From Pseudomonas sp. A34-9 (GTDB lineage: Bacteria; Pseudomonadota; Gammaproteobacteria; Pseudomonadales; Pseudomonadaceae): DNA of 64,000 nt. Both the position numbers and the translations under genes were made by a program. Of the stretch, positions 1 through 64,000 are shown in pieces (position 1 is the first letter of the stretch; each line of letters starts with the position of its first letter). The notes beneath the pieces were generated by a model. It saw only the letters and a program-made list of their open reading frames with translations, was not told the origin of the DNA and ran no database searches. The DNA is taken from the NCBI RefSeq assembly GCF_029543085.1, contig NZ_CP119967.1:4614501-4678500 (forward strand). Direction: 5' to 3'.

Positions 1-144
1 TTTTGCACTCTGGGAAGGTGCCGCGGTATCCATCACCAAAGGCGCCTTGGTCGAATCCACCGGCGCAACAGGTGCAGCAATAGCAGCGATCGAGGCGCTG
101 GTGAGGAAAGCGAAAATCAGAGAGTAAAAGTAACCGGTACGCAT
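1..144 (-). CDS. Secreted protein, N-terminal part only (possibly ComEA-like helix-hairpin-helix)
   Basis: Only the first 48 codons lie in the window; the gene runs off the left edge. They encode a clear signal peptide: Met-Arg, a hydrophobic stretch (residues 4-22) and a small-residue region ending Ala-Ala-Pro, followed by a Pro/Ala/Ser-rich linker. No functional domain is visible. In pseudomonads the gene just downstream of wbpM is often a small ComEA-like helix-hairpin-helix DNA-binding protein with such a leader. That identity is inferred from position and is not shown here. Confidence 0.65.
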   Translation of the reverse strand, partial: MRTGYFYSLIFAFLTSASIAAIAAPVAPVDSTKAPLVMDTAAPSQSAK

Positions 145-171
145 AAGTGACGCTCCATCATCATTTGAGAA

Positions 172-192
172 AGCAGCTTTTCCGAAGCTGCT
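172..192 (-). terminator. Possible terminator downstream of wbpM
   Basis: An 8-bp perfect stem (AGCAGCTT / AAGCTGCT) with a 5-nt loop lies about 60 bases past the wbpM stop codon. On the minus strand it is followed by TTTCTC, a short and imperfect T tract. It would separate wbpM from the next secreted-protein gene. Confidence 0.45.
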
Positions 193-254
193 CTCCAAAC
201 GTAGGTCATCGTGGAGCGATGTCAAAAATGCGTGCGTTACAGGATGTGAAACAA

Positions 255-2249
255 TCAGGGTTCGAGACGGCGCTGCTGGTAGATCCAGTCAACGATTTCT
301 CCGTCGGGGGTGTAGCCGGAGACGGTTTCGCGCAGGAGTTGGCGGACGCGGGAGTAGTCATCCGCATCAACTGCCGCCAACAAATTGGTTAACCTAACCT
401 TCAACACCTCCCAAGATAGATGATCCTCATTGGCCATCATGATCATCGGATGTGGCGTGGTCGCAACGTTTTCGCCGATCAGTAATTCTTCGTAGAGCTT
501 CTCACCTGGACGCAATCCGGTGAACTCGATGGATATGTCCCCCTGTGGATTGCGTTCAGATCGAATGCTCAATCCCGAAAGATGGATCATTTTTTCCGCC
601 AGCTCGACGATCTTGACTGGCTCTCCCATATCCAGCACGAAAACATCACCGCCCTGCCCCATTGATCCAGCCTGAATCACCAACTGTGCCGCTTCAGGGA
701 TAGTCATGAAGTAGCGAGTGATCTTCGGGTGAGTAACAGTCAGAGGCCCCCCGGACTTGATCTGGCTATGGAACAACGGAATAACCGAACCAGAAGAACC
801 CAGCACATTGCCGAAACGCACCATCGTGAAGCGGGTTTTGTTGACACGGGAAATATTCGAACTGTCGCCAAACAATACCGGTGCAATCTCACGGCTGAGC
901 GCCTGAAGGGTCAACTCGGCCAAACGTTTGGTGCTGCCCATCACATTGGTTGGACGCACGGCCTTGTCAGTAGAAATCAATACGAAGTTCGATACGCCAG
1001 ACTGCAACGCCGCCTGTGCCGTATTGAGGGTGCCGATAACATTATTCAGGACACCTTCAGCAATATTGTGCTCGACCATTGGAACATGTTTATAAGCTGC
1101 AGCATGGTAAACCGTATCGACCTTCCACGTTTTCATCACGTCGAGCAGCTTGTCCTGATGACGGATTGAACCGAGGATCGGCAACAGCTTGACCCGGACC
1201 GACTCACGGCAGCCGCGCTGCTCCAGCTCTGAAAGAATACTGTAAAGATTGAATTCGCTGTGCTCGAACAATAGAAGCGTGGTTGGTTGCAGGGAAAAAA
1301 TCTGTCGGCACAGTTCAGAACCAATGGATCCACCTGCCCCGGTAACCATGACAACCTTGCCTGTGATGCAGTGCTCCAGCAGATCAGGCTGAGCCGGCAC
1401 CGCATCGCGTCCCAGCAAATCGGCAATATCGACTTCCTGAATGTCTTGGACTCTCACTCGCCCGCTGGCAAGGTCGGTGAAATTGGGAACACTGCGCACG
1501 TGAAGCGGGAAGCCTTCCAGTAGATTGAGAATTTCCCGGCGTCGTGCACGGGTGGAAGACGGCAACGCGAGGAGAATTTCCTGCGCACCGGTCATGTCGA
1601 TCATTTGCTGGATGTGTTTGGGCTTGTAGACCTGAAGGCCGGAAATCGAACGATCCGAGATGCCCGGATCATCATCGATAAAGGCCACCGGGCGCATTAC
1701 CCTGCCCATGCGCAGTGCCGCTACCAACTGATTACCCGCAACACCTGCCCCATAAACAGCTACCTTGGTCAGCCCGTCGTCGCGATTGGTGAACGGCACA
1801 TGCTGGGCCGCAGTGAACCAGTCCCCCATAAAGTAGTGCCGCATGCACAAACGCAGGCCGCCGATGATCACGAGACTCAGCCACCAGTAATTGAATATGA
1901 TAGAGCGCGGCACGACCGCTTCATGATTGCTGTACCAGTACACGACCAGCGCCAGAATCAATGAAGACAAACTGACCGCCTTGATGATCACCACCAATGC
2001 GTCGTTGCCAAAATAGCGCATCACCGCCCGGTACATGCCAAACCGGATGAACAGCGGAATGGCCACAATGGGAGCACAGATGAACAGCCACAAGTGCACC
2101 TTGAACGGATTGACCATCTCGTCTATGCCCAGACGAACGATAAACGCCAGCCACAGCGCAAGCCAGACGAGACATACGTCAGTCAACACTTGAATCAATC
2201 GTTTCTGGCGACGAGGCAATCCCAACAAGAATTCGCGCATTCTGTTCAT
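255..2249 (-). CDS. wbpM: WbpM-type UDP-GlcNAc 4,6-dehydratase
   Basis: Membrane-bound dehydratase/epimerase of the WbpM/FlaA1/CapD family, which converts UDP-GlcNAc to the 4-keto-6-deoxy sugar used for QuiNAc or FucNAc. About four transmembrane helices fill the first ~130 residues. A first nucleotide-binding domain follows (VYGAGVAG), then the catalytic SDR domain with TGAGGSIGSE and the STDKAV...NVMGSTKR active-site region. Length (~664 aa) matches the long family form. The start chosen is MNRMREF; a second Met three codons on (2240) has better spacing from the GGGGAG sequence. The gene closes the O-antigen locus as in P. aeruginosa. Its product would feed the reductase at 18.7 kb and WbpL at 9.6 kb. 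Confidence 0.93.
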   Translation of the reverse strand: MNRMREFLLGLPRRQKRLIQVLTDVCLVWLALWLAFIVRLGIDEMVNPFKVHLWLFICAPIVAIPLFIRFGMYRAVMRYFGNDALVVIIKAVSLSSLILALVVYWYSNHEAVVPRSIIFNYWWLSLVIIGGLRLCMRHYFMGDWFTAAQHVPFTNRDDGLTKVAVYGAGVAGNQLVAALRMGRVMRPVAFIDDDPGISDRSISGLQVYKPKHIQQMIDMTGAQEILLALPSSTRARRREILNLLEGFPLHVRSVPNFTDLASGRVRVQDIQEVDIADLLGRDAVPAQPDLLEHCITGKVVMVTGAGGSIGSELCRQIFSLQPTTLLLFEHSEFNLYSILSELEQRGCRESVRVKLLPILGSIRHQDKLLDVMKTWKVDTVYHAAAYKHVPMVEHNIAEGVLNNVIGTLNTAQAALQSGVSNFVLISTDKAVRPTNVMGSTKRLAELTLQALSREIAPVLFGDSSNISRVNKTRFTMVRFGNVLGSSGSVIPLFHSQIKSGGPLTVTHPKITRYFMTIPEAAQLVIQAGSMGQGGDVFVLDMGEPVKIVELAEKMIHLSGLSIRSERNPQGDISIEFTGLRPGEKLYEELLIGENVATTPHPMIMMANEDHLSWEVLKVRLTNLLAAVDADDYSRVRQLLRETVSGYTPDGEIVDWIYQQRRLEP

Positions 2250-2264
2250 ACTCCCCTGTACCAA

Positions 2265-2605
2265 TCTGGCCTACTCCCTTGGGTTGAATCGGCGGTTGAC
2301 ATTGTACGGAGGTAGGGAACTACGTTACAGAAAAAAGAATAGGGTTGAAAACTAAAATTATCCGACACCACAAGGTTTGAGCCATTCGGAGCTGCTCTCC
2401 TCCTCGTTTATCCGCAAAAAAGTCTGCACCCGATCCGAGAGCTCTGCTGCGGCAGCCGACATCAGTCGTTATACTGGCCAACGCCATTCCAGGCCCAGGA
2501 TGTCGAGGCGTAACTGCAACCAACGTAGTGTATCGCACGCCGCTGCTCCTCAAACATCGAGCCGCCACTCGTAAAAATCAAAATATAGGGAAGTGAGCAA
2601 CGGTT
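2265..2605. promoter_or_regulatory. Divergent intergenic region between wbpM and the gtr-like cassette
   Basis: This 340-bp gap separates divergently transcribed genes, so it should hold promoters in both directions. The stretch around 2320-2365 is AT-rich (AAAAAAGAATAG and neighbours) and is the likeliest promoter zone. No convincing JUMPstart/ops element, operator palindrome or small gene was recognised. Confidence 0.4.
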
Positions 2606-4750
2606 ATGCACACCGAGTTCAAGACAAAAGCAAAAACCGTTTTAAAATGGGCTGCCCTCGGCGCAGCGCTAACTCTGGTGTTTACTTGGGTTCTCTTGAA
2701 AAGCCCGATTTTAATGCCCAAGTTAAACATCGAAGTCGAAAACTTCCCTGCTGAAAAATCGCAGCTTTATTATAAAAAGCTGACACCCTACAGCGAGCAG
2801 AACTCAGTTTTTAAAAAAATCGATCCATCAAGGACACGTTTTCAGTTCCAACTGCCGTTTTATGATGACGAACTTCGGTGGGATCCGCTCGAGAATGCCG
2901 AAGCCTTTGATTTGAAATCGGTTAGCATCAGTCTATTGGCGTATCGCATGAATATTTCGATGGATGACGTCAATCCATCCTTCCAACTGCAGAAGACCTT
3001 CAGAAACAACCTTTATTTTTTTTCTGCTCCGCCTGGATCGACAGACCCTCAGATCACCATCCACATAAATAGCGCGCACCTGGAAAAGGTTCGTGCCTAT
3101 ATCGCTTTCATGCTGGCGGCACTGCTCTCTCTCGCGACAATCGGCTGGATTGTCTGGCATCCGATTATCATGGCGTACTTTCAGAGAGACAGTAGCTGGG
3201 GAACACATTTAAAAGCCGCGGTGAAAAATGATAACTTCTCAGTTATTGAATTCACTATTTTTTTGAGCATCGGGATAATTTTGAATCTAATCCCAATCAC
3301 CAATTTCTTCCTGTCGGTCGATGATGAAGTTGGCGCCTTTCGTACCGACCCCTCGGTCTGGATCGCTGATGGACGATGGACCGCATTCCTTGTAGAGAAA
3401 TTTATATTCCCCCTGCCAGTCCTGCCGTTTGTGCCTAACCTGTTCTTCTATGTATGCTTAGCCGCTTCTTACATGCTGATTTTACGTTCGCACAATCTGA
3501 CGTTCACAAAGCTTACGGCGTTTACTTACTGCGTGTTTGTTGCACACCCGGTCTGGTGGTTCATTGCAGAGTTTTACTCCAACCTACCGTCCACCGGCCT
3601 AGGGGTACTCTGTCTCTCCATTAGCCTTTACATCGTTTCTCGAATTGATTTATCTACCGGGGCAAACAAAACAAAACTTCTTGCGCTCGCTTGTGCAAGC
3701 TTGTTACTGGCGGCGGCAATCGGTGCTTATCAGTCCCTAGTGATGTTCTATCTGGCTATTGGCATGGGCATTATCATATTTTCTGCCAAAGCCAACACGA
3801 CCCCGCTGCCAAATGCGCTGCGGCCGCTGTTCAAGCGAATAGCCCTCATTGCAGTGGTATTCCTTTGCGGCCTGGTTCTTTATGCTTTCATAAATAAAAT
3901 TGCAAAACATTTTTACCCGGCAAATCCAGGTTACCTGGACAGCTTCCTAAAACTGGATGCACTGCTGGAAAACCCATTATTCATCACCAAGCTGACCGTT
4001 TATGAAATGTTTAAAATTTATACCGGATCAGAACAGACTTTCGGCGTCAATTTTTTTATCTCTGCAATCATGCTCTGCCTTGCAACCTTACTTCTGATCA
4101 CGCAGAACACATGGAAAGCCTCCGCACGGATGATGCTGTTTATTGCAGCTCTACTCCTCTCGCCGTTTCTGCTTCACTTTGTTACGGGCGGGAACAACCT
4201 TCCATTGCGCTCGATGCTGGCAGTTTCCTTCATAAGCTGGTTTAGCGTCATGGTTGTTCTCGAATATAAAGGCCGAATTCGAGCACTTGGTCTAGTTTTA
4301 AGCGCCTCACTGGTGTTCCAGATTGTAACGATTAACGGGCAATACACAGCTAGTACCCTGTTGGCAACTAACCATGATCGATTAACAGCCGAAGAAATTT
4401 ATAAACAAATAGCCGAATCCAACCCCCGATTCGACCGAAATGCCCGAGCACACATCGATATATTTGGAAAACTGTCATTTAACAGTCGATACCCGTCTCC
4501 TGACTCATCGACGATGAGCGCTTCATTTTTTGACTGGGATGACGGCAATGGAAATCGAATGATCAAATATATGCAGTTGGTTGGATTCCGTAATGTTTTC
4601 CCTCTGCAGCCGATCGATCGGATAGCACTGACGCCGAAGTTCAAGGATATGCCGGTCTGGCCCGCGCCTGGCTCTGTTCGCCTGGATAACGGTGTCTACC
4701 TGATCAAACTTTCAGAAAAACCTGACCCGACCCACGCGCAATACCAATAA
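2606..4750 (+). CDS. GtrII-like polytopic membrane glycosyltransferase
   Basis: This 714-aa integral membrane protein has an N-terminal anchor (residues ~13-30), a ~140-residue soluble segment, and then about ten hydrophobic helices (~170-590). A hydrophilic C-terminal domain of ~110 residues follows. The motif after the second helix (FFLSVDDEVGAFRTDP, then WIADGRW) is characteristic of the GtrII glucosyltransferase family, in which Asp/Glu residues near the first periplasmic loop are needed for transfer. Such proteins take a sugar from undecaprenyl phosphate in the periplasm and add it to O-antigen. GtrB-like and GtrA-like genes follow on the same strand, which supports this reading. The gene is clearly richer in A/T than the core genes, suggesting transfer. 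A Wzy polymerase is a less likely alternative. Confidence 0.75.
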   Translation: MHTEFKTKAKTVLKWAALGAALTLVFTWVLLKSPILMPKLNIEVENFPAEKSQLYYKKLTPYSEQNSVFKKIDPSRTRFQFQLPFYDDELRWDPLENAEAFDLKSVSISLLAYRMNISMDDVNPSFQLQKTFRNNLYFFSAPPGSTDPQITIHINSAHLEKVRAYIAFMLAALLSLATIGWIVWHPIIMAYFQRDSSWGTHLKAAVKNDNFSVIEFTIFLSIGIILNLIPITNFFLSVDDEVGAFRTDPSVWIADGRWTAFLVEKFIFPLPVLPFVPNLFFYVCLAASYMLILRSHNLTFTKLTAFTYCVFVAHPVWWFIAEFYSNLPSTGLGVLCLSISLYIVSRIDLSTGANKTKLLALACASLLLAAAIGAYQSLVMFYLAIGMGIIIFSAKANTTPLPNALRPLFKRIALIAVVFLCGLVLYAFINKIAKHFYPANPGYLDSFLKLDALLENPLFITKLTVYEMFKIYTGSEQTFGVNFFISAIMLCLATLLLITQNTWKASARMMLFIAALLLSPFLLHFVTGGNNLPLRSMLAVSFISWFSVMVVLEYKGRIRALGLVLSASLVFQIVTINGQYTASTLLATNHDRLTAEEIYKQIAESNPRFDRNARAHIDIFGKLSFNSRYPSPDSSTMSASFFDWDDGNGNRMIKYMQLVGFRNVFPLQPIDRIALTPKFKDMPVWPAPGSVRLDNGVYLIKLSEKPDPTHAQYQ

Positions 4751-4771
4751 GCGATCAACGTCCTTCGCGAG

Positions 4772-4792
4772 TGGAGCTCCCTGGGAGCTCCA
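4772..4792 (+). terminator. Hairpin between gtrII-like gene and aminotransferase gene
   Basis: Perfect 10-bp arms (TGGAGCTCCC / GGGAGCTCCA) lie 22 bases after the gtrII-like stop codon. No T run follows, so it is more likely a transcript-stabilising or attenuating hairpin than a strong terminator. The remaining ~160 bp to the next gene hold nothing else recognisable. Confidence 0.4.
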
Positions 4793-4952
4793 TTCTGTGC
4801 AACAGATATGGATCTCCATAGGTTGAACAACAGGCACTTTGAATCATTGCACACCACCTACGAACGGCGTGGATTGGCCCGACATGCGCGGCACATCTGT
4901 AGTAACATTTCGCCCATCATCAAGTGCTCCGCCATATATTTCTGGATAAATC

Positions 4953-6062
4953 ATGGAAGTGAATCAAACCATTCCGTTGTTTTCTGCAGCCGCGGCGAAC
5001 GCAGGCATCGACTTCTCCGAACCCTTGATGCGGGTAGTCAATCGACACTGGTACATCATGGGGGAGGAGGTCAAAGCCTTTGAGCGCGAATTTTCCGACT
5101 ACGTAGGCGTTGAGACTTGCATCTCTGTCGCGAATGGCTCCGAAGCATTGGAAATCGCTTTGCTTGCGCTTGGCGTAGGCCCGGGTGATCGTGTCGTTAC
5201 CGTGGCCAACGCCGGTTTCTACAGCAGCACGGCCATTCGCGCCGTGGGCGCCGAGCCGGTGTATGTCGATGTAAACGAACATTCGCTGACCATGTGCCCT
5301 GCCTCTCTGGAAAAAGCGCTGTCCCGGCCGGCCAAAGTCGTGATCGTCACCCACCTTTATGGTCAACTGGCTGAAATCGAAACGCTTGTAAAAATGGCGA
5401 AGGCGGCAGGTGCGGCGGTGTTGGAAGATTGCGCTCAATCTCATGGTGCAAGATCATCCGGCGGCCAATGTGGCTCCTTCGGCGATCTGGCCTGCTTCAG
5501 CTTTTATCCGACAAAAAATCTCGGGGCTTTGGGCGATGGAGGAGCAATCGTCACGTCCTCCGCCGAAATTGCCGAACGATTACGTACGCTGCGCCAGTAC
5601 GGCTGGTCGACCAAATATCACGTCACCACAGCCCTTGGCCGCAACAGTCGTCTCGATGAAATGCAGGCTGCGATTCTTCGCATCAAGTTGCCTTTGCTGG
5701 ACCAATGGAATGAACAACGCCGGCATATCGCTCGCCGTTATACCGAAGGGCTCAAAGGCCTTCCGCTGACATTTCCGGTAAGCCTGGAAAGCGATTTTGT
5801 CGCACACTTGTTCGTCTTGCGTGTAGCGGAAAGAGAGTCCTTCACCCAGTACCTGAAAGAGCATGGCGTCAGCACCGATGTTCATTACCCGGTCCCCGAT
5901 CACTGGCAGACGGCCTACACGCTGACCGAGCAATTCGACCTGCCGGTTACCGAGACTGCGTGCTCTCGCCTCGTGTCCCTGCCTTGTTTCCCAGGGCTGA
6001 CAGAATCTCAGGTAGACCGCGTCATTGAAGTGGTCAAAAACTACTTCACACAGAGGCCTTAA
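4953..6062 (+). CDS. FdtB/WxcK-like dTDP-3-keto-6-deoxyhexose aminotransferase
   Basis: PLP-dependent sugar aminotransferase of the DegT/DnrJ/EryC1/StrS family, 369 aa, full length. The cofactor lysine is K188 in FSFYPTKNLGALGDGG. LEDCAQSHGA upstream carries the aspartate that contacts the pyridine ring. Family members put an amino group on C3 or C4 of nucleotide-linked 4-/3-keto sugars. The adjacent 3,4-ketoisomerase/acetyltransferase fusion argues for the C3 version, as in FdtB/QdtB/WxcK. The pathway would be dTDP-4-keto-6-deoxyglucose (from RmlA and RmlB, 20.6-23.5 kb), isomerised, aminated here, then acetylated. The next gene starts one base after this stop codon, so the genes are probably co-translated. 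Confidence 0.85.
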   Translation: MEVNQTIPLFSAAAANAGIDFSEPLMRVVNRHWYIMGEEVKAFEREFSDYVGVETCISVANGSEALEIALLALGVGPGDRVVTVANAGFYSSTAIRAVGAEPVYVDVNEHSLTMCPASLEKALSRPAKVVIVTHLYGQLAEIETLVKMAKAAGAAVLEDCAQSHGARSSGGQCGSFGDLACFSFYPTKNLGALGDGGAIVTSSAEIAERLRTLRQYGWSTKYHVTTALGRNSRLDEMQAAILRIKLPLLDQWNEQRRHIARRYTEGLKGLPLTFPVSLESDFVAHLFVLRVAERESFTQYLKEHGVSTDVHYPVPDHWQTAYTLTEQFDLPVTETACSRLVSLPCFPGLTESQVDRVIEVVKNYFTQRP

Positions 6063-6063
6063 C

Positions 6064-6999
6064 GTGCTTTCGCTCGTCATTCCGGTCTATCGCAACGAAG
6101 AATCACTCCCTTCACTGTTGAAGGCTGTCGACAACTTGAATGTCGAGCTTCGCGGGGCACTGGAAGTGGTGTTTGTTGTTGATGGAAGCCCGGATCGCTC
6201 GTATGAAATTCTTCGGGAAAGCCTGCCACTGCAAAATTTTGCGTCGCAGTTGATTCTATTGTCGAAGAACTTCGGCTCCTTCATGGCGATCAGAACAGGC
6301 CTGCAGCACGGTAAGGGCACGACATTCGCCGTCATGGCCGCCGACCTGCAGGAACCTCCGAGTCTGGTTCTGACCATGAATCGAGTCCTGAATACTGAAC
6401 CAGTCGATGTTGTCGTCGGCGTGCGGGAAAGCCGTGAGGACCCTTTCCTGTCAAAGCTCGCTTCGAAAACGTTCTGGGGACTCTATAAACGCTACGTGGT
6501 TCCGGAAATGCCGGCCGGTGGCGTTGACATGTTTGGTTGCAATCTGGAGTTTCGCGACAATTTGCTGAAACTTGAAGAGCGGCATAGCTCATTGATCGCC
6601 CAGATTTTCTGGCTAGGCTTCCGTCGTCAGGTCGTTCGTTATTCCCGAGTGGCCCGAGAGCACGGAAAGTCCGCGTGGACGCTGCGCAAGAAAGTCAATT
6701 ACCTCATGGATAGCGTTTTCTCTTTTACCGACCTGCCGATTCGATTATTGATCCGGATCGGCGCAGTAGGGTCGGCGCTTTCTGCACTCTATGGCGTCAG
6801 TGTCATTCTGGCTAGGTTAGGTGGCCTGATTGACGTGCCTGGCTACGCCATGACGCTGTTTACCATTACGTTGTTGGGCAGCCTCAATCTGCTGGGCCTG
6901 GGCGTCATCGGTTCTTACGCTTGGCGCACGTATGAAAATACTAAAGGGCGCCCGCTGGCTATTCCTATGAAAGTTACTGAGTTTGGAGCCATTAAATGA
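6064..6999 (+). CDS. GtrB/WxcL-like undecaprenyl-phosphate glycosyltransferase
   Basis: GT2 glycosyltransferase with two C-terminal transmembrane helices, about 311 aa. The GT-A fold starts at once ([15 protein letters not shown]) with VVDGSPDRS and AADLQEP as donor/metal motifs; the helices lie at ~235-300. This is the GtrB/DPM1 architecture: it charges undecaprenyl phosphate with a sugar on the cytoplasmic side. The start chosen is GTG at 6064, one base after the preceding stop and behind an AGAGG ribosome site; an upstream in-frame ATG (6025) would lie inside the preceding gene. The last four bases (ATGA) overlap the start of the next gene. Genomic context suggests an aminodeoxy sugar rather than glucose as donor. 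Confidence 0.85.
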
Positions 7000-7946
7000 G
7001 TGATCCACGGGATTTTTTCGTTCATGACCGTGCGATTTGTGAATCGTCTACCATTGGCGCCGGCTCACGAGTCTGGGCTTTTGCCCACGTCCTGCCGAAC
7101 GCCCTGATCGGTGCCGAGTGCAATATCTGCGACAACGTTTTTGTCGAGAACGACGTCATCATCGGTGACCGTGTGACGCTGAAATGCGGCGTGCAAGTCT
7201 GGGACGGCATCACCATTGAGGACGATGTCTTCGTCGGGCCCAATGTCACATTTACCAACGACAAGTTCCCACGCAGCAAGATTTATCCGGAAGCATTCGC
7301 CCGAACCATTATTCGTAAAGGTGCCTCCTTGGGCGCCAACTCGACGATTCTGCCCGGCATTACCATTGGCACTTCGGCGATGGTTGGTGCAGGCGCAGTG
7401 GTCACCAAATCTGTTCCGCCCAATGCCATCGTGGTCGGCAACCCGGCCAAAATCATCGGTTATGTCGATGCCAAGCCTACCGATGGGGCACTGGTAGAAA
7501 ACCCGGTGAAAGTCGGAAAATCGGATATCTACCCTTGTGGCGTTACTTTGCACCGCATGATGGAAGCCGTCGACATGCGCGGAAGTCTGAGCGTTGGCGA
7601 ATGCGGCAAGGATGTGCCGTTCGAAGTGAAGCGTTACTTCCTGGTGACCAACGTTCCGACGGCAGAAACCCGTGGCGAGCATGCTCACCGGGAATGTCAC
7701 CAGTTTCTGGTAGCGGTCAAAGGCACAGTGCATGTCGTTGCCGACAATGGAAAGCACCGCCAAGAATTCGTTCTGGACAACCATACTCTGGGCCTGTTCT
7801 TGCCAGCGATGACCTGGGGAATTCAGTATAAGTATTCGGCAGACGCCGTCTTGCTGGTATTCGCCTCGGAACACTACATGGCCGACGACTACATCCGTGA
7901 CTATGATCAATTCCTGATCGAGAAAAAACAGCAGGCAGTTTCGTAG
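6996..7946 (+). CDS. WxcM-like fusion: hexapeptide acetyltransferase + FdtA-type 3,4-ketoisomerase
   Basis: Two-domain protein, 316 aa. Residues ~1-160 form a left-handed beta-helix acyltransferase with isoleucine/valine-rich hexapeptides ([20 protein letters not shown], then [20 protein letters not shown]). Residues ~180-316 are a cupin of the FdtA/QdtA/WxcM type with [13 protein letters not shown] and [10 protein letters not shown]. The order acetyltransferase then isomerase is that of Xanthomonas WxcM. Known family members isomerise dTDP-4-keto-6-deoxyglucose to the 3-keto sugar (cupin), and N-acetylate the 3-amino sugar after the aminotransferase has acted. Whether the product has galacto (Fuc3NAc) or gluco (Qui3NAc) configuration cannot be read from the sequence. 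The start overlaps the previous stop by four bases (ATGA). Confidence 0.87.
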
Positions 7947-7948
7947 GA

Positions 7949-8341
7949 ATGAATCTGAAAAAACTGCTGGAGATCAAGTTTGTCCGGTTCCTCCTGACCG
8001 GCGGGCTCAACACCGGACTGACTTACGTTCTCTATCTCGTTCTATTGAGTTTTCTACCCTACATCTGGAGCTACTCAATCAGTTATGTCTGCGGGATCTT
8101 TCTGGCGTTCATGCTCAGTCGTTTCTTCGTATTCAAAGAGCATCAGGGGCTGAAATCCGCGCTTTTGTTCCCGTTCGTGTACGTTGCGCAGTACGCTTTG
8201 GGCGTCCTGATTGTCTGGCTGTGGGTCAAGAAGCTGTCCCTTCCCGAGTATCTGGCCCCACTGGCAGCCATCGCACTAACGCTGCCGATAACTTATGCGT
8301 TAAGCAAACTTGTGTTTGTGAAAAGCAACCCGGCCCAATGA
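7949..8341 (+). CDS. GtrA-like flippase
   Basis: Small 130-aa membrane protein with four predicted helices and the GtrA-family pattern: FVRFLLTGGLNTGLTYVLYL at the first helix, a second helix with Tyr-Val-Cys-Gly, and a C-terminal helix ending in KLVFVK. GtrA proteins are thought to flip undecaprenyl-phosphate-linked monosaccharides to the periplasm for a Gtr transferase. Start ATG lies two bases after the preceding stop. It is the last gene of the plus-strand cassette and is followed by a strong terminator. Confidence 0.88.
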   Translation: MNLKKLLEIKFVRFLLTGGLNTGLTYVLYLVLLSFLPYIWSYSISYVCGIFLAFMLSRFFVFKEHQGLKSALLFPFVYVAQYALGVLIVWLWVKKLSLPEYLAPLAAIALTLPITYALSKLVFVKSNPAQ

Positions 8342-8354
8342 AAGCGTCCTTGAC

Positions 8355-8408
8355 GATCAACAGGCATAAAAAAACCCGGCAATCCGGGTTTTTTTATACC
8401 TGTTGATC
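8355..8408. terminator. Bidirectional terminator between gtrA-like and acyltransferase genes
   Basis: Long inverted repeat: 25-bp arms (8355-8379 and 8384-8408) differing at one position, with a four-base CAAT loop. The core is A7-CCCGG...CCGGG-T7, so it has a T run on either strand and can stop transcription from both converging genes. The right arm reaches into the stop codon of the acyltransferase gene. Confidence 0.92.
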
Positions 8409-9522
8409 AGGCTGCTCGTTCAAGCACCACCGGTGCCGAGAACTTCTTTTTAAACTGCATCGCCGGCTTCTCGATGTATCGCCAGGAGAACCACGCCAGC
8501 CCCATGGAGATCACGCTGGTGGCAATAGCCAACCACCAGCCGTTGATCGACTTGTGGGAGATCGACACCAGCGCTTGCTGGATAGGGAAGGCAAAGAGAT
8601 AGGTGCCGTAAGACAGATCGCCAAGCTTGCGCATGCCATCAACGAAGACTGGACGACGATAAGCCAGATACATCAGCAAGTACGGCAATGCAATGAACAG
8701 TGCCAGGTTGGTGTAACCGAATCGTGAGCCGATCAACAGGATGACCAGACACATTGCCGCGATACCGCCCTTGAATGGCACGATATCCTTGTACTTCCAG
8801 AGGAAGGTACCGACCAGGAACATCAAGCCGAAGCGCAGAACAGGTAGTACCTCCGTCGTTCCGAAAAGTGTGATCGGCGCGATGGGGCCATGGAAAAACA
8901 ACCAGACAAAGAACGCCGAAATCAACGCCATTACCGGTACAACCAGCGAGAAAGTTCGACGCCCGACGAAGAAGATCGCAGCCAGCGCCACGTAGCAAAA
9001 CGCTTCGATCGGGATTGTCCACAGCGAACCATTCACCGTTTGCGGATAGGTCACATCCGAGAAGACACCAGGCAATACGAAGACGGTCTGATACGGAATC
9101 GAATTGGTCAGATAACGATAGGTGCCAGAGCTCTGGAAATACTCATCAAGCGGCAGTGCTGTGAAAATCGGTCCCAATATCAAGGCGGAAACGAACGAAG
9201 TGACCGCCAGTGCCGGAATAATGCGCAAAGCGCGCGCCTGCCAGTATTCCGAGAACGTACGGCGCTCCAGAGAACCGGCAATCAGAAAACCACTGATCGC
9301 AAAAAAAGCACTGACTGCCAGGCTTCCAGGCTCATAGCCCATAAACAGGGAATACCACGTTGCAGAGGATTTCCCCGTGAGCGCAAAACTGTGGGTAATC
9401 AAGACGATCAGGGCTGCGCACAATCTGAGCAAGTCAAAGTTGTTAGCACGCAGCTTTACCATGTCGCCAAGTGTTGTTGCTGGCTTTTTAAAATTGGTCA
9501 TTACGCGAACTCGTTTTGTCAC
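8407..9522 (-). CDS. Acyltransferase-3 family membrane protein (OafA/YrhL type)
   Basis: Polytopic 371-aa protein with the hallmarks of the acyltransferase 3 family. The opening NNFDLLRLCAALIVLITHSF has the conserved His; a second signature SAFFAISGFLIAGSLERR has the Arg. About ten membrane helices follow. These proteins O-acetylate (or otherwise acylate) lipopolysaccharide, Nod factors and similar glycans at the membrane. Placement in the O-antigen locus suggests O-acetylation of the O-chain. The reading frame opens with GTG at 9522; an internal ATG (9501) is an alternative start and neither has a strong ribosome site. Confidence 0.85.
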   Translation of the reverse strand: MTKRVRVMTNFKKPATTLGDMVKLRANNFDLLRLCAALIVLITHSFALTGKSSATWYSLFMGYEPGSLAVSAFFAISGFLIAGSLERRTFSEYWQARALRIIPALAVTSFVSALILGPIFTALPLDEYFQSSGTYRYLTNSIPYQTVFVLPGVFSDVTYPQTVNGSLWTIPIEAFCYVALAAIFFVGRRTFSLVVPVMALISAFFVWLFFHGPIAPITLFGTTEVLPVLRFGLMFLVGTFLWKYKDIVPFKGGIAAMCLVILLIGSRFGYTNLALFIALPYLLMYLAYRRPVFVDGMRKLGDLSYGTYLFAFPIQQALVSISHKSINGWWLAIATSVISMGLAWFSWRYIEKPAMQFKKKFSAPVVLERAA

Positions 9523-9599
9523 CTTTTATTCGGCGCGCGCATATTATCACGTAAGTGTGGCGAGATTATGTTGCCATTACGAAGCCTGTATTTCGTCAC

Positions 9600-10616
9600 T
9601 CAAGCCTGCTCCGCCCTGCCCGACTGGTACTTGAAGGCAAGAAAAACTAAAGGGGCATACGCAAGGATGAGTCCCGTCGCCCCGTCCAATTGGAATCGGG
9701 CGACACATACTGCAATCGGCAACAACCACAGCAGATTGATCAAACCCACTGCCATTGTGACAGGCCAATGTTTGCCATAACGACGTGACGCAAACTGATA
9801 GGCATGACTGCGGTGAGCCTCATAGACCTTTTCGCCACGCAGCAAGCGGCGCAGCAGTGTAAACGTCGCATCGACGATGAAGACCCCCAGCAGGATCAAC
9901 CACCCCCAAAACAGCTGAAACGAGAGCCAGCTGGCCTCAAGCGCGAGAATGCCCAGAATCAGACCGAGAAACCCGCTGCCGGCATCGCCCATAAAGATCC
10001 GTGCCGCCGGGAAGTTCCAGACCAGAAAGCCTGCCACAGCGACCGCCAGCAATAGCGGCGCACCAATCAACGGCGCGCCGTTATCCAACACTGACAACAC
10101 GCATACCCCAAGGCACACCGTGACCGCCTCGACACCGGCGATCCCGTCGATACCGTCCATGAAGTTGTAGAGGTTGAGCATCCAGACGAGAAAAAAAGCC
10201 GCCAATGCCGTCCCCGGCCATCCCAGATCGATCACCTGACCGAACGCATGCAGCGGCGGGAGACCTCCCAGCCAGTAAAGAGCCCATGCAGCGGCGGCGA
10301 AGTGCCCCAGTAGTCGCCAGCGTGCGGCGATGTGGCCATGATCATCCATAAAACCAATGATCGCGACCATTGCCCCCGCTCCCAACGCCGACAAGAAGAG
10401 CCCCGACGGGATTATCCCCGCCATGAACAACAGACAAAGTGCAGCCAGAAAGGTGACGACGATCGCCACTCCTCCGCCCCTTGGCGTTGGAATGGTGTGA
10501 GAGCTCCGATCGTTAGGCACATCGATAAGGCTTTTGGACAAGGCATAACGGCGCAAGAGCGCGGTTAAAGTGAAGGCACTGGCAAAGACCACTGGCACAA
10601 GCCAAACGCTACTCAT
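9600..10616 (-). CDS. wbpL: WbpL-type undecaprenyl-phosphate HexNAc-1-phosphate transferase
   Basis: Member of the WecA/MraY/WbpL glycosyltransferase family 4, 338 aa with about ten helices. Key motifs are visible: IGFMDDHGH (Mg-binding Asp pair), LYNFMDGIDGIAG, FMGDAGSGFLG and EAHRSHAYQ (family His motif in the last cytoplasmic loop). It starts O-antigen assembly by putting a HexNAc-1-phosphate (in P. aeruginosa FucNAc, QuiNAc or GlcNAc) on undecaprenyl phosphate. The donor here would come from WbpM plus the reductase at 18.7 kb. It lies downstream of the 1440-residue protein gene after a hairpin. Confidence 0.92.
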   Translation of the reverse strand: MSSVWLVPVVFASAFTLTALLRRYALSKSLIDVPNDRSSHTIPTPRGGGVAIVVTFLAALCLLFMAGIIPSGLFLSALGAGAMVAIIGFMDDHGHIAARWRLLGHFAAAAWALYWLGGLPPLHAFGQVIDLGWPGTALAAFFLVWMLNLYNFMDGIDGIAGVEAVTVCLGVCVLSVLDNGAPLIGAPLLLAVAVAGFLVWNFPAARIFMGDAGSGFLGLILGILALEASWLSFQLFWGWLILLGVFIVDATFTLLRRLLRGEKVYEAHRSHAYQFASRRYGKHWPVTMAVGLINLLWLLPIAVCVARFQLDGATGLILAYAPLVFLAFKYQSGRAEQA

Positions 10617-10671
10617 AAGCCCAGCGGCTCCTTTGCAAAACTCTAATTCGACATTGCGTCAAAAATCATCT

Positions 10672-10712
10672 GTCCCCTTCCGCTGAAGCCCCAGCTTCGC
10701 GGCAAGGGGAAC
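10672..10712 (-). terminator. Hairpin downstream of the 1440-residue protein gene
   Basis: On the minus strand a long imperfect hairpin pairs GTTCCCCTT...CCGC with GCGGAAGGGGAC around an inner GAAGC/GCTTC stem, followed after about six bases by TTTTT. It lies 8 bases past the stop codon and may partly terminate transcription before wbpL. Confidence 0.55.
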
Positions 10713-10719
10713 AAGTTGC

Positions 10720-13700
10720 TTAGTTTTTGTGCAGGTCGACTATTTCGTGAAGTGGACGCTTGGTCAACTTTCTCTTGATTTTCTGACGTACACCATACGG
10801 AACCGAACGACTGAGTCGCTGCATGCCAGGCTTGCGGTACAACGTCCACAGAGCGAGCAGCACAATTTCCCGGGTAGTCAACGGTACTTCGTACTCGGCC
10901 GCAGTAATGCCCGTGGCAGGGAGTTCGAGGAAAACGGGCTGTTGCTGACGCGGAACATCGTTATTCACCAGTTGCAAATAATCGACTTCATAGAAATCTG
11001 GATTCAACAGACTTTGCGCATGCGAAGGTGCCTGGATCAAGTCCCCCGCCACCGATGACTGCACAAATGTGCTCATTGCTTCCAGAAGCTCTACAGGCTC
11101 GATGCCAAATGGGTACACGAGGGTATGTTCACGGCTGGCCAGGCGCTCGGGGAACGCACCGATATCCGGCGCGATGATCGGCAGCCCTGACGCCAGCGCA
11201 TAGCTGAGTGTGTAGCTGTAAGTTTCCGGCCATTGCGCAGGAAACAGGATCAAGTCGAGATCATGCTCCGCGATCAACCGCGCGAGCTCCGCTGCGTCGT
11301 ATTGCCCGCTGGTGAAAATCCCGTTCAATTCCCGGTAAGCGAAGCCAAGCAGCTTGAAGTCGAAGGGGGCGTTTGCGGCCTTCGCTTTCGCAGCCAGTTG
11401 CTCGAGATAATCCGCGCCCTTTTCCTTGCCCAGCGCACCCAACACGCCCACGGTATAACGCGGTTTTGGAATGATCGGTGCCACCGAAGAGATTGCCGGT
11501 CGCTTGTCCTCGACATGCAACGCTACGATCGGACGCTGCAAAGCATAGTACTGCTGGTAAAGCGCCAACGTGTACTCAGATGGGAACACGACTGTTTTCG
11601 CGCTTTCGAGGAACCCTCTCAATTGTTCGCGCCATTCGACAGCCGAGACACCCTCGGGCAGAGGGAACGCAGGATTGAGTAAATCATCGGAATACTGGCC
11701 CGGATAAACGCCCGCCTCGTTGGTCAATGTCGGGTTGCCGCCAAGCCAATAGAAGTCGTGAACCGTCAATGCGTATTCAGTACCCAGCTGCGCCGGAAGA
11801 TCGAACAGTGCCGGATTCAATCCAAGAGAGTGATGGAAATGGACGAATCCGACACCGCAGCCTTTGAGCAGGGCAACCAGCTTCGGAAGCTCTTCCGGAA
11901 GATGGAAGACCAGCTCGTCTGCGCCGGGGAATGTGCCCATGTACAGAGAGACGGCGCCCGCACCTTTACGAGGTTTGAGGATGAGGTTGTAGGTATTTGC
12001 CTGAAGCGCTTCGCTCAGCTCTTCGACATGCTGTTTGACTCCGCCCCCGGCCTCATGGGAAACCTGCAGGACCTTGGGACGATTGAGTGTCGAAAGCAAC
12101 TGTACGAGACGGTTGACACGCACCAGCTTGACCGGATCCTCGGCAATGAACGTCTGAATATCCAGATGATAGTCCGGATGCAGTTCGACAATCGCTTTGA
12201 AGGCGTTTTCGATCAATGCCTGCTTGGTCGAAGAAAAACTGACGCCGCCTTCATGGAATGCGTAAAGGTTCGGTGTAATGATGTTGAACCAGCCGGCCTT
12301 GAGCGCGCGCTGGCACAAATCGTTTTCTTCGCCGTAACCACGACCGAATTTTTCCTCATTCAACAAGCCCACGACGTCCAGGCAATCGCGGCGCACGTAC
12401 ATGCAGAACCCGACACCGGTAGGTGCTTTCACATTTGGCAGTCGTGCCCCGGCGAACACTTTGTCGATCTGATGGACATCCAGTCCGAAGGCCTGTTCGT
12501 TTTCGTACAGGAAGGCCGGAAAACTGCAAATGGTCGCGTTATTCGAGAACGGGGTAACCGTACCGATATTCGGCGCAATGTAGGCTTCTGCGGTCAGCCG
12601 TTCCAGCCAGTTTTGCGGGACGATCACATCGCTGTTCAGGAACACGATGTCGGCTTCTCCGGCCTGGCGCATCCCACGATTAACAGTTTTGACGAATCCC
12701 AGGTTGTTCGGATTCTCCAAAACAGTCAGCACGTCCGGCCATTGTGCTTCGAGCTCAAGAAGCATGTCCTGCATCCCGGCATCCGGACTACAGTCATTGA
12801 TCGCGATGATCTTTGCACCCGACATCGAGAGAATGCCCGGCATGGCAGCTTCGATGCAGCGCCTGGTCATCTCGATGCCTTTATAGACCGGCAAGATCAC
12901 CGTCACGGAGCGGATACGGGCAATTGGCGCTTCGACGATGTAACTCTTGCCTGCGGGAACCGGAGCCTTGACCTCCTGGTTACGCAGGTAGACGGTGGCC
13001 GCGCGTTTACAGCTTTCGACATTATTGCGCAAAGCCTTTTTGCCGTTGCGCAGTGAACGAACGACAAATCGAATCGGCTTGGTGATGAACCAGGAGTTCG
13101 AATGAATCACATCATTGTAGGCTGCCTGACTCTCGGTCAAACGAACAGACAAGCGGTAGCGTTCCGACTGCAGATTCTCTAGCTCGGATCGAAGTTCGGA
13201 GTGAAGCCGCTGATTATCAGCCTGAACTCTTTCAACTTCCCGCAGGGAATCAGCCTGAACTCTTTCAACTTCCCGCAGGGAATCAGCCTGAACTCTTTCA
13301 ACTTCCCGCCCAGCGGCTTCCAACGCTTGCGCTTGTGTCGCCAAGGCGGACTGGGTTTTGTTAAAAGCCATCAACAAGTTGTCAACGACAACCTGTCGAT
13401 CCTCTTCCCAAGAGTGAAATTCACTTGGCTCGCGGCCACTGATGGCGCTCTGCACAGCCGCCTCTAATGACAGAAATTGACGAACATCTTCTTCGCCGAT
13501 CCCATAGCCAGCTGCCGCTGACGCTGCAAACACGAATTCTTTGTACGTTGCCGTGGCGAAGTCAGCGCTCGGGCTGAAACGTGTCACCGAACCGAGCAAT
13601 TGACGCAGTGCCCTGAACAACAGGAATTCGATCCGCAAACCGACGGTCAACGACCACTCTTTATCTATCAGGTGGGGGGCGCCTTGCTGGTCGATCAGAA

Positions 13701-15042
13701 TATTCTGTGGTACGGCATCGAAAAGTTGTCCCGGCAATAAATCATCAGCGCCCGACTGGCCGCTGGAGATATTTTTCAATATGGCCACATAGCCTTTCAG
13801 GAACTCGCCGACCTGAGCATAAGTCCAGCCTTGCGCATTGACGATTTCGATCAACTTCGTCGAGAGAACATGCCCTTTGATGTATGGCTCGGACGCTGTC
13901 AGCTTGAAGTCGACGATGGCTTCTGCGGCAGGCTCTGCAGCAATATTGGTCAACTTCTCGTAGTGAACGCGAATTGAGTTATCGGCGCCTTTTTTGAACG
14001 ACGAACTCTTGCAGAATTCCGCCCGACGATCACTGCTGAAATGAACGGCCAGGGTTCCGTCGTCGAGGGTTTTGCGTGCCACCGGCGAAGCACCGATGAG
14101 GAAGGAATTGGACATGTCCATGCCCAAACCATTCTTGCAGATCTGCGGCCATGCCAGTTCAAGCGAGAACGTACACAGCTCAGGCAGTTGCGGATCGCGC
14201 TGGGCGCTTTGCCAAGCAAAAGCCCCAGCATCGAAATCAGGGTCGACAAACCCTTCTTCCGTGACAATCGAAACCGGCAGTTTGTAATCTGGAAATGGAG
14301 CAAAAAATTCGTTGGACGCAAAGCCGGCACCAGACAGCAGCGAGGCTAGCGCCTGTTTGCCGTAAGTTTGTGGCGTAGTGCTGTTATAGCGTCCCTCGAC
14401 ACCAAACATCGGCGTCACAACATGGTCTTCCGGTGCGCCTGCGAAATATTTGAGACCCAGCTGGTTCTCGATGGCAATGATCAACAAGCCGTCGGGCTTC
14501 AATAGCGAGCGAACTTTCTTGAGCATGTTCGCGCCCGGATTCTCACCCGAGACAAACAGATTGGCGTACTCAAAAACACCAATCAGCGTGATGACATCGA
14601 ATTTCTTGTCAACCTGGAAGTTTTCGAATGTTTCGGCCAATACCGACACGTTCGGCAAGTCTCTGGTACGAGACCGGGCAATGCTTGCACGGCGCGCACT
14701 GCCTTCCAGCGCAAGCACGTTACCGCCCTGCTCACCCAGATAGCGGGTAATCGCGCCACAGCCTGCGCCGATTTCGAGGACGTCACCTTTAAGATCGGCA
14801 TCAAACACCCTTAGCAAATTTGCCCGGGTGCTGGACAGGTAATACAGCGATGGCCAATCGGTGCACCAGCCACGCAGCTCATCGGAAAAAACACTTACAT
14901 CACGCGCCTTCTCAATCAAGTACTTGATGCGTAGTTCGGTGGTATCGCCGTCACTGTAGTTGATACTCGCGTAATCCGGCCGCGACCAGATCTTGAGTTC
15001 TTCGTTAAGTTGATAGCCCGCTTGCGTCAATAAAGTATTCAA
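10720..15042 (-). CDS. Multidomain O-antigen protein: methyltransferase, kinase-like patch, coiled coil, GT2 and GT4
   Basis: 1440 aa. Residues ~85-245 form a class I SAM methyltransferase (VLEIGAGCGAITRYLG). Residues ~330-520 include FDAVPQNILIDQQG then LIDKEW, resembling the catalytic and metal-binding loops of a small-molecule kinase, but with no HxD. Residues ~550-640 are coiled coil with three near-identical 11-mers (REVERVQADSL, 579-611). Residues ~711-930 are a GT2 domain (TVILPVYKG, NDCSPD, GEEND). Residues ~990-1330 are a GT-B domain with an EX7E-like segment (PETYSYTLSYALASG). Methyltransferase-kinase-coil is the order of E. coli WbdD, which caps the O-chain and sets its length; the equivalence is my inference. 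The TTG start overlaps the wzt stop (TTGA). Confidence 0.85.
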   Translation of the reverse strand: MNTLLTQAGYQLNEELKIWSRPDYASINYSDGDTTELRIKYLIEKARDVSVFSDELRGWCTDWPSLYYLSSTRANLLRVFDADLKGDVLEIGAGCGAITRYLGEQGGNVLALEGSARRASIARSRTRDLPNVSVLAETFENFQVDKKFDVITLIGVFEYANLFVSGENPGANMLKKVRSLLKPDGLLIIAIENQLGLKYFAGAPEDHVVTPMFGVEGRYNSTTPQTYGKQALASLLSGAGFASNEFFAPFPDYKLPVSIVTEEGFVDPDFDAGAFAWQSAQRDPQLPELCTFSLELAWPQICKNGLGMDMSNSFLIGASPVARKTLDDGTLAVHFSSDRRAEFCKSSSFKKGADNSIRVHYEKLTNIAAEPAAEAIVDFKLTASEPYIKGHVLSTKLIEIVNAQGWTYAQVGEFLKGYVAILKNISSGQSGADDLLPGQLFDAVPQNILIDQQGAPHLIDKEWSLTVGLRIEFLLFRALRQLLGSVTRFSPSADFATATYKEFVFAASAAAGYGIGEEDVRQFLSLEAAVQSAISGREPSEFHSWEEDRQVVVDNLLMAFNKTQSALATQAQALEAAGREVERVQADSLREVERVQADSLREVERVQADNQRLHSELRSELENLQSERYRLSVRLTESQAAYNDVIHSNSWFITKPIRFVVRSLRNGKKALRNNVESCKRAATVYLRNQEVKAPVPAGKSYIVEAPIARIRSVTVILPVYKGIEMTRRCIEAAMPGILSMSGAKIIAINDCSPDAGMQDMLLELEAQWPDVLTVLENPNNLGFVKTVNRGMRQAGEADIVFLNSDVIVPQNWLERLTAEAYIAPNIGTVTPFSNNATICSFPAFLYENEQAFGLDVHQIDKVFAGARLPNVKAPTGVGFCMYVRRDCLDVVGLLNEEKFGRGYGEENDLCQRALKAGWFNIITPNLYAFHEGGVSFSSTKQALIENAFKAIVELHPDYHLDIQTFIAEDPVKLVRVNRLVQLLSTLNRPKVLQVSHEAGGGVKQHVEELSEALQANTYNLILKPRKGAGAVSLYMGTFPGADELVFHLPEELPKLVALLKGCGVGFVHFHHSLGLNPALFDLPAQLGTEYALTVHDFYWLGGNPTLTNEAGVYPGQYSDDLLNPAFPLPEGVSAVEWREQLRGFLESAKTVVFPSEYTLALYQQYYALQRPIVALHVEDKRPAISSVAPIIPKPRYTVGVLGALGKEKGADYLEQLAAKAKAANAPFDFKLLGFAYRELNGIFTSGQYDAAELARLIAEHDLDLILFPAQWPETYSYTLSYALASGLPIIAPDIGAFPERLASREHTLVYPFGIEPVELLEAMSTFVQSSVAGDLIQAPSHAQSLLNPDFYEVDYLQLVNNDVPRQQQPVFLELPATGITAAEYEVPLTTREIVLLALWTLYRKPGMQRLSRSVPYGVRQKIKRKLTKRPLHEIVDLHKN
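13217..13309. repeat. In-frame 33-bp tandem repeat, about 2.8 copies
   Basis: Near-identical 33-bp units begin at about 13217, 13250 and 13283, the last one shortened. The unit encodes REVERVQADSL, an 11-residue (hendecad) coiled-coil period. Because 33 is a multiple of three, gain or loss of a unit would lengthen or shorten the coil without a frameshift. Confidence 0.95.
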
Positions 15043-16346
15043 TTTGTAACCTTTTTGGCACGAATGCTCGAATCTAGATTTACCAGCCCAAAAAACTTGT
15101 CTGTCGGCCGCACCTGAAGGTGCACGGAATCGTAACGACGATCCCTTGGCGTCACCTCTTCACCGTCTTTGGTGGAAACGCCAAGGGAAATGAAGTAATC
15201 ACCCGGAGCCAATTCACAGGCAATCGACAACTCGACCTCGACGATTTCACCCTTGCGACCAAAGGCGCGGAAATCCGGAGAATCAAGGGTTTCACTGTTC
15301 ACGCCGTAAACGGTTACCCCTTCCTTGGTTTTGATGGTCATGCCGAGGATAGGGCAGATCAGATCGGTATCAAACCTGACGAATACAGCCAGCTTAAGTT
15401 TGGAACCGGTATCAACGGCTACGGGATATTCCTGACCATCGGCACTCAGATGAAAGTCGATGATGGTCGCTGCCCGATCCCCCCAACGATACTCATTGGG
15501 ATTGTAGTTGGGGTGCGTATCAAATACGTCCATTCCGCCTTCAGGCGTGTGGTAGGTTTCCAGCACGTCGACGGCAGGCTCAAGCTCGGTCACTACTGAA
15601 TTCCGGGTTTTGCCGAACAGCAGATCCAGATAGCGATTGACAACCTGGCGTGGCTCACCCTGCTCTAACTGCACACCGTCATTCAACAGAAATGCCTTGT
15701 CGCAATGAGTCACGATCTGCTCACTCGAATGCGTTACCAGGAGAATACTGGTGCCATTCTCCTTCAGCTTCTTCAAGCGATCAAAACAGCGTGCCTGGAA
15801 CTTGGCATCGCCAACGGCCAATGCTTCATCAACAATAAGAATGTCCGGTTCGACTTGAGCCTGAACGGAAAACGCCAGACGCACGAGCATCCCGCTGGAG
15901 TAGGTTTTCACCGGCTGATTGATAAACTCGCCAATGTCCGCAAACTCGATGATCGCATCGTACTTTTCATCGATTTCCTCTTTGCTCAAACCGAGGATGG
16001 TTGCGTTCAAATAGACGTTTTCACGCCCGGTGAACTCAGGATTGAATCCCGAGCCCAACTCCAGCAACGCAGCGATCCGACCGTGGGTTTCCACAGTACC
16101 GCCAGTAGGATTCAGGGTCCCACACAAAATCTGCAACAGCGTGGACTTGCCACTGCCGTTCTTGCCGACAATCCCGACGGTCTCGCCCTTGCGGATCTCG
16201 AACGACACATCGTGCAGCGCCCAGAACTCCCGGCAGTATTTTTTCTTGCCGCGGCTGAGCATCTGCAGCAGGCGGTCACGTGGCTTGTCGTAAATCTCAT
16301 AGCATTTGCTGAGATTCTGAACTTTGATAGCAATCTCAGATGACAT
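15039..16346 (-). CDS. wzt: O-antigen ABC exporter ATPase with carbohydrate-binding C-terminus
   Basis: 435-aa ATP-binding subunit of a Wzm/Wzt O-polysaccharide exporter. Walker A is GIVGKNGSGKST, the signature YSSGMLVRL, Walker B ILIVDEALAVGD. After the ~250-residue ATPase comes a ~170-residue beta-rich domain (VDTGSKLKLAVFVRF ... GDYFISLGVST), the Wzt C-terminal domain. In E. coli O8/O9a this domain recognises the cap that WbdD puts on the finished chain. Start chosen is MSSEIAIKV, overlapping the end of wzm by 11 bases; an upstream Met would overlap it further. It ends in a 4-base overlap with the downstream multidomain gene, consistent with coupled expression of cap-making and cap-reading proteins. 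Confidence 0.95.
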   Translation of the reverse strand: MSSEIAIKVQNLSKCYEIYDKPRDRLLQMLSRGKKKYCREFWALHDVSFEIRKGETVGIVGKNGSGKSTLLQILCGTLNPTGGTVETHGRIAALLELGSGFNPEFTGRENVYLNATILGLSKEEIDEKYDAIIEFADIGEFINQPVKTYSSGMLVRLAFSVQAQVEPDILIVDEALAVGDAKFQARCFDRLKKLKENGTSILLVTHSSEQIVTHCDKAFLLNDGVQLEQGEPRQVVNRYLDLLFGKTRNSVVTELEPAVDVLETYHTPEGGMDVFDTHPNYNPNEYRWGDRAATIIDFHLSADGQEYPVAVDTGSKLKLAVFVRFDTDLICPILGMTIKTKEGVTVYGVNSETLDSPDFRAFGRKGEIVEVELSIACELAPGDYFISLGVSTKDGEEVTPRDRRYDSVHLQVRPTDKFFGLVNLDSSIRAKKVTN

Positions 16347-17154
16347 CAGCAAATCCTTTTCGAGTTTTCTGGAACCAGGCAAAGCCGAGCCAGGCGACCA
16401 CTATTGAGCCTGCGAGATAAATGCCAAGGACGGTGAAATCAGGCATACGCCCCCAGAACAGCACTTCACGCGCATATTCAATGGTGGGCGTGAGCGGGTT
16501 CAACATCAGCAGGTGCTGATACTTTTCGGGTAATGCGCTCGCCGGATAGAAAATGGGTGAGAGGAACATCAGTACCGTGGTCAGAATCCCGATGAATTGC
16601 GCAACATCGCGCAAGTAAACACCGAGTGATGCCAGCGCCCAGGTCAATCCCATGATCAACAGCACCAGTGGCAATATGATCAGCGGAAACAACAAGACCG
16701 TCAGATGAGGTGTACCAAACAGAAAGGTATAGGCAAGCAGCCACACGATCAGACTGATCACCATATGAAACAGCGCGGAGCCGACGGTCACCCATGGCAG
16801 GATCTCCAGCGGAAATACTACCTTCTTGACGTAATTCGCATTGGAAAGAATCAGCGTCGGGCTGCGATTGAAACACTCGGCGAACAGGTTGAATACGATC
16901 AGTCCCGCGAACAGGATGAGTGCAAATTCTGTCTTGGAATCGCTACCCCCGCTCCAGCGAGCCTTGAACACGACGCTGAAGACAAACGTGTACACGACCA
17001 GCATGAACACCGGATTGAAGAACGACCAGAGAATCCCCATGAAAGACCCGCGATAGCGCCCCACAACCTCGCGCTGCACCAGAGCTCTGATCATGCTGCG
17101 ATTGCGCCACAAACTGCCGAGTAATTCCCTCGGTGAAATCGAAAAATTACGCAT
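16336..17154 (-). CDS. wzm: O-antigen ABC exporter permease
   Basis: 272-aa ABC-2 type permease with six hydrophobic helices. The N-terminus has the usual amphipathic interface sequence (LVQREVVGRYRGSFMGILWS) before the first helix; the C-terminus carries GRMPDFTVLGIYL before the last helix. It forms the channel moving undecaprenyl-linked O-polysaccharide across the inner membrane, powered by the adjacent Wzt. Start chosen at MRNFSISP, three codons into the open frame. Confidence 0.94.
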   Translation of the reverse strand: MRNFSISPRELLGSLWRNRSMIRALVQREVVGRYRGSFMGILWSFFNPVFMLVVYTFVFSVVFKARWSGGSDSKTEFALILFAGLIVFNLFAECFNRSPTLILSNANYVKKVVFPLEILPWVTVGSALFHMVISLIVWLLAYTFLFGTPHLTVLLFPLIILPLVLLIMGLTWALASLGVYLRDVAQFIGILTTVLMFLSPIFYPASALPEKYQHLLMLNPLTPTIEYAREVLFWGRMPDFTVLGIYLAGSIVVAWLGFAWFQKTRKGFADVI

Positions 17155-17268
17155 TAAGCACACACCTAAAAAAACTCAGGGAGATGAATCTCATCAAAAT
17201 TCTCTCGTTCAAACACTGCTACCGTGCCATCAGGAAACCTGCAAAAGTCCTTTCAGGCGCGAACATCT

Positions 17269-18285
17269 TCATAGTCTATTAATGGCCGCTGCCAGTATCA
17301 GCCCCAGGCTACCCCACATAGTCTGTCGATAGACGCCGGAACGTCTCAGCCAGAAAAATCGAGTAAATACTGAGGATCTTCGGGCTTTCTGAAACAGATC
17401 CAGCGTCAATTGACTGTCTTTGCTCAGTCGTGTTCGAACCGATTCCAGGGCAGCAATATTTCTCTGATTCCACCCTTTGAAACGCCCACTGAACATCATC
17501 CGCAACCTCGCCAACCGCGCGCGCGCGCCCATGTCGGAACCGATAAGATTGGTGTCGTGCTGCCTGTAAAGGAGGGTCGGGGTATGGTCATAGACAACTT
17601 GTCCACCTGTACCTGTCACCAACAGGTAGGCCCACCAGTCATGGGAGACTATATCCAGATGCGCCCCGGCTGCCTGAAAAAGCGCTTGTGCCGAACGGTT
17701 GAAGACCATGGTGTTGCCCCCGGCAATGCTCTGCACCAACGCATTGGCAAAACAGGGCGGTAGTGGAAACATCGGCGAACGGCCGGTAACCGTTCCCGTA
17801 TCGTCAATCAATTCGGTGCGCGCGCAATACAATGCAGGAATGTCCATTGGCAGGTGCTGCAGCGACTTGAGAGCAACCTCAAGTTTATGCTCCTGCCAGA
17901 TATCATCCTGATCGGCCCATGCATAGAATTCGGATTGACCAGATGCAACGCAGGCCACCGACAGAAAATTCGCCGCAAAGCCTCGCTGAGGCCCCTGCCG
18001 GACAGTCAGCTTGCCATCGCCCCACGCGTCGGCGTATTGGCGCAAGATATCCAGAGTGGCATCGGTTGAGCCATCGTCCGATACCAGAACATCCCAGTTT
18101 TGAAAACTCTGACGAGCGATAGAGTCCAGTTGTTGAGACAGAAAACGCTCACCGTTGTAAGTACACATAAGGATCGTGACGCGCGAGACGTGCGAATCTT
18201 GATCCTGCCTATCGACTGCTTCACGGGAAGGTATAGCACCTGTCTGAACAGCTTGTGGAAGAGGGTCTACCACCGAGCACTCCAT
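17269..18285 (-). CDS. GT2 glycosyltransferase (rhamnosyltransferase-like)
   Basis: 338 aa. After a ~30-residue polar N-terminus the GT-A fold begins (VTILMCTYNGERFLSQQLDS), with SDDGSTDATLDI as the nucleotide-binding region, ADQDDIW as the DxD motif, and HDWWAYLL toward the acceptor side. This combination is typical of RgpB/WbbL-like rhamnosyl- and related transferases. With rmlBDA upstream, dTDP-L-rhamnose is a plausible donor, but specificity cannot be read from sequence. It probably builds part of the O-unit and lies upstream of wzm with a ~115-bp gap. Confidence 0.85.
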   Translation of the reverse strand: MECSVVDPLPQAVQTGAIPSREAVDRQDQDSHVSRVTILMCTYNGERFLSQQLDSIARQSFQNWDVLVSDDGSTDATLDILRQYADAWGDGKLTVRQGPQRGFAANFLSVACVASGQSEFYAWADQDDIWQEHKLEVALKSLQHLPMDIPALYCARTELIDDTGTVTGRSPMFPLPPCFANALVQSIAGGNTMVFNRSAQALFQAAGAHLDIVSHDWWAYLLVTGTGGQVVYDHTPTLLYRQHDTNLIGSDMGARARLARLRMMFSGRFKGWNQRNIAALESVRTRLSKDSQLTLDLFQKARRSSVFTRFFWLRRSGVYRQTMWGSLGLILAAAINRL

Positions 18286-18683
18286 TGCGTTAAGGATAAA
18301 ATTATGACGGCGTCGTTCCGCCTGCCATCAAAATGCGCATTCTCAGTAGGACAAGCGTTACATGCTCTTCTCATGGCCGCTCCGACTGCGCAAAATTTGC
18401 CATTATAACAATGAGTCAAAGCCACTTAATAGCACGGTGATATCACCGTATGAAATACGCTAGGGCATTGCTAACACCGGAAAATAGAAACTCCATCCGC
18501 CTGGATCGAACTTCAACAACCCGGCGAAGCTGCAATGGTTAGGGGGTGCGTAGGGTACCAAGGGCCCTGCATTGGCAAAAGGGGTGGCATTTTGCCAATT
18601 TTCACTTGCAGATCGGCGACCTGCCTGTCCGACAACTTTCAGACCACGCAAAGAAGCATGCGAATTGACCTCGCATCGGCTCA
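18286..18683. promoter_or_regulatory. 398-bp intergenic region with two palindromes; possible internal promoter
   Basis: No gene is convincing here. A perfect 16-bp palindrome (ACGGTGATATCACCGT) lies at 18434-18449 in an AT-rich stretch ~150 bp upstream of the downstream glycosyltransferase gene. A 10-bp inverted repeat (ATTGGCAAAA / TTTTGCCAAT, 9-base loop) lies at 18571-18599. The break in an otherwise tightly packed operon suggests a separate promoter for the export half of the locus. No regulator can be named. Confidence 0.4.
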
Positions 18684-19637
18684 TCAACGCTTGAGGTAAT
18701 GCGTCGCGGTGCGCTTCAAGGCCTTGTCGACACTTATGGGAGGAGACCACTGCAACAACGAGCGGGTCTTATCGATGTCGACCTGCAATGAACCGCAAAG
18801 CCTTTGCGCCATCTCCCCCCTCCCCATCAAACGCGCAGCACCGCGCAGCAGCAATTGCGGAATAGGCAATAATAACGCGGGCCTACCCAAGGCCGCCGCC
18901 ATACGCCGGAGCAACCCGGAGGTGGACAAGTCTTCGCCATCGCTTACCAGAAAGGTCTGATTCGCCGCAGCGGGATGCGCAATGCAGGTAACAATTAGAT
19001 CAACGAGATTACCCAACGCCACCAGACTGCGCTGGTTTCTTAAGGCCCCCAGAGGTAGCGGAAAGCCTTTGTTCAGCCAGTTCATCATGCTTAGGAAGTT
19101 GGCTTTGACACCCGGGCCATACACCAGCGGCGGACGAATGATGACAATCTCCATGCCGGTCTGACGACCGATTTCACGCAGGCACTCTTCCGCTTCACAC
19201 TTGGAGACACCATATGGATCAGCCGGCGCAGGCTGATCGTCAGCTTTGAAAGGCATACCAGGCAATGTCGCTTCACCATTAACCTTGATCGAACTGATGA
19301 ATACGAAACGCCTGACACCTGACTCAGCCGCCTTTCGAGCCAAACGCGCCGTGCCCTGAACGTTAATCTCACGGAATTTCGCCAAGGGGTCGGCAGCGGT
19401 ATCACTCATCACGTGGACGCGAGCTGCACAGTGAACCACCACATCGACTTGTACGAATGCCGGCAGCTCAACATTTTCGCTCAGATCAAAAGGCACCACA
19501 TCACACAAGCCGCTTAACCGGGTTTTACCTCGCACCCCAGCGACGGGCGCATACGCCCTGTCCAGCAGCATGCGGAAAACCACTGCCTCACCGACAAAAC
19601 CGGTGGCACCTGTAACCAATACACGGCACTTTGTCAT
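18684..19637 (-). CDS. WbpV/WbpK-like nucleotide-sugar reductase or epimerase
   Basis: 317-aa extended SDR protein. The N-terminal Rossmann motif is VLVTGATGFVGEAVV; the catalytic pair is in DPYGVSKCEAEE (YxxxK), with VFISSIKVNGE upstream. It resembles WbpV/WbpK, which reduce the WbpM product UDP-4-keto-6-deoxy-GlcNAc to UDP-QuiNAc or UDP-FucNAc, the sugar WbpL then uses. A C4 epimerase is the alternative. The chosen start (MTKCRVLVTG) overlaps the preceding glycosyltransferase stop by four bases (ATGA). Confidence 0.8.
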   Translation of the reverse strand: MTKCRVLVTGATGFVGEAVVFRMLLDRAYAPVAGVRGKTRLSGLCDVVPFDLSENVELPAFVQVDVVVHCAARVHVMSDTAADPLAKFREINVQGTARLARKAAESGVRRFVFISSIKVNGEATLPGMPFKADDQPAPADPYGVSKCEAEECLREIGRQTGMEIVIIRPPLVYGPGVKANFLSMMNWLNKGFPLPLGALRNQRSLVALGNLVDLIVTCIAHPAAANQTFLVSDGEDLSTSGLLRRMAAALGRPALLLPIPQLLLRGAARLMGRGEMAQRLCGSLQVDIDKTRSLLQWSPPISVDKALKRTATHYLKR

Positions 19638-20557
19638 TCGGCTTTTTTCCCAACGATCGCAGCAGCCCAACATATACAGAAGAAAAACACTTTATCCCTC
19701 ATTCGCCGCCGGCAATGCCGAGCGCTCAGGGACAATCCCAACAACTGCCTGCGACCTAACGGCAGCCAGCGCCGCACAAACGCATTGTCCGCGACCCCCA
19801 CCAACCTCGCGATCAATCGCACCTGGGAGAACCACCAACCATCGTGAATCGTCTTGTAACGCTCGATCAATGAACCGAGACCAGTATTCGCCCCCACTTG
19901 GTTTTGCGCGTGCTGACGATATTGCATGGATGACCATGGATCGATGAACCAGCGAAAACCATGACTCCGAGCGTAGGCGTAGCAATACCAGTCATGCAGA
20001 CGGACCTGCTGCAGCGCCTCCCAATCCGCGAGCATCGACGTCTTCAACTGTGTCATCAGTCGATGCGTCATGACGTAGGTACAACCCGGACCCGCAGCCT
20101 CGAACAAATAATCCCAGGCAACTTGCGGTTGTCCTTTGTCTAGCAGACAAGCCCGCCCATCCGCCCAGAAAGCCGTGACATTGCTGGAGTAGGCGTCAAC
20201 CTGGCGCAATCTGATCGCCCGGGTCGCGCGATCAAGCTTATCGAGATTCCAGATATCATCCTGGTCAGCGAAGGCGACGAAATCATACTCATCCACAGGC
20301 ACATCGCGAATCAGCCTGAAGAAATTACGCGATGCACCACCGAAGCTGCCCGCTTCGGGCAGTACGATCACTTGAACATTGCGCGAGGCATAATCCGCGC
20401 ACCATGCTTCGGTACCGTCAGAAGAAGGGTCGATACTGATATAGACGGTCACATCGACAGCTGACTGGCCAAGGATCGAGTCCAACTGTTCCTCGATCCA
20501 GCGCATGCCATTGAAGGCCGCCAGCAACACTGCAACCTTAGGATGTTCTACTGGCAT
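19634..20557 (-). CDS. GT2 glycosyltransferase
   Basis: 307 aa, full-length GT-A transferase: VAVLLAAFNGMRWIEEQLDS, then SIDPSSDGTEAW, the DxD motif ADQDDIW and HDWYCYAYARS. A C-terminal hydrophobic stretch (VFFFCICWAAAIVG) may anchor it to the membrane. It shares the DQDD-IW and H-D-W layout with the transferase at 17.3 kb, so the two may be distant paralogues acting on successive rhamnose or deoxysugar linkages. It lies 52 bases after rmlA, in the position where rmlC is often found. Confidence 0.85.
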   Translation of the reverse strand: MPVEHPKVAVLLAAFNGMRWIEEQLDSILGQSAVDVTVYISIDPSSDGTEAWCADYASRNVQVIVLPEAGSFGGASRNFFRLIRDVPVDEYDFVAFADQDDIWNLDKLDRATRAIRLRQVDAYSSNVTAFWADGRACLLDKGQPQVAWDYLFEAAGPGCTYVMTHRLMTQLKTSMLADWEALQQVRLHDWYCYAYARSHGFRWFIDPWSSMQYRQHAQNQVGANTGLGSLIERYKTIHDGWWFSQVRLIARLVGVADNAFVRRWLPLGRRQLLGLSLSARHCRRRMRDKVFFFCICWAAAIVGKKAE

Positions 20558-20609
20558 GCCAATCCTGATTGCACTGATTAAACACTACTGCTCGAAAAGG
20601 TTTTTTTGA

Positions 20610-21500
20610 TCAGCGTGAAGGCGTGTCCAGCAGTTTCTGCAAGTATTGACCGTAGCCCGTCTTTTTAAGTGCATCAGCTTGAGCGGCCAGTTGCTCGGCA
20701 GTGATCCAGCCATTGTGATATGCGATCTCTTCCAGGCAGGCGACTTTCAGCCCCTGACGCTGTTCGATCGTGTGAACGAAATGGCTCGCTTCGAGCAGAG
20801 AATCATGAGTGCCGGTATCCAGCCACGCAAAACCACGACCAAGCATTTCTACATTCAGAGACTTCTGCTCTAGGTAGGCACGATTGACGTCAGTGATCTC
20901 TAGCTCCCCGCGCTCTGAAGGCTTGATGTTCTTGGCAATCTGCACGACCTGATTGTCATAGAAATACAAACCCGTCACGGCGTAGCTGGATTTCGGCTTC
21001 AGCGGTTTCTCTTCGATACTAAGAGCGCGGCCGGAAGCATCGAACTCGACGACACCGAATCGCTCCGGATCGGATACGTGGTAACCGAATACCGTTGCAC
21101 CCTGCTGTTGGTTGGTGGCCGAACGCAGATTGTCGGAGAAGTGCTGACCGTAAAATATGTTATCGCCCAATATCAGGCAGCAAGGATCGTTGCCTATGAA
21201 CTCTTCGCCAATGATGAAGGCCTGCGCCAAGCCATCGGGACTTGGCTGTTCGGCATAAGTCAATTTGATGCCATACAGACTTCCATCCCCCAGAAGCTTG
21301 CGGAAACAAGGCAAGTCTTCAGGGGTAGAGATAATCAGAATCTCGCGCATACCGGCAAGCATCAACACCGACAGCGGATAAAAAATCATCGGCTTGTCGT
21401 AGATCGGCAGCATCTGTTTGGACACGCCAAGCGTCAGCGGATGCAGACGCGTTCCCGAACCACCGGCGAGGATGATGCCTTTACGATTTGTCGTGGTCAT
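20610..21500 (-). CDS. rmlA: Glucose-1-phosphate thymidylyltransferase
   Basis: 296 aa. Makes dTDP-glucose from glucose 1-phosphate and dTTP, the first step to dTDP-rhamnose. Signature [16 protein letters not shown] (phosphate-binding loop) near the N-terminus, then [17 protein letters not shown] and LGDNIFYG with the metal-binding Asp. Full family length. Overlaps rmlD by four bases. Its product should also supply the 3-amino-sugar cassette at 5-8 kb. Confidence 0.97.
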
Positions 21501-22378
21501 TTGTTCAAAACTTCCCTAAGCATTCGGGTTACACCACTTTGCCAATCCGGCAAGTGCAGAGAAAAATTGTCACGGAGTTTCTGCGTATTCAAACGTGAAT
21601 TCAGAGGACGCCGTGCAGGTGTTGGGTAAGCGCTGGTGTTGATCGGATCTACCGTTTTAACCGCAAGCTGCTCACCATTGCTTTGAGCAAATTCTATGAC
21701 ATGGCGGGCATAGCCGTGCCAGGAAACCTCACCGCCCGCTGCCAGGTGATAAAGACCCGCCAGCTCAGGACGCTGTATCACTTGCTGAATAGCCAAAACC
21801 GTCACGTCGGCAATCAGATCAGCACCTGTCGGAGCCCCGATCTGGTCGGCAATAACGTTAAGCGTTTCGCGATCCTTGGCTAAACGCAGCATGGTTTTGG
21901 CAAAATTGTTGCCACGCGCGCCGTAAACCCAACTGGTGCGGAAGATCAGGTACTTGCAACCTGACGCGATAATCGCTTGCTCACCTGCCAGCTTACTAGC
22001 GCCATAGTGATTAACCGGGGCGACAGGATCAGCTTCTTGCCACGGCTGCGTTCCCTGTCCGCTGAACACATAGTCGGTCGAGTAATGAACAAGCCAGCTA
22101 CCCAAGGACGCAGCCTCTTCAGCCATGACCTGACTCGCCCGAGCGTTCACACGGTCTGACAGTTCGGTTTCCGACTCAGCCTTATCGACAGCGGTATAGG
22201 CTGCGGCATTGACGATGACGTCAGGTCCAACCTTGCAAATCATCGTGCGCAGGGCGTCCAGATCAGATAGGTCACCACCGCTATTGCGATCGAGGGCAAT
22301 TAATTCTCCAAGTGGCGCAAGGGCGCGTTGTAGCTCCCATCCCACTTGGCCATTCATACCCAGCAATAAAACTCTCAT
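21497..22378 (-). CDS. rmlD: dTDP-4-dehydrorhamnose reductase
   Basis: 293 aa. NADPH-dependent last step of dTDP-L-rhamnose synthesis. Dinucleotide motif [17 protein letters not shown]; catalytic [10 protein letters not shown] with STDYVFSG upstream; FRTSWVYG in the substrate region. It needs the RmlC product as substrate, but no rmlC lies in this window. It overlaps both neighbours by four bases. Confidence 0.96.
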
Positions 22379-23451
22379 GCTTTAGACGATCGATCTGCGT
22401 AATTCTGGTCAATCCACTGTTGATAGCTGCCGCTCTTCACGTGCTCTACCCACGCAGTATTACCCAAATACCACTCAACGGTCTTGCGGATACCGGTCTC
22501 AAAGGTTTCTTCCGGAGTCCAACCCAACTCTCGCTGAATCTTGCTCGCATCGATTGCATAACGCACGTCATGACCAGGGCGATCCTGAACATAGGTAATC
22601 AGGCTGGCATGAGGACGATGGGCAGAATCAGGGCGTAACTCATCGAGCAACTCACACAGGGTATGCACCACTTCGATGTTTTGCTTCTCGTTGTGACCAC
22701 CGATGTTGTAGGTCTCACCGATAACACCTTCGGTGACCACCTTGTACAGTGCCCGAGCGTGATCTTCGACATACAGCCAGTCACGAACCTGGTTGCCTTT
22801 GCCATAAACCGGCAGAGGCTTGCCTTCCAGCGCATTGAGAATGATCAACGGGATCAGTTTCTCAGGGAAATGGCATGGGCCGTAGTTGTTCGAGCAGTTG
22901 GTCACCAAAGTAGGCAGGCCGTAAGTGCGGGCCCAGGCACGAACCAAGTGGTCGGAGCTGGCCTTGCTGGCCGAGTATGGCGAGCTTGGCTGGTATGGAG
23001 TGGTTTCAGTGAAGAGGTCTTCCGGCCCTTCCAGATCGCCGTAGACTTCATCGGTCGAAATGTGATGAAAGCGGAAGTTGGCTTTACGCGAATCGTCCAG
23101 AGCGGACCAATATTGGCGCGCAGACTCAAGCAACGTGTAAGTGCCAATGATGTTGGTCTGAATAAACTCGGATGGCCCGGAGATCGAGCGATCAACATGG
23201 GACTCCGCCGCCAGGTGCATGATCGCATCAGGTTGATGCTCACGCAAAACGCGATCGATCTGGTCACGATCACAGATATCAACGCGCTCAAACGTATAAC
23301 GCGGATCCTGACTCACTTCAGCCAGGGACTCCAGGTTACCGGCGTAAGTCAGCTTATCGACATTGACGACAGAATCAGTGGTGTTGGAGATGATGTGACG
23401 GATGACTGCCGAGCCGATAAACCCGGCGCCGCCGGTAACTAGAATTTTCAC
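22375..23451 (-). CDS. rmlB: dTDP-glucose 4,6-dehydratase
   Basis: 358 aa with GTG start at 23451 ([16 protein letters not shown]); the longer open frame upstream is not family-like. Extended SDR with [16 protein letters not shown] and the catalytic [10 protein letters not shown], full length. Makes dTDP-4-keto-6-deoxyglucose, the branch point for rhamnose (RmlC, RmlD) and for the 3-amino sugar made by the WxcM/WxcK-like proteins. First gene of the minus-strand O-antigen operon; the ~220 bp upstream should contain its promoter, but I could not place the boxes with confidence. Confidence 0.96.
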
Positions 23452-23674
23452 GCGAAACCATACCCTTGAGCTGCGGACAGCGCCACCAACGAGCACTGTC
23501 TAATCCATGAACGCAGAAGCCACCAACATCAGGCTTCCGTCAAAGTCAGTCTGAATCGACGCGCAATAAAGCATTGTCGAACAAGGGTTGCATTTTACAG
23601 CTTAACGAACGATTTACTAATGGATATAAACAGGGAGAGACGCAATTTCGACAGACGCCCTGCACCTGCCGCCT

Positions 23675-23914
23675 TCAGACAAGGCGTTTGCGCGCCGCTC
23701 TGGAGGAGCGCCCCAAAAACCAACCAAGCACTGGCCCCATTAACATACCAATCAGTAACGCCAAGACTACGATCAGCGATATTGGCAACTGCGGGCCGGT
23801 CAAACCTAGAAACAATAACGATACCGATTGCTGGTTCTCGAGCACAAACGCCAGAACCACCAGGATCAGTAAAAGAATAAAAACGCCAAGAATTATGCGC
23901 TTGAGGTTACGCAT
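23675..23914 (-). CDS. LapA-domain (DUF1049) inner-membrane protein
   Basis: 79 aa with two transmembrane helices (residues ~8-27 and ~43-65) and a basic C-terminal tail (GRSSRAARKRLV). The spacing and the ENQQSVSLLFLG linker are typical of lipopolysaccharide assembly protein A-domain proteins, which in enterobacteria work with LapB to control LpxC. No lapB follows. It lies 27 bases downstream of ihfB, the usual pseudomonad arrangement. Confidence 0.88.
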   Translation of the reverse strand: MRNLKRIILGVFILLLILVVLAFVLENQQSVSLLFLGLTGPQLPISLIVVLALLIGMLMGPVLGWFLGRSSRAARKRLV

Positions 23915-23941
23915 GAGCGCCCCCTTGAAAGATAGCGACTG

Positions 23942-24238
23942 TCAAACCCCCTCCTCCTCTTCCTCATTCACGCGATCGCGCAGCTCTTTACCCGGCTTGA
24001 AATGCGGTACGAACTTACCGTCCAGACTGACAGACTGACCAGTCTTGGGATTACGACCAACGCGCGGCGCACGGTAGTGCAGGGAGAAACTGCCGAACCC
24101 ACGGATCTCGATGCGATCACCGGTGGCAAGGCATTGGGACATTTGCTCAAGCATGGTCTTGATGGCCAGCTCCACATCCTTGGATGAGAGCAGCCCTTGA
24201 TGGGTGACAATTCGTTCGATCAACTCCGACTTCGTCAT
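23942..24238 (-). CDS. ihfB: Integration host factor beta subunit
   Basis: 98-aa HU/IHF-family DNA-bending protein. The beta-arm region with the intercalating proline is seen in [30 protein letters not shown], given here only as landmarks GRNPKTG and [10 protein letters not shown], and the N-terminus is TKSELIERI as in IhfB. The acidic Glu-rich tail is common in Pseudomonas. In P. aeruginosa himD/ihfB marks one border of the O-antigen locus, and it does so here as well. Confidence 0.96.
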
Positions 24239-24390
24239 ATTTTTCCCTTCTTTTTCAAGCAGCTAGATCAGCGCTTGAAAGGTTTTAGCACGCCCGGAAG
24301 ATTTTGAACAGCCCAGGGATTGACATATCTTCCTCCGCATCGAAACGCCCATTTTCAGGGCATCAAACCAACAAACAGAACATCGCGTGC

Positions 24391-24669
24391 TCAACGACAT
24401 ATCACCAACATGGTTCGCGTCACGTAGCCCGCCGGGTTAAAGCCGAACGGAAACTCGTCGTCATCCTTGGCATCATCTGATCGGGTTATCACTTTGTAGC
24501 CTGCCCCCTTGCACTCCTTGGCTGCGCGCTTTTGACACTTTTCCCAGCCAGACCCCAATCCAGAGCAGTCGACTTCTATGCCACTGACACCACGCACCGC
24601 ATGAGTCTTGGCACTGGTGGTGCAACCCGCCAAAACCAATGCAGCCAACAGAAATATAAACTTGTTCAT
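24391..24669 (-). CDS. Small lipoprotein of unknown function
   Basis: 92 aa from the chosen start MNKFIFLL. A lipobox LVLAGC ends the signal peptide at residue ~16, so Cys would be lipidated. The mature part is short, with several cysteines, a charged DDAKDDDE loop and a C-terminal strand. No known domain was recognised. It lies between rpsA and ihfB, a spot where pseudomonads often have a small lipoprotein or nothing. Confidence 0.75.
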   Translation of the reverse strand: MNKFIFLLAALVLAGCTTSAKTHAVRGVSGIEVDCSGLGSGWEKCQKRAAKECKGAGYKVITRSDDAKDDDEFPFGFNPAGYVTRTMLVICR

Positions 24670-24837
24670 CCACTTCCTTATGCCAGGCACCCGCCCGACG
24701 TCTAAAGCTTAAGACCAAGCTTAGTCGCGAATAGACGATTGATCCGATTAAAGAAACAGACCACCCGGCAAATGGATTGGTTTCACAAACCAGCCGATTT
24801 GCAGAACCCGTCTCACACTCCAGCAAATCGCAGGCAC

Positions 24838-24866
24838 AAAAAAGGGCGACCGAAGTCGCCCTTTTT
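24838..24866 (-). terminator. rpsA terminator
   Basis: Seven-bp GC stem (GGGCGAC / GTCGCCC) with a TTCG tetraloop on the minus strand and a run of six T residues after it, starting 17 bases past the rpsA stop. T/A runs on both sides make it able to act in either direction. Confidence 0.95.
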
Positions 24867-24882
24867 CATGATCAAGCAGAAC

Positions 24883-26571
24883 TTAGTTCTGTTTGGCCAT
24901 TGCTTGACGCAGCAGTGCAGCCATAGTGGTATCGGCAGCAGCGCCTTCCGGAGCGGTTTCTTTCAGGCTCTGGATAGCTTCTTTCTCTTCAGCATCGTCT
25001 TTCGATTTGATCGACAACTGAATTACGCGGCTCTTGCGATCAACGCTGATGATCTTGGCTTCAACTTCCTGGCCTTCTTTCAGAACGTTGCGCGCGTCTT
25101 CAACGCGGTCACGGCTGATTTCGGAGGCTTTCAGAGTCGCCTCGATATCGTCGGCCAGAACGATGATGGCGCCTTTGGCGTCAACTTCTTTCACGGTGCC
25201 AGTAACGATTGCGCCTTTGTCGTTAACCGAGACGTACTCGGAGAACGGATCGCTTTCCAGTTGCTTGATACCCAGGGAGATACGCTCGCGCTCTGGGTCA
25301 ACCGACAGGATAACGGTGTCCAGCTCGTCGCCCTTCTTGAAACGACGTACGGCTTCTTCGCCCACTTCGTTCCAGGAGATGTCGGACAGGTGAACCAGAC
25401 CGTCGATGCCGCCGTCCAGACCAATGAAGATACCGAAATCGGTGATCGACTTGATGGTGCCGGAGATTTTATCGCCCTTGTTGAACTGGCCAGAGAAATC
25501 TTCCCATGGGTTAGATTTGCACTGCTTGATGCCCAGGGAGATACGACGACGCTCTTCGTCGATGTCCAGAACCATAACTTCCACTTCGTCGCCGACTTGT
25601 ACGACTTTCGAAGGGTGGATGTTCTTGTTGGTCCAGTCCATTTCCGAAACGTGTACCAGACCTTCAACGCCTTCTTCCAGCTCAGCGAAGCAGCCGTAGT
25701 CGGTCAGGTTGGTTACACGAGCGGTAACGCGAGTGCTTTCTGGGTAACGGGCTTTGATAGCAACCCATGGATCTTCGCCCAGTTGCTTCAGGCCCAGGGA
25801 AACACGGTTGCGTTCGCGATCGTATTTCAGAACCTTGACGTCGATTTCGTCACCAACGTTGACGATCTCGGAAGGGTGCTTGATGCGCTTCCAGGCCATG
25901 TCGGTGATGTGCAGCAGGCCGTCCACGCCACCCAGATCGACGAATGCGCCGTAATCGGTGAGGTTTTTGACGATACCTTTGACTTGCTGGCCTTCCTGCA
26001 GGGATTCCAGCAGAGCTTCACGCTCGGCGGAGTTCTCGGCTTCCAGGACGCTGCGACGGGAAACGACAACGTTGTTGCGCTTCTGGTCCAGCTTGATGAC
26101 CTTGAATTCCAGCTCTTTGCCTTCCAGGTGCGTGGTGTCGCGCACTGGACGGACGTCAACCAGGGAACCTGGCAGGAACGCACGGATGCCGTTAACGTCG
26201 ACAGTGAAGCCGCCTTTAACCTTACCGTTGATAACGCCCTTGACCACTTCCTCAGCTGCGAAGGCTGCTTCCAGAACGATCCAGCACTCAGCGCGCTTGG
26301 CTTTTTCACGGGACAGCTTGGTTTCACCGAAACCGTCTTCAACCGAGTCCAGAGCAACGTGAACTTCGTCACCGACATTGATAGTCAGATCGCCAGCGTC
26401 GTTGTAGAACTGCTCAAGCGGGATGAGTGCTTCAGACTTCAGGCCAGCGTGAACGGTTACCCAGCGAGCTTGGTAATCGATATCAACGATAACACCGGTG
26501 ATGATGGAGCCTGCCTGAAGGTTCAGGGTTTTTAGGCTTTCTTCAAAGAGTTCCGCAAAGCTTTCGCTCAT
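24883..26571 (-). CDS. rpsA: 30S ribosomal protein S1
   Basis: 562 aa from the start [13 protein letters not shown]. Six S1 RNA-binding repeats occupy residues ~20-520, the last four closely alike (for example [20 protein letters not shown] and [20 protein letters not shown]). S1 unwinds and holds mRNA on the small subunit. The upstream Met in the longer open frame would lie in the leader and is rejected. It follows cmk, the usual order. Confidence 0.98.
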
Positions 26572-26610
26572 TTTAATTCCTGTAAATGAGGGCGAAGGAT
26601 ACGCCCATCT

Positions 26611-26630
26611 CCACACCCCAGACGGTGTGG
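26611..26630 (-). promoter_or_regulatory. Hairpin in the rpsA 5' leader
   Basis: A 7-bp stem (CCACACC / GGTGTGG) with a 6-base loop lies ~40 bases upstream of the rpsA start, within the ~120-bp gap after cmk. S1 is known to repress its own translation through leader structure in E. coli, so the hairpin could belong to such a site. This link is an inference. Confidence 0.35.
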
Positions 26631-26690
26631 GTTAGTTTCATATAAAAGAAGCGCTGCAGGACTATGACTGGTCCCCTGCCGCCTTCTTGG

Positions 26691-27380
26691 TCACCCGGCG
26701 ATATCGCGAATGGCGATCTCGCTCATGATGCGTTCAAGCACCTGATCGATGGACAACTCCGTGGAATCCAGCTGTATGGCGTCAGCCGCCGGCTTAAGCG
26801 GGGCTACCGCTCGCTGGGTGTCACGCTCGTCGCGTGCACGGATCTCATCTAGCAGACTCGACAGACTAACACCCTCGACTTTGCCCTTCAACTGCAAATA
26901 TCGACGGCGCGCCCGCTCCTCGGCACTGGCGGTCAGGAAAATCTTCAGCGGCGCATCAGGAAAAACCACCGTACCCATGTCGCGACCGTCGGCCACCAGA
27001 CCCGGCGCTTCCTGAAAAGCACGCTGACGCTGCAGCAGCGCCTCGCGTACGGCCGGCAATGCCGCCACTTGCGAAGCGCCGGAACCGACGCTTTCAGTGC
27101 GAATGACATCGCTGACTTCGTCGCCTTCCAGAATGATCCGTTGCAACTGACCATCGGTCGCCGCAATGAACTGCACATCCAGATGAGCGGCAAGTTTTTT
27201 CAGCAACTCTTCATTGGTCAGGTCGACACCATGGTTGTGCGCAGCAAACGCCAGCAGGCGATAAAGCGCACCGGAGTCCAGCAGGTTCCAGCCCAGACGC
27301 TTGGCCAGAATCCCGGCTACGGTGCCTTTGCCCGAGCCGCTTGGCCCATCAATGGTGATGACCGGTGCAATGTTTTTCAC
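26691..27380 (-). CDS. cmk: Cytidylate kinase
   Basis: 229 aa from a GTG start at 27380. P-loop [11 protein letters not shown] near the N-terminus; [15 protein letters not shown] and the Arg-rich lid ([11 protein letters not shown]) follow. Phosphorylates CMP and dCMP. The GTG overlaps the aroA stop (GTGA), so it is probably translationally coupled to tyrA-aroA. The longer frame upstream overlaps aroA and lacks family similarity. Confidence 0.96.
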
Positions 27381-29584
27381 GACTGAGCCTCTTGTGCCAC
27401 ACGAATACCGACCTGCCCGCACAGTGCGAGGAAGTTGGGGAACGACGTCGCTACGTTGGCGCAATCATGGATGCGGATCGGTGCAGTAGCGCGCAGCGAC
27501 GCCACACTGAATGCCATCGCGATACGGTGATCGCCATGACCATGCACTTCGCCGCCGCCAATCTGACCGCCGTCGATGATGATGCCGTCCGGGGTCGGCT
27601 GGCATTTGACGCCCAGCGCCAGTAAACCGTCTGCCATAACCTGAATGCGATCCGATTCCTTGACCCGCAGCTCTTCGGCGCCGGTCAGCACGGTGCGCCC
27701 TTCGGCGCAGGCAGCGGCGACGAACAACACCGGGAATTCGTCGATCGCCAGTGGAACCAGCGCCTCAGGAATCTCGATACCTTTGAGTTTAGCTGCTCGC
27801 ACGCGCAGGTCAGCCACAGGCTCGCCGCCGACTTCACGCTGGTTTTCCAGGGTGATGTCCGCGCCCATCAGGCGCAGTATGTCGATCACGCCAGTGCGGG
27901 TCGGGTTGATGCCGACGTGCTCAAGCACCAGCTCCGAACCTTCGGCGATCGAGGCCGCCACCAGGAAGAACGCCGACGACGAGATGTCACCCGGCACTTC
28001 AATGTGGGTCGCGGTCAGTTTGCCGCCCGATTCAACCGACGCCGTAGCGCCATCGACGCTCACCGGGTACCCGAAGCCGCGCAGCATACGTTCGGTGTGG
28101 TCGCGAGTCGGAGCCGGCTCGGTAACCGTGGTCTTGCCTTCAGCGTACAGACCGGCGAGCAGCAGGCAGGATTTCACCTGAGCACTGGCCATCGGCATGG
28201 TGTAGGTCAGACCTTTGAGCGTGTGACCGCCACGAATGGTCATCGGTGGACGACCTTCAGCAGCGGTTTCGATCACGGCGCCCATTTCACGCAGTGGATT
28301 GGCCACGCGATTCATCGGCCGCTTGGACAGCGACGCATCGCCCGTCAGGGTACTGTCGAAGTTCTGCGCGGCCAACAGACCGGACAGCAGACGCATCGAA
28401 GTACCGGAGTTGCCCAGATAGATCGGGCCCGGCGCCGGCTTCAGGCCGTGCAGACCGACACCATGGATGGTCACGCGGCCGTGGTGCGGGCCTTCGATGA
28501 CCACGCCCATGTCGCGGAATGCCTGCAAGGTTGCCAGGGCGTCTTCGCCCTCCAGGAAACCTTCGACTTCGGTAACGCCTTCGGCCAGCGAGCCGAGCAT
28601 GATCGAGCGGTGGGAAATCGATTTGTCACCCGGTACGCGAATCCGACCGGACAGGCGGCCACCAGGTTGAGCCAGGAAGATCAGATCGTTGGAATTCATA
28701 GCGTCCACATAGGCCCTGCGGGCCAGGATTTTACTGAAATGCTCGCGGGCAACCCGGGCGCGAGTGAAAACGCCCAACAATTGGTGCCCATCCCCTGCAT
28801 CGACCGCGTCGCGCAAGGCGTCGAGGTCGCTGCGAAATGTATCGAGTGTGCGCAGGACAGCCTCGCGGTTGGCGAGAAAGATGTCGTGCCACATCACCGG
28901 GTCGCTTCCGGCGATTCTTGTGAAATCGCGAAAACCACCGGCAGCGTAACGGAAGATCTCAAGATTTTCATTGCGCTTGGCCAACGAGTCGACCAGACCG
29001 AAGGCCAGCAAATGCGGCAAATGGCTGGTCGCAGCCAGCACTTCATCGTGGCGCTCGACCTGCATGTGCTCGACGTCGGCACCCAATTCGCGCCACAGAC
29101 GATCAACCACTGCCAGCGCAGCCGGATCGGTCTGCTCAAGTGGCGTGAGGATAACCTTGTGGCGACGGAACAGCTCGGCATTGGAAGCTTCCACCCCGCT
29201 CTGCTCGGAACCGGCAATCGGATGCCCTGGCACGAAGCGCGCAGGCATACCGCCGAACGCCTCGGTCGCCGCGCGCACCACATTGCCTTTGGCGCTGCCG
29301 ACATCGGTCAGAATTGCCGAGCCCAGATCCATGCTCGCCAACCGCGCGAGCACTTTTTCCATGGCCAGAATCGGCACTGCCAACTGAATCACGTCAGCGC
29401 CTTGGCATGCAGCCGCCAGGTCATCCTCACAACGATCGACCACACCCAACTCGACCGCCAGCCTGCGCGATTGCGGGTCGAGATCGACCCCGACCACTTC
29501 GCGGCATATGCCGCTTTCACGCAAGCCTTTGGCAAACGAACCACCGATCAATCCCAGACCGACCACCACAAGGCGCCCGATCAT
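27377..29584 (-). CDS. aroA: Fused prephenate dehydrogenase / EPSP synthase
   Basis: 735 aa. Residues ~1-300 are a TyrA-type dehydrogenase ([32 protein letters not shown]), making 4-hydroxyphenylpyruvate or the arogenate equivalent. Residues ~310-735 are 3-phosphoshikimate 1-carboxyvinyltransferase: [54 protein letters not shown]. The fusion is normal for Pseudomonas and links the shikimate path with tyrosine synthesis. Start placed at MIGRLVVVG; a start further upstream would overlap hisC. Confidence 0.94.
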
Positions 29585-29612
29585 AGGTGCAGCAGATTGC
29601 AGTGCAGTGACA

Positions 29613-30725
29613 TCACCCACGAGCCAGAACCTTGCGCAGCGCTTCAAGGAAGCGGCTGTTTTCCGCCGGCAGACCGATAGTCACCCGCAGGTGGTTCGGC
29701 ATGCCGTAATTGGCCACCGGACGTACGATCACGCCTTCGCGCAACAAGCCCTGAAATACCGGAGCCGCGACTTGACCGAGGTCGACGCAGATGAAATTGC
29801 CTTTGGATTCGATCCAGTTCAGACCCAGCTCACGGAAACCAGCCTGCAACTGCTGCATACCCGACTCATTGAGTTGACGGCTTTGCGCCAGATACTCCTC
29901 ATCTTTCAACGCTGCGCAGGCCGCCGCGAGGGCCAGACTGTTGACGTTGAACGGCTGGCGAACGCGGTTCAGCACATCCGCGACCACAGGAGTCGACAGG
30001 CCGTAGCCAACACGCAATGCCGCCAGACCATAGGCCTTGGAGAACGTGCGCGACACCAGCAGATTCGGGTAAGCGGCGAGGAAATCCAGGCCGTCTGGCA
30101 GATCGCTGCCTTCGGCGTACTCGATGTACGCCTCGTCCAGCACTACCAGCACATGCTCCGGAACATCCTGCAGGAACTCGTCCAGCGCTTCAGCGCCGAA
30201 CCAGGTACCGGTCGGGTTGTTCGGGTTGGCGATGAACACCACGCGGGTGTTGGCATCGATGGCCGCGAGCATTGCCGGCAAGTCATGCCCCCAATCCTTG
30301 GCCGGCACCACTTTGGCTTGCGCGCCGACAGCCTGAGTGGCAATCGGGTACACCGCAAAGGCGTGCTCACTGAACACCGCATTCAGGCCCGGCGCCAGAT
30401 AGGCGCGCGCGACCAGCTCAAGAATGTCGTTGGAACCGTTGCCCAGCGTGACCTGACTCAGCTCGACGCGGCATTGCTCGGCCAGCAGGGATTTCAGCGC
30501 GAAACCGTTGCCGTCCGGATAACGGGTCAGTTCGCCCAGCTCTTCGCGGATCGCCGCCAAGGCTTTCGGACTGGCACCCAGCGGGTTTTCATTGCTCGCC
30601 AGCTTGACGATTTTCGCCGGATCCAGATCCAGCTCTCGCGCCAGTTCGTCCACAGGCTTGCCCGGAACGTACGGCGAAAGTTGTTGCACGCCCGGCTGTG
30701 CCAAAGCGAGGAAGTTGCCACTCAT
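29613..30725 (-). CDS. hisC: Histidinol-phosphate aminotransferase
   Basis: 370-aa fold-type I PLP enzyme. Cofactor lysine in SRTFSKAYGLAALRVGY; IANPNNPTGTWF and VLDEAYIEYAE are the usual cofactor-contact segments. In this pheA-hisC-tyrA setting the enzyme (HisC2 in P. aeruginosa) may act on aromatic as well as histidine precursors. 13 bases separate it from pheA. Confidence 0.95.
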   Translation of the reverse strand: MSGNFLALAQPGVQQLSPYVPGKPVDELARELDLDPAKIVKLASNENPLGASPKALAAIREELGELTRYPDGNGFALKSLLAEQCRVELSQVTLGNGSNDILELVARAYLAPGLNAVFSEHAFAVYPIATQAVGAQAKVVPAKDWGHDLPAMLAAIDANTRVVFIANPNNPTGTWFGAEALDEFLQDVPEHVLVVLDEAYIEYAEGSDLPDGLDFLAAYPNLLVSRTFSKAYGLAALRVGYGLSTPVVADVLNRVRQPFNVNSLALAAACAALKDEEYLAQSRQLNESGMQQLQAGFRELGLNWIESKGNFICVDLGQVAAPVFQGLLREGVIVRPVANYGMPNHLRVTIGLPAENSRFLEALRKVLARG

Positions 30726-30738
30726 TTGCTACCGCCCC

Positions 30739-31833
30739 TTAGAGAACTGCTTTCGGGTAGGAACCCAGCACTTTGAGTGCTACTGCTTCCTGACTGATCT
30801 TTTCCAGCACACCTTTGATCAACGGATCACGGTGGTGGCCGACGAAGTCGATGAAGAACACGTAGGTCCATTTGCCGCTGCGCGACGGACGGGTTTCGAT
30901 ACGAGTCAGGTCGATCCCGTTGTCGTGGAACGGCACCAGCAGCTCGTGCAGCGCACCCGGCTTGTTGCTCATCGAGACGATGATCGAGGTCTTGTCGTCG
31001 CCGGTCGGCGGCACTTCCTGGTTGCCAATCATCAGGAAGCGCGTCGAGTTGTCCGGACGGTCCTCAATCTTCTCGGCCAGACGGGTCAGGCCATACAGGC
31101 CTGCCGCCATGTCGCCGGCAATCGCCGCCGAATTCCACTCACCTTTAACCCGTTTGGCCGCTTCGGCATTGCTCGACACCGCCACGCGCTCGACATTCGG
31201 GTAATGCGCGTCCAGCCACTTGCGGCACTGGGCCAGCGACTGGGCGTGGGAGTAGATGCGGCTGATGCTGTCGGTCTTGGTGTTTTCACCGACCAACAGG
31301 TGATGGTGAATGCGCAGCTCGACTTCACCACAGATCACCATGTCGTGCTCAAGGAAGCTGTCCAGCGTGTGGTTGACCGCGCCTTCGGTGGAGTTTTCCA
31401 CCGGCACCACGCCAAAATTCACCGCACCGGCCGCCACTTCACGGAACACTTCATCGATCGCCGCCATCGGCTTGCTGATCACGGCGTGGCCGAAGTGTTT
31501 CATCGCGGCTGCTTGGGTGAAGGTACCCTCAGGACCGAGATAAGCCACTTTCAGTGGCTGCTCCAGCGCCAGGCACGACGACATGATTTCGCGAAACAAC
31601 CGCGCCATTTCTTCGTTGCCCAGCGGCCCCTGATTGCGCTCCATCACACGCTTGAGCACCTGAGCTTCACGCTCGGGACGATAGAACACCGGCACTTCGC
31701 CTTCGGCCAGCGAGGCCATCTTTACTCGCGCGACTTCCTGGGCGCAACGCGCACGCTCACTGATCAGCTCCATGACTTTGGTGTCCAGAGCGTCAATGCG
31801 AACGCGCAGTGCCTTGAGTTCTTGCTCGGACAT
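30739..31833 (-). CDS. pheA: Chorismate mutase / prephenate dehydratase (P-protein)
   Basis: 364 aa. N-terminal AroQ-type chorismate mutase (~1-90), prephenate dehydratase (~95-275; AYLGPEGTFTQAAAMKHFG, VPVENSTEGAVNHTLD, NSTRFLMIG), C-terminal ACT domain (~285-360) with the Phe-binding motifs GALHELL and ETRPSR. Makes phenylpyruvate and should be feedback-inhibited by phenylalanine. The start shares one base with the serC stop (TGATG). Confidence 0.97.
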   Translation of the reverse strand: MSEQELKALRVRIDALDTKVMELISERARCAQEVARVKMASLAEGEVPVFYRPEREAQVLKRVMERNQGPLGNEEMARLFREIMSSCLALEQPLKVAYLGPEGTFTQAAAMKHFGHAVISKPMAAIDEVFREVAAGAVNFGVVPVENSTEGAVNHTLDSFLEHDMVICGEVELRIHHHLLVGENTKTDSISRIYSHAQSLAQCRKWLDAHYPNVERVAVSSNAEAAKRVKGEWNSAAIAGDMAAGLYGLTRLAEKIEDRPDNSTRFLMIGNQEVPPTGDDKTSIIVSMSNKPGALHELLVPFHDNGIDLTRIETRPSRSGKWTYVFFIDFVGHHRDPLIKGVLEKISQEAVALKVLGSYPKAVL

Positions 31834-32918
31834 CAGCCGTGTTCCTTCTCGAATTCAGCCATGTACGCCACCAGCGCATTGACGGCGGTGATGTCGACGG
31901 CGTTGTAGATGGAGGCGCGCATGCCGCCCACAGAGCGGTGGCCCTTGAGGTTGAGCAGACCGCGCTCATCGGCACCGGCCAGGAACGGCTTGTCCAGACG
32001 ATCATCGGCCAGACGGAACGGCACGTTCATCCACGAGCGATCCGATTTGTTGATCGGGTTGCTGTAGAGGCCGCTGGCGTCGATGAAGTCGTACAGCGTG
32101 CGCTGCTTGACGTCGTTGAGTTTGGCGATGGCTTCGACGCCACCCTGCTCTTTCAGCCACTGGAACACCAGACCGGACAAGTACCAGGCCAGGGTCGGCG
32201 GGGTGTTGTACATCGAGCCGTTATCGGCTGCGACCTTGTAGTCGAGCATGGTCGGGCACAGCGCGCGCGCCTTGCCGAGCAAGTCTTCGCGGATGATGTT
32301 GACGACGATACCGCTCGGGCCGATGTTCTTTTGTGCACCGGCGTAGATCATGCCGAAACGCGAGATATCGACCGGACGCGAAAGGATGTCCGAAGACATG
32401 TCAGCCACCAGCGGCACATCACCGGTTTCCGGGATCCACTGGAATTCCAGACCACCGATGGTTTCGTTTGGCGCGTAGTGAACGTAAGCGGCGTCTTTCG
32501 ACAGGTTCCACTCGTTCTGGCCCGGAATGGCGAAATAGTCGTAAGGCTTGGCCGTGGCTGCAACGTTGACGTGGCCGTAGCGCGACGCTTCTTCAATGGC
32601 TTTCTGCGACCAGATACCGGTGTCGATATAGTCGGCCGAGCCGCCTTCAGGCAGCAGGTTCAGCGGGATCTGCGCGAATTGCTGGCTGGCGCCACCTTGC
32701 AGAAACAGCACTTTGTAGTTCGACGGGATATTCAGCAGGTCACGCAGATCCTGCTCGGCCTGGGTGGCGATGGACACGAACTCATCACTGCGATGGCTCA
32801 TTTCCATGACCGACAGCCCCTTGCCGTGCCAATCAAGGAGTTCACCCTGGGCACGCTGCAGGACTGCTTCAGGAAGCGCCGCAGGACCGGCGCAGAAGTT
32901 ATAGGCTCGCTTGCTCAC
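31833..32918 (-). CDS. serC: Phosphoserine aminotransferase
   Basis: 361 aa from the GTG start at 32918 (VSKRAYNFCAGPAALP). PLP lysine in IYAGAQKNIGPSG; QGGASQQFAQIPLNL binds phosphate. Acts in serine and pyridoxal phosphate synthesis. Upstream ORF extension would run through a REP element and is not coding. First gene of the run to cmk. Confidence 0.96.
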   Translation of the reverse strand: MSKRAYNFCAGPAALPEAVLQRAQGELLDWHGKGLSVMEMSHRSDEFVSIATQAEQDLRDLLNIPSNYKVLFLQGGASQQFAQIPLNLLPEGGSADYIDTGIWSQKAIEEASRYGHVNVAATAKPYDYFAIPGQNEWNLSKDAAYVHYAPNETIGGLEFQWIPETGDVPLVADMSSDILSRPVDISRFGMIYAGAQKNIGPSGIVVNIIREDLLGKARALCPTMLDYKVAADNGSMYNTPPTLAWYLSGLVFQWLKEQGGVEAIAKLNDVKQRTLYDFIDASGLYSNPINKSDRSWMNVPFRLADDRLDKPFLAGADERGLLNLKGHRSVGGMRASIYNAVDITAVNALVAYMAEFEKEHG

Positions 32919-32969
32919 ATCCAATCTCGCTCTGATTTGGTGGTCACTTAAATCTATTGGTCTGCGGAT

Positions 32970-33071
32970 GATCGTTCCCACGCTCTGCGTGGGAATGCAT
33001 CCGATGACGCTCTGCGTCATGGGACGCGGAGCGTCCCGAGCGGCATTCCCACGCAGAGCGTGGGAACGATC
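32970..33071. repeat. REP pair (family A) between gyrA and serC
   Basis: Two inverted ~29-base copies (GATCGTTCCCACGCTCTGCG... and its reverse complement ending at 33071), each with an internal CCCACGC...GCGTGGG hairpin, flank a further pair of GACGC-type hairpins. The arrangement is that of a Pseudomonas REP doublet or REPIN. Confidence 0.9.
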
Positions 33072-33111
33072 CTGTGCAGTGTCGCAAATTTTCAAACAGA
33101 ACAAATAACAA

Positions 33112-33135
33112 GGGGGCGAATTCTCATCCGCCCCC
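33112..33135 (-). terminator. gyrA terminator
   Basis: GGGGGCG / CGCCCCC stem with a 10-base loop, 13 bases past the gyrA stop; on the minus strand followed by TTGTTATTTGTT, a broken T tract. Confidence 0.75.
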
Positions 33136-33147
33136 TCGTTTGCCCGC

Positions 33148-35922
<2,775 letters not shown>

Positions 35923-36356
35923 GAGAAGCCTGATTCCTTTTTCTGGTGAAACTTCGTCATATCCATATGGGACCAACGAAGCTCGTCGGGGCAGGCCGAG
36001 TGCCATGCGCCGACTTACGACAAATCAACACTGGATCGTGGATTTGCGCAGTAAAGACAGCTCCGTGGAGCTGCCTCGGAAAACGCCGGATGTTATCACA
36101 AAGGCCGCCACGCACCTATCCCCCAGATGCGCATGGAGCATAGTTAGTTGACCGGTGACAGGCTTAACGGGGACGAGAGAGGCTCAGAGCTTATTTGAAT
36201 GCTGAAATCGGGCTTGGTTTTGCGATGTTTATTGACTTTTAGGGGTACAAACACCTGCTGGAGCCGCCGAAGGCTGCGACCTTTTGATCCTGGCCTCTAA
36301 AAAGCAAGATCAAAAGATCGCAGCCTTCGGCAGCTCCTACATTGAGTACGCCGTCA
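35923..36356. promoter_or_regulatory. 434-bp region between gyrA and mtnA: gyrA leader and a REP pair
   Basis: Holds the gyrA leader/promoter (roughly 35923-36240) and, next to the mtnA stop, a REP pair. I could not assign -35/-10 boxes with confidence, and no gene or RNA was recognised. Confidence 0.4.
36260..36337. repeat. REP pair (family B) downstream of mtnA
   Basis: Inverted 30-base arms at 36260-36289 and 36308-36337, sharing the core GATCGCAGCC...GGCAGCTCC, with a few mismatches and an 18-base spacer. The same family recurs at 51980-52057. Confidence 0.92.
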
Positions 36357-37433
36357 TTAATGCAGGCGTTTGCGGCACATCAACTGGGCCATTTTCGCGG
36401 TGTCCGGGCGCTCGACGATGCCTTTTTCGGTGACGATCGCATCGATGAGATCCGCCGGCGTCACGTCAAACACCGGGTTGAACGCTTCAACGTCCGCACC
36501 GACACGCTTGCCGCCGACTTCCAGCAACTCGGCACCGTCACGCTCCTCGATCGGAATATCGTCACCACTGGCCAGATTCATGTCGATGGTCGAACTCGGT
36601 GCCACCACCATGAAACGCACACCGTGGTGCATGGCGTTGACCGCCAATTGATAGGTGCCGATCTTGTTGGCCACGTCACCATTGGCCGTGATGCGGTCAG
36701 CACCTACGATCACCCAGGTCACACCCTTGGTTTTCATGATGTGCGCGGCGGCGGAGTCGGCATTCAGCGTCACCGGGATGCCTTCGTTGGCCAGCTCCCA
36801 CGCGGTCAGGCGCGAGCCCTGCAGCCATGGACGGGTTTCGTCGGCATAAACACGCTCGACCATGCCTTCCAGATACGCCGCACGAATCACCCCCAGCGCG
36901 GTACCGAAGCCGCCGGTGGCCAGCGCGCCGGTGTTGCAGTGAGTCAGAATCGCCTGGGCATTACCCTGATGCTTGCGGATCAGGTCGACGCCCAATTGCG
37001 CCATGGTCAGGTTGGCTTCGCGATCGCTTTCATGAATGGCGACGGCTTCGGCTTCCAGCGCTGCCAGCGGATCGGCGTTCTCTTTCAAGCGATCAAGGCG
37101 ATCGTGCATGCGACCCAGCGCCCAAAACAGGTTGACCGCCGTCGGACGGGAATCGGCCAGCAAGGCGAAATCCTCTTCCAGCGCCGCGTACCAATCGCCA
37201 CCGTCGGCGATCCGCGCGCGAGCCGCGAGGACGATGCCATACGCCGCACTGATGCCAATGGCCGGCGCGCCACGCACCACCATTGAGCGAATCGCCTCGG
37301 CCACGCCGGCGGCGCTGGTGTAGGCGATCCAGGTTTCCTCGAACGGCAAAATACGCTGATCCAGCAGGTGGAGCGCGCCATCTCGCCAATCGATGGCCTT
37401 TACTTTCTCCGCAGCCAACAGTCGATCGCGCAT
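36357..37433 (-). CDS. mtnA: Methylthioribose-1-phosphate isomerase
   Basis: 358 aa, eIF2B-alpha-like. Motifs [15 protein letters not shown], the catalytic Cys in [19 protein letters not shown], and the Asp in [20 protein letters not shown]. Converts methylthioribose 1-phosphate to the ribulose form in methionine salvage. Divergent from mtaD with ~108 bp between; the pair mirrors PA3169-PA3170. Confidence 0.95.
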
Positions 37434-37541
37434 CCCTCACCCCGCACTCATGAACAAAAGCCGCCGATTATAGCGATCCCCCCGCGAAGACGCTCGGGTA
37501 TACTTCGCCATCCTTTACAAAAGCACTGGAACCGACCCTCG

Positions 37542-38876
37542 ATGCCGAAACCTGCCATTGCGCTCGACTTATTATTGCTGCCGACCTGGCTGGTACCCGT
37601 CGAACCCGCTGGCGTTGTGCTCAAGGAGCACGGCCTGGGCATCCGCGACGGTCGCATCGTGTTTATCGGCCCGCGCGCCGAAGCATTGAAGTGTAACGCC
37701 ACGGAAACCCGCGAACTGCCGGACGTGCTGCTCGCCCCCGGCCTGATCAACGCCCACGGCCATGCGGCGATGACGCTGCTCCGTGGCCTGGCCGATGACC
37801 TGCCGCTGATGACCTGGCTGGAAAACCATATCTGGCCGGCCGAGGCCAAGTGGGTCGATGAAGATTTCGTTCGGGACGGCACCGACCTGGCCATCGCCGA
37901 GCAGATCAAGGGCGGCATCACCTGCTTCTCGGACATGTATTTCTTTCCGAAAGTCGCCAGCGAGCGCGTGCACAACAGCGGCATTCGCGCGCAGATCGCC
38001 ATTCCGATCCTTGATTTCCCGATCCCGGGCGCCAGCAGCGCCGATGAAGCCATTCGTCAGGGTGTCGAGCTGTTCGGCGACCTGAAGCATCACGAACGCA
38101 TCAAGATCACGTTCGGCCCTCATGCACCGTACACCGTCGGCGACGAGAATCTCGAGAAAATCCGCGTGATTGCCGAGGAGCTGGACGCATCGATCCACAT
38201 GCACGTCCACGAAACCGCGTTCGAAGTCCAGCAAGCACTGGAGCAGCGTGGCGAACGCCCGCTCGCTCGCCTCGGTCGTCTTGGTCTGCTCGGCCCGCGC
38301 TTCCAGGCTGTGCACATGACCCAGATCAGCGATGACGACCTGGCGTTGCTGGTAGAAAGCAACACCAGCGTGATCCATTGCCCGGAATCGAACCTCAAAC
38401 TGGCCAGCGGTTTCTGCCCGGTCGAGCGTTTGTGGCAGGCCGGGGTGAATGTCGCCGTCGGCACCGATGGCGCGGCCAGCAACAATGATCTCGACCTGCT
38501 CGGCGAAACCCGCACCGCTGCGCTACTGGCCAAAGCCGTTGCCGGCTCGGCCACGGCGCTGGACGCCCATCGGGCACTGCGCATGGCTACCCTCAATGGT
38601 GCGCGAGCATTGGGGATCGAAGCGCAAGTCGGCTCGCTGGAGATTGGCAAAGCCGCGGACATCGTCGCTTTCGACCTGTCCGGCCTGGCGCAGCAACCGG
38701 TGTACGACCCGGTTTCGCAGCTTATTTATGCCACCGGCCGCGATTGCGTGAAACACCTGTGGGTCGCCGGCAAACAACTGCTCGACGACCGCCGTCTGAC
38801 GCGCATGGACGAAGCGCAACTGGGCGCCACCGCCCGGGCCTGGGGCCAGCGCATCAGCGGCCACACCGAATCGTAA
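37542..38876 (+). CDS. mtaD: 5-methylthioadenosine / S-adenosylhomocysteine deaminase
   Basis: 444-aa amidohydrolase (TRZ/ATZ type). Metal site HGH in [19 protein letters not shown], then [12 protein letters not shown], and the catalytic Asp in [15 protein letters not shown]. In P. aeruginosa the homologue PA3170 deaminates methylthioadenosine to methylthioinosine; the neighbouring mtnA fits. Start MPKPAIALD at 37542; the frame is open further upstream but overlaps mtnA. Confidence 0.93.
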
Positions 38877-38933
38877 ACACCCCGGCACCCACGCCGGGAC
38901 TACAACCCTTTTGAAGTTTTAGAGGAATTGAAC

Positions 38934-39632
38934 ATGAGCAACGTCGACCACGCCGAAATCGCCAAATTCGAAGCCCTGGCCCATCGCTGGTGGGACCGCG
39001 AAAGCGAATTCAAACCGCTGCACGACATCAACCCGTTGCGGGTCAACTGGATTGACGAGCGGGTCAATCTGGCCGGCAAGAAAGTCCTCGACGTCGGTTG
39101 CGGCGGCGGCATCCTCAGCGAAGCCATGGCGCAACGCGGTGCCACCGTGATGGGCATCGACATGGGCGAAGCGCCACTGGCGGTCGCGCAACTGCATCAG
39201 CTGGAATCCGGCGTCAGCGTCGAATACCGCCAGATCACCGCCGAAGCCCTGGCCGAAGAAATGCCCGAGCAGTTCGATGTGGTCACTTGCCTGGAAATGC
39301 TTGAGCACGTGCCTGACCCGTCATCGGTGATCCGCGCCTGCTTCCGCATGGTCAAGCCGGGTGGCCAGGTGTTCTTCTCGACCATCAACCGCAACCCGAA
39401 GGCGTACCTGTTCGCCATCGTCGGCGCCGAATACATCATGAAGCTGCTGCCGCGCGGCACCCACGACTTCAAGAAATTCATTCGCCCGTCCGAGCTTGGC
39501 GCCTGGAGCCGCATGGCCGGCCTGACCGTCAAGGACATCATCGGCCTGACCTACAACCCGCTGACCAAGCACTACAAGCTGGCCAGTGACGTTGATGTCA
39601 ACTACATGATCCAGACCCTGCGCGAGGAGTAA
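38934..39632 (+). CDS. ubiG: Ubiquinone biosynthesis O-methyltransferase
   Basis: 232 aa from [16 protein letters not shown] with an AGAGGA ribosome site eight bases upstream; an in-frame ATG two codons earlier is less well spaced. SAM site [20 protein letters not shown]. Carries out both O-methylations of ubiquinone synthesis. mupP starts four bases after its stop. Confidence 0.96.
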
Positions 39633-39636
39633 GCCG

Positions 39637-40308
39637 ATGGCCATCAGAGCAGTTCTCTTCGACATGGACGGCACCCTGCTCGACACGGCGCCGGACTTTA
39701 TCGCTATCTGCCAGGCGATGCGCGCCGATCGTGGCTTGCCGCCGATCAACGACAAGCACATTCGCGACGAGATTTCCGGCGGCGCGATGGCCATGGTTGC
39801 GGTGACCTTTTCGATGGACCCGGAATCGCCGGGCTTTGAAGACCTGCGCCAGGAGTTCCTCAGCCGCTACCTGGTTGGCTGCGCCGTGCATAGCAAGCTA
39901 TTCGACGGCATGGAAGAACTCTTGGCCGACATCGAAAAGGCCAACCTGGTCTGGGGCGTGGTCACCAACAAGCCGTTGCGCTTTGCCGAGCCGATCATGC
40001 AACAGCTGGGACTGGCCGAGCGTTCGGCGCTGCTGATCTGCCCGGATCACGTGAAGAACAGCAAGCCGGATCCGGAACCGTTGATCCTTGCGTGCAAGAT
40101 GCTTGATCTGGATCCGTCGACGGTGCTGTTTGTAGGCGATGATCTGCGCGATATCGAATCGGGGCGCGATGCCGGGACGAAAACCGCTGCGGTGACGTTT
40201 GGCTACATTCACCCGGACGACAATCCGCGCCACTGGGGTGCGGATGTCGTGGTGGATCATCCGTCGGAGCTGCGCAAGGTGCTCGATAGCGCGCTTTGCA
40301 GTTGCTGA
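39637..40308 (+). CDS. mupP: N-acetylmuramic acid 6-phosphate phosphatase (HAD family)
   Basis: 223-aa HAD hydrolase with the nucleophile motif [14 protein letters not shown], Lys in [10 protein letters not shown] and the Asp pair in [17 protein letters not shown] enzymes next to ubiG were long called phosphoglycolate phosphatase; in Pseudomonas the gene in this position (PA3172) is MupP of the MurU murein recycling route, which bypasses de novo UDP-MurNAc synthesis and lowers fosfomycin sensitivity. Assignment rests on that synteny. Confidence 0.88.
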
Positions 40309-40313
40309 GACCT

Positions 40314-40362
40314 GACGCAGAGCGTCCCTGGCTGCATGCCCACGCGGAGCGTGGGAACGATC
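40314..40362. repeat. Degenerate single REP element (family A)
   Basis: A GACGC/GCGTC hairpin followed by GCATGCCCACGCGGAGCGTGG-type sequence ending GAACGATC; close to one arm of the doublet at 32970-33071. It lies in the 74-bp gap between mupP and the YciK-type gene. Confidence 0.8.
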
Positions 40363-40382
40363 TGACTCTTGATGAGGTTTTT

Positions 40383-41123
40383 ATGTTTGATTATTCCGCT
40401 CGTCCCGAATTGCTCAAGGATCGGGTCATTCTGGTCACCGGTGCCGGTCGTGGCATCGGCGCGGCGGCGGCGAAAACCTATGCCGCTCATGGCGCCACCG
40501 TGTTGCTGCTGGGCAAGACCGAAGCGAACCTGACGCAGGTCTATGACGAAATCGAGGCAGCAGGCCACCCGCAACCGGCGGTGATTCCGTTCAACCTCGA
40601 AACCGCCCTGCCCCATCAGTACGATGAGTTGGCCGCGATGATCGAGAGCGAATTCGGCCACCTCGACGGCTTGCTGCACAATGCCTCGATCATCGGCCCA
40701 CGCACGCCGATCGAGCAGTTGTCCGGCGAAAACTTCATGCGCGTCATGCAGGTCAACGTCAACGCCATGTTCATGCTGACTAGCACCCTGCTGCCACTGC
40801 TCAAGCTGTCGCAGGATGCGTCGGTAGTGTTCACCTCCAGCAGTGTCGGGCGCAAGGGCCGGGCGTACTGGGGCGCCTATGGCGTCTCGAAGTTCGCCAC
40901 CGAAGGCCTGATGCAAACCCTGGCCGATGAAGTCGATGGTGTGGCGCCAGTGCGCTCCAACAGCATCAACCCCGGCGGTACGCGCACCAGCATGCGTGCG
41001 CAAGCTTATCCGGGAGAAAATCCGCTGAACAATCCGACGCCGGAAGACATCATGCCGGTGTACCTGTACCTGATGGGCCCGGACAGTACAGGCATCAACG
41101 GCCAGGCATTCAACGCGCAATAA
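40383..41123 (+). CDS. YciK-type short-chain dehydrogenase/reductase
   Basis: 246 aa from MFDYSARPELL. Cofactor motif VTGAGRGIGAAAAKTYAAHG; catalytic Ser in VFTSSSVGRKG and YGVSK (YxxxK). A conserved member of the mupP-ubiG neighbourhood (PA3173 in P. aeruginosa); natural substrate unknown. The frame is open further 5' but that part crosses the REP element. Confidence 0.9.
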   Translation: MFDYSARPELLKDRVILVTGAGRGIGAAAAKTYAAHGATVLLLGKTEANLTQVYDEIEAAGHPQPAVIPFNLETALPHQYDELAAMIESEFGHLDGLLHNASIIGPRTPIEQLSGENFMRVMQVNVNAMFMLTSTLLPLLKLSQDASVVFTSSSVGRKGRAYWGAYGVSKFATEGLMQTLADEVDGVAPVRSNSINPGGTRTSMRAQAYPGENPLNNPTPEDIMPVYLYLMGPDSTGINGQAFNAQ

Positions 41124-41485
41124 CTGCCATACGTCGCATTTGTTGCCGCGGCAGATTCCTGTCGCGGCATGCATTTGCCGCTAATGAGCGTCACAATTCA
41201 GTCAATTTTCCAGCACGGCATTCGCCATCAATCTGCCAACCATTTGATTTAGAACGGTTTAAATAAAACCGAACCGAATGGCATGACTTTCGCTCTAAAT
41301 TTCCTCAAAGCATGCCGTGTGAAGGCAATGGGGCAAGGCCGATTTCGATAGCTGACTAATCGTCATCCGGCAGACTAAACTTACGCCAAATGTCCTACGG
41401 GACTGATGGATCAGTATGACGCGCAGCCCATAGCCGCTCTCACCCAGCCTGTAAGACAGACTTACTGCTTAGGGGCTCACGCCAT
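41124..41485. promoter_or_regulatory. 362-bp intergenic region with a terminator-like hairpin
   Basis: A hairpin at 41145-41170 (TGCCGCGGCAG / CTGTCGCGGCA, one G-T pair, ATTC loop) lies 22 bases after the YciK-type stop and may terminate that operon, although its T tract is poor. The rest (41180-41485) is the upstream region of the diguanylate cyclase gene, AT-richer around 41200-41310. No further element was recognised. Confidence 0.5.
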
Positions 41486-42412
41486 ATGAAATCACCCTCC
41501 CAGACCAATGCAATTGACTTTGACAGTGCCAAATTGCAACGCCTGGGCTTTGGTCAGCTACCTCCCTTGTTGGAGCGACCGGCCAGCCTGGCGCAATTGC
41601 GCCAGCAAATGAGCCTGCAACTGCAAACCAGCCTCGAACCGCAACGCATCCTCGGTCTGTTTTTCCGCGAAGTTCAGCGCCTTGTGCCACTGGACGCACT
41701 GAGTTACGTGCACCAAGGCAGCGATTTGCGCCTGGAGTTCGGCAGCCGCGGCCACCACTCGGTCAGCTACAGCCTGAGCCACGAAGGCGAGCACATGGGC
41801 GAACTGGTGTTCCGCCGCAATCAGCGCTTCAACGACAAGGAACAAGGGCAGTTGGAGTCGCTGCTGTCATCCTTGCTGTACCCGATGCGCAACGCCCTGC
41901 TTTACCGTGAGGCGACCCAGAGCGCGCTGCGCGATCCGCTGACCGGCGCCGGCAACCGCATCGCCATGGAGCAGACCCTGCAGCGCGAGATCGATATGTC
42001 CCGCCGGCATCAACAACCGTTGTCGCTGCTGATGCTCGATATCGACCACTTCAAGCGGGTCAATGACAGCCATGGACACAGCGCTGGCGATGACGTACTC
42101 AAAGCCATCGCCGCGACGATCAAGGCACAGCTGCGCAACGTCGACATGGTGTTCCGTTACGGCGGGGAAGAGTTTCTGGTTCTGCTGTCCAACACCAGCC
42201 GCGAAGCAGCGGCAATGGTTGGCGAACGGCTGCGTTATGCGACACAGACGGCTGAGTACTACGCCGATGGGCAGTTGATCGAGCTGACCGTGAGTCTGGG
42301 ATGCTCGACGTTACTGCCCGGCGAATCGGCCGACAGCTTGCTGCGCCGTGCCGACAGTGCGCTGTATGTGGCCAAGCGCGAGGGTCGTAACCGGTTGGCG
42401 ATGGCGGGCTAA
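41486..42412 (+). CDS. Diguanylate cyclase (GGDEF protein)
   Basis: 308 aa, cytoplasmic. Residues ~1-145 have no named domain that I can recognise but look like a GAF-type sensor (beta-rich SRGHHSVSYSLSHEGEHMGE). Residues ~150-305 are GGDEF: DPLTGAGNRIAME, MLDIDHFKRVNDSHGH, and the active site GGEEF. An RxxD inhibitory site (RNVD) precedes it by five residues. It should make cyclic-di-GMP with product inhibition. Position and size match P. aeruginosa PA3177. Confidence 0.9.
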   Translation: MKSPSQTNAIDFDSAKLQRLGFGQLPPLLERPASLAQLRQQMSLQLQTSLEPQRILGLFFREVQRLVPLDALSYVHQGSDLRLEFGSRGHHSVSYSLSHEGEHMGELVFRRNQRFNDKEQGQLESLLSSLLYPMRNALLYREATQSALRDPLTGAGNRIAMEQTLQREIDMSRRHQQPLSLLMLDIDHFKRVNDSHGHSAGDDVLKAIAATIKAQLRNVDMVFRYGGEEFLVLLSNTSREAAAMVGERLRYATQTAEYYADGQLIELTVSLGCSTLLPGESADSLLRRADSALYVAKREGRNRLAMAG

Positions 42413-42437
42413 GGCCTTTCAGACACCCCAAAACCAC

Positions 42438-42527
42438 TGTAGGAGTGAGCCTGCTCGCGATGACGATCTGCCATTCAACACTGATGTTGACTGACAGTCC
42501 GCTATCGCGAGCAGGCTCACTCCTACA
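42438..42527. repeat. REP pair (family C) between convergent genes
   Basis: Perfect 24-base inverted arms (TGTAGGAGTGAGCCTGCTCG... at 42438-42461, reverse complement at 42504-42527) with a 42-base spacer. Lies between the convergent cyclase and haem-oxygenase-fold genes. Confidence 0.95.
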
Positions 42528-42550
42528 TTTTTACGCGGTGAATCGGTCAA

Positions 42551-43345
42551 TCAGCTCTCGACTACCGCCCTGCGCTCTCGATTGACCAGCAAGCGTTCCG
42601 ACGTCTCCAGTTGCATGCAGCGCTCCAGAAACAGATACATGTAGTCATAGCTCTTGCACACCGCCTGACGCAGTTCGGCCTGCAAGGCCTTGCTCGGGTT
42701 CATCCCCGCCAGCGTGCAGATGATTTCCAGCGCCTCCCAAGGATGCGCATCGTCGTACTGGGCATGCATCTTCAGCCACTTCATCGCCCGCTTGCGATCC
42801 TCTTCGGGAAACGCTGCGGCATACACGCCGGTGGAGCAGACCAGCGCCGACCACTCCCCGGTCGCGCCTTCGATGGCATAGTTGGTGGCGGCAATGGCGA
42901 CGATCAGCGAATCGGCAGAACTGGTGTGCCAGCACCAATGACTCAAGGCATGCAACTCAGGCGGCACCTGTTGAGCCTGGAGGTCTTCCAGACTGACACC
43001 GTGTGCGCGGCTCCAATGCACCCAGTAATCCGCATGATTGAGTTCAACGCGGATATTGCGCATCAGCCAGCGCCGCGCCATGTCTTCGCCCGGGTGACGG
43101 GCAAACCTGGTTTTGGTGAGATTCTGCGCCATGTACAACGCAAACTGCTCAACCACCGGCCAGCCCCCGATCAGGTACTGGCGCATGGTTCTGGCGCTGA
43201 GTTTGTTATCACGCATGCGCAGGTAAAGTTCATGTTCGACAACCCGGCGCTTGCTCTCGCTGCAATCCTGTATGAGCTGTTGCGCCCAGGCTGGATAACT
43301 TGCAGCTTCCATGAGTGGTCCGGTTCGGTTGAATGTGTCGATCAC
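42551..43345 (-). CDS. Haem-oxygenase-fold / TenA-PqqC-like protein
   Basis: 264 aa, almost all helical. Potential metal ligands are spaced as in TenA/PqqC/CADD-type and haem-oxygenase-like di-iron proteins: VVEHELYLRMRDN (Glu, His), IRVELNHADYW (Glu, His) and MHAQYDDAHPWEALE (His, Asp, Glu). Such proteins include thiaminases, PQQ synthase and di-iron oxygenases or oxidases; the actual reaction is unknown. The pattern looks more like the di-iron branch than thiaminase TenA, since no active-site Cys stands out. It lies between two cyclic-di-GMP genes. Confidence 0.75.
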   Translation of the reverse strand: MIDTFNRTGPLMEAASYPAWAQQLIQDCSESKRRVVEHELYLRMRDNKLSARTMRQYLIGGWPVVEQFALYMAQNLTKTRFARHPGEDMARRWLMRNIRVELNHADYWVHWSRAHGVSLEDLQAQQVPPELHALSHWCWHTSSADSLIVAIAATNYAIEGATGEWSALVCSTGVYAAAFPEEDRKRAMKWLKMHAQYDDAHPWEALEIICTLAGMNPSKALQAELRQAVCKSYDYMYLFLERCMQLETSERLLVNRERRAVVES

Positions 43346-43391
43346 TGTTCGGCTCCTTTTGATTTGTGATTGTAAGGATCGGCAAGAGACT

Positions 43392-45851
43392 TCAACGGAA
43401 CGTGCCAGGCGCTTTGAATAACAGCGGTTGCGGTCTGGCGGGCCGACTTTGCAAACTGTCGCAGGTAAACAACTGTGGGCGTTCTATAACATAACCCTGA
43501 GCGTAATCCACACCAATTTCAAGCAATGCCTGCTCGATCTGGGTTGTTTCAACAAACTCGGCAATTGTCTGCTTACCCATGACATGCCCGATGTGATTGA
43601 TCACTTCGACCATTGCGCGGTTAATCGGGTCGTCCAGCATATCCTTTACGAAACTCCCGTCGATCTTCAGGAAGTCTACAGGCAAATGTTTCAGATAAGC
43701 GAATGAAGACATTCCGGCGCAAAAGTCATCTAACGAAAAGTAGCAACCTAAGCCTTTGAGTTCATTAATAAATCTAATTGCGCTGCCCAGATTTGCAATT
43801 GCACTGGTTTCTGTAATTTCAAAACAAATCATTTCAGGCGGTATTGCATAGTTAACAAACTGCTCTCGCAGAAAGTGCAAAAACGCGTCATCTCCTATAG
43901 TAATGCCTGACAGATTAATCGCACACATCGCTAAAGGCTCTTGATGTTCTTGTGCAATACATTGAGCAATAACCTTGAATACGTTCTGAACTACCCAACG
44001 GTCCAGTTGACTCATCAAACCGTAGCGCTCTGCAGCGGGAATGAAACTGTCCGGCAGGATCATCCGCCCGGCTTCATCATGCAGACGCAGCAGAATCTCG
44101 ATGTGCCCACCCTGGTTGTCGCCCGGCTTGAGCGGGGCGATTTCCTGGGCGTACAGACAAAAGCGGTTTTCTTCCAGCGCCATGTGCAGGCGTTGCACCC
44201 AGGCCATCTCACCAAAGCGCAGCGACAGCTCGGAGTCATCGGCGTGGTAGACCTGCACCCGGTTGCGGCCTTTTTCCTTGGCCATGTAGCAGGCCATATC
44301 GGCGGCGCGCAACGAGGCTTCGAGGGTCGTCGGGGTCTGTGCGATATGCACCAGACCAATGCTCACGGTGGTCAGGAACGGCCGCCCCTTCCAGACAAAG
44401 TGCAGATTCTGCACCGTCTGACGCAGTGCTTCGGCAATCTTTTCCGCCGCCTCCGGTGCACAGTTCTCCAGCAAAATGCCGAACTCGTCACCGCCGAGTC
44501 GCGCCAGCGTATCGCCCTCGCGCAGCCCCGATTGCAGCAATGTGCAAATGTGCCGCAACAGCTCATCACCGGCGGCGTGACCACAGGTGTCGTTGACCAG
44601 TTTGAATTGATCAAGGTCGAGGAACATCAGCGCATGCCGCCCGGCTTGCCGCGTGAGGTTGTACAGCGCTTGCTCCAGGCGATACTCGAACTCACGACGG
44701 TTGGCCAGACCGGTCAGCGCATCATGGGTCGCCTGCCACGAAAGATTGGCGATGTATTGCCGTTCCTGAGTCATGTCATGCAGCACCAGCACCGTGCCGC
44801 TGACCTTGCCGGCATTGCGGATCGGCGCGCCGACCAGCGTCACCGACAACGTCGTGCCGTCCAGGCGCTGGATCAGTTTTGAATGCTCGCTGCCGCCACT
44901 TAGCTGGCCACTGAGAATGTGCTCGATCAGGGTCAAGCCCTCGGCCTGGGCATTGTCGTCGAGCAAGTTGAACAGCGCGGCCAGTGGCAGGCCGGCCGCC
45001 TGCTCGGCCTTCCAGTGGGTCATGGCCTCGGCGGCAGGGTTCATGTAATCGATGGCACCGCTAACATCGGTGGTGATGACGCCATCGCCGATCGAATGCA
45101 GCGTGACGTGCGCCCGATCCTTCTCCAGTTGCAGCGCCTCGGCAAACGCGTGGCGCTGCTTGAGCAATTTGTGCGTGCGCCACAAGGCCAGCACGATCAG
45201 CCCCAGCGCCGTGGCCAGATTGGTTAACAACAGCAGCCGCAGAATCATCCGCGAGCCTTCGCCGAGGGCATCGCTGAAGGCTCTCGCCGCCGGGGTCACG
45301 CCATCGTTGATGGCGAAAATCCGCGCCTTCCAGCGCTGGATATCGGTGCTGCTGGCCGTGTTATCGGAAATGCTGCGGTGCATCTCCTGCGCCACGTTAT
45401 CCAGTTCGACCAGGTAGGCATCGCCGACCGTCCAGCGGTCAATCGCGGTTTCCAGGTAACTGAAATGGCGGAAGTTGAGGTACAGCCAGATCAGGCTGGA
45501 GACGTCGTCCGGGTGGTTGCCGCCCTTGAGAATACCTTCGCGCGCTGCGGCCAGATCCGGCGGTTGATGATCCAGCGCCAGGCGCAACTGATGCCCGCCT
45601 TGCGGCACGGCAATCGCGTTGCGGTATTTGAGGAAAATCGCCTCGTCGCGGCTGTCGGCGTACAGATTAAGGTAGTAGATCGCGTCTTTCTGGCCCTTGG
45701 ACCAGAGACTTTCGCCAGCGACATAACCGCGAACGGCCGAGAGCACGTAAAGACTCACGCCCCCCAGTAACGCTTGAAACAACACGACGGCAATAAATGG
45801 CCAGACGATGCCCAACAACCGTGGCGTTCCGAGAGTCCGCTTTTGCTTCAT
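43392..45851 (-). CDS. Membrane PAS-GGDEF-EAL cyclic-di-GMP protein
   Basis: 819 aa. A membrane helix (~14-36), periplasmic helical sensor (~40-205), a second helix (~205-225), PAS (~245-370), GGDEF (~380-540; LARLGGDEFGILL with RxxD site REGD) and EAL (~560-800). EAL catalytic residues are present: IEILLRL in place of EALLR, NLSG, FEITETS, DDFCAG, KIDGSF, AEFVET, QGYVIERP. It could make and break cyclic-di-GMP; the net activity is not readable. The 3' end (roughly 43650-43990) is richer in A/T than the rest. Confidence 0.9.
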   Translation of the reverse strand: MKQKRTLGTPRLLGIVWPFIAVVLFQALLGGVSLYVLSAVRGYVAGESLWSKGQKDAIYYLNLYADSRDEAIFLKYRNAIAVPQGGHQLRLALDHQPPDLAAAREGILKGGNHPDDVSSLIWLYLNFRHFSYLETAIDRWTVGDAYLVELDNVAQEMHRSISDNTASSTDIQRWKARIFAINDGVTPAARAFSDALGEGSRMILRLLLLTNLATALGLIVLALWRTHKLLKQRHAFAEALQLEKDRAHVTLHSIGDGVITTDVSGAIDYMNPAAEAMTHWKAEQAAGLPLAALFNLLDDNAQAEGLTLIEHILSGQLSGGSEHSKLIQRLDGTTLSVTLVGAPIRNAGKVSGTVLVLHDMTQERQYIANLSWQATHDALTGLANRREFEYRLEQALYNLTRQAGRHALMFLDLDQFKLVNDTCGHAAGDELLRHICTLLQSGLREGDTLARLGGDEFGILLENCAPEAAEKIAEALRQTVQNLHFVWKGRPFLTTVSIGLVHIAQTPTTLEASLRAADMACYMAKEKGRNRVQVYHADDSELSLRFGEMAWVQRLHMALEENRFCLYAQEIAPLKPGDNQGGHIEILLRLHDEAGRMILPDSFIPAAERYGLMSQLDRWVVQNVFKVIAQCIAQEHQEPLAMCAINLSGITIGDDAFLHFLREQFVNYAIPPEMICFEITETSAIANLGSAIRFINELKGLGCYFSLDDFCAGMSSFAYLKHLPVDFLKIDGSFVKDMLDDPINRAMVEVINHIGHVMGKQTIAEFVETTQIEQALLEIGVDYAQGYVIERPQLFTCDSLQSRPARPQPLLFKAPGTFR

Positions 45852-46052
45852 GAGATCCCTTGCGCAAGCACTGCCAGATGAACACCGGAAAATCCCGCTC
45901 CTGACAGCTCAGCCTAGGCTAATTTTCGACAAGTCAAAGGGACAGCTCTGCCGTCCTCTAGGTCGATTGTGCATATGGCGGGTCTGCTTGAGCGTTCCGG
46001 TTGATTTTACTCAATGCAATTCAAGCACTAAGCGCAGAAACCGAACCGAAAC

Positions 46053-47879
46053 TCAAGGGCGCTGGATCTGCTGCAGGTGACCATAGAGCTTGGCATACAG
46101 GCCACCGTCGGCAATCAATTGCTGATGATCACCGTCTTCGGCAACCTGACCACCGTCGAACACCAGCACGCGATCAGCCTGCTTCACTGCCGACAGTCGA
46201 TGGGCAATGATCAGCGTGGTGCGGCCATTGAGGAAACGCGCCATGGCCTGATGCAGGTTGTATTCGGTGGCGGCGTCGAGGGCCGAGGTGGCTTCGTCGA
46301 GGATGACGACTTTCGGCTCGGCGAGGATCATCCGCGCGATGGCCAGTCGTTGGCGCTGACCGCCCGACAAGCGCACGCCGGAGCGCCCGACAATACTGTC
46401 CAGGCCATTGGGCAACGCGCGGATGGTTGCATCCAACTGAGCGATTTCCAGCGCTTGCCAGCAGGCTTCGTCACTGCGGGTGCGGCCCATGGTCAGGTTG
46501 GCGCGCACAGTGTCGTTGAACAGCGCCGGGTGTTGCAGCACCACCGCGACGTTTTCCCGTACTGTTTCCAGGCCGATTTCCTGCTGAGTCGAGCCGCCGA
46601 AACGGATCGTGCCGGACAGCGGCGTATACAGCCCCAGCAGTAACTGCACCAGGGTGCTTTTGCCGCCACCACTGGCGCCGACAATCGCGACTTTTTCACC
46701 AGGGGCAATCGACAGATTCAGCTGATCCAGCACCAGTTCATCGCCATAGCCGAAGCTCAGGCCCTGAACCTGAATGCCGACGGTGTCACGGCCCTTGAAC
46801 GGATCAATGCCGCCCGGATATTGCGGCTCATCGGCGCGCGCCAGCAGCTCGTTGATCCGCGCCAGCGCCCCGCCCGCCGCGTAGTAGGCGTATTGCAGAT
46901 TGAGCAGTTGTTCGACCGGGCCGATCATGAACCACAGGTAACTGAACACCGCGAGCATCTGGCCGATCGACAGATCGGAAAACAATACCGTGAGCATCGC
47001 TGCCGCACGGAAAATGTCGATGCCGAACTGAAAGAGCAAACCACTGGCGCGGTTGGAGGCGTCGGTTTTCCACTGCGAGTTGACCGCGTAATTACGCACT
47101 TCCTGCGCGCGCAAGCCGAGTCGCCCGAGGAAGAAACCCTGACGATTAGCGGCGCGTATTTCCTGAATCGCATCGAGGGTTTCGCTCAACGCCTGAGTGA
47201 AGCGCGCCGTGCTGTCGTTCTCGAGTTTCTTCAGGTGTTTGACGCGTTTGCCCAACTGCACCGTGGCGTAGATCACCAACGGGTTGAACAGGAGAATCAG
47301 CAGCGCGAGTTTCCAGTGCATCCACATCAGGATGCTCGCGGTGCCGACCAGCGTGAGCATCGCCACCAGAAAGCGGCTGAGGGTTTCGCCAACGAATTTG
47401 TCGAGGGTATCGAGGTCCGTGACCAGGTGCGTGGTCACCGTGCCGCTGCCCAGGCTTTCGTATTCGCCGAGGGAAATGCGCTTGAGCCGTTCGATCAGAC
47501 GCACGCGAATGCGATAAACGATGTCTTTGGCCAGCCGTGCGAACAGCCGCGACTGCAACACACCGAAGCACAGCGAGCTGCAACGCAGGGTCAGCGTCAC
47601 TACCAGCATCAAGCCGATATAACCTGCCGCTTGCTGCCACATCGTCGGCAGCACATGGTTCATGACGTTCAATGCCGCGTCGCCGTGGCCGAGCAGGACT
47701 TCGTCCACCAGCAACGGCAGCAGCAACGGAATCGGCACGCTACACAGCGTCGCCAGAACGGCTACGCCATTCGCGATCCACAGGGATTTCTTGTGATGAA
47801 GTGCCAGTCGCCGGACTTCTGCCCAGCTCAGCCGGTCGACACGCTTTACGGCTGGCGTGTCATCGGCCCGATCAGACAC
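46053..47879 (-). CDS. ABC half-transporter (MsbA/HlyB-like)
   Basis: 608 aa from GTG at 47879, overlapping the DsbA-like stop by eight bases. Six membrane helices (~30-300), then an ATPase: GASGGGKST (Walker A), LSGGQRQRLAIARM (signature), KVVILDEATSALD (Walker B), IAHRLS (H-loop). Acts as a homodimeric exporter; substrate unknown. Such half-size exporters move lipids, peptides or drugs. No partner secretion gene is adjacent. Confidence 0.88.
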   Translation of the reverse strand: MSDRADDTPAVKRVDRLSWAEVRRLALHHKKSLWIANGVAVLATLCSVPIPLLLPLLVDEVLLGHGDAALNVMNHVLPTMWQQAAGYIGLMLVVTLTLRCSSLCFGVLQSRLFARLAKDIVYRIRVRLIERLKRISLGEYESLGSGTVTTHLVTDLDTLDKFVGETLSRFLVAMLTLVGTASILMWMHWKLALLILLFNPLVIYATVQLGKRVKHLKKLENDSTARFTQALSETLDAIQEIRAANRQGFFLGRLGLRAQEVRNYAVNSQWKTDASNRASGLLFQFGIDIFRAAAMLTVLFSDLSIGQMLAVFSYLWFMIGPVEQLLNLQYAYYAAGGALARINELLARADEPQYPGGIDPFKGRDTVGIQVQGLSFGYGDELVLDQLNLSIAPGEKVAIVGASGGGKSTLVQLLLGLYTPLSGTIRFGGSTQQEIGLETVRENVAVVLQHPALFNDTVRANLTMGRTRSDEACWQALEIAQLDATIRALPNGLDSIVGRSGVRLSGGQRQRLAIARMILAEPKVVILDEATSALDAATEYNLHQAMARFLNGRTTLIIAHRLSAVKQADRVLVFDGGQVAEDGDHQQLIADGGLYAKLYGHLQQIQRP

Positions 47880-48507
47880 AGGCCGCACGCTCCAGCCAGC
47901 GGCCGAGCAATGGCGACAGCTCACTGAGCGGTTGGTAGCCGTTGGTCAGCAGCGCCAGTTGACCGTTGCGCTCGGCCAGCAAGGTCGGGAAACCGGCGAT
48001 GCCCAGATCCTGCACCCAACTGAAATCGGCCTGCGTCGCTTTGTGCTGCTCGGCATGATCGAACAATGCCGCGAATTCGATACGCGGCACACCAGCCTTC
48101 TCCGCCAACTCGACCAGAACGCTGGCCTGGGTAACGTCGCGACCTTCAGCATAAAACGCCTGCTGGATCAGCCCGACCAATGTCCACGCGCAATCCGGCG
48201 CCAGACTGCGCGCCGTGACAATCGCCCGGCAGGCAGGCTCGGTGTCGTAGACAAAACCGTCGGGCAACGCGCCGTCAAACTTGAATGGCTGGCCGGTGGC
48301 TTCAGTGACCGCTTGCCAATGCTCAAGAATGTAGCGACGCGTGGTCGGTTCCAGCGCCGAGCCACTGCCGGTGCGCAAACCGCCAACCACCAGATGCAAC
48401 TCCACACCGGCTGCGTGCGCCTGCTCGACCAATGCCTTGGCCACCGGAGCAAACCCCCAGCACCACGAACACATCGGATCCATCACATAGAGCAGGCGCG
48501 CAGACAT
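47872..48507 (-). CDS. DsbA-fold thioredoxin-like protein
   Basis: 211 aa from MSARLLYVMDPMCSWCWGF; the CSWC motif is the redox or glutathione-binding pair. No signal peptide, so cytoplasmic. Similar proteins are grouped with FrnE/2-hydroxychromene-2-carboxylate isomerase. IAGFPTLL with a cis-Pro loop supports the thioredoxin fold. trhO ends two bases upstream, suggesting one transcript with it. Substrate unknown. Confidence 0.85.
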   Translation of the reverse strand: MSARLLYVMDPMCSWCWGFAPVAKALVEQAHAAGVELHLVVGGLRTGSGSALEPTTRRYILEHWQAVTEATGQPFKFDGALPDGFVYDTEPACRAIVTARSLAPDCAWTLVGLIQQAFYAEGRDVTQASVLVELAEKAGVPRIEFAALFDHAEQHKATQADFSWVQDLGIAGFPTLLAERNGQLALLTNGYQPLSELSPLLGRWLERAACV

Positions 48508-48509
48508 GG

Positions 48510-49451
48510 TTAAGCCTCGGTGGATGCTTGCTTGTAGTTGTAGCCGATCGGGTGCGGCTGGTTGCGCGCCTTGGCCAGTTCGATCTGCTTCTGCCGATCG
48601 ATGGCGCTGCGGCGGGTTTTCTCGCTGAGCTTGTCCCAGCAATGTGGGCAGCTGATACCGGCCACATAGTGCTCGGAGGCGCGATCTTCAACACTGACCG
48701 GCGTGCGGCAGGCATGACATTGATCGTAGTCGCCTTCGCTGAGGTCGTGACGCACGGTCACGCGATTGTCGAACACGAAGCAGTCGCCCTGCCACTTGGT
48801 TTCTTCCTGCGGCACCTCTTCAAGGTACTTCAGGATGCCACCCTTGAGGTGGTAAACCTCTTCGAAGCCCTCGCCGAGCATGTAGCTCGAGGCTTTCTCG
48901 CAGCGAATGCCACCGGTGCAGAACATCGCGACCTTCTTGTGCACGGCCGGGTCGAAGTGTTCTTTGATGTAGTCGGGAAATTCGCGAAAACTGGTGGTTT
49001 TCGGATCGATGGCGCCTTCGAAGGTGCCGATCGACACTTCATAGTCGTTGCGCGTATCGATCAACAGTACTTCCGGGTCGCTGATCAACGCGTTCCAGTC
49101 CTGCGGCTCGACGTAAGTACCGACCTTTTTGTTCGGGTCGACGCCTTCGACACCGAGGGTGACGATCTCTTTCTTCAGTTTCACTTTGGTGCGATAGAAC
49201 GGCTGTTCGTCGCAGTACGACTCTTTGTGATCGATATCGATCATGCGTGGGTCGTTCTTCAGCCAGGCGAGCAGTCCGTCGATGCCTTCGCGGCTGCCGG
49301 AAACCGTGCCGTTGATGCCTTCTTCGGCAATCAGCAGGGTGCCTTTGATCTGGTTGTCGACCATCGCTTGCAGCAGGGGCTCGCGCAGGTCAACGTAATC
49401 TTCGAGGGTGACGAACTTATACAGTGCCGCCACGACAATCGGTTGTGTCAT
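48510..49451 (-). CDS. trhO: tRNA uridine-34 hydroxylase (rhodanese-related)
   Basis: 313 aa. Starts with [14 protein letters not shown] and [10 protein letters not shown]; rhodanese-like domain (~125-220) with IDTRNDYE and the active Cys in [16 protein letters not shown]-terminal CxxC pairs ([13 protein letters not shown]). Makes 5-hydroxyuridine at tRNA position 34. Full length. Confidence 0.94.
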
Positions 49452-49495
49452 GGGTATTTCTCCAGGTGGCTACCCTCGCAAAGGGTGAACCGGAT

Positions 49496-49528
49496 TCAAA
49501 AAAAAACGCGCCGGGTGAGCGGCGCGTT
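49496..49528 (-). terminator. Terminator downstream of the bolA-family gene
   Basis: Nine-bp perfect stem AACGCGCCG / CGGCGCGTT, six-base loop, then a long T run on the minus strand. Separates the bolA/DUF2059 pair from trhO. Confidence 0.95.
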
Positions 49529-49553
49529 GCGGATTCTAGCAAAAAACCGAAGC

Positions 49554-49853
49554 TTAATGCTTGCTGCCGCCGGCACAGGTTGGCGACGCCGGGGCGGCGC
49601 CGATCTCTGCCCATTCCTGCGGGGTGTAGGTGTGCAGCGCCAACGCATGGAACTCGCCCATCAGCTCGCCGAGCGTGCCGTAGACTTTCTGGTGGCGCTT
49701 GACCCGGTTCAGGCCGTCGAACTGCGCGCTGACTACCACGGCCTTGAAGTGCGTCTGTAACCCGCGACTGTGCATGTGGCTTTCGTCCAGCACTTGCAGG
49801 TGCTCCGGCTGAAGCAGGGCCAGCGTCGATTCGATGCGTTGTTGCATGGTCAT
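49554..49853 (-). CDS. BolA-family protein
   Basis: 99 aa from MTMQQRIESTL. Class II KH-like BolA fold with DESHMHSRG and the FDGLNRVKRHQKVYGTLGEL segment typical of BolA1-type proteins (His ligand for Fe-S with monothiol glutaredoxin). Probably acts in iron-sulphur trafficking or as a morphology/stress factor. Nine bases past the DUF2059 stop, same strand. Confidence 0.9.
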   Translation of the reverse strand: MTMQQRIESTLALLQPEHLQVLDESHMHSRGLQTHFKAVVVSAQFDGLNRVKRHQKVYGTLGELMGEFHALALHTYTPQEWAEIGAAPASPTCAGGSKH

Positions 49854-49865
49854 CACGAACTCCGC

Positions 49866-50387
49866 TTACTTCTTCTTGGCCGGCGCAGCAGCGCCTTTCG
49901 GATCCAGCTCTTTGGTCATGTCGTCGAGCAGCTTGTTGACGACAGGTACGGCGCTTTCCAGTTTGGCCTGGGTCATCTGGGCCGATTGCTGAGTCAGCTG
50001 CGGCATTTTTTCCAGGACTTTCTTGCCCAGTGGCGACTGGTAGAACGCGACCAGGTCTTTGAGCTCGGATTCGCTGAAGTTAGTGGTGTAGAGCTTGACC
50101 ATGTCAGGCTTGAGCTTGTTCCAGCCGATGGCCTGGTCGAGCGCGGCGTTGGCCTTGGCCTGGTAGGTTTCCAGTACGGCTTTCTTGGCTTCCGGGGCTT
50201 TGGTCTGTTCAAAACGCTGAGCGAACATTTGCTGCACTTGCATGTACACCGGAGTGCCCAGCTTGTCAGCGTGCGCCAGGGTCAGGAAAGCTTCAGCACT
50301 GGCGTTGTGGCTGGCGGTATCGGCAAGCACCTGGCCGCTGGCGCAAACCAGTGCAACCGCGGTGCAGATGGCACGAAGACGAGTCAT
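49866..50387 (-). CDS. Secreted DUF2059 protein
   Basis: 173 aa with a signal peptide (TAVALVCASGQVLAD, cleavage near residue 22). The mature helical domain includes KLYTTNFSESELKDLVAFYQS, the DUF2059 signature (given here up to 20 residues as LYTTNFSESELKDLVAFY). Ends in Lys-Lys-Lys. Periplasmic or exported; function unknown. Divergent from fumC. Confidence 0.88.
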   Translation of the reverse strand: MTRLRAICTAVALVCASGQVLADTASHNASAEAFLTLAHADKLGTPVYMQVQQMFAQRFEQTKAPEAKKAVLETYQAKANAALDQAIGWNKLKPDMVKLYTTNFSESELKDLVAFYQSPLGKKVLEKMPQLTQQSAQMTQAKLESAVPVVNKLLDDMTKELDPKGAAAPAKKK

Positions 50388-50580
50388 CGAGTTTCCTTTT
50401 CAGCTAGGCGAGGTAAAACCCCAAGGGCGACCATTCTGCGCCTAAAAAACCTCGTGGCTCAACCCCCGAGCCTTGCCGCGCTTGATTGGCGGGGTTTTAC
50501 CGGTCAACAATCGGATCGAGGGAACCACCTGGGCCCGACCGGGCCTAAACTGCGCAAACAGACCAACAGGAGTGTGCACG

Positions 50581-51975
50581 ATGAGCCGTATCGAAACCGA
50601 CAGCCTGGGCCAGATCGAAGTCCCGGACGACGCCTACTGGGGTGCTCAGACGCAACGCTCGCTGATCAACTTCGCCATTGGTCAGGAACGCATGCCGCTG
50701 CCGGTCCTGCATGCCCTGGCCCTGATCAAGAAAGCCGCCGCACGGGTCAACGATCGTAACGGCGACCTGCCCGCCGACATCGCCCGCCTGATCGAACAGG
50801 CCGCCGACGAAGTGCTCGACGGCCAGCACGACGACCAGTTTCCACTGGTGGTCTGGCAGACCGGCAGCGGCACCCAGAGCAACATGAACGTCAACGAAGT
50901 GATCGCCGGTCGCGCCAACGAACTGGCCGGCAATCCACGCGGCGGCAAGACGCCGGTGCACCCCAACGATCACGTCAACCGCTCGCAAAGTTCCAACGAC
51001 TGCTTCCCCACCGCCATGAGCATTGCCACCGCGCAAGCCGTGCAGGAGCAACTGCTGCCGGCGATTGCCGAGTTGTCCGGCGGCCTCGCCGAACTGGCGG
51101 CGCGGCACATGAAACTGGTGAAGACCGGGCGCACGCACATGATGGACGCCACGCCGATCACCTTCGGTCAAGAATTGTCCGGTTTTATCGCGCAGCTGGA
51201 TTACGCCGAACGGGCTATTCGCGCGGCACTGCCGGCGGTGTGTGAACTGGCTCAGGGCGGTACCGCGGTCGGGACCGGTTTGAATTCGCCGCACGGTTTT
51301 GGTGAAGCGATTGCCGCCGAACTGGCGGCGTTGTCCGGCCTACCCTTCGTCACTGCACCGAACAAGTTCGCCGCCCTCGCCGGCCACGAACCACTGACCA
51401 GCCTGTCGGGTGCACTGAAAACCCTCGCCGTGGCGCTGATGAAAATCGCCAACGACCTGCGTCTGCTCGGCTCCGGCCCACGCGCAGGGTTTGCCGAAGT
51501 GCGGCTGCCGGCGAATGAGCCGGGCAGTTCGATCATGCCAGGCAAGGTCAACCCGACCCAGTGCGAAGCGCTGTCGATGCTGGCCTGTCAGGTACTGGGC
51601 AACGACGTGACCATCGGCATAGCCGCGAGTCAGGGTCACTTGCAGTTGAACGTGTTCAAACCGGTGATCATCCACAACCTGCTGCAATCGATTCGCTTGC
51701 TTGCCGACGGTTGCAGCAACTTCCAGCAGCACTGCATTGCCGGACTGGAGCCTGACGCCGAAGTCATGGCCCGGCATCTGGAGCGTGGGTTGATGTTGGT
51801 GACGGCGCTGAACCCGCACATTGGTTACGACAAGTCGGCGGAAATCGCCAAGAAGGCTTACAGCGAAGGGCTGACCTTGCGTGAGGCCGCGCTGGAGCTG
51901 GGTTATCTGACTGACGAACAGTTTGATGCGTGGGTTAGGCCGGAGAACATGATCGAGGCTGGCGCCAAGGGTTAA
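50581..51975 (+). CDS. fumC: Class II fumarate hydratase
   Basis: 464 aa from [16 protein letters not shown]. Iron-independent fumarase: the superfamily loop [15 protein letters not shown] with the catalytic Ser, [14 protein letters not shown], and [15 protein letters not shown]. An oxidant-resistant alternative to the Fe-S fumarases. Here no sodA follows; the next gene is convergent, beyond a REP pair. Confidence 0.96.
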
Positions 51976-51979
51976 AAGC

Positions 51980-52057
51980 AAAAGATCGCAGCCTGCGGCA
52001 GCTCCTACAGGGTGGAATGCGTTCCAATGTAGGAGCTGCCGCAGGCTGCGATCTTTT
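51980..52057. repeat. REP pair (family B) between fumC and the DMT permease
   Basis: Perfect 30-base inverted arms (51980-52009, 52028-52057; core AAAAGATCGCAGCCTGCGG) with an 18-base spacer, starting four bases after the fumC stop. Fills the gap between convergent genes and may act as a transcript end. Confidence 0.97.
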
Positions 52058-52062
52058 GATCT

Positions 52063-53016
52063 TCAGGCCATACGCATCCGTCGCGCCTTGAGCCCCGCAA
52101 TCAACGAAGGCCCCAACGCCACCAGCGCCGAGCCCAGTACCACCAGCACCGCACCACCATAACCCAGACCATTGATCTGCTCGGCATGCACATACTCCGG
52201 CCAGACCCCGGCCGCAATCGCCACCGCACCAAACGTCACCAATGGCGTAATCGCCAACGTCGCACTGACCCGCGACGCCTCCCAATGCGCCAGCGCTTCA
52301 GCGAACGCGCCATAGGCAATCAGCGTGTTCATGCAGCACGCCAGCAGCAGCCAGCCCTGCAAGGGACTCAGACTCAGCGCTTCGAGCGGATGCACCCACG
52401 GCGTCAGCAACAGTGCGCAGAACAGGTAGATCACCATCATCACCTGCAACGAATTCCACACCGTCAGCAATTGCTTTTGGCCCAGCGCATAGAAGGTCCA
52501 CACCGTCGACGCCAACAGCACCAGCAAAACCCCTGCGGTGTAATCCGACAGTGAGGTCAGCAATTCGGCCAGCCGCTGATTGAAGAACAACACAAAACCG
52601 ATCAACAGCACCGCCAGACCAATCCCCTGGCCGATACTGAAGCGCTCCTTGAACACAAACAGGCTGGCGATCAGCAACATGATCGGGCCCATTTGCACCA
52701 CCAGTTGCGCGGTGCCGGGGCTGAGCAAATTCAGACCCATCAGGTACAACACGTAGTTGCCGACCAGCCCAAGTACCGCCATCAGCACCAGCCAGCCACC
52801 TTTGGGTCCCAGTACTTTGCGACTCGGCAGGCGTTTCACCGCCGCCAGATAGATGAAGAGGCAGCCGCCGGACACCAGCAGGCGAAACCAGGTCACCGTG
52901 ATCGGGTCCATCACCAGCAACACTTGTTTGAGTTTGATCGGCAGGATGCCCCACAGAAACGCGGTCAGCAGCGCCAGGAACAGACCGTAGACCCAGCGAC
53001 CGGATGAAATGTGCAT
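52063..53016 (-). CDS. DMT-superfamily permease (EamA family)
   Basis: 317 aa from MHISSGRWVYGLF. Ten hydrophobic helices in two EamA halves (~10-145 and ~160-300); FLWGILPIKLKQVL in the first helix and LAITPLVTFGAVAI near the end are family-like. Likely a metabolite or amino-acid exporter, RarD-like by general shape. Substrate unknown. Confidence 0.88.
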   Translation of the reverse strand: MHISSGRWVYGLFLALLTAFLWGILPIKLKQVLLVMDPITVTWFRLLVSGGCLFIYLAAVKRLPSRKVLGPKGGWLVLMAVLGLVGNYVLYLMGLNLLSPGTAQLVVQMGPIMLLIASLFVFKERFSIGQGIGLAVLLIGFVLFFNQRLAELLTSLSDYTAGVLLVLLASTVWTFYALGQKQLLTVWNSLQVMMVIYLFCALLLTPWVHPLEALSLSPLQGWLLLACCMNTLIAYGAFAEALAHWEASRVSATLAITPLVTFGAVAIAAGVWPEYVHAEQINGLGYGGAVLVVLGSALVALGPSLIAGLKARRMRMA

Positions 53017-53226
53017 GGAAACCCCAAAGCCTGCTGACAAGTGCGCCCATTCTAGGCGCGCCATGGGTCGACACACAGGGACAGTTAAGGCCAGGACGCG
53101 AATGAAACTGTGCAGGTCGCAGCATTAAATTGACGCGTTGCCGTTGATCGGCTGGGCAGGCGCGCCAAGTACTTCAGGCATAAGCTCATTGGATCCCTTT
53201 CAGCGCATCAGCCAAGGAGACCGCTC

Positions 53227-53430
53227 ATGTTAGGAATGCGCGCCCAGGACAACGCCCCCGCCATGCGCTTTCGCAGCGACCGGGTGTGCCGGGTCAATGG
53301 CGAACTGTTTTTCAGCACGCGGGAAAATACCCTTGAGGGGCCTTTCGACAGTCCCGAGCAGGCTGAGCAGGAAATAAAGGCTTATATCGCGCGGATGCAG
53401 CTACAGGATTCCAACCGGACACCCAGCTGA
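53227..53430 (+). CDS. Small conserved protein (DUF6316-like)
   Basis: 67 aa behind a strong AAGGAGA site. The centre reads RFRSDRVCRVNGELFFSTRE and EGPFDSPEQAEQEI, a compact one-domain protein without signal peptide. I recall this as a pseudomonad family (DUF6316), but the assignment is from memory. A REP pair follows four bases after the stop. Confidence 0.75.
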   Translation: MLGMRAQDNAPAMRFRSDRVCRVNGELFFSTRENTLEGPFDSPEQAEQEIKAYIARMQLQDSNRTPS

Positions 53431-53434
53431 TGCC

Positions 53435-53499
53435 ATCGCGAGCAGGCTCACTCCTACAGGGGAACGCATTCCAACTGTAGGAGTGAGCCTGCTCGCGAT
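53435..53499. repeat. REP pair (family C) downstream of the small conserved gene
   Basis: 24-base inverted arms (53435-53458 and 53476-53499) identical to those at 42438-42527 but in opposite order, 17-base spacer. Confidence 0.96.
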
Positions 53500-53532
53500 A
53501 GCAATCCACCAGTCTACAAAACTCTTCCTGCC

Positions 53533-54717
53533 TTAACGCACCGCCTCAAACAACCCCGTCGCGCCCATCCCCCCGCCCACGCACATGGTCACGATGCCGT
53601 AACGCACATTACGCCGCTGCAACTCACGCACCAGATGCCCGACCTGCCGCGATCCGGTCATGCCAAACGGGTGACCGATGGAAATCGAGCCGCCATTGAC
53701 GTTGTACTTTTCGTTATCAATCTCCAGCCGATCACGGCTGTACAGGCACTGCGAAGCGAACGCCTCGTTCAACTCCCAAAGATCGATATCCGCCACTTGC
53801 AAGCCCTTGGCCTTGAGCAGTTTCGGCACCGAGAACACCGGGCCGATGCCCATCTCGTCCGGCTCGCAACCGGCCACGGTGAAACCACGGAAAAACGCTT
53901 TCGGCTTGAGGCCCAGCTGCAACGCTTTCTCCAGGCTCATCACCAGTGTCATCGACGCACCGTCGGACAGTTGCGACGAGTTGCCCGCCGTCACCGAACC
54001 GTCCTCGGCGAATACCGGTTTTAGTCCAGCGAGACTTTCATAGGTGGTGTCCGGACGGTTGCAGTCGTCGCGGTCGACGACGCCATCGAGAATCTGCACC
54101 TCACCGGTGTTCTTGTCCTCGACACGATACTTCACCGCCATCGGCACGATTTCATCGTTGAACAACCCGGCGGCCTGCGCCGCCGCCGTGCGAATCTGAC
54201 TCTGCAGCGCATAACGATCTTGCGCTTCACGACTGACGCCATAACGGCGCGCCACCACTTCGGCAGTCTGGCCCATCGTGTAGTAGATGCCCGGCGTCTG
54301 CTGCTTGAGCACAGGGTTGATCAGGTGATCGGTGTTGACGCTTTTCATCGTCAGGCTGATCGACTCGACACCGCCGGCGACGATGATGTCGCTGCACCCC
54401 GAGGCAATCTGGTTGGCGGCAATCGCGATCGCCTGCAAACCCGACGAACAGAAACGATTGAGGGTCATGCCGGCAGTGCCGGTACCCAGACGCGAGAGCA
54501 CCGCGACGTTACGGCCGATGTTGTAGCCCTGCGCGCCTTCGTTGGAGCCGGCGCCGACGATGCAATCCTCGACGCTGGCCGGGTCGATGTCGTTGCGCTC
54601 AAGCAGGGCGTTGACGCAATGGGCCGCCATGTCATCGGGACGGGTCTGGTTGAACTTGCCGCGAAAGGATTTGGCCAGGCCAGTCCGCACGCTGTCGACG
54701 ATCACCACTTCACGCAT
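53533..54717 (-). CDS. Acetyl-CoA C-acyltransferase (thiolase)
   Basis: 394 aa from MREVVIVDSVRTG. Catalytic Cys in NRFCSSGLQAIA, His in SISIGHPFGMTGSR, second Cys in TMCVGGGMGATG. Cleaves 3-ketoacyl-CoA or condenses acetyl-CoA units. No fadB-like partner is adjacent, so the substrate chain length is open. The longer open frame upstream of MREV is rejected. Confidence 0.93.
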   Translation of the reverse strand: MREVVIVDSVRTGLAKSFRGKFNQTRPDDMAAHCVNALLERNDIDPASVEDCIVGAGSNEGAQGYNIGRNVAVLSRLGTGTAGMTLNRFCSSGLQAIAIAANQIASGCSDIIVAGGVESISLTMKSVNTDHLINPVLKQQTPGIYYTMGQTAEVVARRYGVSREAQDRYALQSQIRTAAAQAAGLFNDEIVPMAVKYRVEDKNTGEVQILDGVVDRDDCNRPDTTYESLAGLKPVFAEDGSVTAGNSSQLSDGASMTLVMSLEKALQLGLKPKAFFRGFTVAGCEPDEMGIGPVFSVPKLLKAKGLQVADIDLWELNEAFASQCLYSRDRLEIDNEKYNVNGGSISIGHPFGMTGSRQVGHLVRELQRRNVRYGIVTMCVGGGMGATGLFEAVR

Positions 54718-54820
54718 GGCATACCTCATTGTTGTAGTCAGTTGAGAGTGGACCTGAGCATAAGTCCACCCGATTACCGACCGCGACAATCATTCACCCC
54801 GCGTATGCGTGCCCATCGCT

Positions 54821-56335
54821 TCAGTCCTTGTGTTTCTTCGCGTGCTTGTCGGATTTCTCGAAAGCTTGCTCCAGTGCACGATTGATCGTGCGCAACACCT
54901 TGACCCGCGCCCAGCGCTTGTCATTGGCCTCGACCAGCGTCCATGGCGAGATTTCCGAGCTGGTGCGGTCGACCATATCGCCAACGGCAGCCCGATAGGC
55001 ATCCCACTTGTCACGATTGCGCCAGTCGTCCTCGGTGATCTTGAAGCGCTTGAACGGGATCTCTTCGCGCGCCTGGAAACGCTCCATCTGCGTGTCCTTG
55101 TCGATGGCCAGCCAGAACTTGACCACGATCACTCCGGCGTCCGCCAGCTGCTCTTCGAAATCATTGATCTCGCCATAGGCGCGCAGCCAGTCGGCCGGCG
55201 TGCAGAAGCCCTCGACGCGTTCGACCAGCACGCGCCCGTACCAGGAGCGGTCGAACACGGTGAACTTGCCGCGCGCCGGGATGTGCCGCCAGAAGCGCCA
55301 CAAGTACGGCTGCGCTCTTTCTTCCTCGGTCGGTGCGGCAATCGGCACGATGTTGTACTGGCGCGGATCGAGTGCCGCCGCGACCCGTCGGATCGCCCCG
55401 CCCTTGCCTGCCGCGTCGTTGCCTTCGAACACCGCGACCAACGCGTGGCGGCGCATGCGCTTGTCGCGCATCAGCCCGGACAATCGCGCCTGCTCGGTGA
55501 TCAATTGCTCCTCGTAATCTTTCTTGTCCAGACGCTGAGTCAGGTCGAGGCTGTCGAGCAGGTTCAACTGATCGACTGGCGTGCCCAGCGGCGCGGCGCT
55601 GACATCGTGCGGATGAACGTCCGGACGCTTCAACGCATTTTGCAGACCCTCCAGCAGAACCTTGCCGACCGCGAGGCTGCGGTAGTGGGCGTCGACGCCT
55701 TCAATCACATGCCACGGCGCGTAATCACGGCTGGTACGGCGCAGCACGCGCTCGCCGTATTTGACGAACTTGTCGTAGGTTTGCGACTGCTGCCAGTCCA
55801 GCGGGCTGATGCGCCAGCTGTGCAGCGGGTCATCGGCGAGCGCCTTGAGCCGCGCTTTCATCTGTTTCTTGGACAGGTGAAACCAGAACTTGAAGATCAG
55901 TGCGCCTTCATCGCAGAGCATCTTTTCCAGGCGCTCGGCACCGGCAATCGCCTGATCCAGACGCGGATCCTTGAACAAGCCATGCACCCGCCCCTGGAGC
56001 ATCTGGCTGTACCAATTGCCGAAGAAAATCCCCATGCGCCCCTTGGCCGGGAGCATCCGCCAATAACGCCACGCCGGTGGCCGCGACAACTCTTCATCGG
56101 TCTGTTGATCGAAAGTGCGCACTTCGATCAGGCGCGGATCCATCCACTCGTTGAGCAATTTGACCGTCTCGCCCTTGCCCGCACCTTCGATACCGTTGAT
56201 CAAGATGATCACCGGAAAACGCTTCTGCTGCTGCAGTTCGAACTGGGCTTCGAGCAAGGCTTCGCGCAATGCCGGGACGGCCGCCTCATAGGTGTCTTTG
56301 TCGATGGCGTGACCGATTTCAGCGGATTCAAACAT
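54821..56335 (-). CDS. pap: Polyphosphate:AMP phosphotransferase (two-domain PPK2)
   Basis: 504 aa from MFESAEIGHAIDKD. Two PPK2 domains: residues ~25-250 (GIEGAGKGE) and ~285-490 (GNDAAGKGG, DRSWYGRVLVERV). In the first half the DRSWYGR-like motif reads FGNWYSQMLQGRV, lacking the Asp/Arg, so this half is probably structural and the second half catalytic, as known for PA3455. Makes ADP from AMP and polyphosphate. Confidence 0.94.
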   Translation of the reverse strand: MFESAEIGHAIDKDTYEAAVPALREALLEAQFELQQQKRFPVIILINGIEGAGKGETVKLLNEWMDPRLIEVRTFDQQTDEELSRPPAWRYWRMLPAKGRMGIFFGNWYSQMLQGRVHGLFKDPRLDQAIAGAERLEKMLCDEGALIFKFWFHLSKKQMKARLKALADDPLHSWRISPLDWQQSQTYDKFVKYGERVLRRTSRDYAPWHVIEGVDAHYRSLAVGKVLLEGLQNALKRPDVHPHDVSAAPLGTPVDQLNLLDSLDLTQRLDKKDYEEQLITEQARLSGLMRDKRMRRHALVAVFEGNDAAGKGGAIRRVAAALDPRQYNIVPIAAPTEEERAQPYLWRFWRHIPARGKFTVFDRSWYGRVLVERVEGFCTPADWLRAYGEINDFEEQLADAGVIVVKFWLAIDKDTQMERFQAREEIPFKRFKITEDDWRNRDKWDAYRAAVGDMVDRTSSEISPWTLVEANDKRWARVKVLRTINRALEQAFEKSDKHAKKHKD

Positions 56336-56507
56336 GGGACGGCTCCTTCCAGGATTCAGCAAGACTAGCGGATTGGGCACAGCAACGGCGCAGAAATTCC
56401 CGCAGGTGGCGGATTGTCCGTGAGTCAGTGAGCGCAAGCCTTGCCATGGATCAAGCAGCACCTGCGCGATCGGCTAGAATGGCGGCCTTGTCGTCGCCGA
56501 GCCTGCC

Positions 56508-58487
56508 ATGAAACCTGTATTGCCCCACGCCCAACTCGACTGGGATGACCACGGACGCCCGCGTTCGCGCGTGTTCGATGACGTGTACTTTTCCGACCAG
56601 TCAGGGCTGGAAGAAACCCGTTATGTGTTCCTCGAACAGAACCGCCTGGCCGAACGTTTTGCCGCGTTGCCAGCGGATGGGCGACTGGTCATCGGCGAAA
56701 CCGGTTTTGGCACCGGGCTGAATTTTCTCTGCGCCTGGCAGTTGTTCGAGCAACACGCCGTGGCCGGTGCGCGACTGCATTTCGTCAGCGTCGAAAAATA
56801 CCCGCTGAGCCCTGCCGACCTCAAGCGTGCCTTGGCACTCTGGCCGGAACTCAAGCCGTTGGCCGATCAGTTGCTGCGCCATTACGTGGCGATCCATGCA
56901 GGCTTTCAGCGCATCACCCTGGCCAACGGCCGCGTGACCCTGACGCTGTTGATCGGCGATGCACTGGAGCAACTGCCGCAGCTCGACGCACAGATCGACG
57001 CGTGGTTTCTCGACGGCTTCGCCCCGGCGAAAAACCCCGACATGTGGACCGCCGAACTGTTCGTCGAATTGGCGCGACTGGCAGCACCCGGCTCGACCAT
57101 CAGCACCTTCACCAGCACCGGTTGGGTACGGCGCTTGCTCAACGCCGCCGGGTTCAAAATGAAGCGCACGCCGGGCATCGGCCACAAGTGGGAAATCCTC
57201 CGTGGCGAATTTCTCGGCTGGCCAGCGCAGGTGTCGCCACCTGCGGCGGAAAAACCGTGGTTCGCTCGCCCTGCTCCCGCAACCGGGGAGCGTCGAGCGC
57301 TGGTGATCGGCGCCGGTCTCGCCGGATGTGCCACGGCGTCCAGCCTGGCCGCGCGTGGCTGGCAGGTCACGTTGCTCGAACGCCACGCAGCCGTGGCGCA
57401 GGAAGCCTCGGGCAATCCACAAGGTGTGCTGTACCTGAAGTTGTCCGCCCACGGCACGGCGCTGTCGCAACTGATCGTCAGCGGTTTCGGTTACACCCGG
57501 CGCCTGCTGGAAACTCTGCAGCGCGGCACCGATTGGGACGGCTGCGGCGTGCTGCAACTGGCGTTCAATACCAAGGAAGCCGAGCGCCACGCACAATTGG
57601 CTGAAGCCTTTCCGGAAGATCTGTTGCAGTGGCTGGATCAGCCCGAGGCGCAGGCCCGCGCCGGGGTCGGCGTGAGCCATGGCGGTTTGTACTATCCAGA
57701 AGGAGGTTGGGTGCATCCGCCGGCGCTGTGTAAGGCGCAAGCGGCGCAGCCGAACATCGAACTGCTCAGCCATTGCGAAGCGCTGCAACTGCGCAAGGTC
57801 GATGAACAGTGGCAGGCTCTGGACGGAGAACGTTTGCTCGCCAGCGCGCCGGTCGTGGTGCTGGCCGGCGCTGCCGAGATCAAACGCTTTGCCCAGAGTG
57901 CCGAGTTGCCGCTCAAGCGCATTCGCGGGCAGATCACGCGCCTCGCCGAAACCGCAGGCAGTCAGACACTGGCCACTGTGGTTTGCGCCGAAGGCTACGT
58001 CGCCCCTGCCCGCTTGGGCGAGCACACCCTCGGCGCCAGTTTTGATTTCAACAGCGATGACCTGACGCCGACCTCCGCCGAACACCAAGGCAATCTGGCG
58101 ATGCTCGATGAGATCTCCAGCGACCTCGTCACGCGCCTGAACATCCGCGACCAGGCAGTCGAAAACCTTCAGGGGCGCGCGGCTTTCCGCTGCACCAGCC
58201 CGGACTATTTGCCGATCGTCGGTCCCCTCGCCAATCGCGATGCGTTCCTTGAGGCCTATGCCGCCCTGAGCAAGGATGCCCGGCAAGTGCCAGACATCGC
58301 CTGCCCGTGGCTCGACGGTCTGTACGTCAACAGTGGCCACGGCTCACGCGGGTTGATTACCGCGCCACTGTCCGGCGAGCTCATCGCTGCGTGGCTGGAC
58401 AACGAACCGTTGCCGCTGCCAAGAAGCGTGGCCGAAGCCTGCCACCCCAACCGTTTCGCGCTACGCCGGTTGATTCGCGGCAAGTAA
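56508..58487 (+). CDS. mnmC: Bifunctional tRNA mnm5s2U biosynthesis protein MnmC
   Basis: 659 aa. N-terminal SAM methyltransferase (~1-240; GETGFGTGLNFLCAWQ, DAWFLDGFAPAKNPDMW) and C-terminal FAD oxidoreductase (~260-640; RALVIGAGLAGCATASSLA). Converts cmnm5-uridine to nm5- then mnm5-uridine at the tRNA wobble position. Full length. The start MKPVLPHAQLDWDDHG lies about 170 bp from the divergent pap gene. Confidence 0.96.
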   Translation: MKPVLPHAQLDWDDHGRPRSRVFDDVYFSDQSGLEETRYVFLEQNRLAERFAALPADGRLVIGETGFGTGLNFLCAWQLFEQHAVAGARLHFVSVEKYPLSPADLKRALALWPELKPLADQLLRHYVAIHAGFQRITLANGRVTLTLLIGDALEQLPQLDAQIDAWFLDGFAPAKNPDMWTAELFVELARLAAPGSTISTFTSTGWVRRLLNAAGFKMKRTPGIGHKWEILRGEFLGWPAQVSPPAAEKPWFARPAPATGERRALVIGAGLAGCATASSLAARGWQVTLLERHAAVAQEASGNPQGVLYLKLSAHGTALSQLIVSGFGYTRRLLETLQRGTDWDGCGVLQLAFNTKEAERHAQLAEAFPEDLLQWLDQPEAQARAGVGVSHGGLYYPEGGWVHPPALCKAQAAQPNIELLSHCEALQLRKVDEQWQALDGERLLASAPVVVLAGAAEIKRFAQSAELPLKRIRGQITRLAETAGSQTLATVVCAEGYVAPARLGEHTLGASFDFNSDDLTPTSAEHQGNLAMLDEISSDLVTRLNIRDQAVENLQGRAAFRCTSPDYLPIVGPLANRDAFLEAYAALSKDARQVPDIACPWLDGLYVNSGHGSRGLITAPLSGELIAAWLDNEPLPLPRSVAEACHPNRFALRRLIRGK

Positions 58488-58637
58488 TGACTCGGGCATC
58501 GCCCAGACCGGCAGAATTTTTTGCAAGGTTTCGGCGGTGTCGAGGTCGCCGGTGGCTTCGAGTAACGTGCTCAAGACCGAGCCTTGAGTCAGCAACAGTC
58601 CTTTATTGCGCTTATCGGCCTTTAACTTTATCGCCAT
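58461..58637 (-). CDS. Possible small protein overlapping the mnmC 3' end
   Basis: A 58-codon frame on the minus strand: MAIKLKADKRNKGLLLTQGS at the start, a coil-to-helix middle (LLEATGDLDTAETLQKILPV) and a TAG stop inside mnmC. An AGGCG ribosome site lies ~6 bases upstream. The C-terminal half uses G/C third positions like a real gene. No family was recognised; it may be chance or a remnant. Confidence 0.35.
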   Translation of the reverse strand: MAIKLKADKRNKGLLLTQGSVLSTLLEATGDLDTAETLQKILPVWAMPESLLAANQPA

Positions 58638-58923
58638 CGAACGCCTATAAAAAAACTGAAATCAATTAAAAACTTAAACAAGTTATAAGCTTTAATCACT
58701 GACAAAAAACACTCCTGCCCCCACGCGCACAAACTTCCGGCAGCTGTAACAAAGTCCCCAGGATCCGCCTGACGCATATTCCTGAATTGCGACGGCGGTA
58801 TATACCTATATTTTTCAATCAAAATATTGCTTGCACCGGGTTCCCAACCATCAACTAATCGCGTTATTTTCCTCTACTGAAACCCACTAGGATTAAGACT
58901 CTTCTTCTAAATGAGACTTCTCC
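58638..58923. promoter_or_regulatory. AT-rich upstream region of the DUF6543-like gene
   Basis: About 290 bp clearly richer in A/T than the flanks (for example 58640-58700 and 58795-58830). It should hold the promoter of the downstream gene. No operator, terminator or coding sequence was recognised. Confidence 0.4.
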
Positions 58924-60675
58924 ATGGATACGCCACTTAAAAATCAACCGATTGCTGCAACAGTAAATTTACAGCCGCCGCCCCTGGATCGCTTCATCCA
59001 CCTATTCAAGAAAGTCGATCCCGGAAAACTTGCTGATTTTCGTAAAGCGATCGATCAAGCGATTCCCTTTCATCATTATTTCGAGTCGCTGGTGAGCAAG
59101 TTGGTAAATCTGGACCAATTCTGCAGGATCAGACTGCGGCACGTACTAAGGCAAAAGTACGGCATGCGCTTCAGTGTCGATGACCTTATCAGGCTCGCAC
59201 CCGCGAACTCGAAAGACCAGACTTCACATACCCTCAGCCTGTTACAGGCGGCCATGTTGAACTTCACCGACGAGGAAGCGGCTGCAGGGTACTATTCAAG
59301 TGACAGCGGGACACTGCCCCAACTGCGCAAAACGGCGAATCGGGGGTCTTCGGATCTCAGGATTACCGCGCAGGAATTTGCGGTGTTAAGTCGCGAACTT
59401 GATCTCGGTCGCGCCTACCTTACTTACCTTTCCAGAGTATTGAAGGATGCGCGTACCAAACGGCTCGGCGCACAACTGCACAAGCACAATTTTGAACTGT
59501 TCGCCTATGAAAAGTACTTCACAAAGCCTCATGGCAAGGACTCTCTAGGTGCAGAATTTCCACCCCACCAGCTTCATGCCCTTGTGCAACTCCTGTACAG
59601 CAGAGGGGACATCTATACTGACGATTTATTCTATAACGGTAAAATCCAGCTGCACGCTTTGCAGCTGTTTGGCAAATACACGACAGACGTCACATTGATT
59701 ACATGGCGCCATTCTACAGAGGCAAAAAAGGACAGCTTTATCCTGTATGTACCCTACGATTCCGGCGACGGCTTTTACAAATCCGAAAGTTCTATCGAAT
59801 ATACAGACCGTTTTATTAATGAGTTTTTTCTAAGGGAGGAGTTTCGGGAATTAATCAAGTCTCAACTACCCATTGCCGAGCAGCATGAGTTTTCTCTGAA
59901 AACGTTGGAACACATAAACTCGGAAATAAACTTTATCCCTCTTCAGAAAGGCTTATATCAACATCTGTTTGATCGTTACGTCGACAAGTTTTTCGCTGAT
60001 GTCAAGGAGTTCGCGGTGCCTGTCGCCAATATCAATGAACCGGCCTATGCCAATCGACGAGAAAAAGCAGCCTTGGGCGAGCATCTCACGCATCTCAAGA
60101 GCCCGACCGATGATTTCATCACACGCTTGCGCACTAATCCCACTGATCGACTGCTGGACACCGTATTCGATAGCGTGAACATCTGGCCGGTGACCGAAAA
60201 ACACCAAGCGCTGGTTCGGTTGTTGGAGCTGAAAAAAACACCGCCCGCCGATAACAATGACAATGGCGAGAAACCGCAGGCGGACGAGGGCACGGCCACT
60301 GATTATTTCGAGCAATTCGAACTAACCGGTCAGTCAAGCGGGCAACCGGTCTACCTGAAGAAAAAATCTGCGGTGTCTGAATATGAAGTGAAGCCCTACA
60401 TCGCCAGTCTGGCTTTAGCACAGGCCAACCTCGATCACTATGAGCACAAAATATACAAATGGGCCGACCGTCACTTCATTAAAGTCGCCGACAGCGTTTT
60501 TGAGGTGGAACCTGACCCTCTTGCCTGGCGCGTCTGCCATCCGCTGAATCCGGGCGCTTACCGCCCTCCGGCCGTATATTCGCCCAGTCATGGCTGGAGC
60601 GTGCAACACGGCGCGATCGTAAAGCAAAGCACACCGACTGAAGAAGACATTGACAACAAAGCACTTGACGGCTGA
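58924..60675 (+). CDS. Stand-alone dermonecrotic-toxin-like (DUF6543-type) protein
   Basis: 583 aa, no signal peptide. Features shared with the N-terminal module of large Pseudomonas DUF6543/dermonecrotic toxin proteins: a helical LRHVLRQKYGMRFSVDDL start, SLLQAAMLNFTDEEA, FAVLSRELDLGRAYLTYLSR (spacing of the LDLG-Y motif), and near the end DPLAWRVCHPLNPGAYRPP followed by a Gly-Trp. Those relatives are usually over 1000 residues with LRR or other effector domains; here the protein ends soon after. An Asn/Asp/Glu-rich linker lies at ~440-460. Base composition is AT-richer than the neighbours. Probably an acquired or trimmed effector; no enzymatic activity can be named. Confidence 0.65.
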   Translation: MDTPLKNQPIAATVNLQPPPLDRFIHLFKKVDPGKLADFRKAIDQAIPFHHYFESLVSKLVNLDQFCRIRLRHVLRQKYGMRFSVDDLIRLAPANSKDQTSHTLSLLQAAMLNFTDEEAAAGYYSSDSGTLPQLRKTANRGSSDLRITAQEFAVLSRELDLGRAYLTYLSRVLKDARTKRLGAQLHKHNFELFAYEKYFTKPHGKDSLGAEFPPHQLHALVQLLYSRGDIYTDDLFYNGKIQLHALQLFGKYTTDVTLITWRHSTEAKKDSFILYVPYDSGDGFYKSESSIEYTDRFINEFFLREEFRELIKSQLPIAEQHEFSLKTLEHINSEINFIPLQKGLYQHLFDRYVDKFFADVKEFAVPVANINEPAYANRREKAALGEHLTHLKSPTDDFITRLRTNPTDRLLDTVFDSVNIWPVTEKHQALVRLLELKKTPPADNNDNGEKPQADEGTATDYFEQFELTGQSSGQPVYLKKKSAVSEYEVKPYIASLALAQANLDHYEHKIYKWADRHFIKVADSVFEVEPDPLAWRVCHPLNPGAYRPPAVYSPSHGWSVQHGAIVKQSTPTEEDIDNKALDG

Positions 60676-60736
60676 GGACCAGAAAACAGCCCCAGCGCCG
60701 GACTTATAACTTATCGTTCTAAAACTCCACTTACCG

Positions 60737-60765
60737 GGGCGGGTCAGTTTCTGAGTGCCCCGCCC
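60737..60765 (+). terminator. Terminator-like hairpin after the DUF6543-like gene
   Basis: GGGCGGG / CCCGCCC stem enclosing an inner TCAG/CTGA stem, 61 bases past the stop codon. The T tract is weak (TTCTGG). Confidence 0.55.
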
Positions 60766-60819
60766 TTCTGGCGAGGTGCGGCTTGACCCCTCCCCAACGG
60801 AAAAACCGGTAAGGATTTT

Positions 60820-62592
60820 ATGTGCGGATTAGCTGGCGAGTTACGTTTTGATCAACAACCTGCAGACCTTGCAGCGATCGAGAGAATCACCCATCACCTG
60901 GCCCCTCGCGGCCCCGACGCGTGGGGCTTCCATGCCCAAGGGCCGATTGCCCTGGGTCATCGTCGCCTGAAAATCATGGACCTGTCGGATGGCTCGGCGC
61001 AGCCGATGATCGACAGCCAGCTGGGCTTGTCCCTGGCGTTCAACGGCGCGATCTACAACTTCCCGGAGTTGCGTGCAGAGCTTGAAGCGCTGGGCTACGC
61101 CTTCTATTCCGGTGGCGACACCGAAGTGCTGCTCAAGGGCTACCACGCCTGGGGCGAAGCGCTACTGCCCAAGCTCAACGGCATGTTCGCCTTCGCCATT
61201 TGGGAACGCGACGCCAAACGCCTGTTCATCGCCCGCGATCGTCTCGGCGTCAAGCCGTTGTACCTGTCGCGCACCGGCCAGCGCCTGCGCTTTGCCTCGG
61301 CCTTGCCGGCGTTGCTCAAGGGCGGCGACATCAACCCGATCCTCGATCCGGTGGCGCTCAATCACTATCTGAATTTCCATGCCGTGGTCCCGGCGCCGCG
61401 CACCTTGCTGGCCGGCATCGAAAAGCTGCCGCCAGCGACCTGGATGCGCGTTGAAGCCGATGGCACCACCGAGCAGAAAACCTGGTGGACCCTGCCCTAC
61501 GGCCCACACGACGACGAGAAAAACCTGACGCTGGAAGACTGGGTCGACCGCGTCCTCGACAGCACTCGCGAAGCGGTGGCGATTCGTCAACGCGCCGCTG
61601 TGGACGTCGGTGTGCTGCTCTCCGGCGGTGTCGATTCGAGCATGCTCGTCGGCCTGTTGCGTGAAGTCGGCGTGGAAAACCTTTCGACATTCTCCATCGG
61701 TTTCCAGGATGCCGGCGGCGAACGCGGCGACGAGTTCCAGTATTCCGATCTGATCGCCAAACACTACGGCACCCAACACCATCAATTGCGCATCGACGAG
61801 AAAGAAATCATCGAGCAATTGCCCGCCGCGTTCCGCGCGATGAGCGAGCCGATGGTCAGCCATGACTGCATTGCGTTCTATCTGCTGTCGCGCGAAGTGG
61901 CCAAGCACTGCAAAGTGGTGCAGAGCGGCCAGGGCGCCGATGAGTTGTTCGCCGGTTATCACTGGTATCCGCAAGTGGACGGCGCCGCCGATCCTTATGC
62001 GGCATATCGCAACGCATTTTTCGACCGCAGCTACGACGACTACGCCGCCACCGTGCAACCGCAGTGGCTGACTGCGCATGACGCGGCCGGTGACTTCGTC
62101 AAAGAGCATTTCGCCCAGCCCGGCGCCGAGGCCGCAGTGGACAAAGCCTTGCGTCTGGACAGCACGGTGATGCTGGTGGACGACCCGGTCAAACGCGTCG
62201 ACAACATGACCATGGCCTGGGGCCTGGAAGCGCGTACGCCGTTTCTCGACTATCGCCTGGTCGAACTGTCGGCCCGTGTGCCGGGCAAATTCAAGCTGCC
62301 CGATGGCGGTAAGCAAGTCCTCAAAGAAGCCGCGCGCCGAGTGATTCCGAGCGAAGTGATCGACCGTAAAAAAGGCTACTTCCCGGTGCCCGGCCTCAAG
62401 CATTTGCAGGGCGATACGCTGAACTGGGTGCGTGAACTGCTGCTCGATCCGAGTCAGGATCGCGGCCTGTTCAACCCGGCCATGCTCGACAAACTGCTGA
62501 CCGATCCGCAAGGCCAACTGACGCCGTTGCGCGGCTCGAAACTGTGGCAACTGGCGGCCCTGAACCTGTGGCTCAGTGAACAAGGAATCTGA
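60820..62592 (+). CDS. asnO: N-acetylglutaminylglutamine amidotransferase
   Basis: 590 aa, asparagine-synthetase-like. The N-terminal nucleophile Cys2 (MCGLAGELRFDQ) and GPDAWG mark the class II glutaminase domain (~1-200); the synthetase half carries LLSGGVDSSMLVGLL (ATP) and SGQGADELFAGYHWYP. Together with the next gene it makes the osmoprotectant N-acetylglutaminylglutamine amide, as for PA3459-PA3460. The symbol follows Sinorhizobium usage. Confidence 0.9.
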   Translation: MCGLAGELRFDQQPADLAAIERITHHLAPRGPDAWGFHAQGPIALGHRRLKIMDLSDGSAQPMIDSQLGLSLAFNGAIYNFPELRAELEALGYAFYSGGDTEVLLKGYHAWGEALLPKLNGMFAFAIWERDAKRLFIARDRLGVKPLYLSRTGQRLRFASALPALLKGGDINPILDPVALNHYLNFHAVVPAPRTLLAGIEKLPPATWMRVEADGTTEQKTWWTLPYGPHDDEKNLTLEDWVDRVLDSTREAVAIRQRAAVDVGVLLSGGVDSSMLVGLLREVGVENLSTFSIGFQDAGGERGDEFQYSDLIAKHYGTQHHQLRIDEKEIIEQLPAAFRAMSEPMVSHDCIAFYLLSREVAKHCKVVQSGQGADELFAGYHWYPQVDGAADPYAAYRNAFFDRSYDDYAATVQPQWLTAHDAAGDFVKEHFAQPGAEAAVDKALRLDSTVMLVDDPVKRVDNMTMAWGLEARTPFLDYRLVELSARVPGKFKLPDGGKQVLKEAARRVIPSEVIDRKKGYFPVPGLKHLQGDTLNWVRELLLDPSQDRGLFNPAMLDKLLTDPQGQLTPLRGSKLWQLAALNLWLSEQGI

Positions 62593-62595
62593 TTG

Positions 62596-64000
62596 ATGAA
62601 ACCTCACGCCACGGCCATCAACCAACGGCTGCTCCGCGGCCAGACGCCGTCCTACGAACGCTTGCAGGCGCGTCTGGCCGAAGACGGTAGCAGCCTCGCC
62701 GCCGAGCCAATCGCGGTGCATTGCGGCTGGGGCCGATTGCTGATCGGCCATACCTTTCCCGACCCGGCATCGCTGGCGCAGGAACTGCTTAATGAGCAGC
62801 CCGGCGAACGCGACATCGCCCTGTACGTCGCCGCGCCACAGCAGATTCTCGGCCTGGAACCGACGCAGTTGTTCCTCGATCCATCCGACACTTTGCGCCT
62901 GTGGTTCAGCGATTACCGCCAGGCCACCCGCGTGTTTCGCGGCTTTCGTATTCGCCGCGCGCAAAGTGAGGCGGACTGGCAAGCGATCAATCTGTTGTAT
63001 CAGGCGCGCGGCATGTTGCCGATCGATGCCACGCGGCTGACCCCGCATCATCAGGGCGGCCCGGTGTACTGGCTGGCCGAGGATGAAGACAGCGGCGCGG
63101 TGATCGGCAGCGTCATGGGCCTGAACCATCACAAGGCTTTCAACGATCCGGAAAACGGCAGCAGCCTGTGGTGCCTGGCGGTTGATCCGCAATGCTCGCG
63201 GCCGGGTGTCGGTGAAGTGCTGGTGCGGCACTTGATCGAACATTTCATGAGTCGCGGCCTGAGTTATCTGGACCTGTCGGTGTTGCACGACAACCGTCAG
63301 GCGAAAAACCTTTACGCCAAGCTCGGTTTCCGCAACCTTTCGACCTTCGCCATCAAGCGCAAGAACGGCATCAATCAGCCGCTGTTTCTCGGCCCGGGGC
63401 CGGAGGCGCAGTTCAATCCGTATGCACGGATCATCGTTGAAGAAGCTCACCGGCGCGGCATCGACGTGCAGGTGGATGACGCCGATGCCGGGTTGTTCAC
63501 CCTCAGCCACGGCGGGCGCCGCGTACGTTGCCGCGAATCGCTGAGCGACCTGACCAGTGCAATCAGCATGAGCCTGTGCCAGGACAAAAGCCTGACCCAC
63601 AAAGTGCTCAAAGGCGCCGGATTGAACCTGCCGTCACAGCAACTGGCAGGTAATGCCGACGACAACCTGGCCTTCCTCGACGAACATCAACGGGTGGTGG
63701 TCAAGCCGCTCGACGGTGAACAGGGCCAGGGCGTGGCGGTGGATTTGCAGAGCATCGAAGAGGTGCAGCAAGCCATCGAAACGGCGAAGCAATTTGACAG
63801 CCGCGTGCTGCTGGAAAGTTTCCACGAAGGGCTTGATCTGCGAATTCTGGTGATTGGCTTCGAAGTGGTGGCGGCGGCGATTCGCAAACCGGCGCAAGTG
63901 GTCGGCGATGGCCAGCATTCGGTGGGCGCGTTGATCGAGGCGCAGAGCCGGCGTCGGCAAGCGGCCACCAGCGGTGAGAGCAAGATCCCGCTGGACCACG
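62596..64000 (+). CDS. ngg: N-acetylglutaminylglutamine synthetase, 3' end missing
   Basis: 468 codons are present; the gene runs off the right edge. Residues ~115-260 are a GNAT acetyltransferase (SLWCLAVDPQCSRPGVGEVL), and from ~320 an ATP-grasp domain begins (VVVKPLDGEQGQGVAVDL). The start is three bases after the asnO stop, so the two are co-translated. Couples acetylation of glutamine with dipeptide formation. Confidence 0.88.
   Translation, partial: MKPHATAINQRLLRGQTPSYERLQARLAEDGSSLAAEPIAVHCGWGRLLIGHTFPDPASLAQELLNEQPGERDIALYVAAPQQILGLEPTQLFLDPSDTLRLWFSDYRQATRVFRGFRIRRAQSEADWQAINLLYQARGMLPIDATRLTPHHQGGPVYWLAEDEDSGAVIGSVMGLNHHKAFNDPENGSSLWCLAVDPQCSRPGVGEVLVRHLIEHFMSRGLSYLDLSVLHDNRQAKNLYAKLGFRNLSTFAIKRKNGINQPLFLGPGPEAQFNPYARIIVEEAHRRGIDVQVDDADAGLFTLSHGGRRVRCRESLSDLTSAISMSLCQDKSLTHKVLKGAGLNLPSQQLAGNADDNLAFLDEHQRVVVKPLDGEQGQGVAVDLQSIEEVQQAIETAKQFDSRVLLESFHEGLDLRILVIGFEVVAAAIRKPAQVVGDGQHSVGALIEAQSRRRQAATSGESKIPLDH

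Follow-up and report, generated by a model that had tools for sequence, protein, structure and literature searches.

A single gene of Pseudomonas sp. A34-9 very probably encodes an O-polysaccharide machine in one chain, a polymerase joined to a terminator with a methyl-phosphate cap, of the type of ORF6 of Klebsiella pneumoniae O7. The gene lies in the window, a stretch of 64,000 nucleotides, and its 1440-residue frame has no internal stop, as checked in the host genome. The domains follow each other as methyltransferase, kinase-like domain, long helix, GT2 and GT4, an order that a first-pass annotation had read from the letters and that Pfam and AlphaFold2 bear out (Table 1).

Table 1. Features of the terminator-polymerase gene and its neighbours (positions in the window; residues are those of the 1440-residue protein).
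Feature	Position	Strand	Basis or remarks
Terminator-ruler-polymerase gene (ruler function predicted)	10720..15042	-	1440 aa, TTG start
SAM methyltransferase domain, about residues 1-260	14263..15042	-	E90-I-G92-A-G94, E113, Y29, Y67, Y159
Kinase domain, about residues 305-545	13408..14130	-	K345, D442, N447, D460, E462, W463; model, weak fold matches, invariance, D442 aligned to O7 D441
Putative ruler, continuous helix 556-646	13105..13377	-	AlphaFold2; 91 residues, about 136 A if straight
33-bp tandem repeat inside ruler	13216..13309	-	2.8 copies, 100% match, EVERVQADSLR units
SxSW-x2-T-x-P-x-R motif and two helices after it, residues 648-686	12985..13101	-	Conservation; helices predicted (AlphaFold2)
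GT2 domain, about residues 713-960	12163..12906	-	Pfam; NxD motif N803-S-D805
GT4-type domain, about residues 990-1330	11053..12075	-	Pfam
WecA/WbpL-type polyprenyl-phosphate sugar-1-phosphate transferase (initiation)	9600..10616	-	PF00953, E 7e-36
wzt, ABC transporter ATPase with C-terminal Wzt_C (about 15075-15497)	15039..16382	-	Pfam; 2r5o match
wzm, ABC-2 permease	16336..17163	-	Pfam
GT2, candidate adaptor or third polymerase GT	17269..18285	-	Pfam
GT2, candidate adaptor or third polymerase GT	19634..20557	-	
rmlA, rmlD, rmlB, dTDP-L-rhamnose pathway	20610..23496	-	rmlB identified from translation

Domain layout and operon

The Pfam matches comprise a methyltransferase at residues 74-242 (Methyltransf_12, E 2.1e-12), Glycos_transf_2 at 714-888 (E 4.8e-13), Glyco_transf_4 at 1000-1172 (E 1.2e-6) and Glyco_trans_1_4 at 1196-1326 (E 5.6e-8). 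In the GT4-type domain, Y1281 presumably occupies the place of the second Glu of the E-x7-E motif. The helix is followed by a motif in which S648, S650, W651, T654, P656 and R658 are each kept in at least 90% of 76 aligned proteins (75 of 120 listed homologues plus the window protein), and residues 648-686 are a candidate for a membrane-side foot of the protein.

The overlap with wzt that the first-pass annotation had noticed is real: the wzt stop and the TTG start share four nucleotides, the bases TTGA. Across 80 genome loci, wzt is at most 130 nt upstream in 58, and wzm is upstream as well in 53. Wzt carries a Wzt_C domain (PF14524, E 6.7e-32) that matches the solved structure 2r5o (E 1.9e-26), which we take to be the O9a Wzt domain. 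This match supports the reading that the domain is of the cap-reading type. Genes of the dTDP-L-rhamnose pathway lie on the same strand, beyond wzm; an rmlC-type gene lies elsewhere in the genome.

Kinship with ORF6 of K. pneumoniae O7

By its sequence, the terminator half of the window protein belongs to a type of enzyme whose activity has been proven in Klebsiella. ORF6 of K. pneumoniae O7 is a methyltransferase-kinase that caps chains with methyl-phosphate: the terminal Rha is phosphorylated and then methylated, at O3, and the D441A mutant is inactive (PMC11231755). Residues 5-548 of the window protein are 48% identical (261 of 548 columns, E 7e-156) to a 1414-residue protein named K. pneumoniae bifunctional methyltransferase/glycosyltransferase (P0123), which has the expected residue at all 12 positions drawn from the ORF6-O7 paper (PMC11231755). 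O7 residues Y28, Y66, G91, G93, E112, Y158 and D441 correspond to Y29, Y67, G92, G94, E113, Y159 and D442 of the window protein, identical in seven of seven cases, and these seven are invariant in all 76 aligned proteins.

The likeness extends to the whole layout, with an N-terminal methyltransferase, an AmiN/APH-like kinase, a coiled coil and two C-terminal GT modules in both, and to a wzm-wzt locus carrying rml genes. There are two differences. In O7 an Ig-like CBM separates the kinase from the coil, where the window protein has a gap, its helix starting at 556 (the CBM is a feature of O7 itself and was not taken as family-defining), and O7 has two GT2 modules whereas the window protein has a GT2 and a GT4.

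The one-chain design is already known. A single chain that polymerises, caps and controls length, which the first-pass annotation had suggested as a possibility here, is published for K. pneumoniae O12 WbbB and, save for one GT, for O7 ORF6 too, whose terminator is fused with a coiled coil and a pair of polymerase domains (PMC11231755).

A probable ruler of variable length

The helix is the length-variable part of the protein, and its length varies strikingly among close relatives. In a set of 29 proteins, that of the window plus 28 relatives, coil length ranges from 53 to 123 residues, and the remainder stays at 1334-1343. A relative with 89% identity has exactly two 33-bp units fewer. Together, this two-unit difference and the length-variable coil provide a natural allelic series for a test of the ruler. 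The coil distances come from 116 of 170 family proteins; in the tandem-repeat count, the coil end was set by default at 110 residues where the SxSW motif was absent, and 7 of 81 ORFs were dropped as unmappable.

The coiled coil that the first-pass annotation had placed at 550-640 stands as a continuous helix in the AlphaFold2 model, but the coiled-coil periodicity of the window sequence alone is not significant, since 242 of 1000 shuffles reach its level. When 117 of the 170 family proteins were pooled (the 53 without a mapped coil were dropped), the peak at 3.5 residues was 8.55, compared to at most 1.49 in 100 shuffles. A control stretch of 110 residues from the kinase domain of the same 117 proteins gave a peak of 3.0, which likewise exceeded every one of its shuffles; part of the pooled signal is thus ordinary helix.

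That the rod acts as a ruler is a probable step, though less firm than the terminator-polymerase with its methyl-phosphate cap. The coil could instead be a spacer only, its length drifting neutrally as repetitive coding DNA does and exerting no control over chain length, a reading that is plausible but rather doubtful. Lengths of coiled-coil linkers often vary, and repeat arrays are to be expected in heptad-coding DNA. Against the spacer, the remainder of the window protein is length-locked, and both Wzz-domain frames detected in the genome (754 and 614 aa) sit outside the window. Also, insertions and truncations in the coil of WbdD move the modal chain length (PMC5082667).

If the rod does act as a ruler, it may also be an evolvable, slippage-prone length dial, in which the gene gains and loses tandem units of whole coiled-coil turns (7, 11 or 18 residues) without any change in the length of the catalytic parts. 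Strains could then retune the length of the O-chain, perhaps quickly, with chemistry and cap unchanged. This extension is put forward tentatively, as a good possibility somewhat short of probable. In a search that covered few subscription papers, the literature matches listed include none that links tandem repeats with O-antigen rulers. A coiled-coil methyltransferase is reported to influence chain length in E. coli O101 (PMC13168486).

The kinase domain

The AlphaFold2 model of residues 1-700 (pLDDT 87.4), a prediction that the first-pass annotation had proposed, has an alpha/beta N-terminal domain and a second domain at about 305-545 ahead of the helix. Residues 300-560 modelled alone (pLDDT 86.4) gave weak matches to kinases and phosphotransferases.

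The first-pass annotation had remarked that this domain lacks an HxD motif, so that capping could be by methyl alone. The His is indeed missing before the catalytic Asp, the motif being L440-F441-D442, and K345 is not universal across the wide family. A dead kinase, with the chain ended by a plain methyl as with WsaE or K. pneumoniae O5 WbdD, is nevertheless very unlikely. D442 aligns to O7 D441, whose D441A mutant stopped phosphorylation, and it is conserved without exception across the 76 aligned proteins, which argues against methyl-only capping. N447, D460, E462 and W463 are invariant in the same 76. The His is missing as well from P0123 (F-I-D441), the protein that fits the proven O7 enzyme, and the O7 enzyme needs D441. 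At the 79 genome loci (out of 80) that have an aligned residue, position 442 is D and position 447 is N in all 79, while position 460 is D in 77 and E in two.

Relation to WbdD and other systems

The resemblance to WbdD that the first-pass annotation had pointed out holds at the level of design, a chain terminator with a rod-like helix, but not of kinship by sequence. As in WbdD of E. coli O9a and K. pneumoniae O3, a coiled-coil ruler would carry the capping methyltransferase and kinase at its far end, and the C-domain of Wzt shows kinship with 2r5o. The polymerase that WbdD recruits, WbdA, is a separate protein, whereas here the GT domains are in the same ORF. Membership of the WbdD family with a polymerase added is scarcely credible: the domain order is the same and Foldseek lists WbdD structures 4uw0, 4ax8, 4azt and 4azs at ranks 36, 42, 48 and 49 (E 1.2e-7 to 1.9e-7, 553-687 columns), with 4azs at rank 16 (E 0.031, TMq 0.25) and 4ax8 at rank 36 (E 0.047) as weak matches for the kinase model alone, but the query-normalised TM of the long alignments is low (0.19-0.23), neither a single-sequence phmmer search nor a 76-sequence profile search of the PDB found a WbdD chain at E<=1, and two papers set the kinase-methyltransferase type apart from WbdD.

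WbbB of K. pneumoniae O12 has a Kdo cap. It differs from the window protein in its GT99/102/103 modules and resembles it in combining a polymerase with a terminator and a ruler within one polypeptide (PMC11231755). The available text on WsaE of Geobacillus stearothermophilus describes a methyltransferase and two rhamnosyltransferase domains in one chain, matching the methyltransferase and two GT domains here, as well as overlap of wzm, wzt and wsaE; it gives a 2-O-methyl cap and mentions neither kinase nor coil (PMC2943079, PMC3898925). A WsaE-type assignment was rejected on this comparison by description, the window protein having a kinase domain with conserved residues.

The Legionella pan-kinome survey describes the Lcin_0519 family, in which a kinase is joined to a methyltransferase and often to a coiled coil; its neighbours include wzt, wzm and a GT, it has members in Pseudomonadales and homologues in P. 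syringae, and its function is predicted only (PMC9758233). Two Legionella loci (L033 and L040) match the window protein, which appears to belong to this family. Among the literature matches listed, in a search that covered few subscription papers, no title was about this gene in Pseudomonas.

Proposed mechanism and significance

In the cytoplasm, according to the proposed mechanism, the two C-terminal GT domains would lengthen a chain that is linked to undecaprenyl and probably contains rhamnose. Once the non-reducing end is long enough to pass the coiled-coil rod, the kinase domain would use ATP to phosphorylate the terminal sugar, and the methyltransferase would next methylate the terminal phosphate, at which point growth would stop. 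The capped end may then be recognised by the C-domain of Wzt and exported by Wzm/Wzt. The modal chain length would be set by the length of the rod and altered through the tandem repeats in the coil.

This offers a mechanism for proteins that databases often name only "glycosyltransferase" or "methyltransferase", and it corrects the reading of the kinase. E. coli O9 and K. pneumoniae O12 are the cases in which the molecular-ruler model has so far been established. Should coil length prove to track chain length among natural variants, these would be a ready-made allelic series on which to test that model, and the length of the O-antigen might be predictable from sequence.

Variation in the Proposed Ruler

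The proposed ruler, a coil lying between the kinase-like segment and the conserved SxSW motif, is the variable part of the fusion protein. Across 29 proteins (the window protein and its 28 nearest relatives among the matches listed, 64–97% identical to it), the kinase-to-SxSW stretch ranges from 53 to 123 residues (SD 18.2), while every other segment has an SD of at most 1.91 and total length without the stretch is 1334–1343 residues. When the coil is left out, 16 pairs, which have proteins in common and are not independent, reach an identity of 90% or more; coil length differs by at least 7 residues in 10 of these and not in 6. The coils of homologs P0016 and P0017 (96% identical) and of P0005 and P0008 (95%) are 7 residues apart, and that of P0006 is 29 and 36 residues apart from those of two proteins, each 94% identical to it. 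In WbdD, the E. coli O9a terminator, coil insertions or truncations shift the modal chain length, according to PMC5082667, which also puts the terminator–polymerase distance at about 200 Å; by arithmetic, the 91-residue helix of the window protein would be about 136 Å long if straight. The ruler proposed in the first-pass annotation stands as a predicted function.

A 33-bp sequence is present in the window coil in 2.8 tandem copies that match at 100% and encode 11-residue units. Locus L095, whose protein is 89% identical, is missing 66 bp, or two units, in a single alignment gap (1418 versus 1440 residues). The three units of P0002, a homolog with 97% overall identity, have diverged, so the identical copies in the window appear to have been recently homogenised. 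The ORFs considered were 81, from 80 loci and the window, of which 74 were mapped. Of the 30 tandem arrays in these 74, 24 fall in the coil, which makes up 30.9 of 279 kb; none was found in the 121 kb coding for the catalytic N-terminal part, and six lie in the remaining 127 kb. The period is a multiple of 21 bp (one heptad) in 19 coil arrays, 54 in three, 33 in one, and 12 in one. When hydrophobic periodicity is pooled, its maximum falls at 3.5 residues and is much higher than in the kinase control. Heptad-coding DNA tends to appear repetitive, so these arrays are no proof of slippage. Rod register is preserved when change goes unit by unit. Within Pseudomonas, 54-bp (18-residue) repeats occur in the coils of L018, L019, and L032 and, in L024, just beyond the point where the coil was called to end. 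In L018 there is, in addition, an insert between kinase and coil.

Domains and Kinship

The domain order given by the first-pass annotation was confirmed. Pfam matches at E ≤ 0.001 cover the methyltransferase, GT2, and GT4-type domains, with none from residue 242 to 713. We take E-x7-E to be the GT4-type motif, its second Glu expected at Y1281; the equivalent residue is Tyr in 28 of 29 proteins (window protein and relatives) and Phe in one. The activity of this domain is putative and may not be full.

Membership of WbdD itself was not upheld: sequence searches of the PDB found no WbdD chain at E ≤ 1, and Foldseek returned WbdD chains weakly. Capping by methyl alone is disfavoured because P0123, a K. 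pneumoniae protein fitting ORF6 of serotype O7, also lacks the kinase His (F-I-D441). Nor is the all-in-one architecture new (PMC11231755); that the window protein belongs to an already known kind of system is well supported.

The Locus and Its Distribution

Features of the locus (window positions)
Feature	Position	Strand	Remarks
Terminator-ruler-polymerase gene	15042 to 10720	-	1440 aa, TTG start
GT4-type domain	11053-12075	-	Y1281 at place of second Glu of E-x7-E
wzt with Wzt_C domain, wzm	upstream of fusion gene		same operon; Pfam
WecA/WbpL-like initiator	same locus
Two further GT2 genes	same locus	-	strand shared with fusion gene
rmlA, rmlB, rmlD	same locus
Divergent cassette	2606-8341	+	GtrII-type membrane transferase, DegT aminotransferase, GtrB-like GT2, hexapeptide acetyltransferase fused to FdtA, GtrA
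Acyltransferase-3 gene	8407-9522	-	between initiator and side-group cassette

The suggested coupling to wzt, which lies directly upstream, holds up. The wzt stop and the fusion gene's start share four bases, TTGA, with AAGG upstream. The Wzt C-domain matches a solved domain, 2r5o (E 1.9e-26), presumably from E. coli O9a. The O9a chain end is described in PMC5082667 as phosphate plus methyl, and the match therefore agrees with the proposed cap. A second Wzt_C domain (L107, G000:C1:6509338-6509754) occurs elsewhere in the host genome, so a second ABC-dependent polysaccharide is probably exported. With rmlA, rmlB, and rmlD at the locus and an rmlC-type gene elsewhere in the genome (two PF00908 matches), dTDP-L-rhamnose is probably available. 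The divergent cassette looks like one that makes a dTDP-Fuc3NAc-type side group, a tentative sugar assignment, and attaches it to the exported chain in the periplasm; the acyltransferase-3 gene is a candidate O-acetylase of the chain. The genome's two Wzz-domain frames (754 and 614 aa) lie outside the window.

At least 1132 of 7992 scored proteins match residues 1–700 at E ≤ 0.001. In the best 80 loci of at least 330 relatives, wzt lies no more than 130 nt upstream, in the same orientation, in 58, with wzm as well in 53; near wzt is missing in 22, 16 of them without any wzt match, some contigs being short. The ORF from match start has at least 900 residues in 54 loci and fewer in 26 (some cut by contig ends), and the best match to the window GT region is inside the same ORF in 17 of the 80, which argues for one terminator paired with many polymerases, or free-standing. 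The host is probably a Pseudomonas, as its nearest named full-length relatives come from members of that genus. Within Pseudomonas the gene has a patchy distribution, with matches at E ≤ 1e-60 in 14 of 199 genomes (including that of the window), two of them in the GT part only. In other families of the order, the GT2-GT4 half is found in short open frames of 743 and 744 aa (L084 and L086 in genomes G052 and G038; 38 and 34% identity). The window gene may thus have arisen when a terminator was fused to a polymerase; alternatively, these frames may be split products.

Proposed Mechanism

Alongside the observed anatomy, homology, residues, operon, and rod variation, a mechanism can be proposed. 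GT2 and GT4 would lengthen the chain close to the membrane, and its end would get to the distal active sites only after sufficient growth. Capping would be carried out first by the kinase and next by the methyltransferase, and Wzt would recognise the cap. The feature deserving a bench test is the natural allelic series of rulers.
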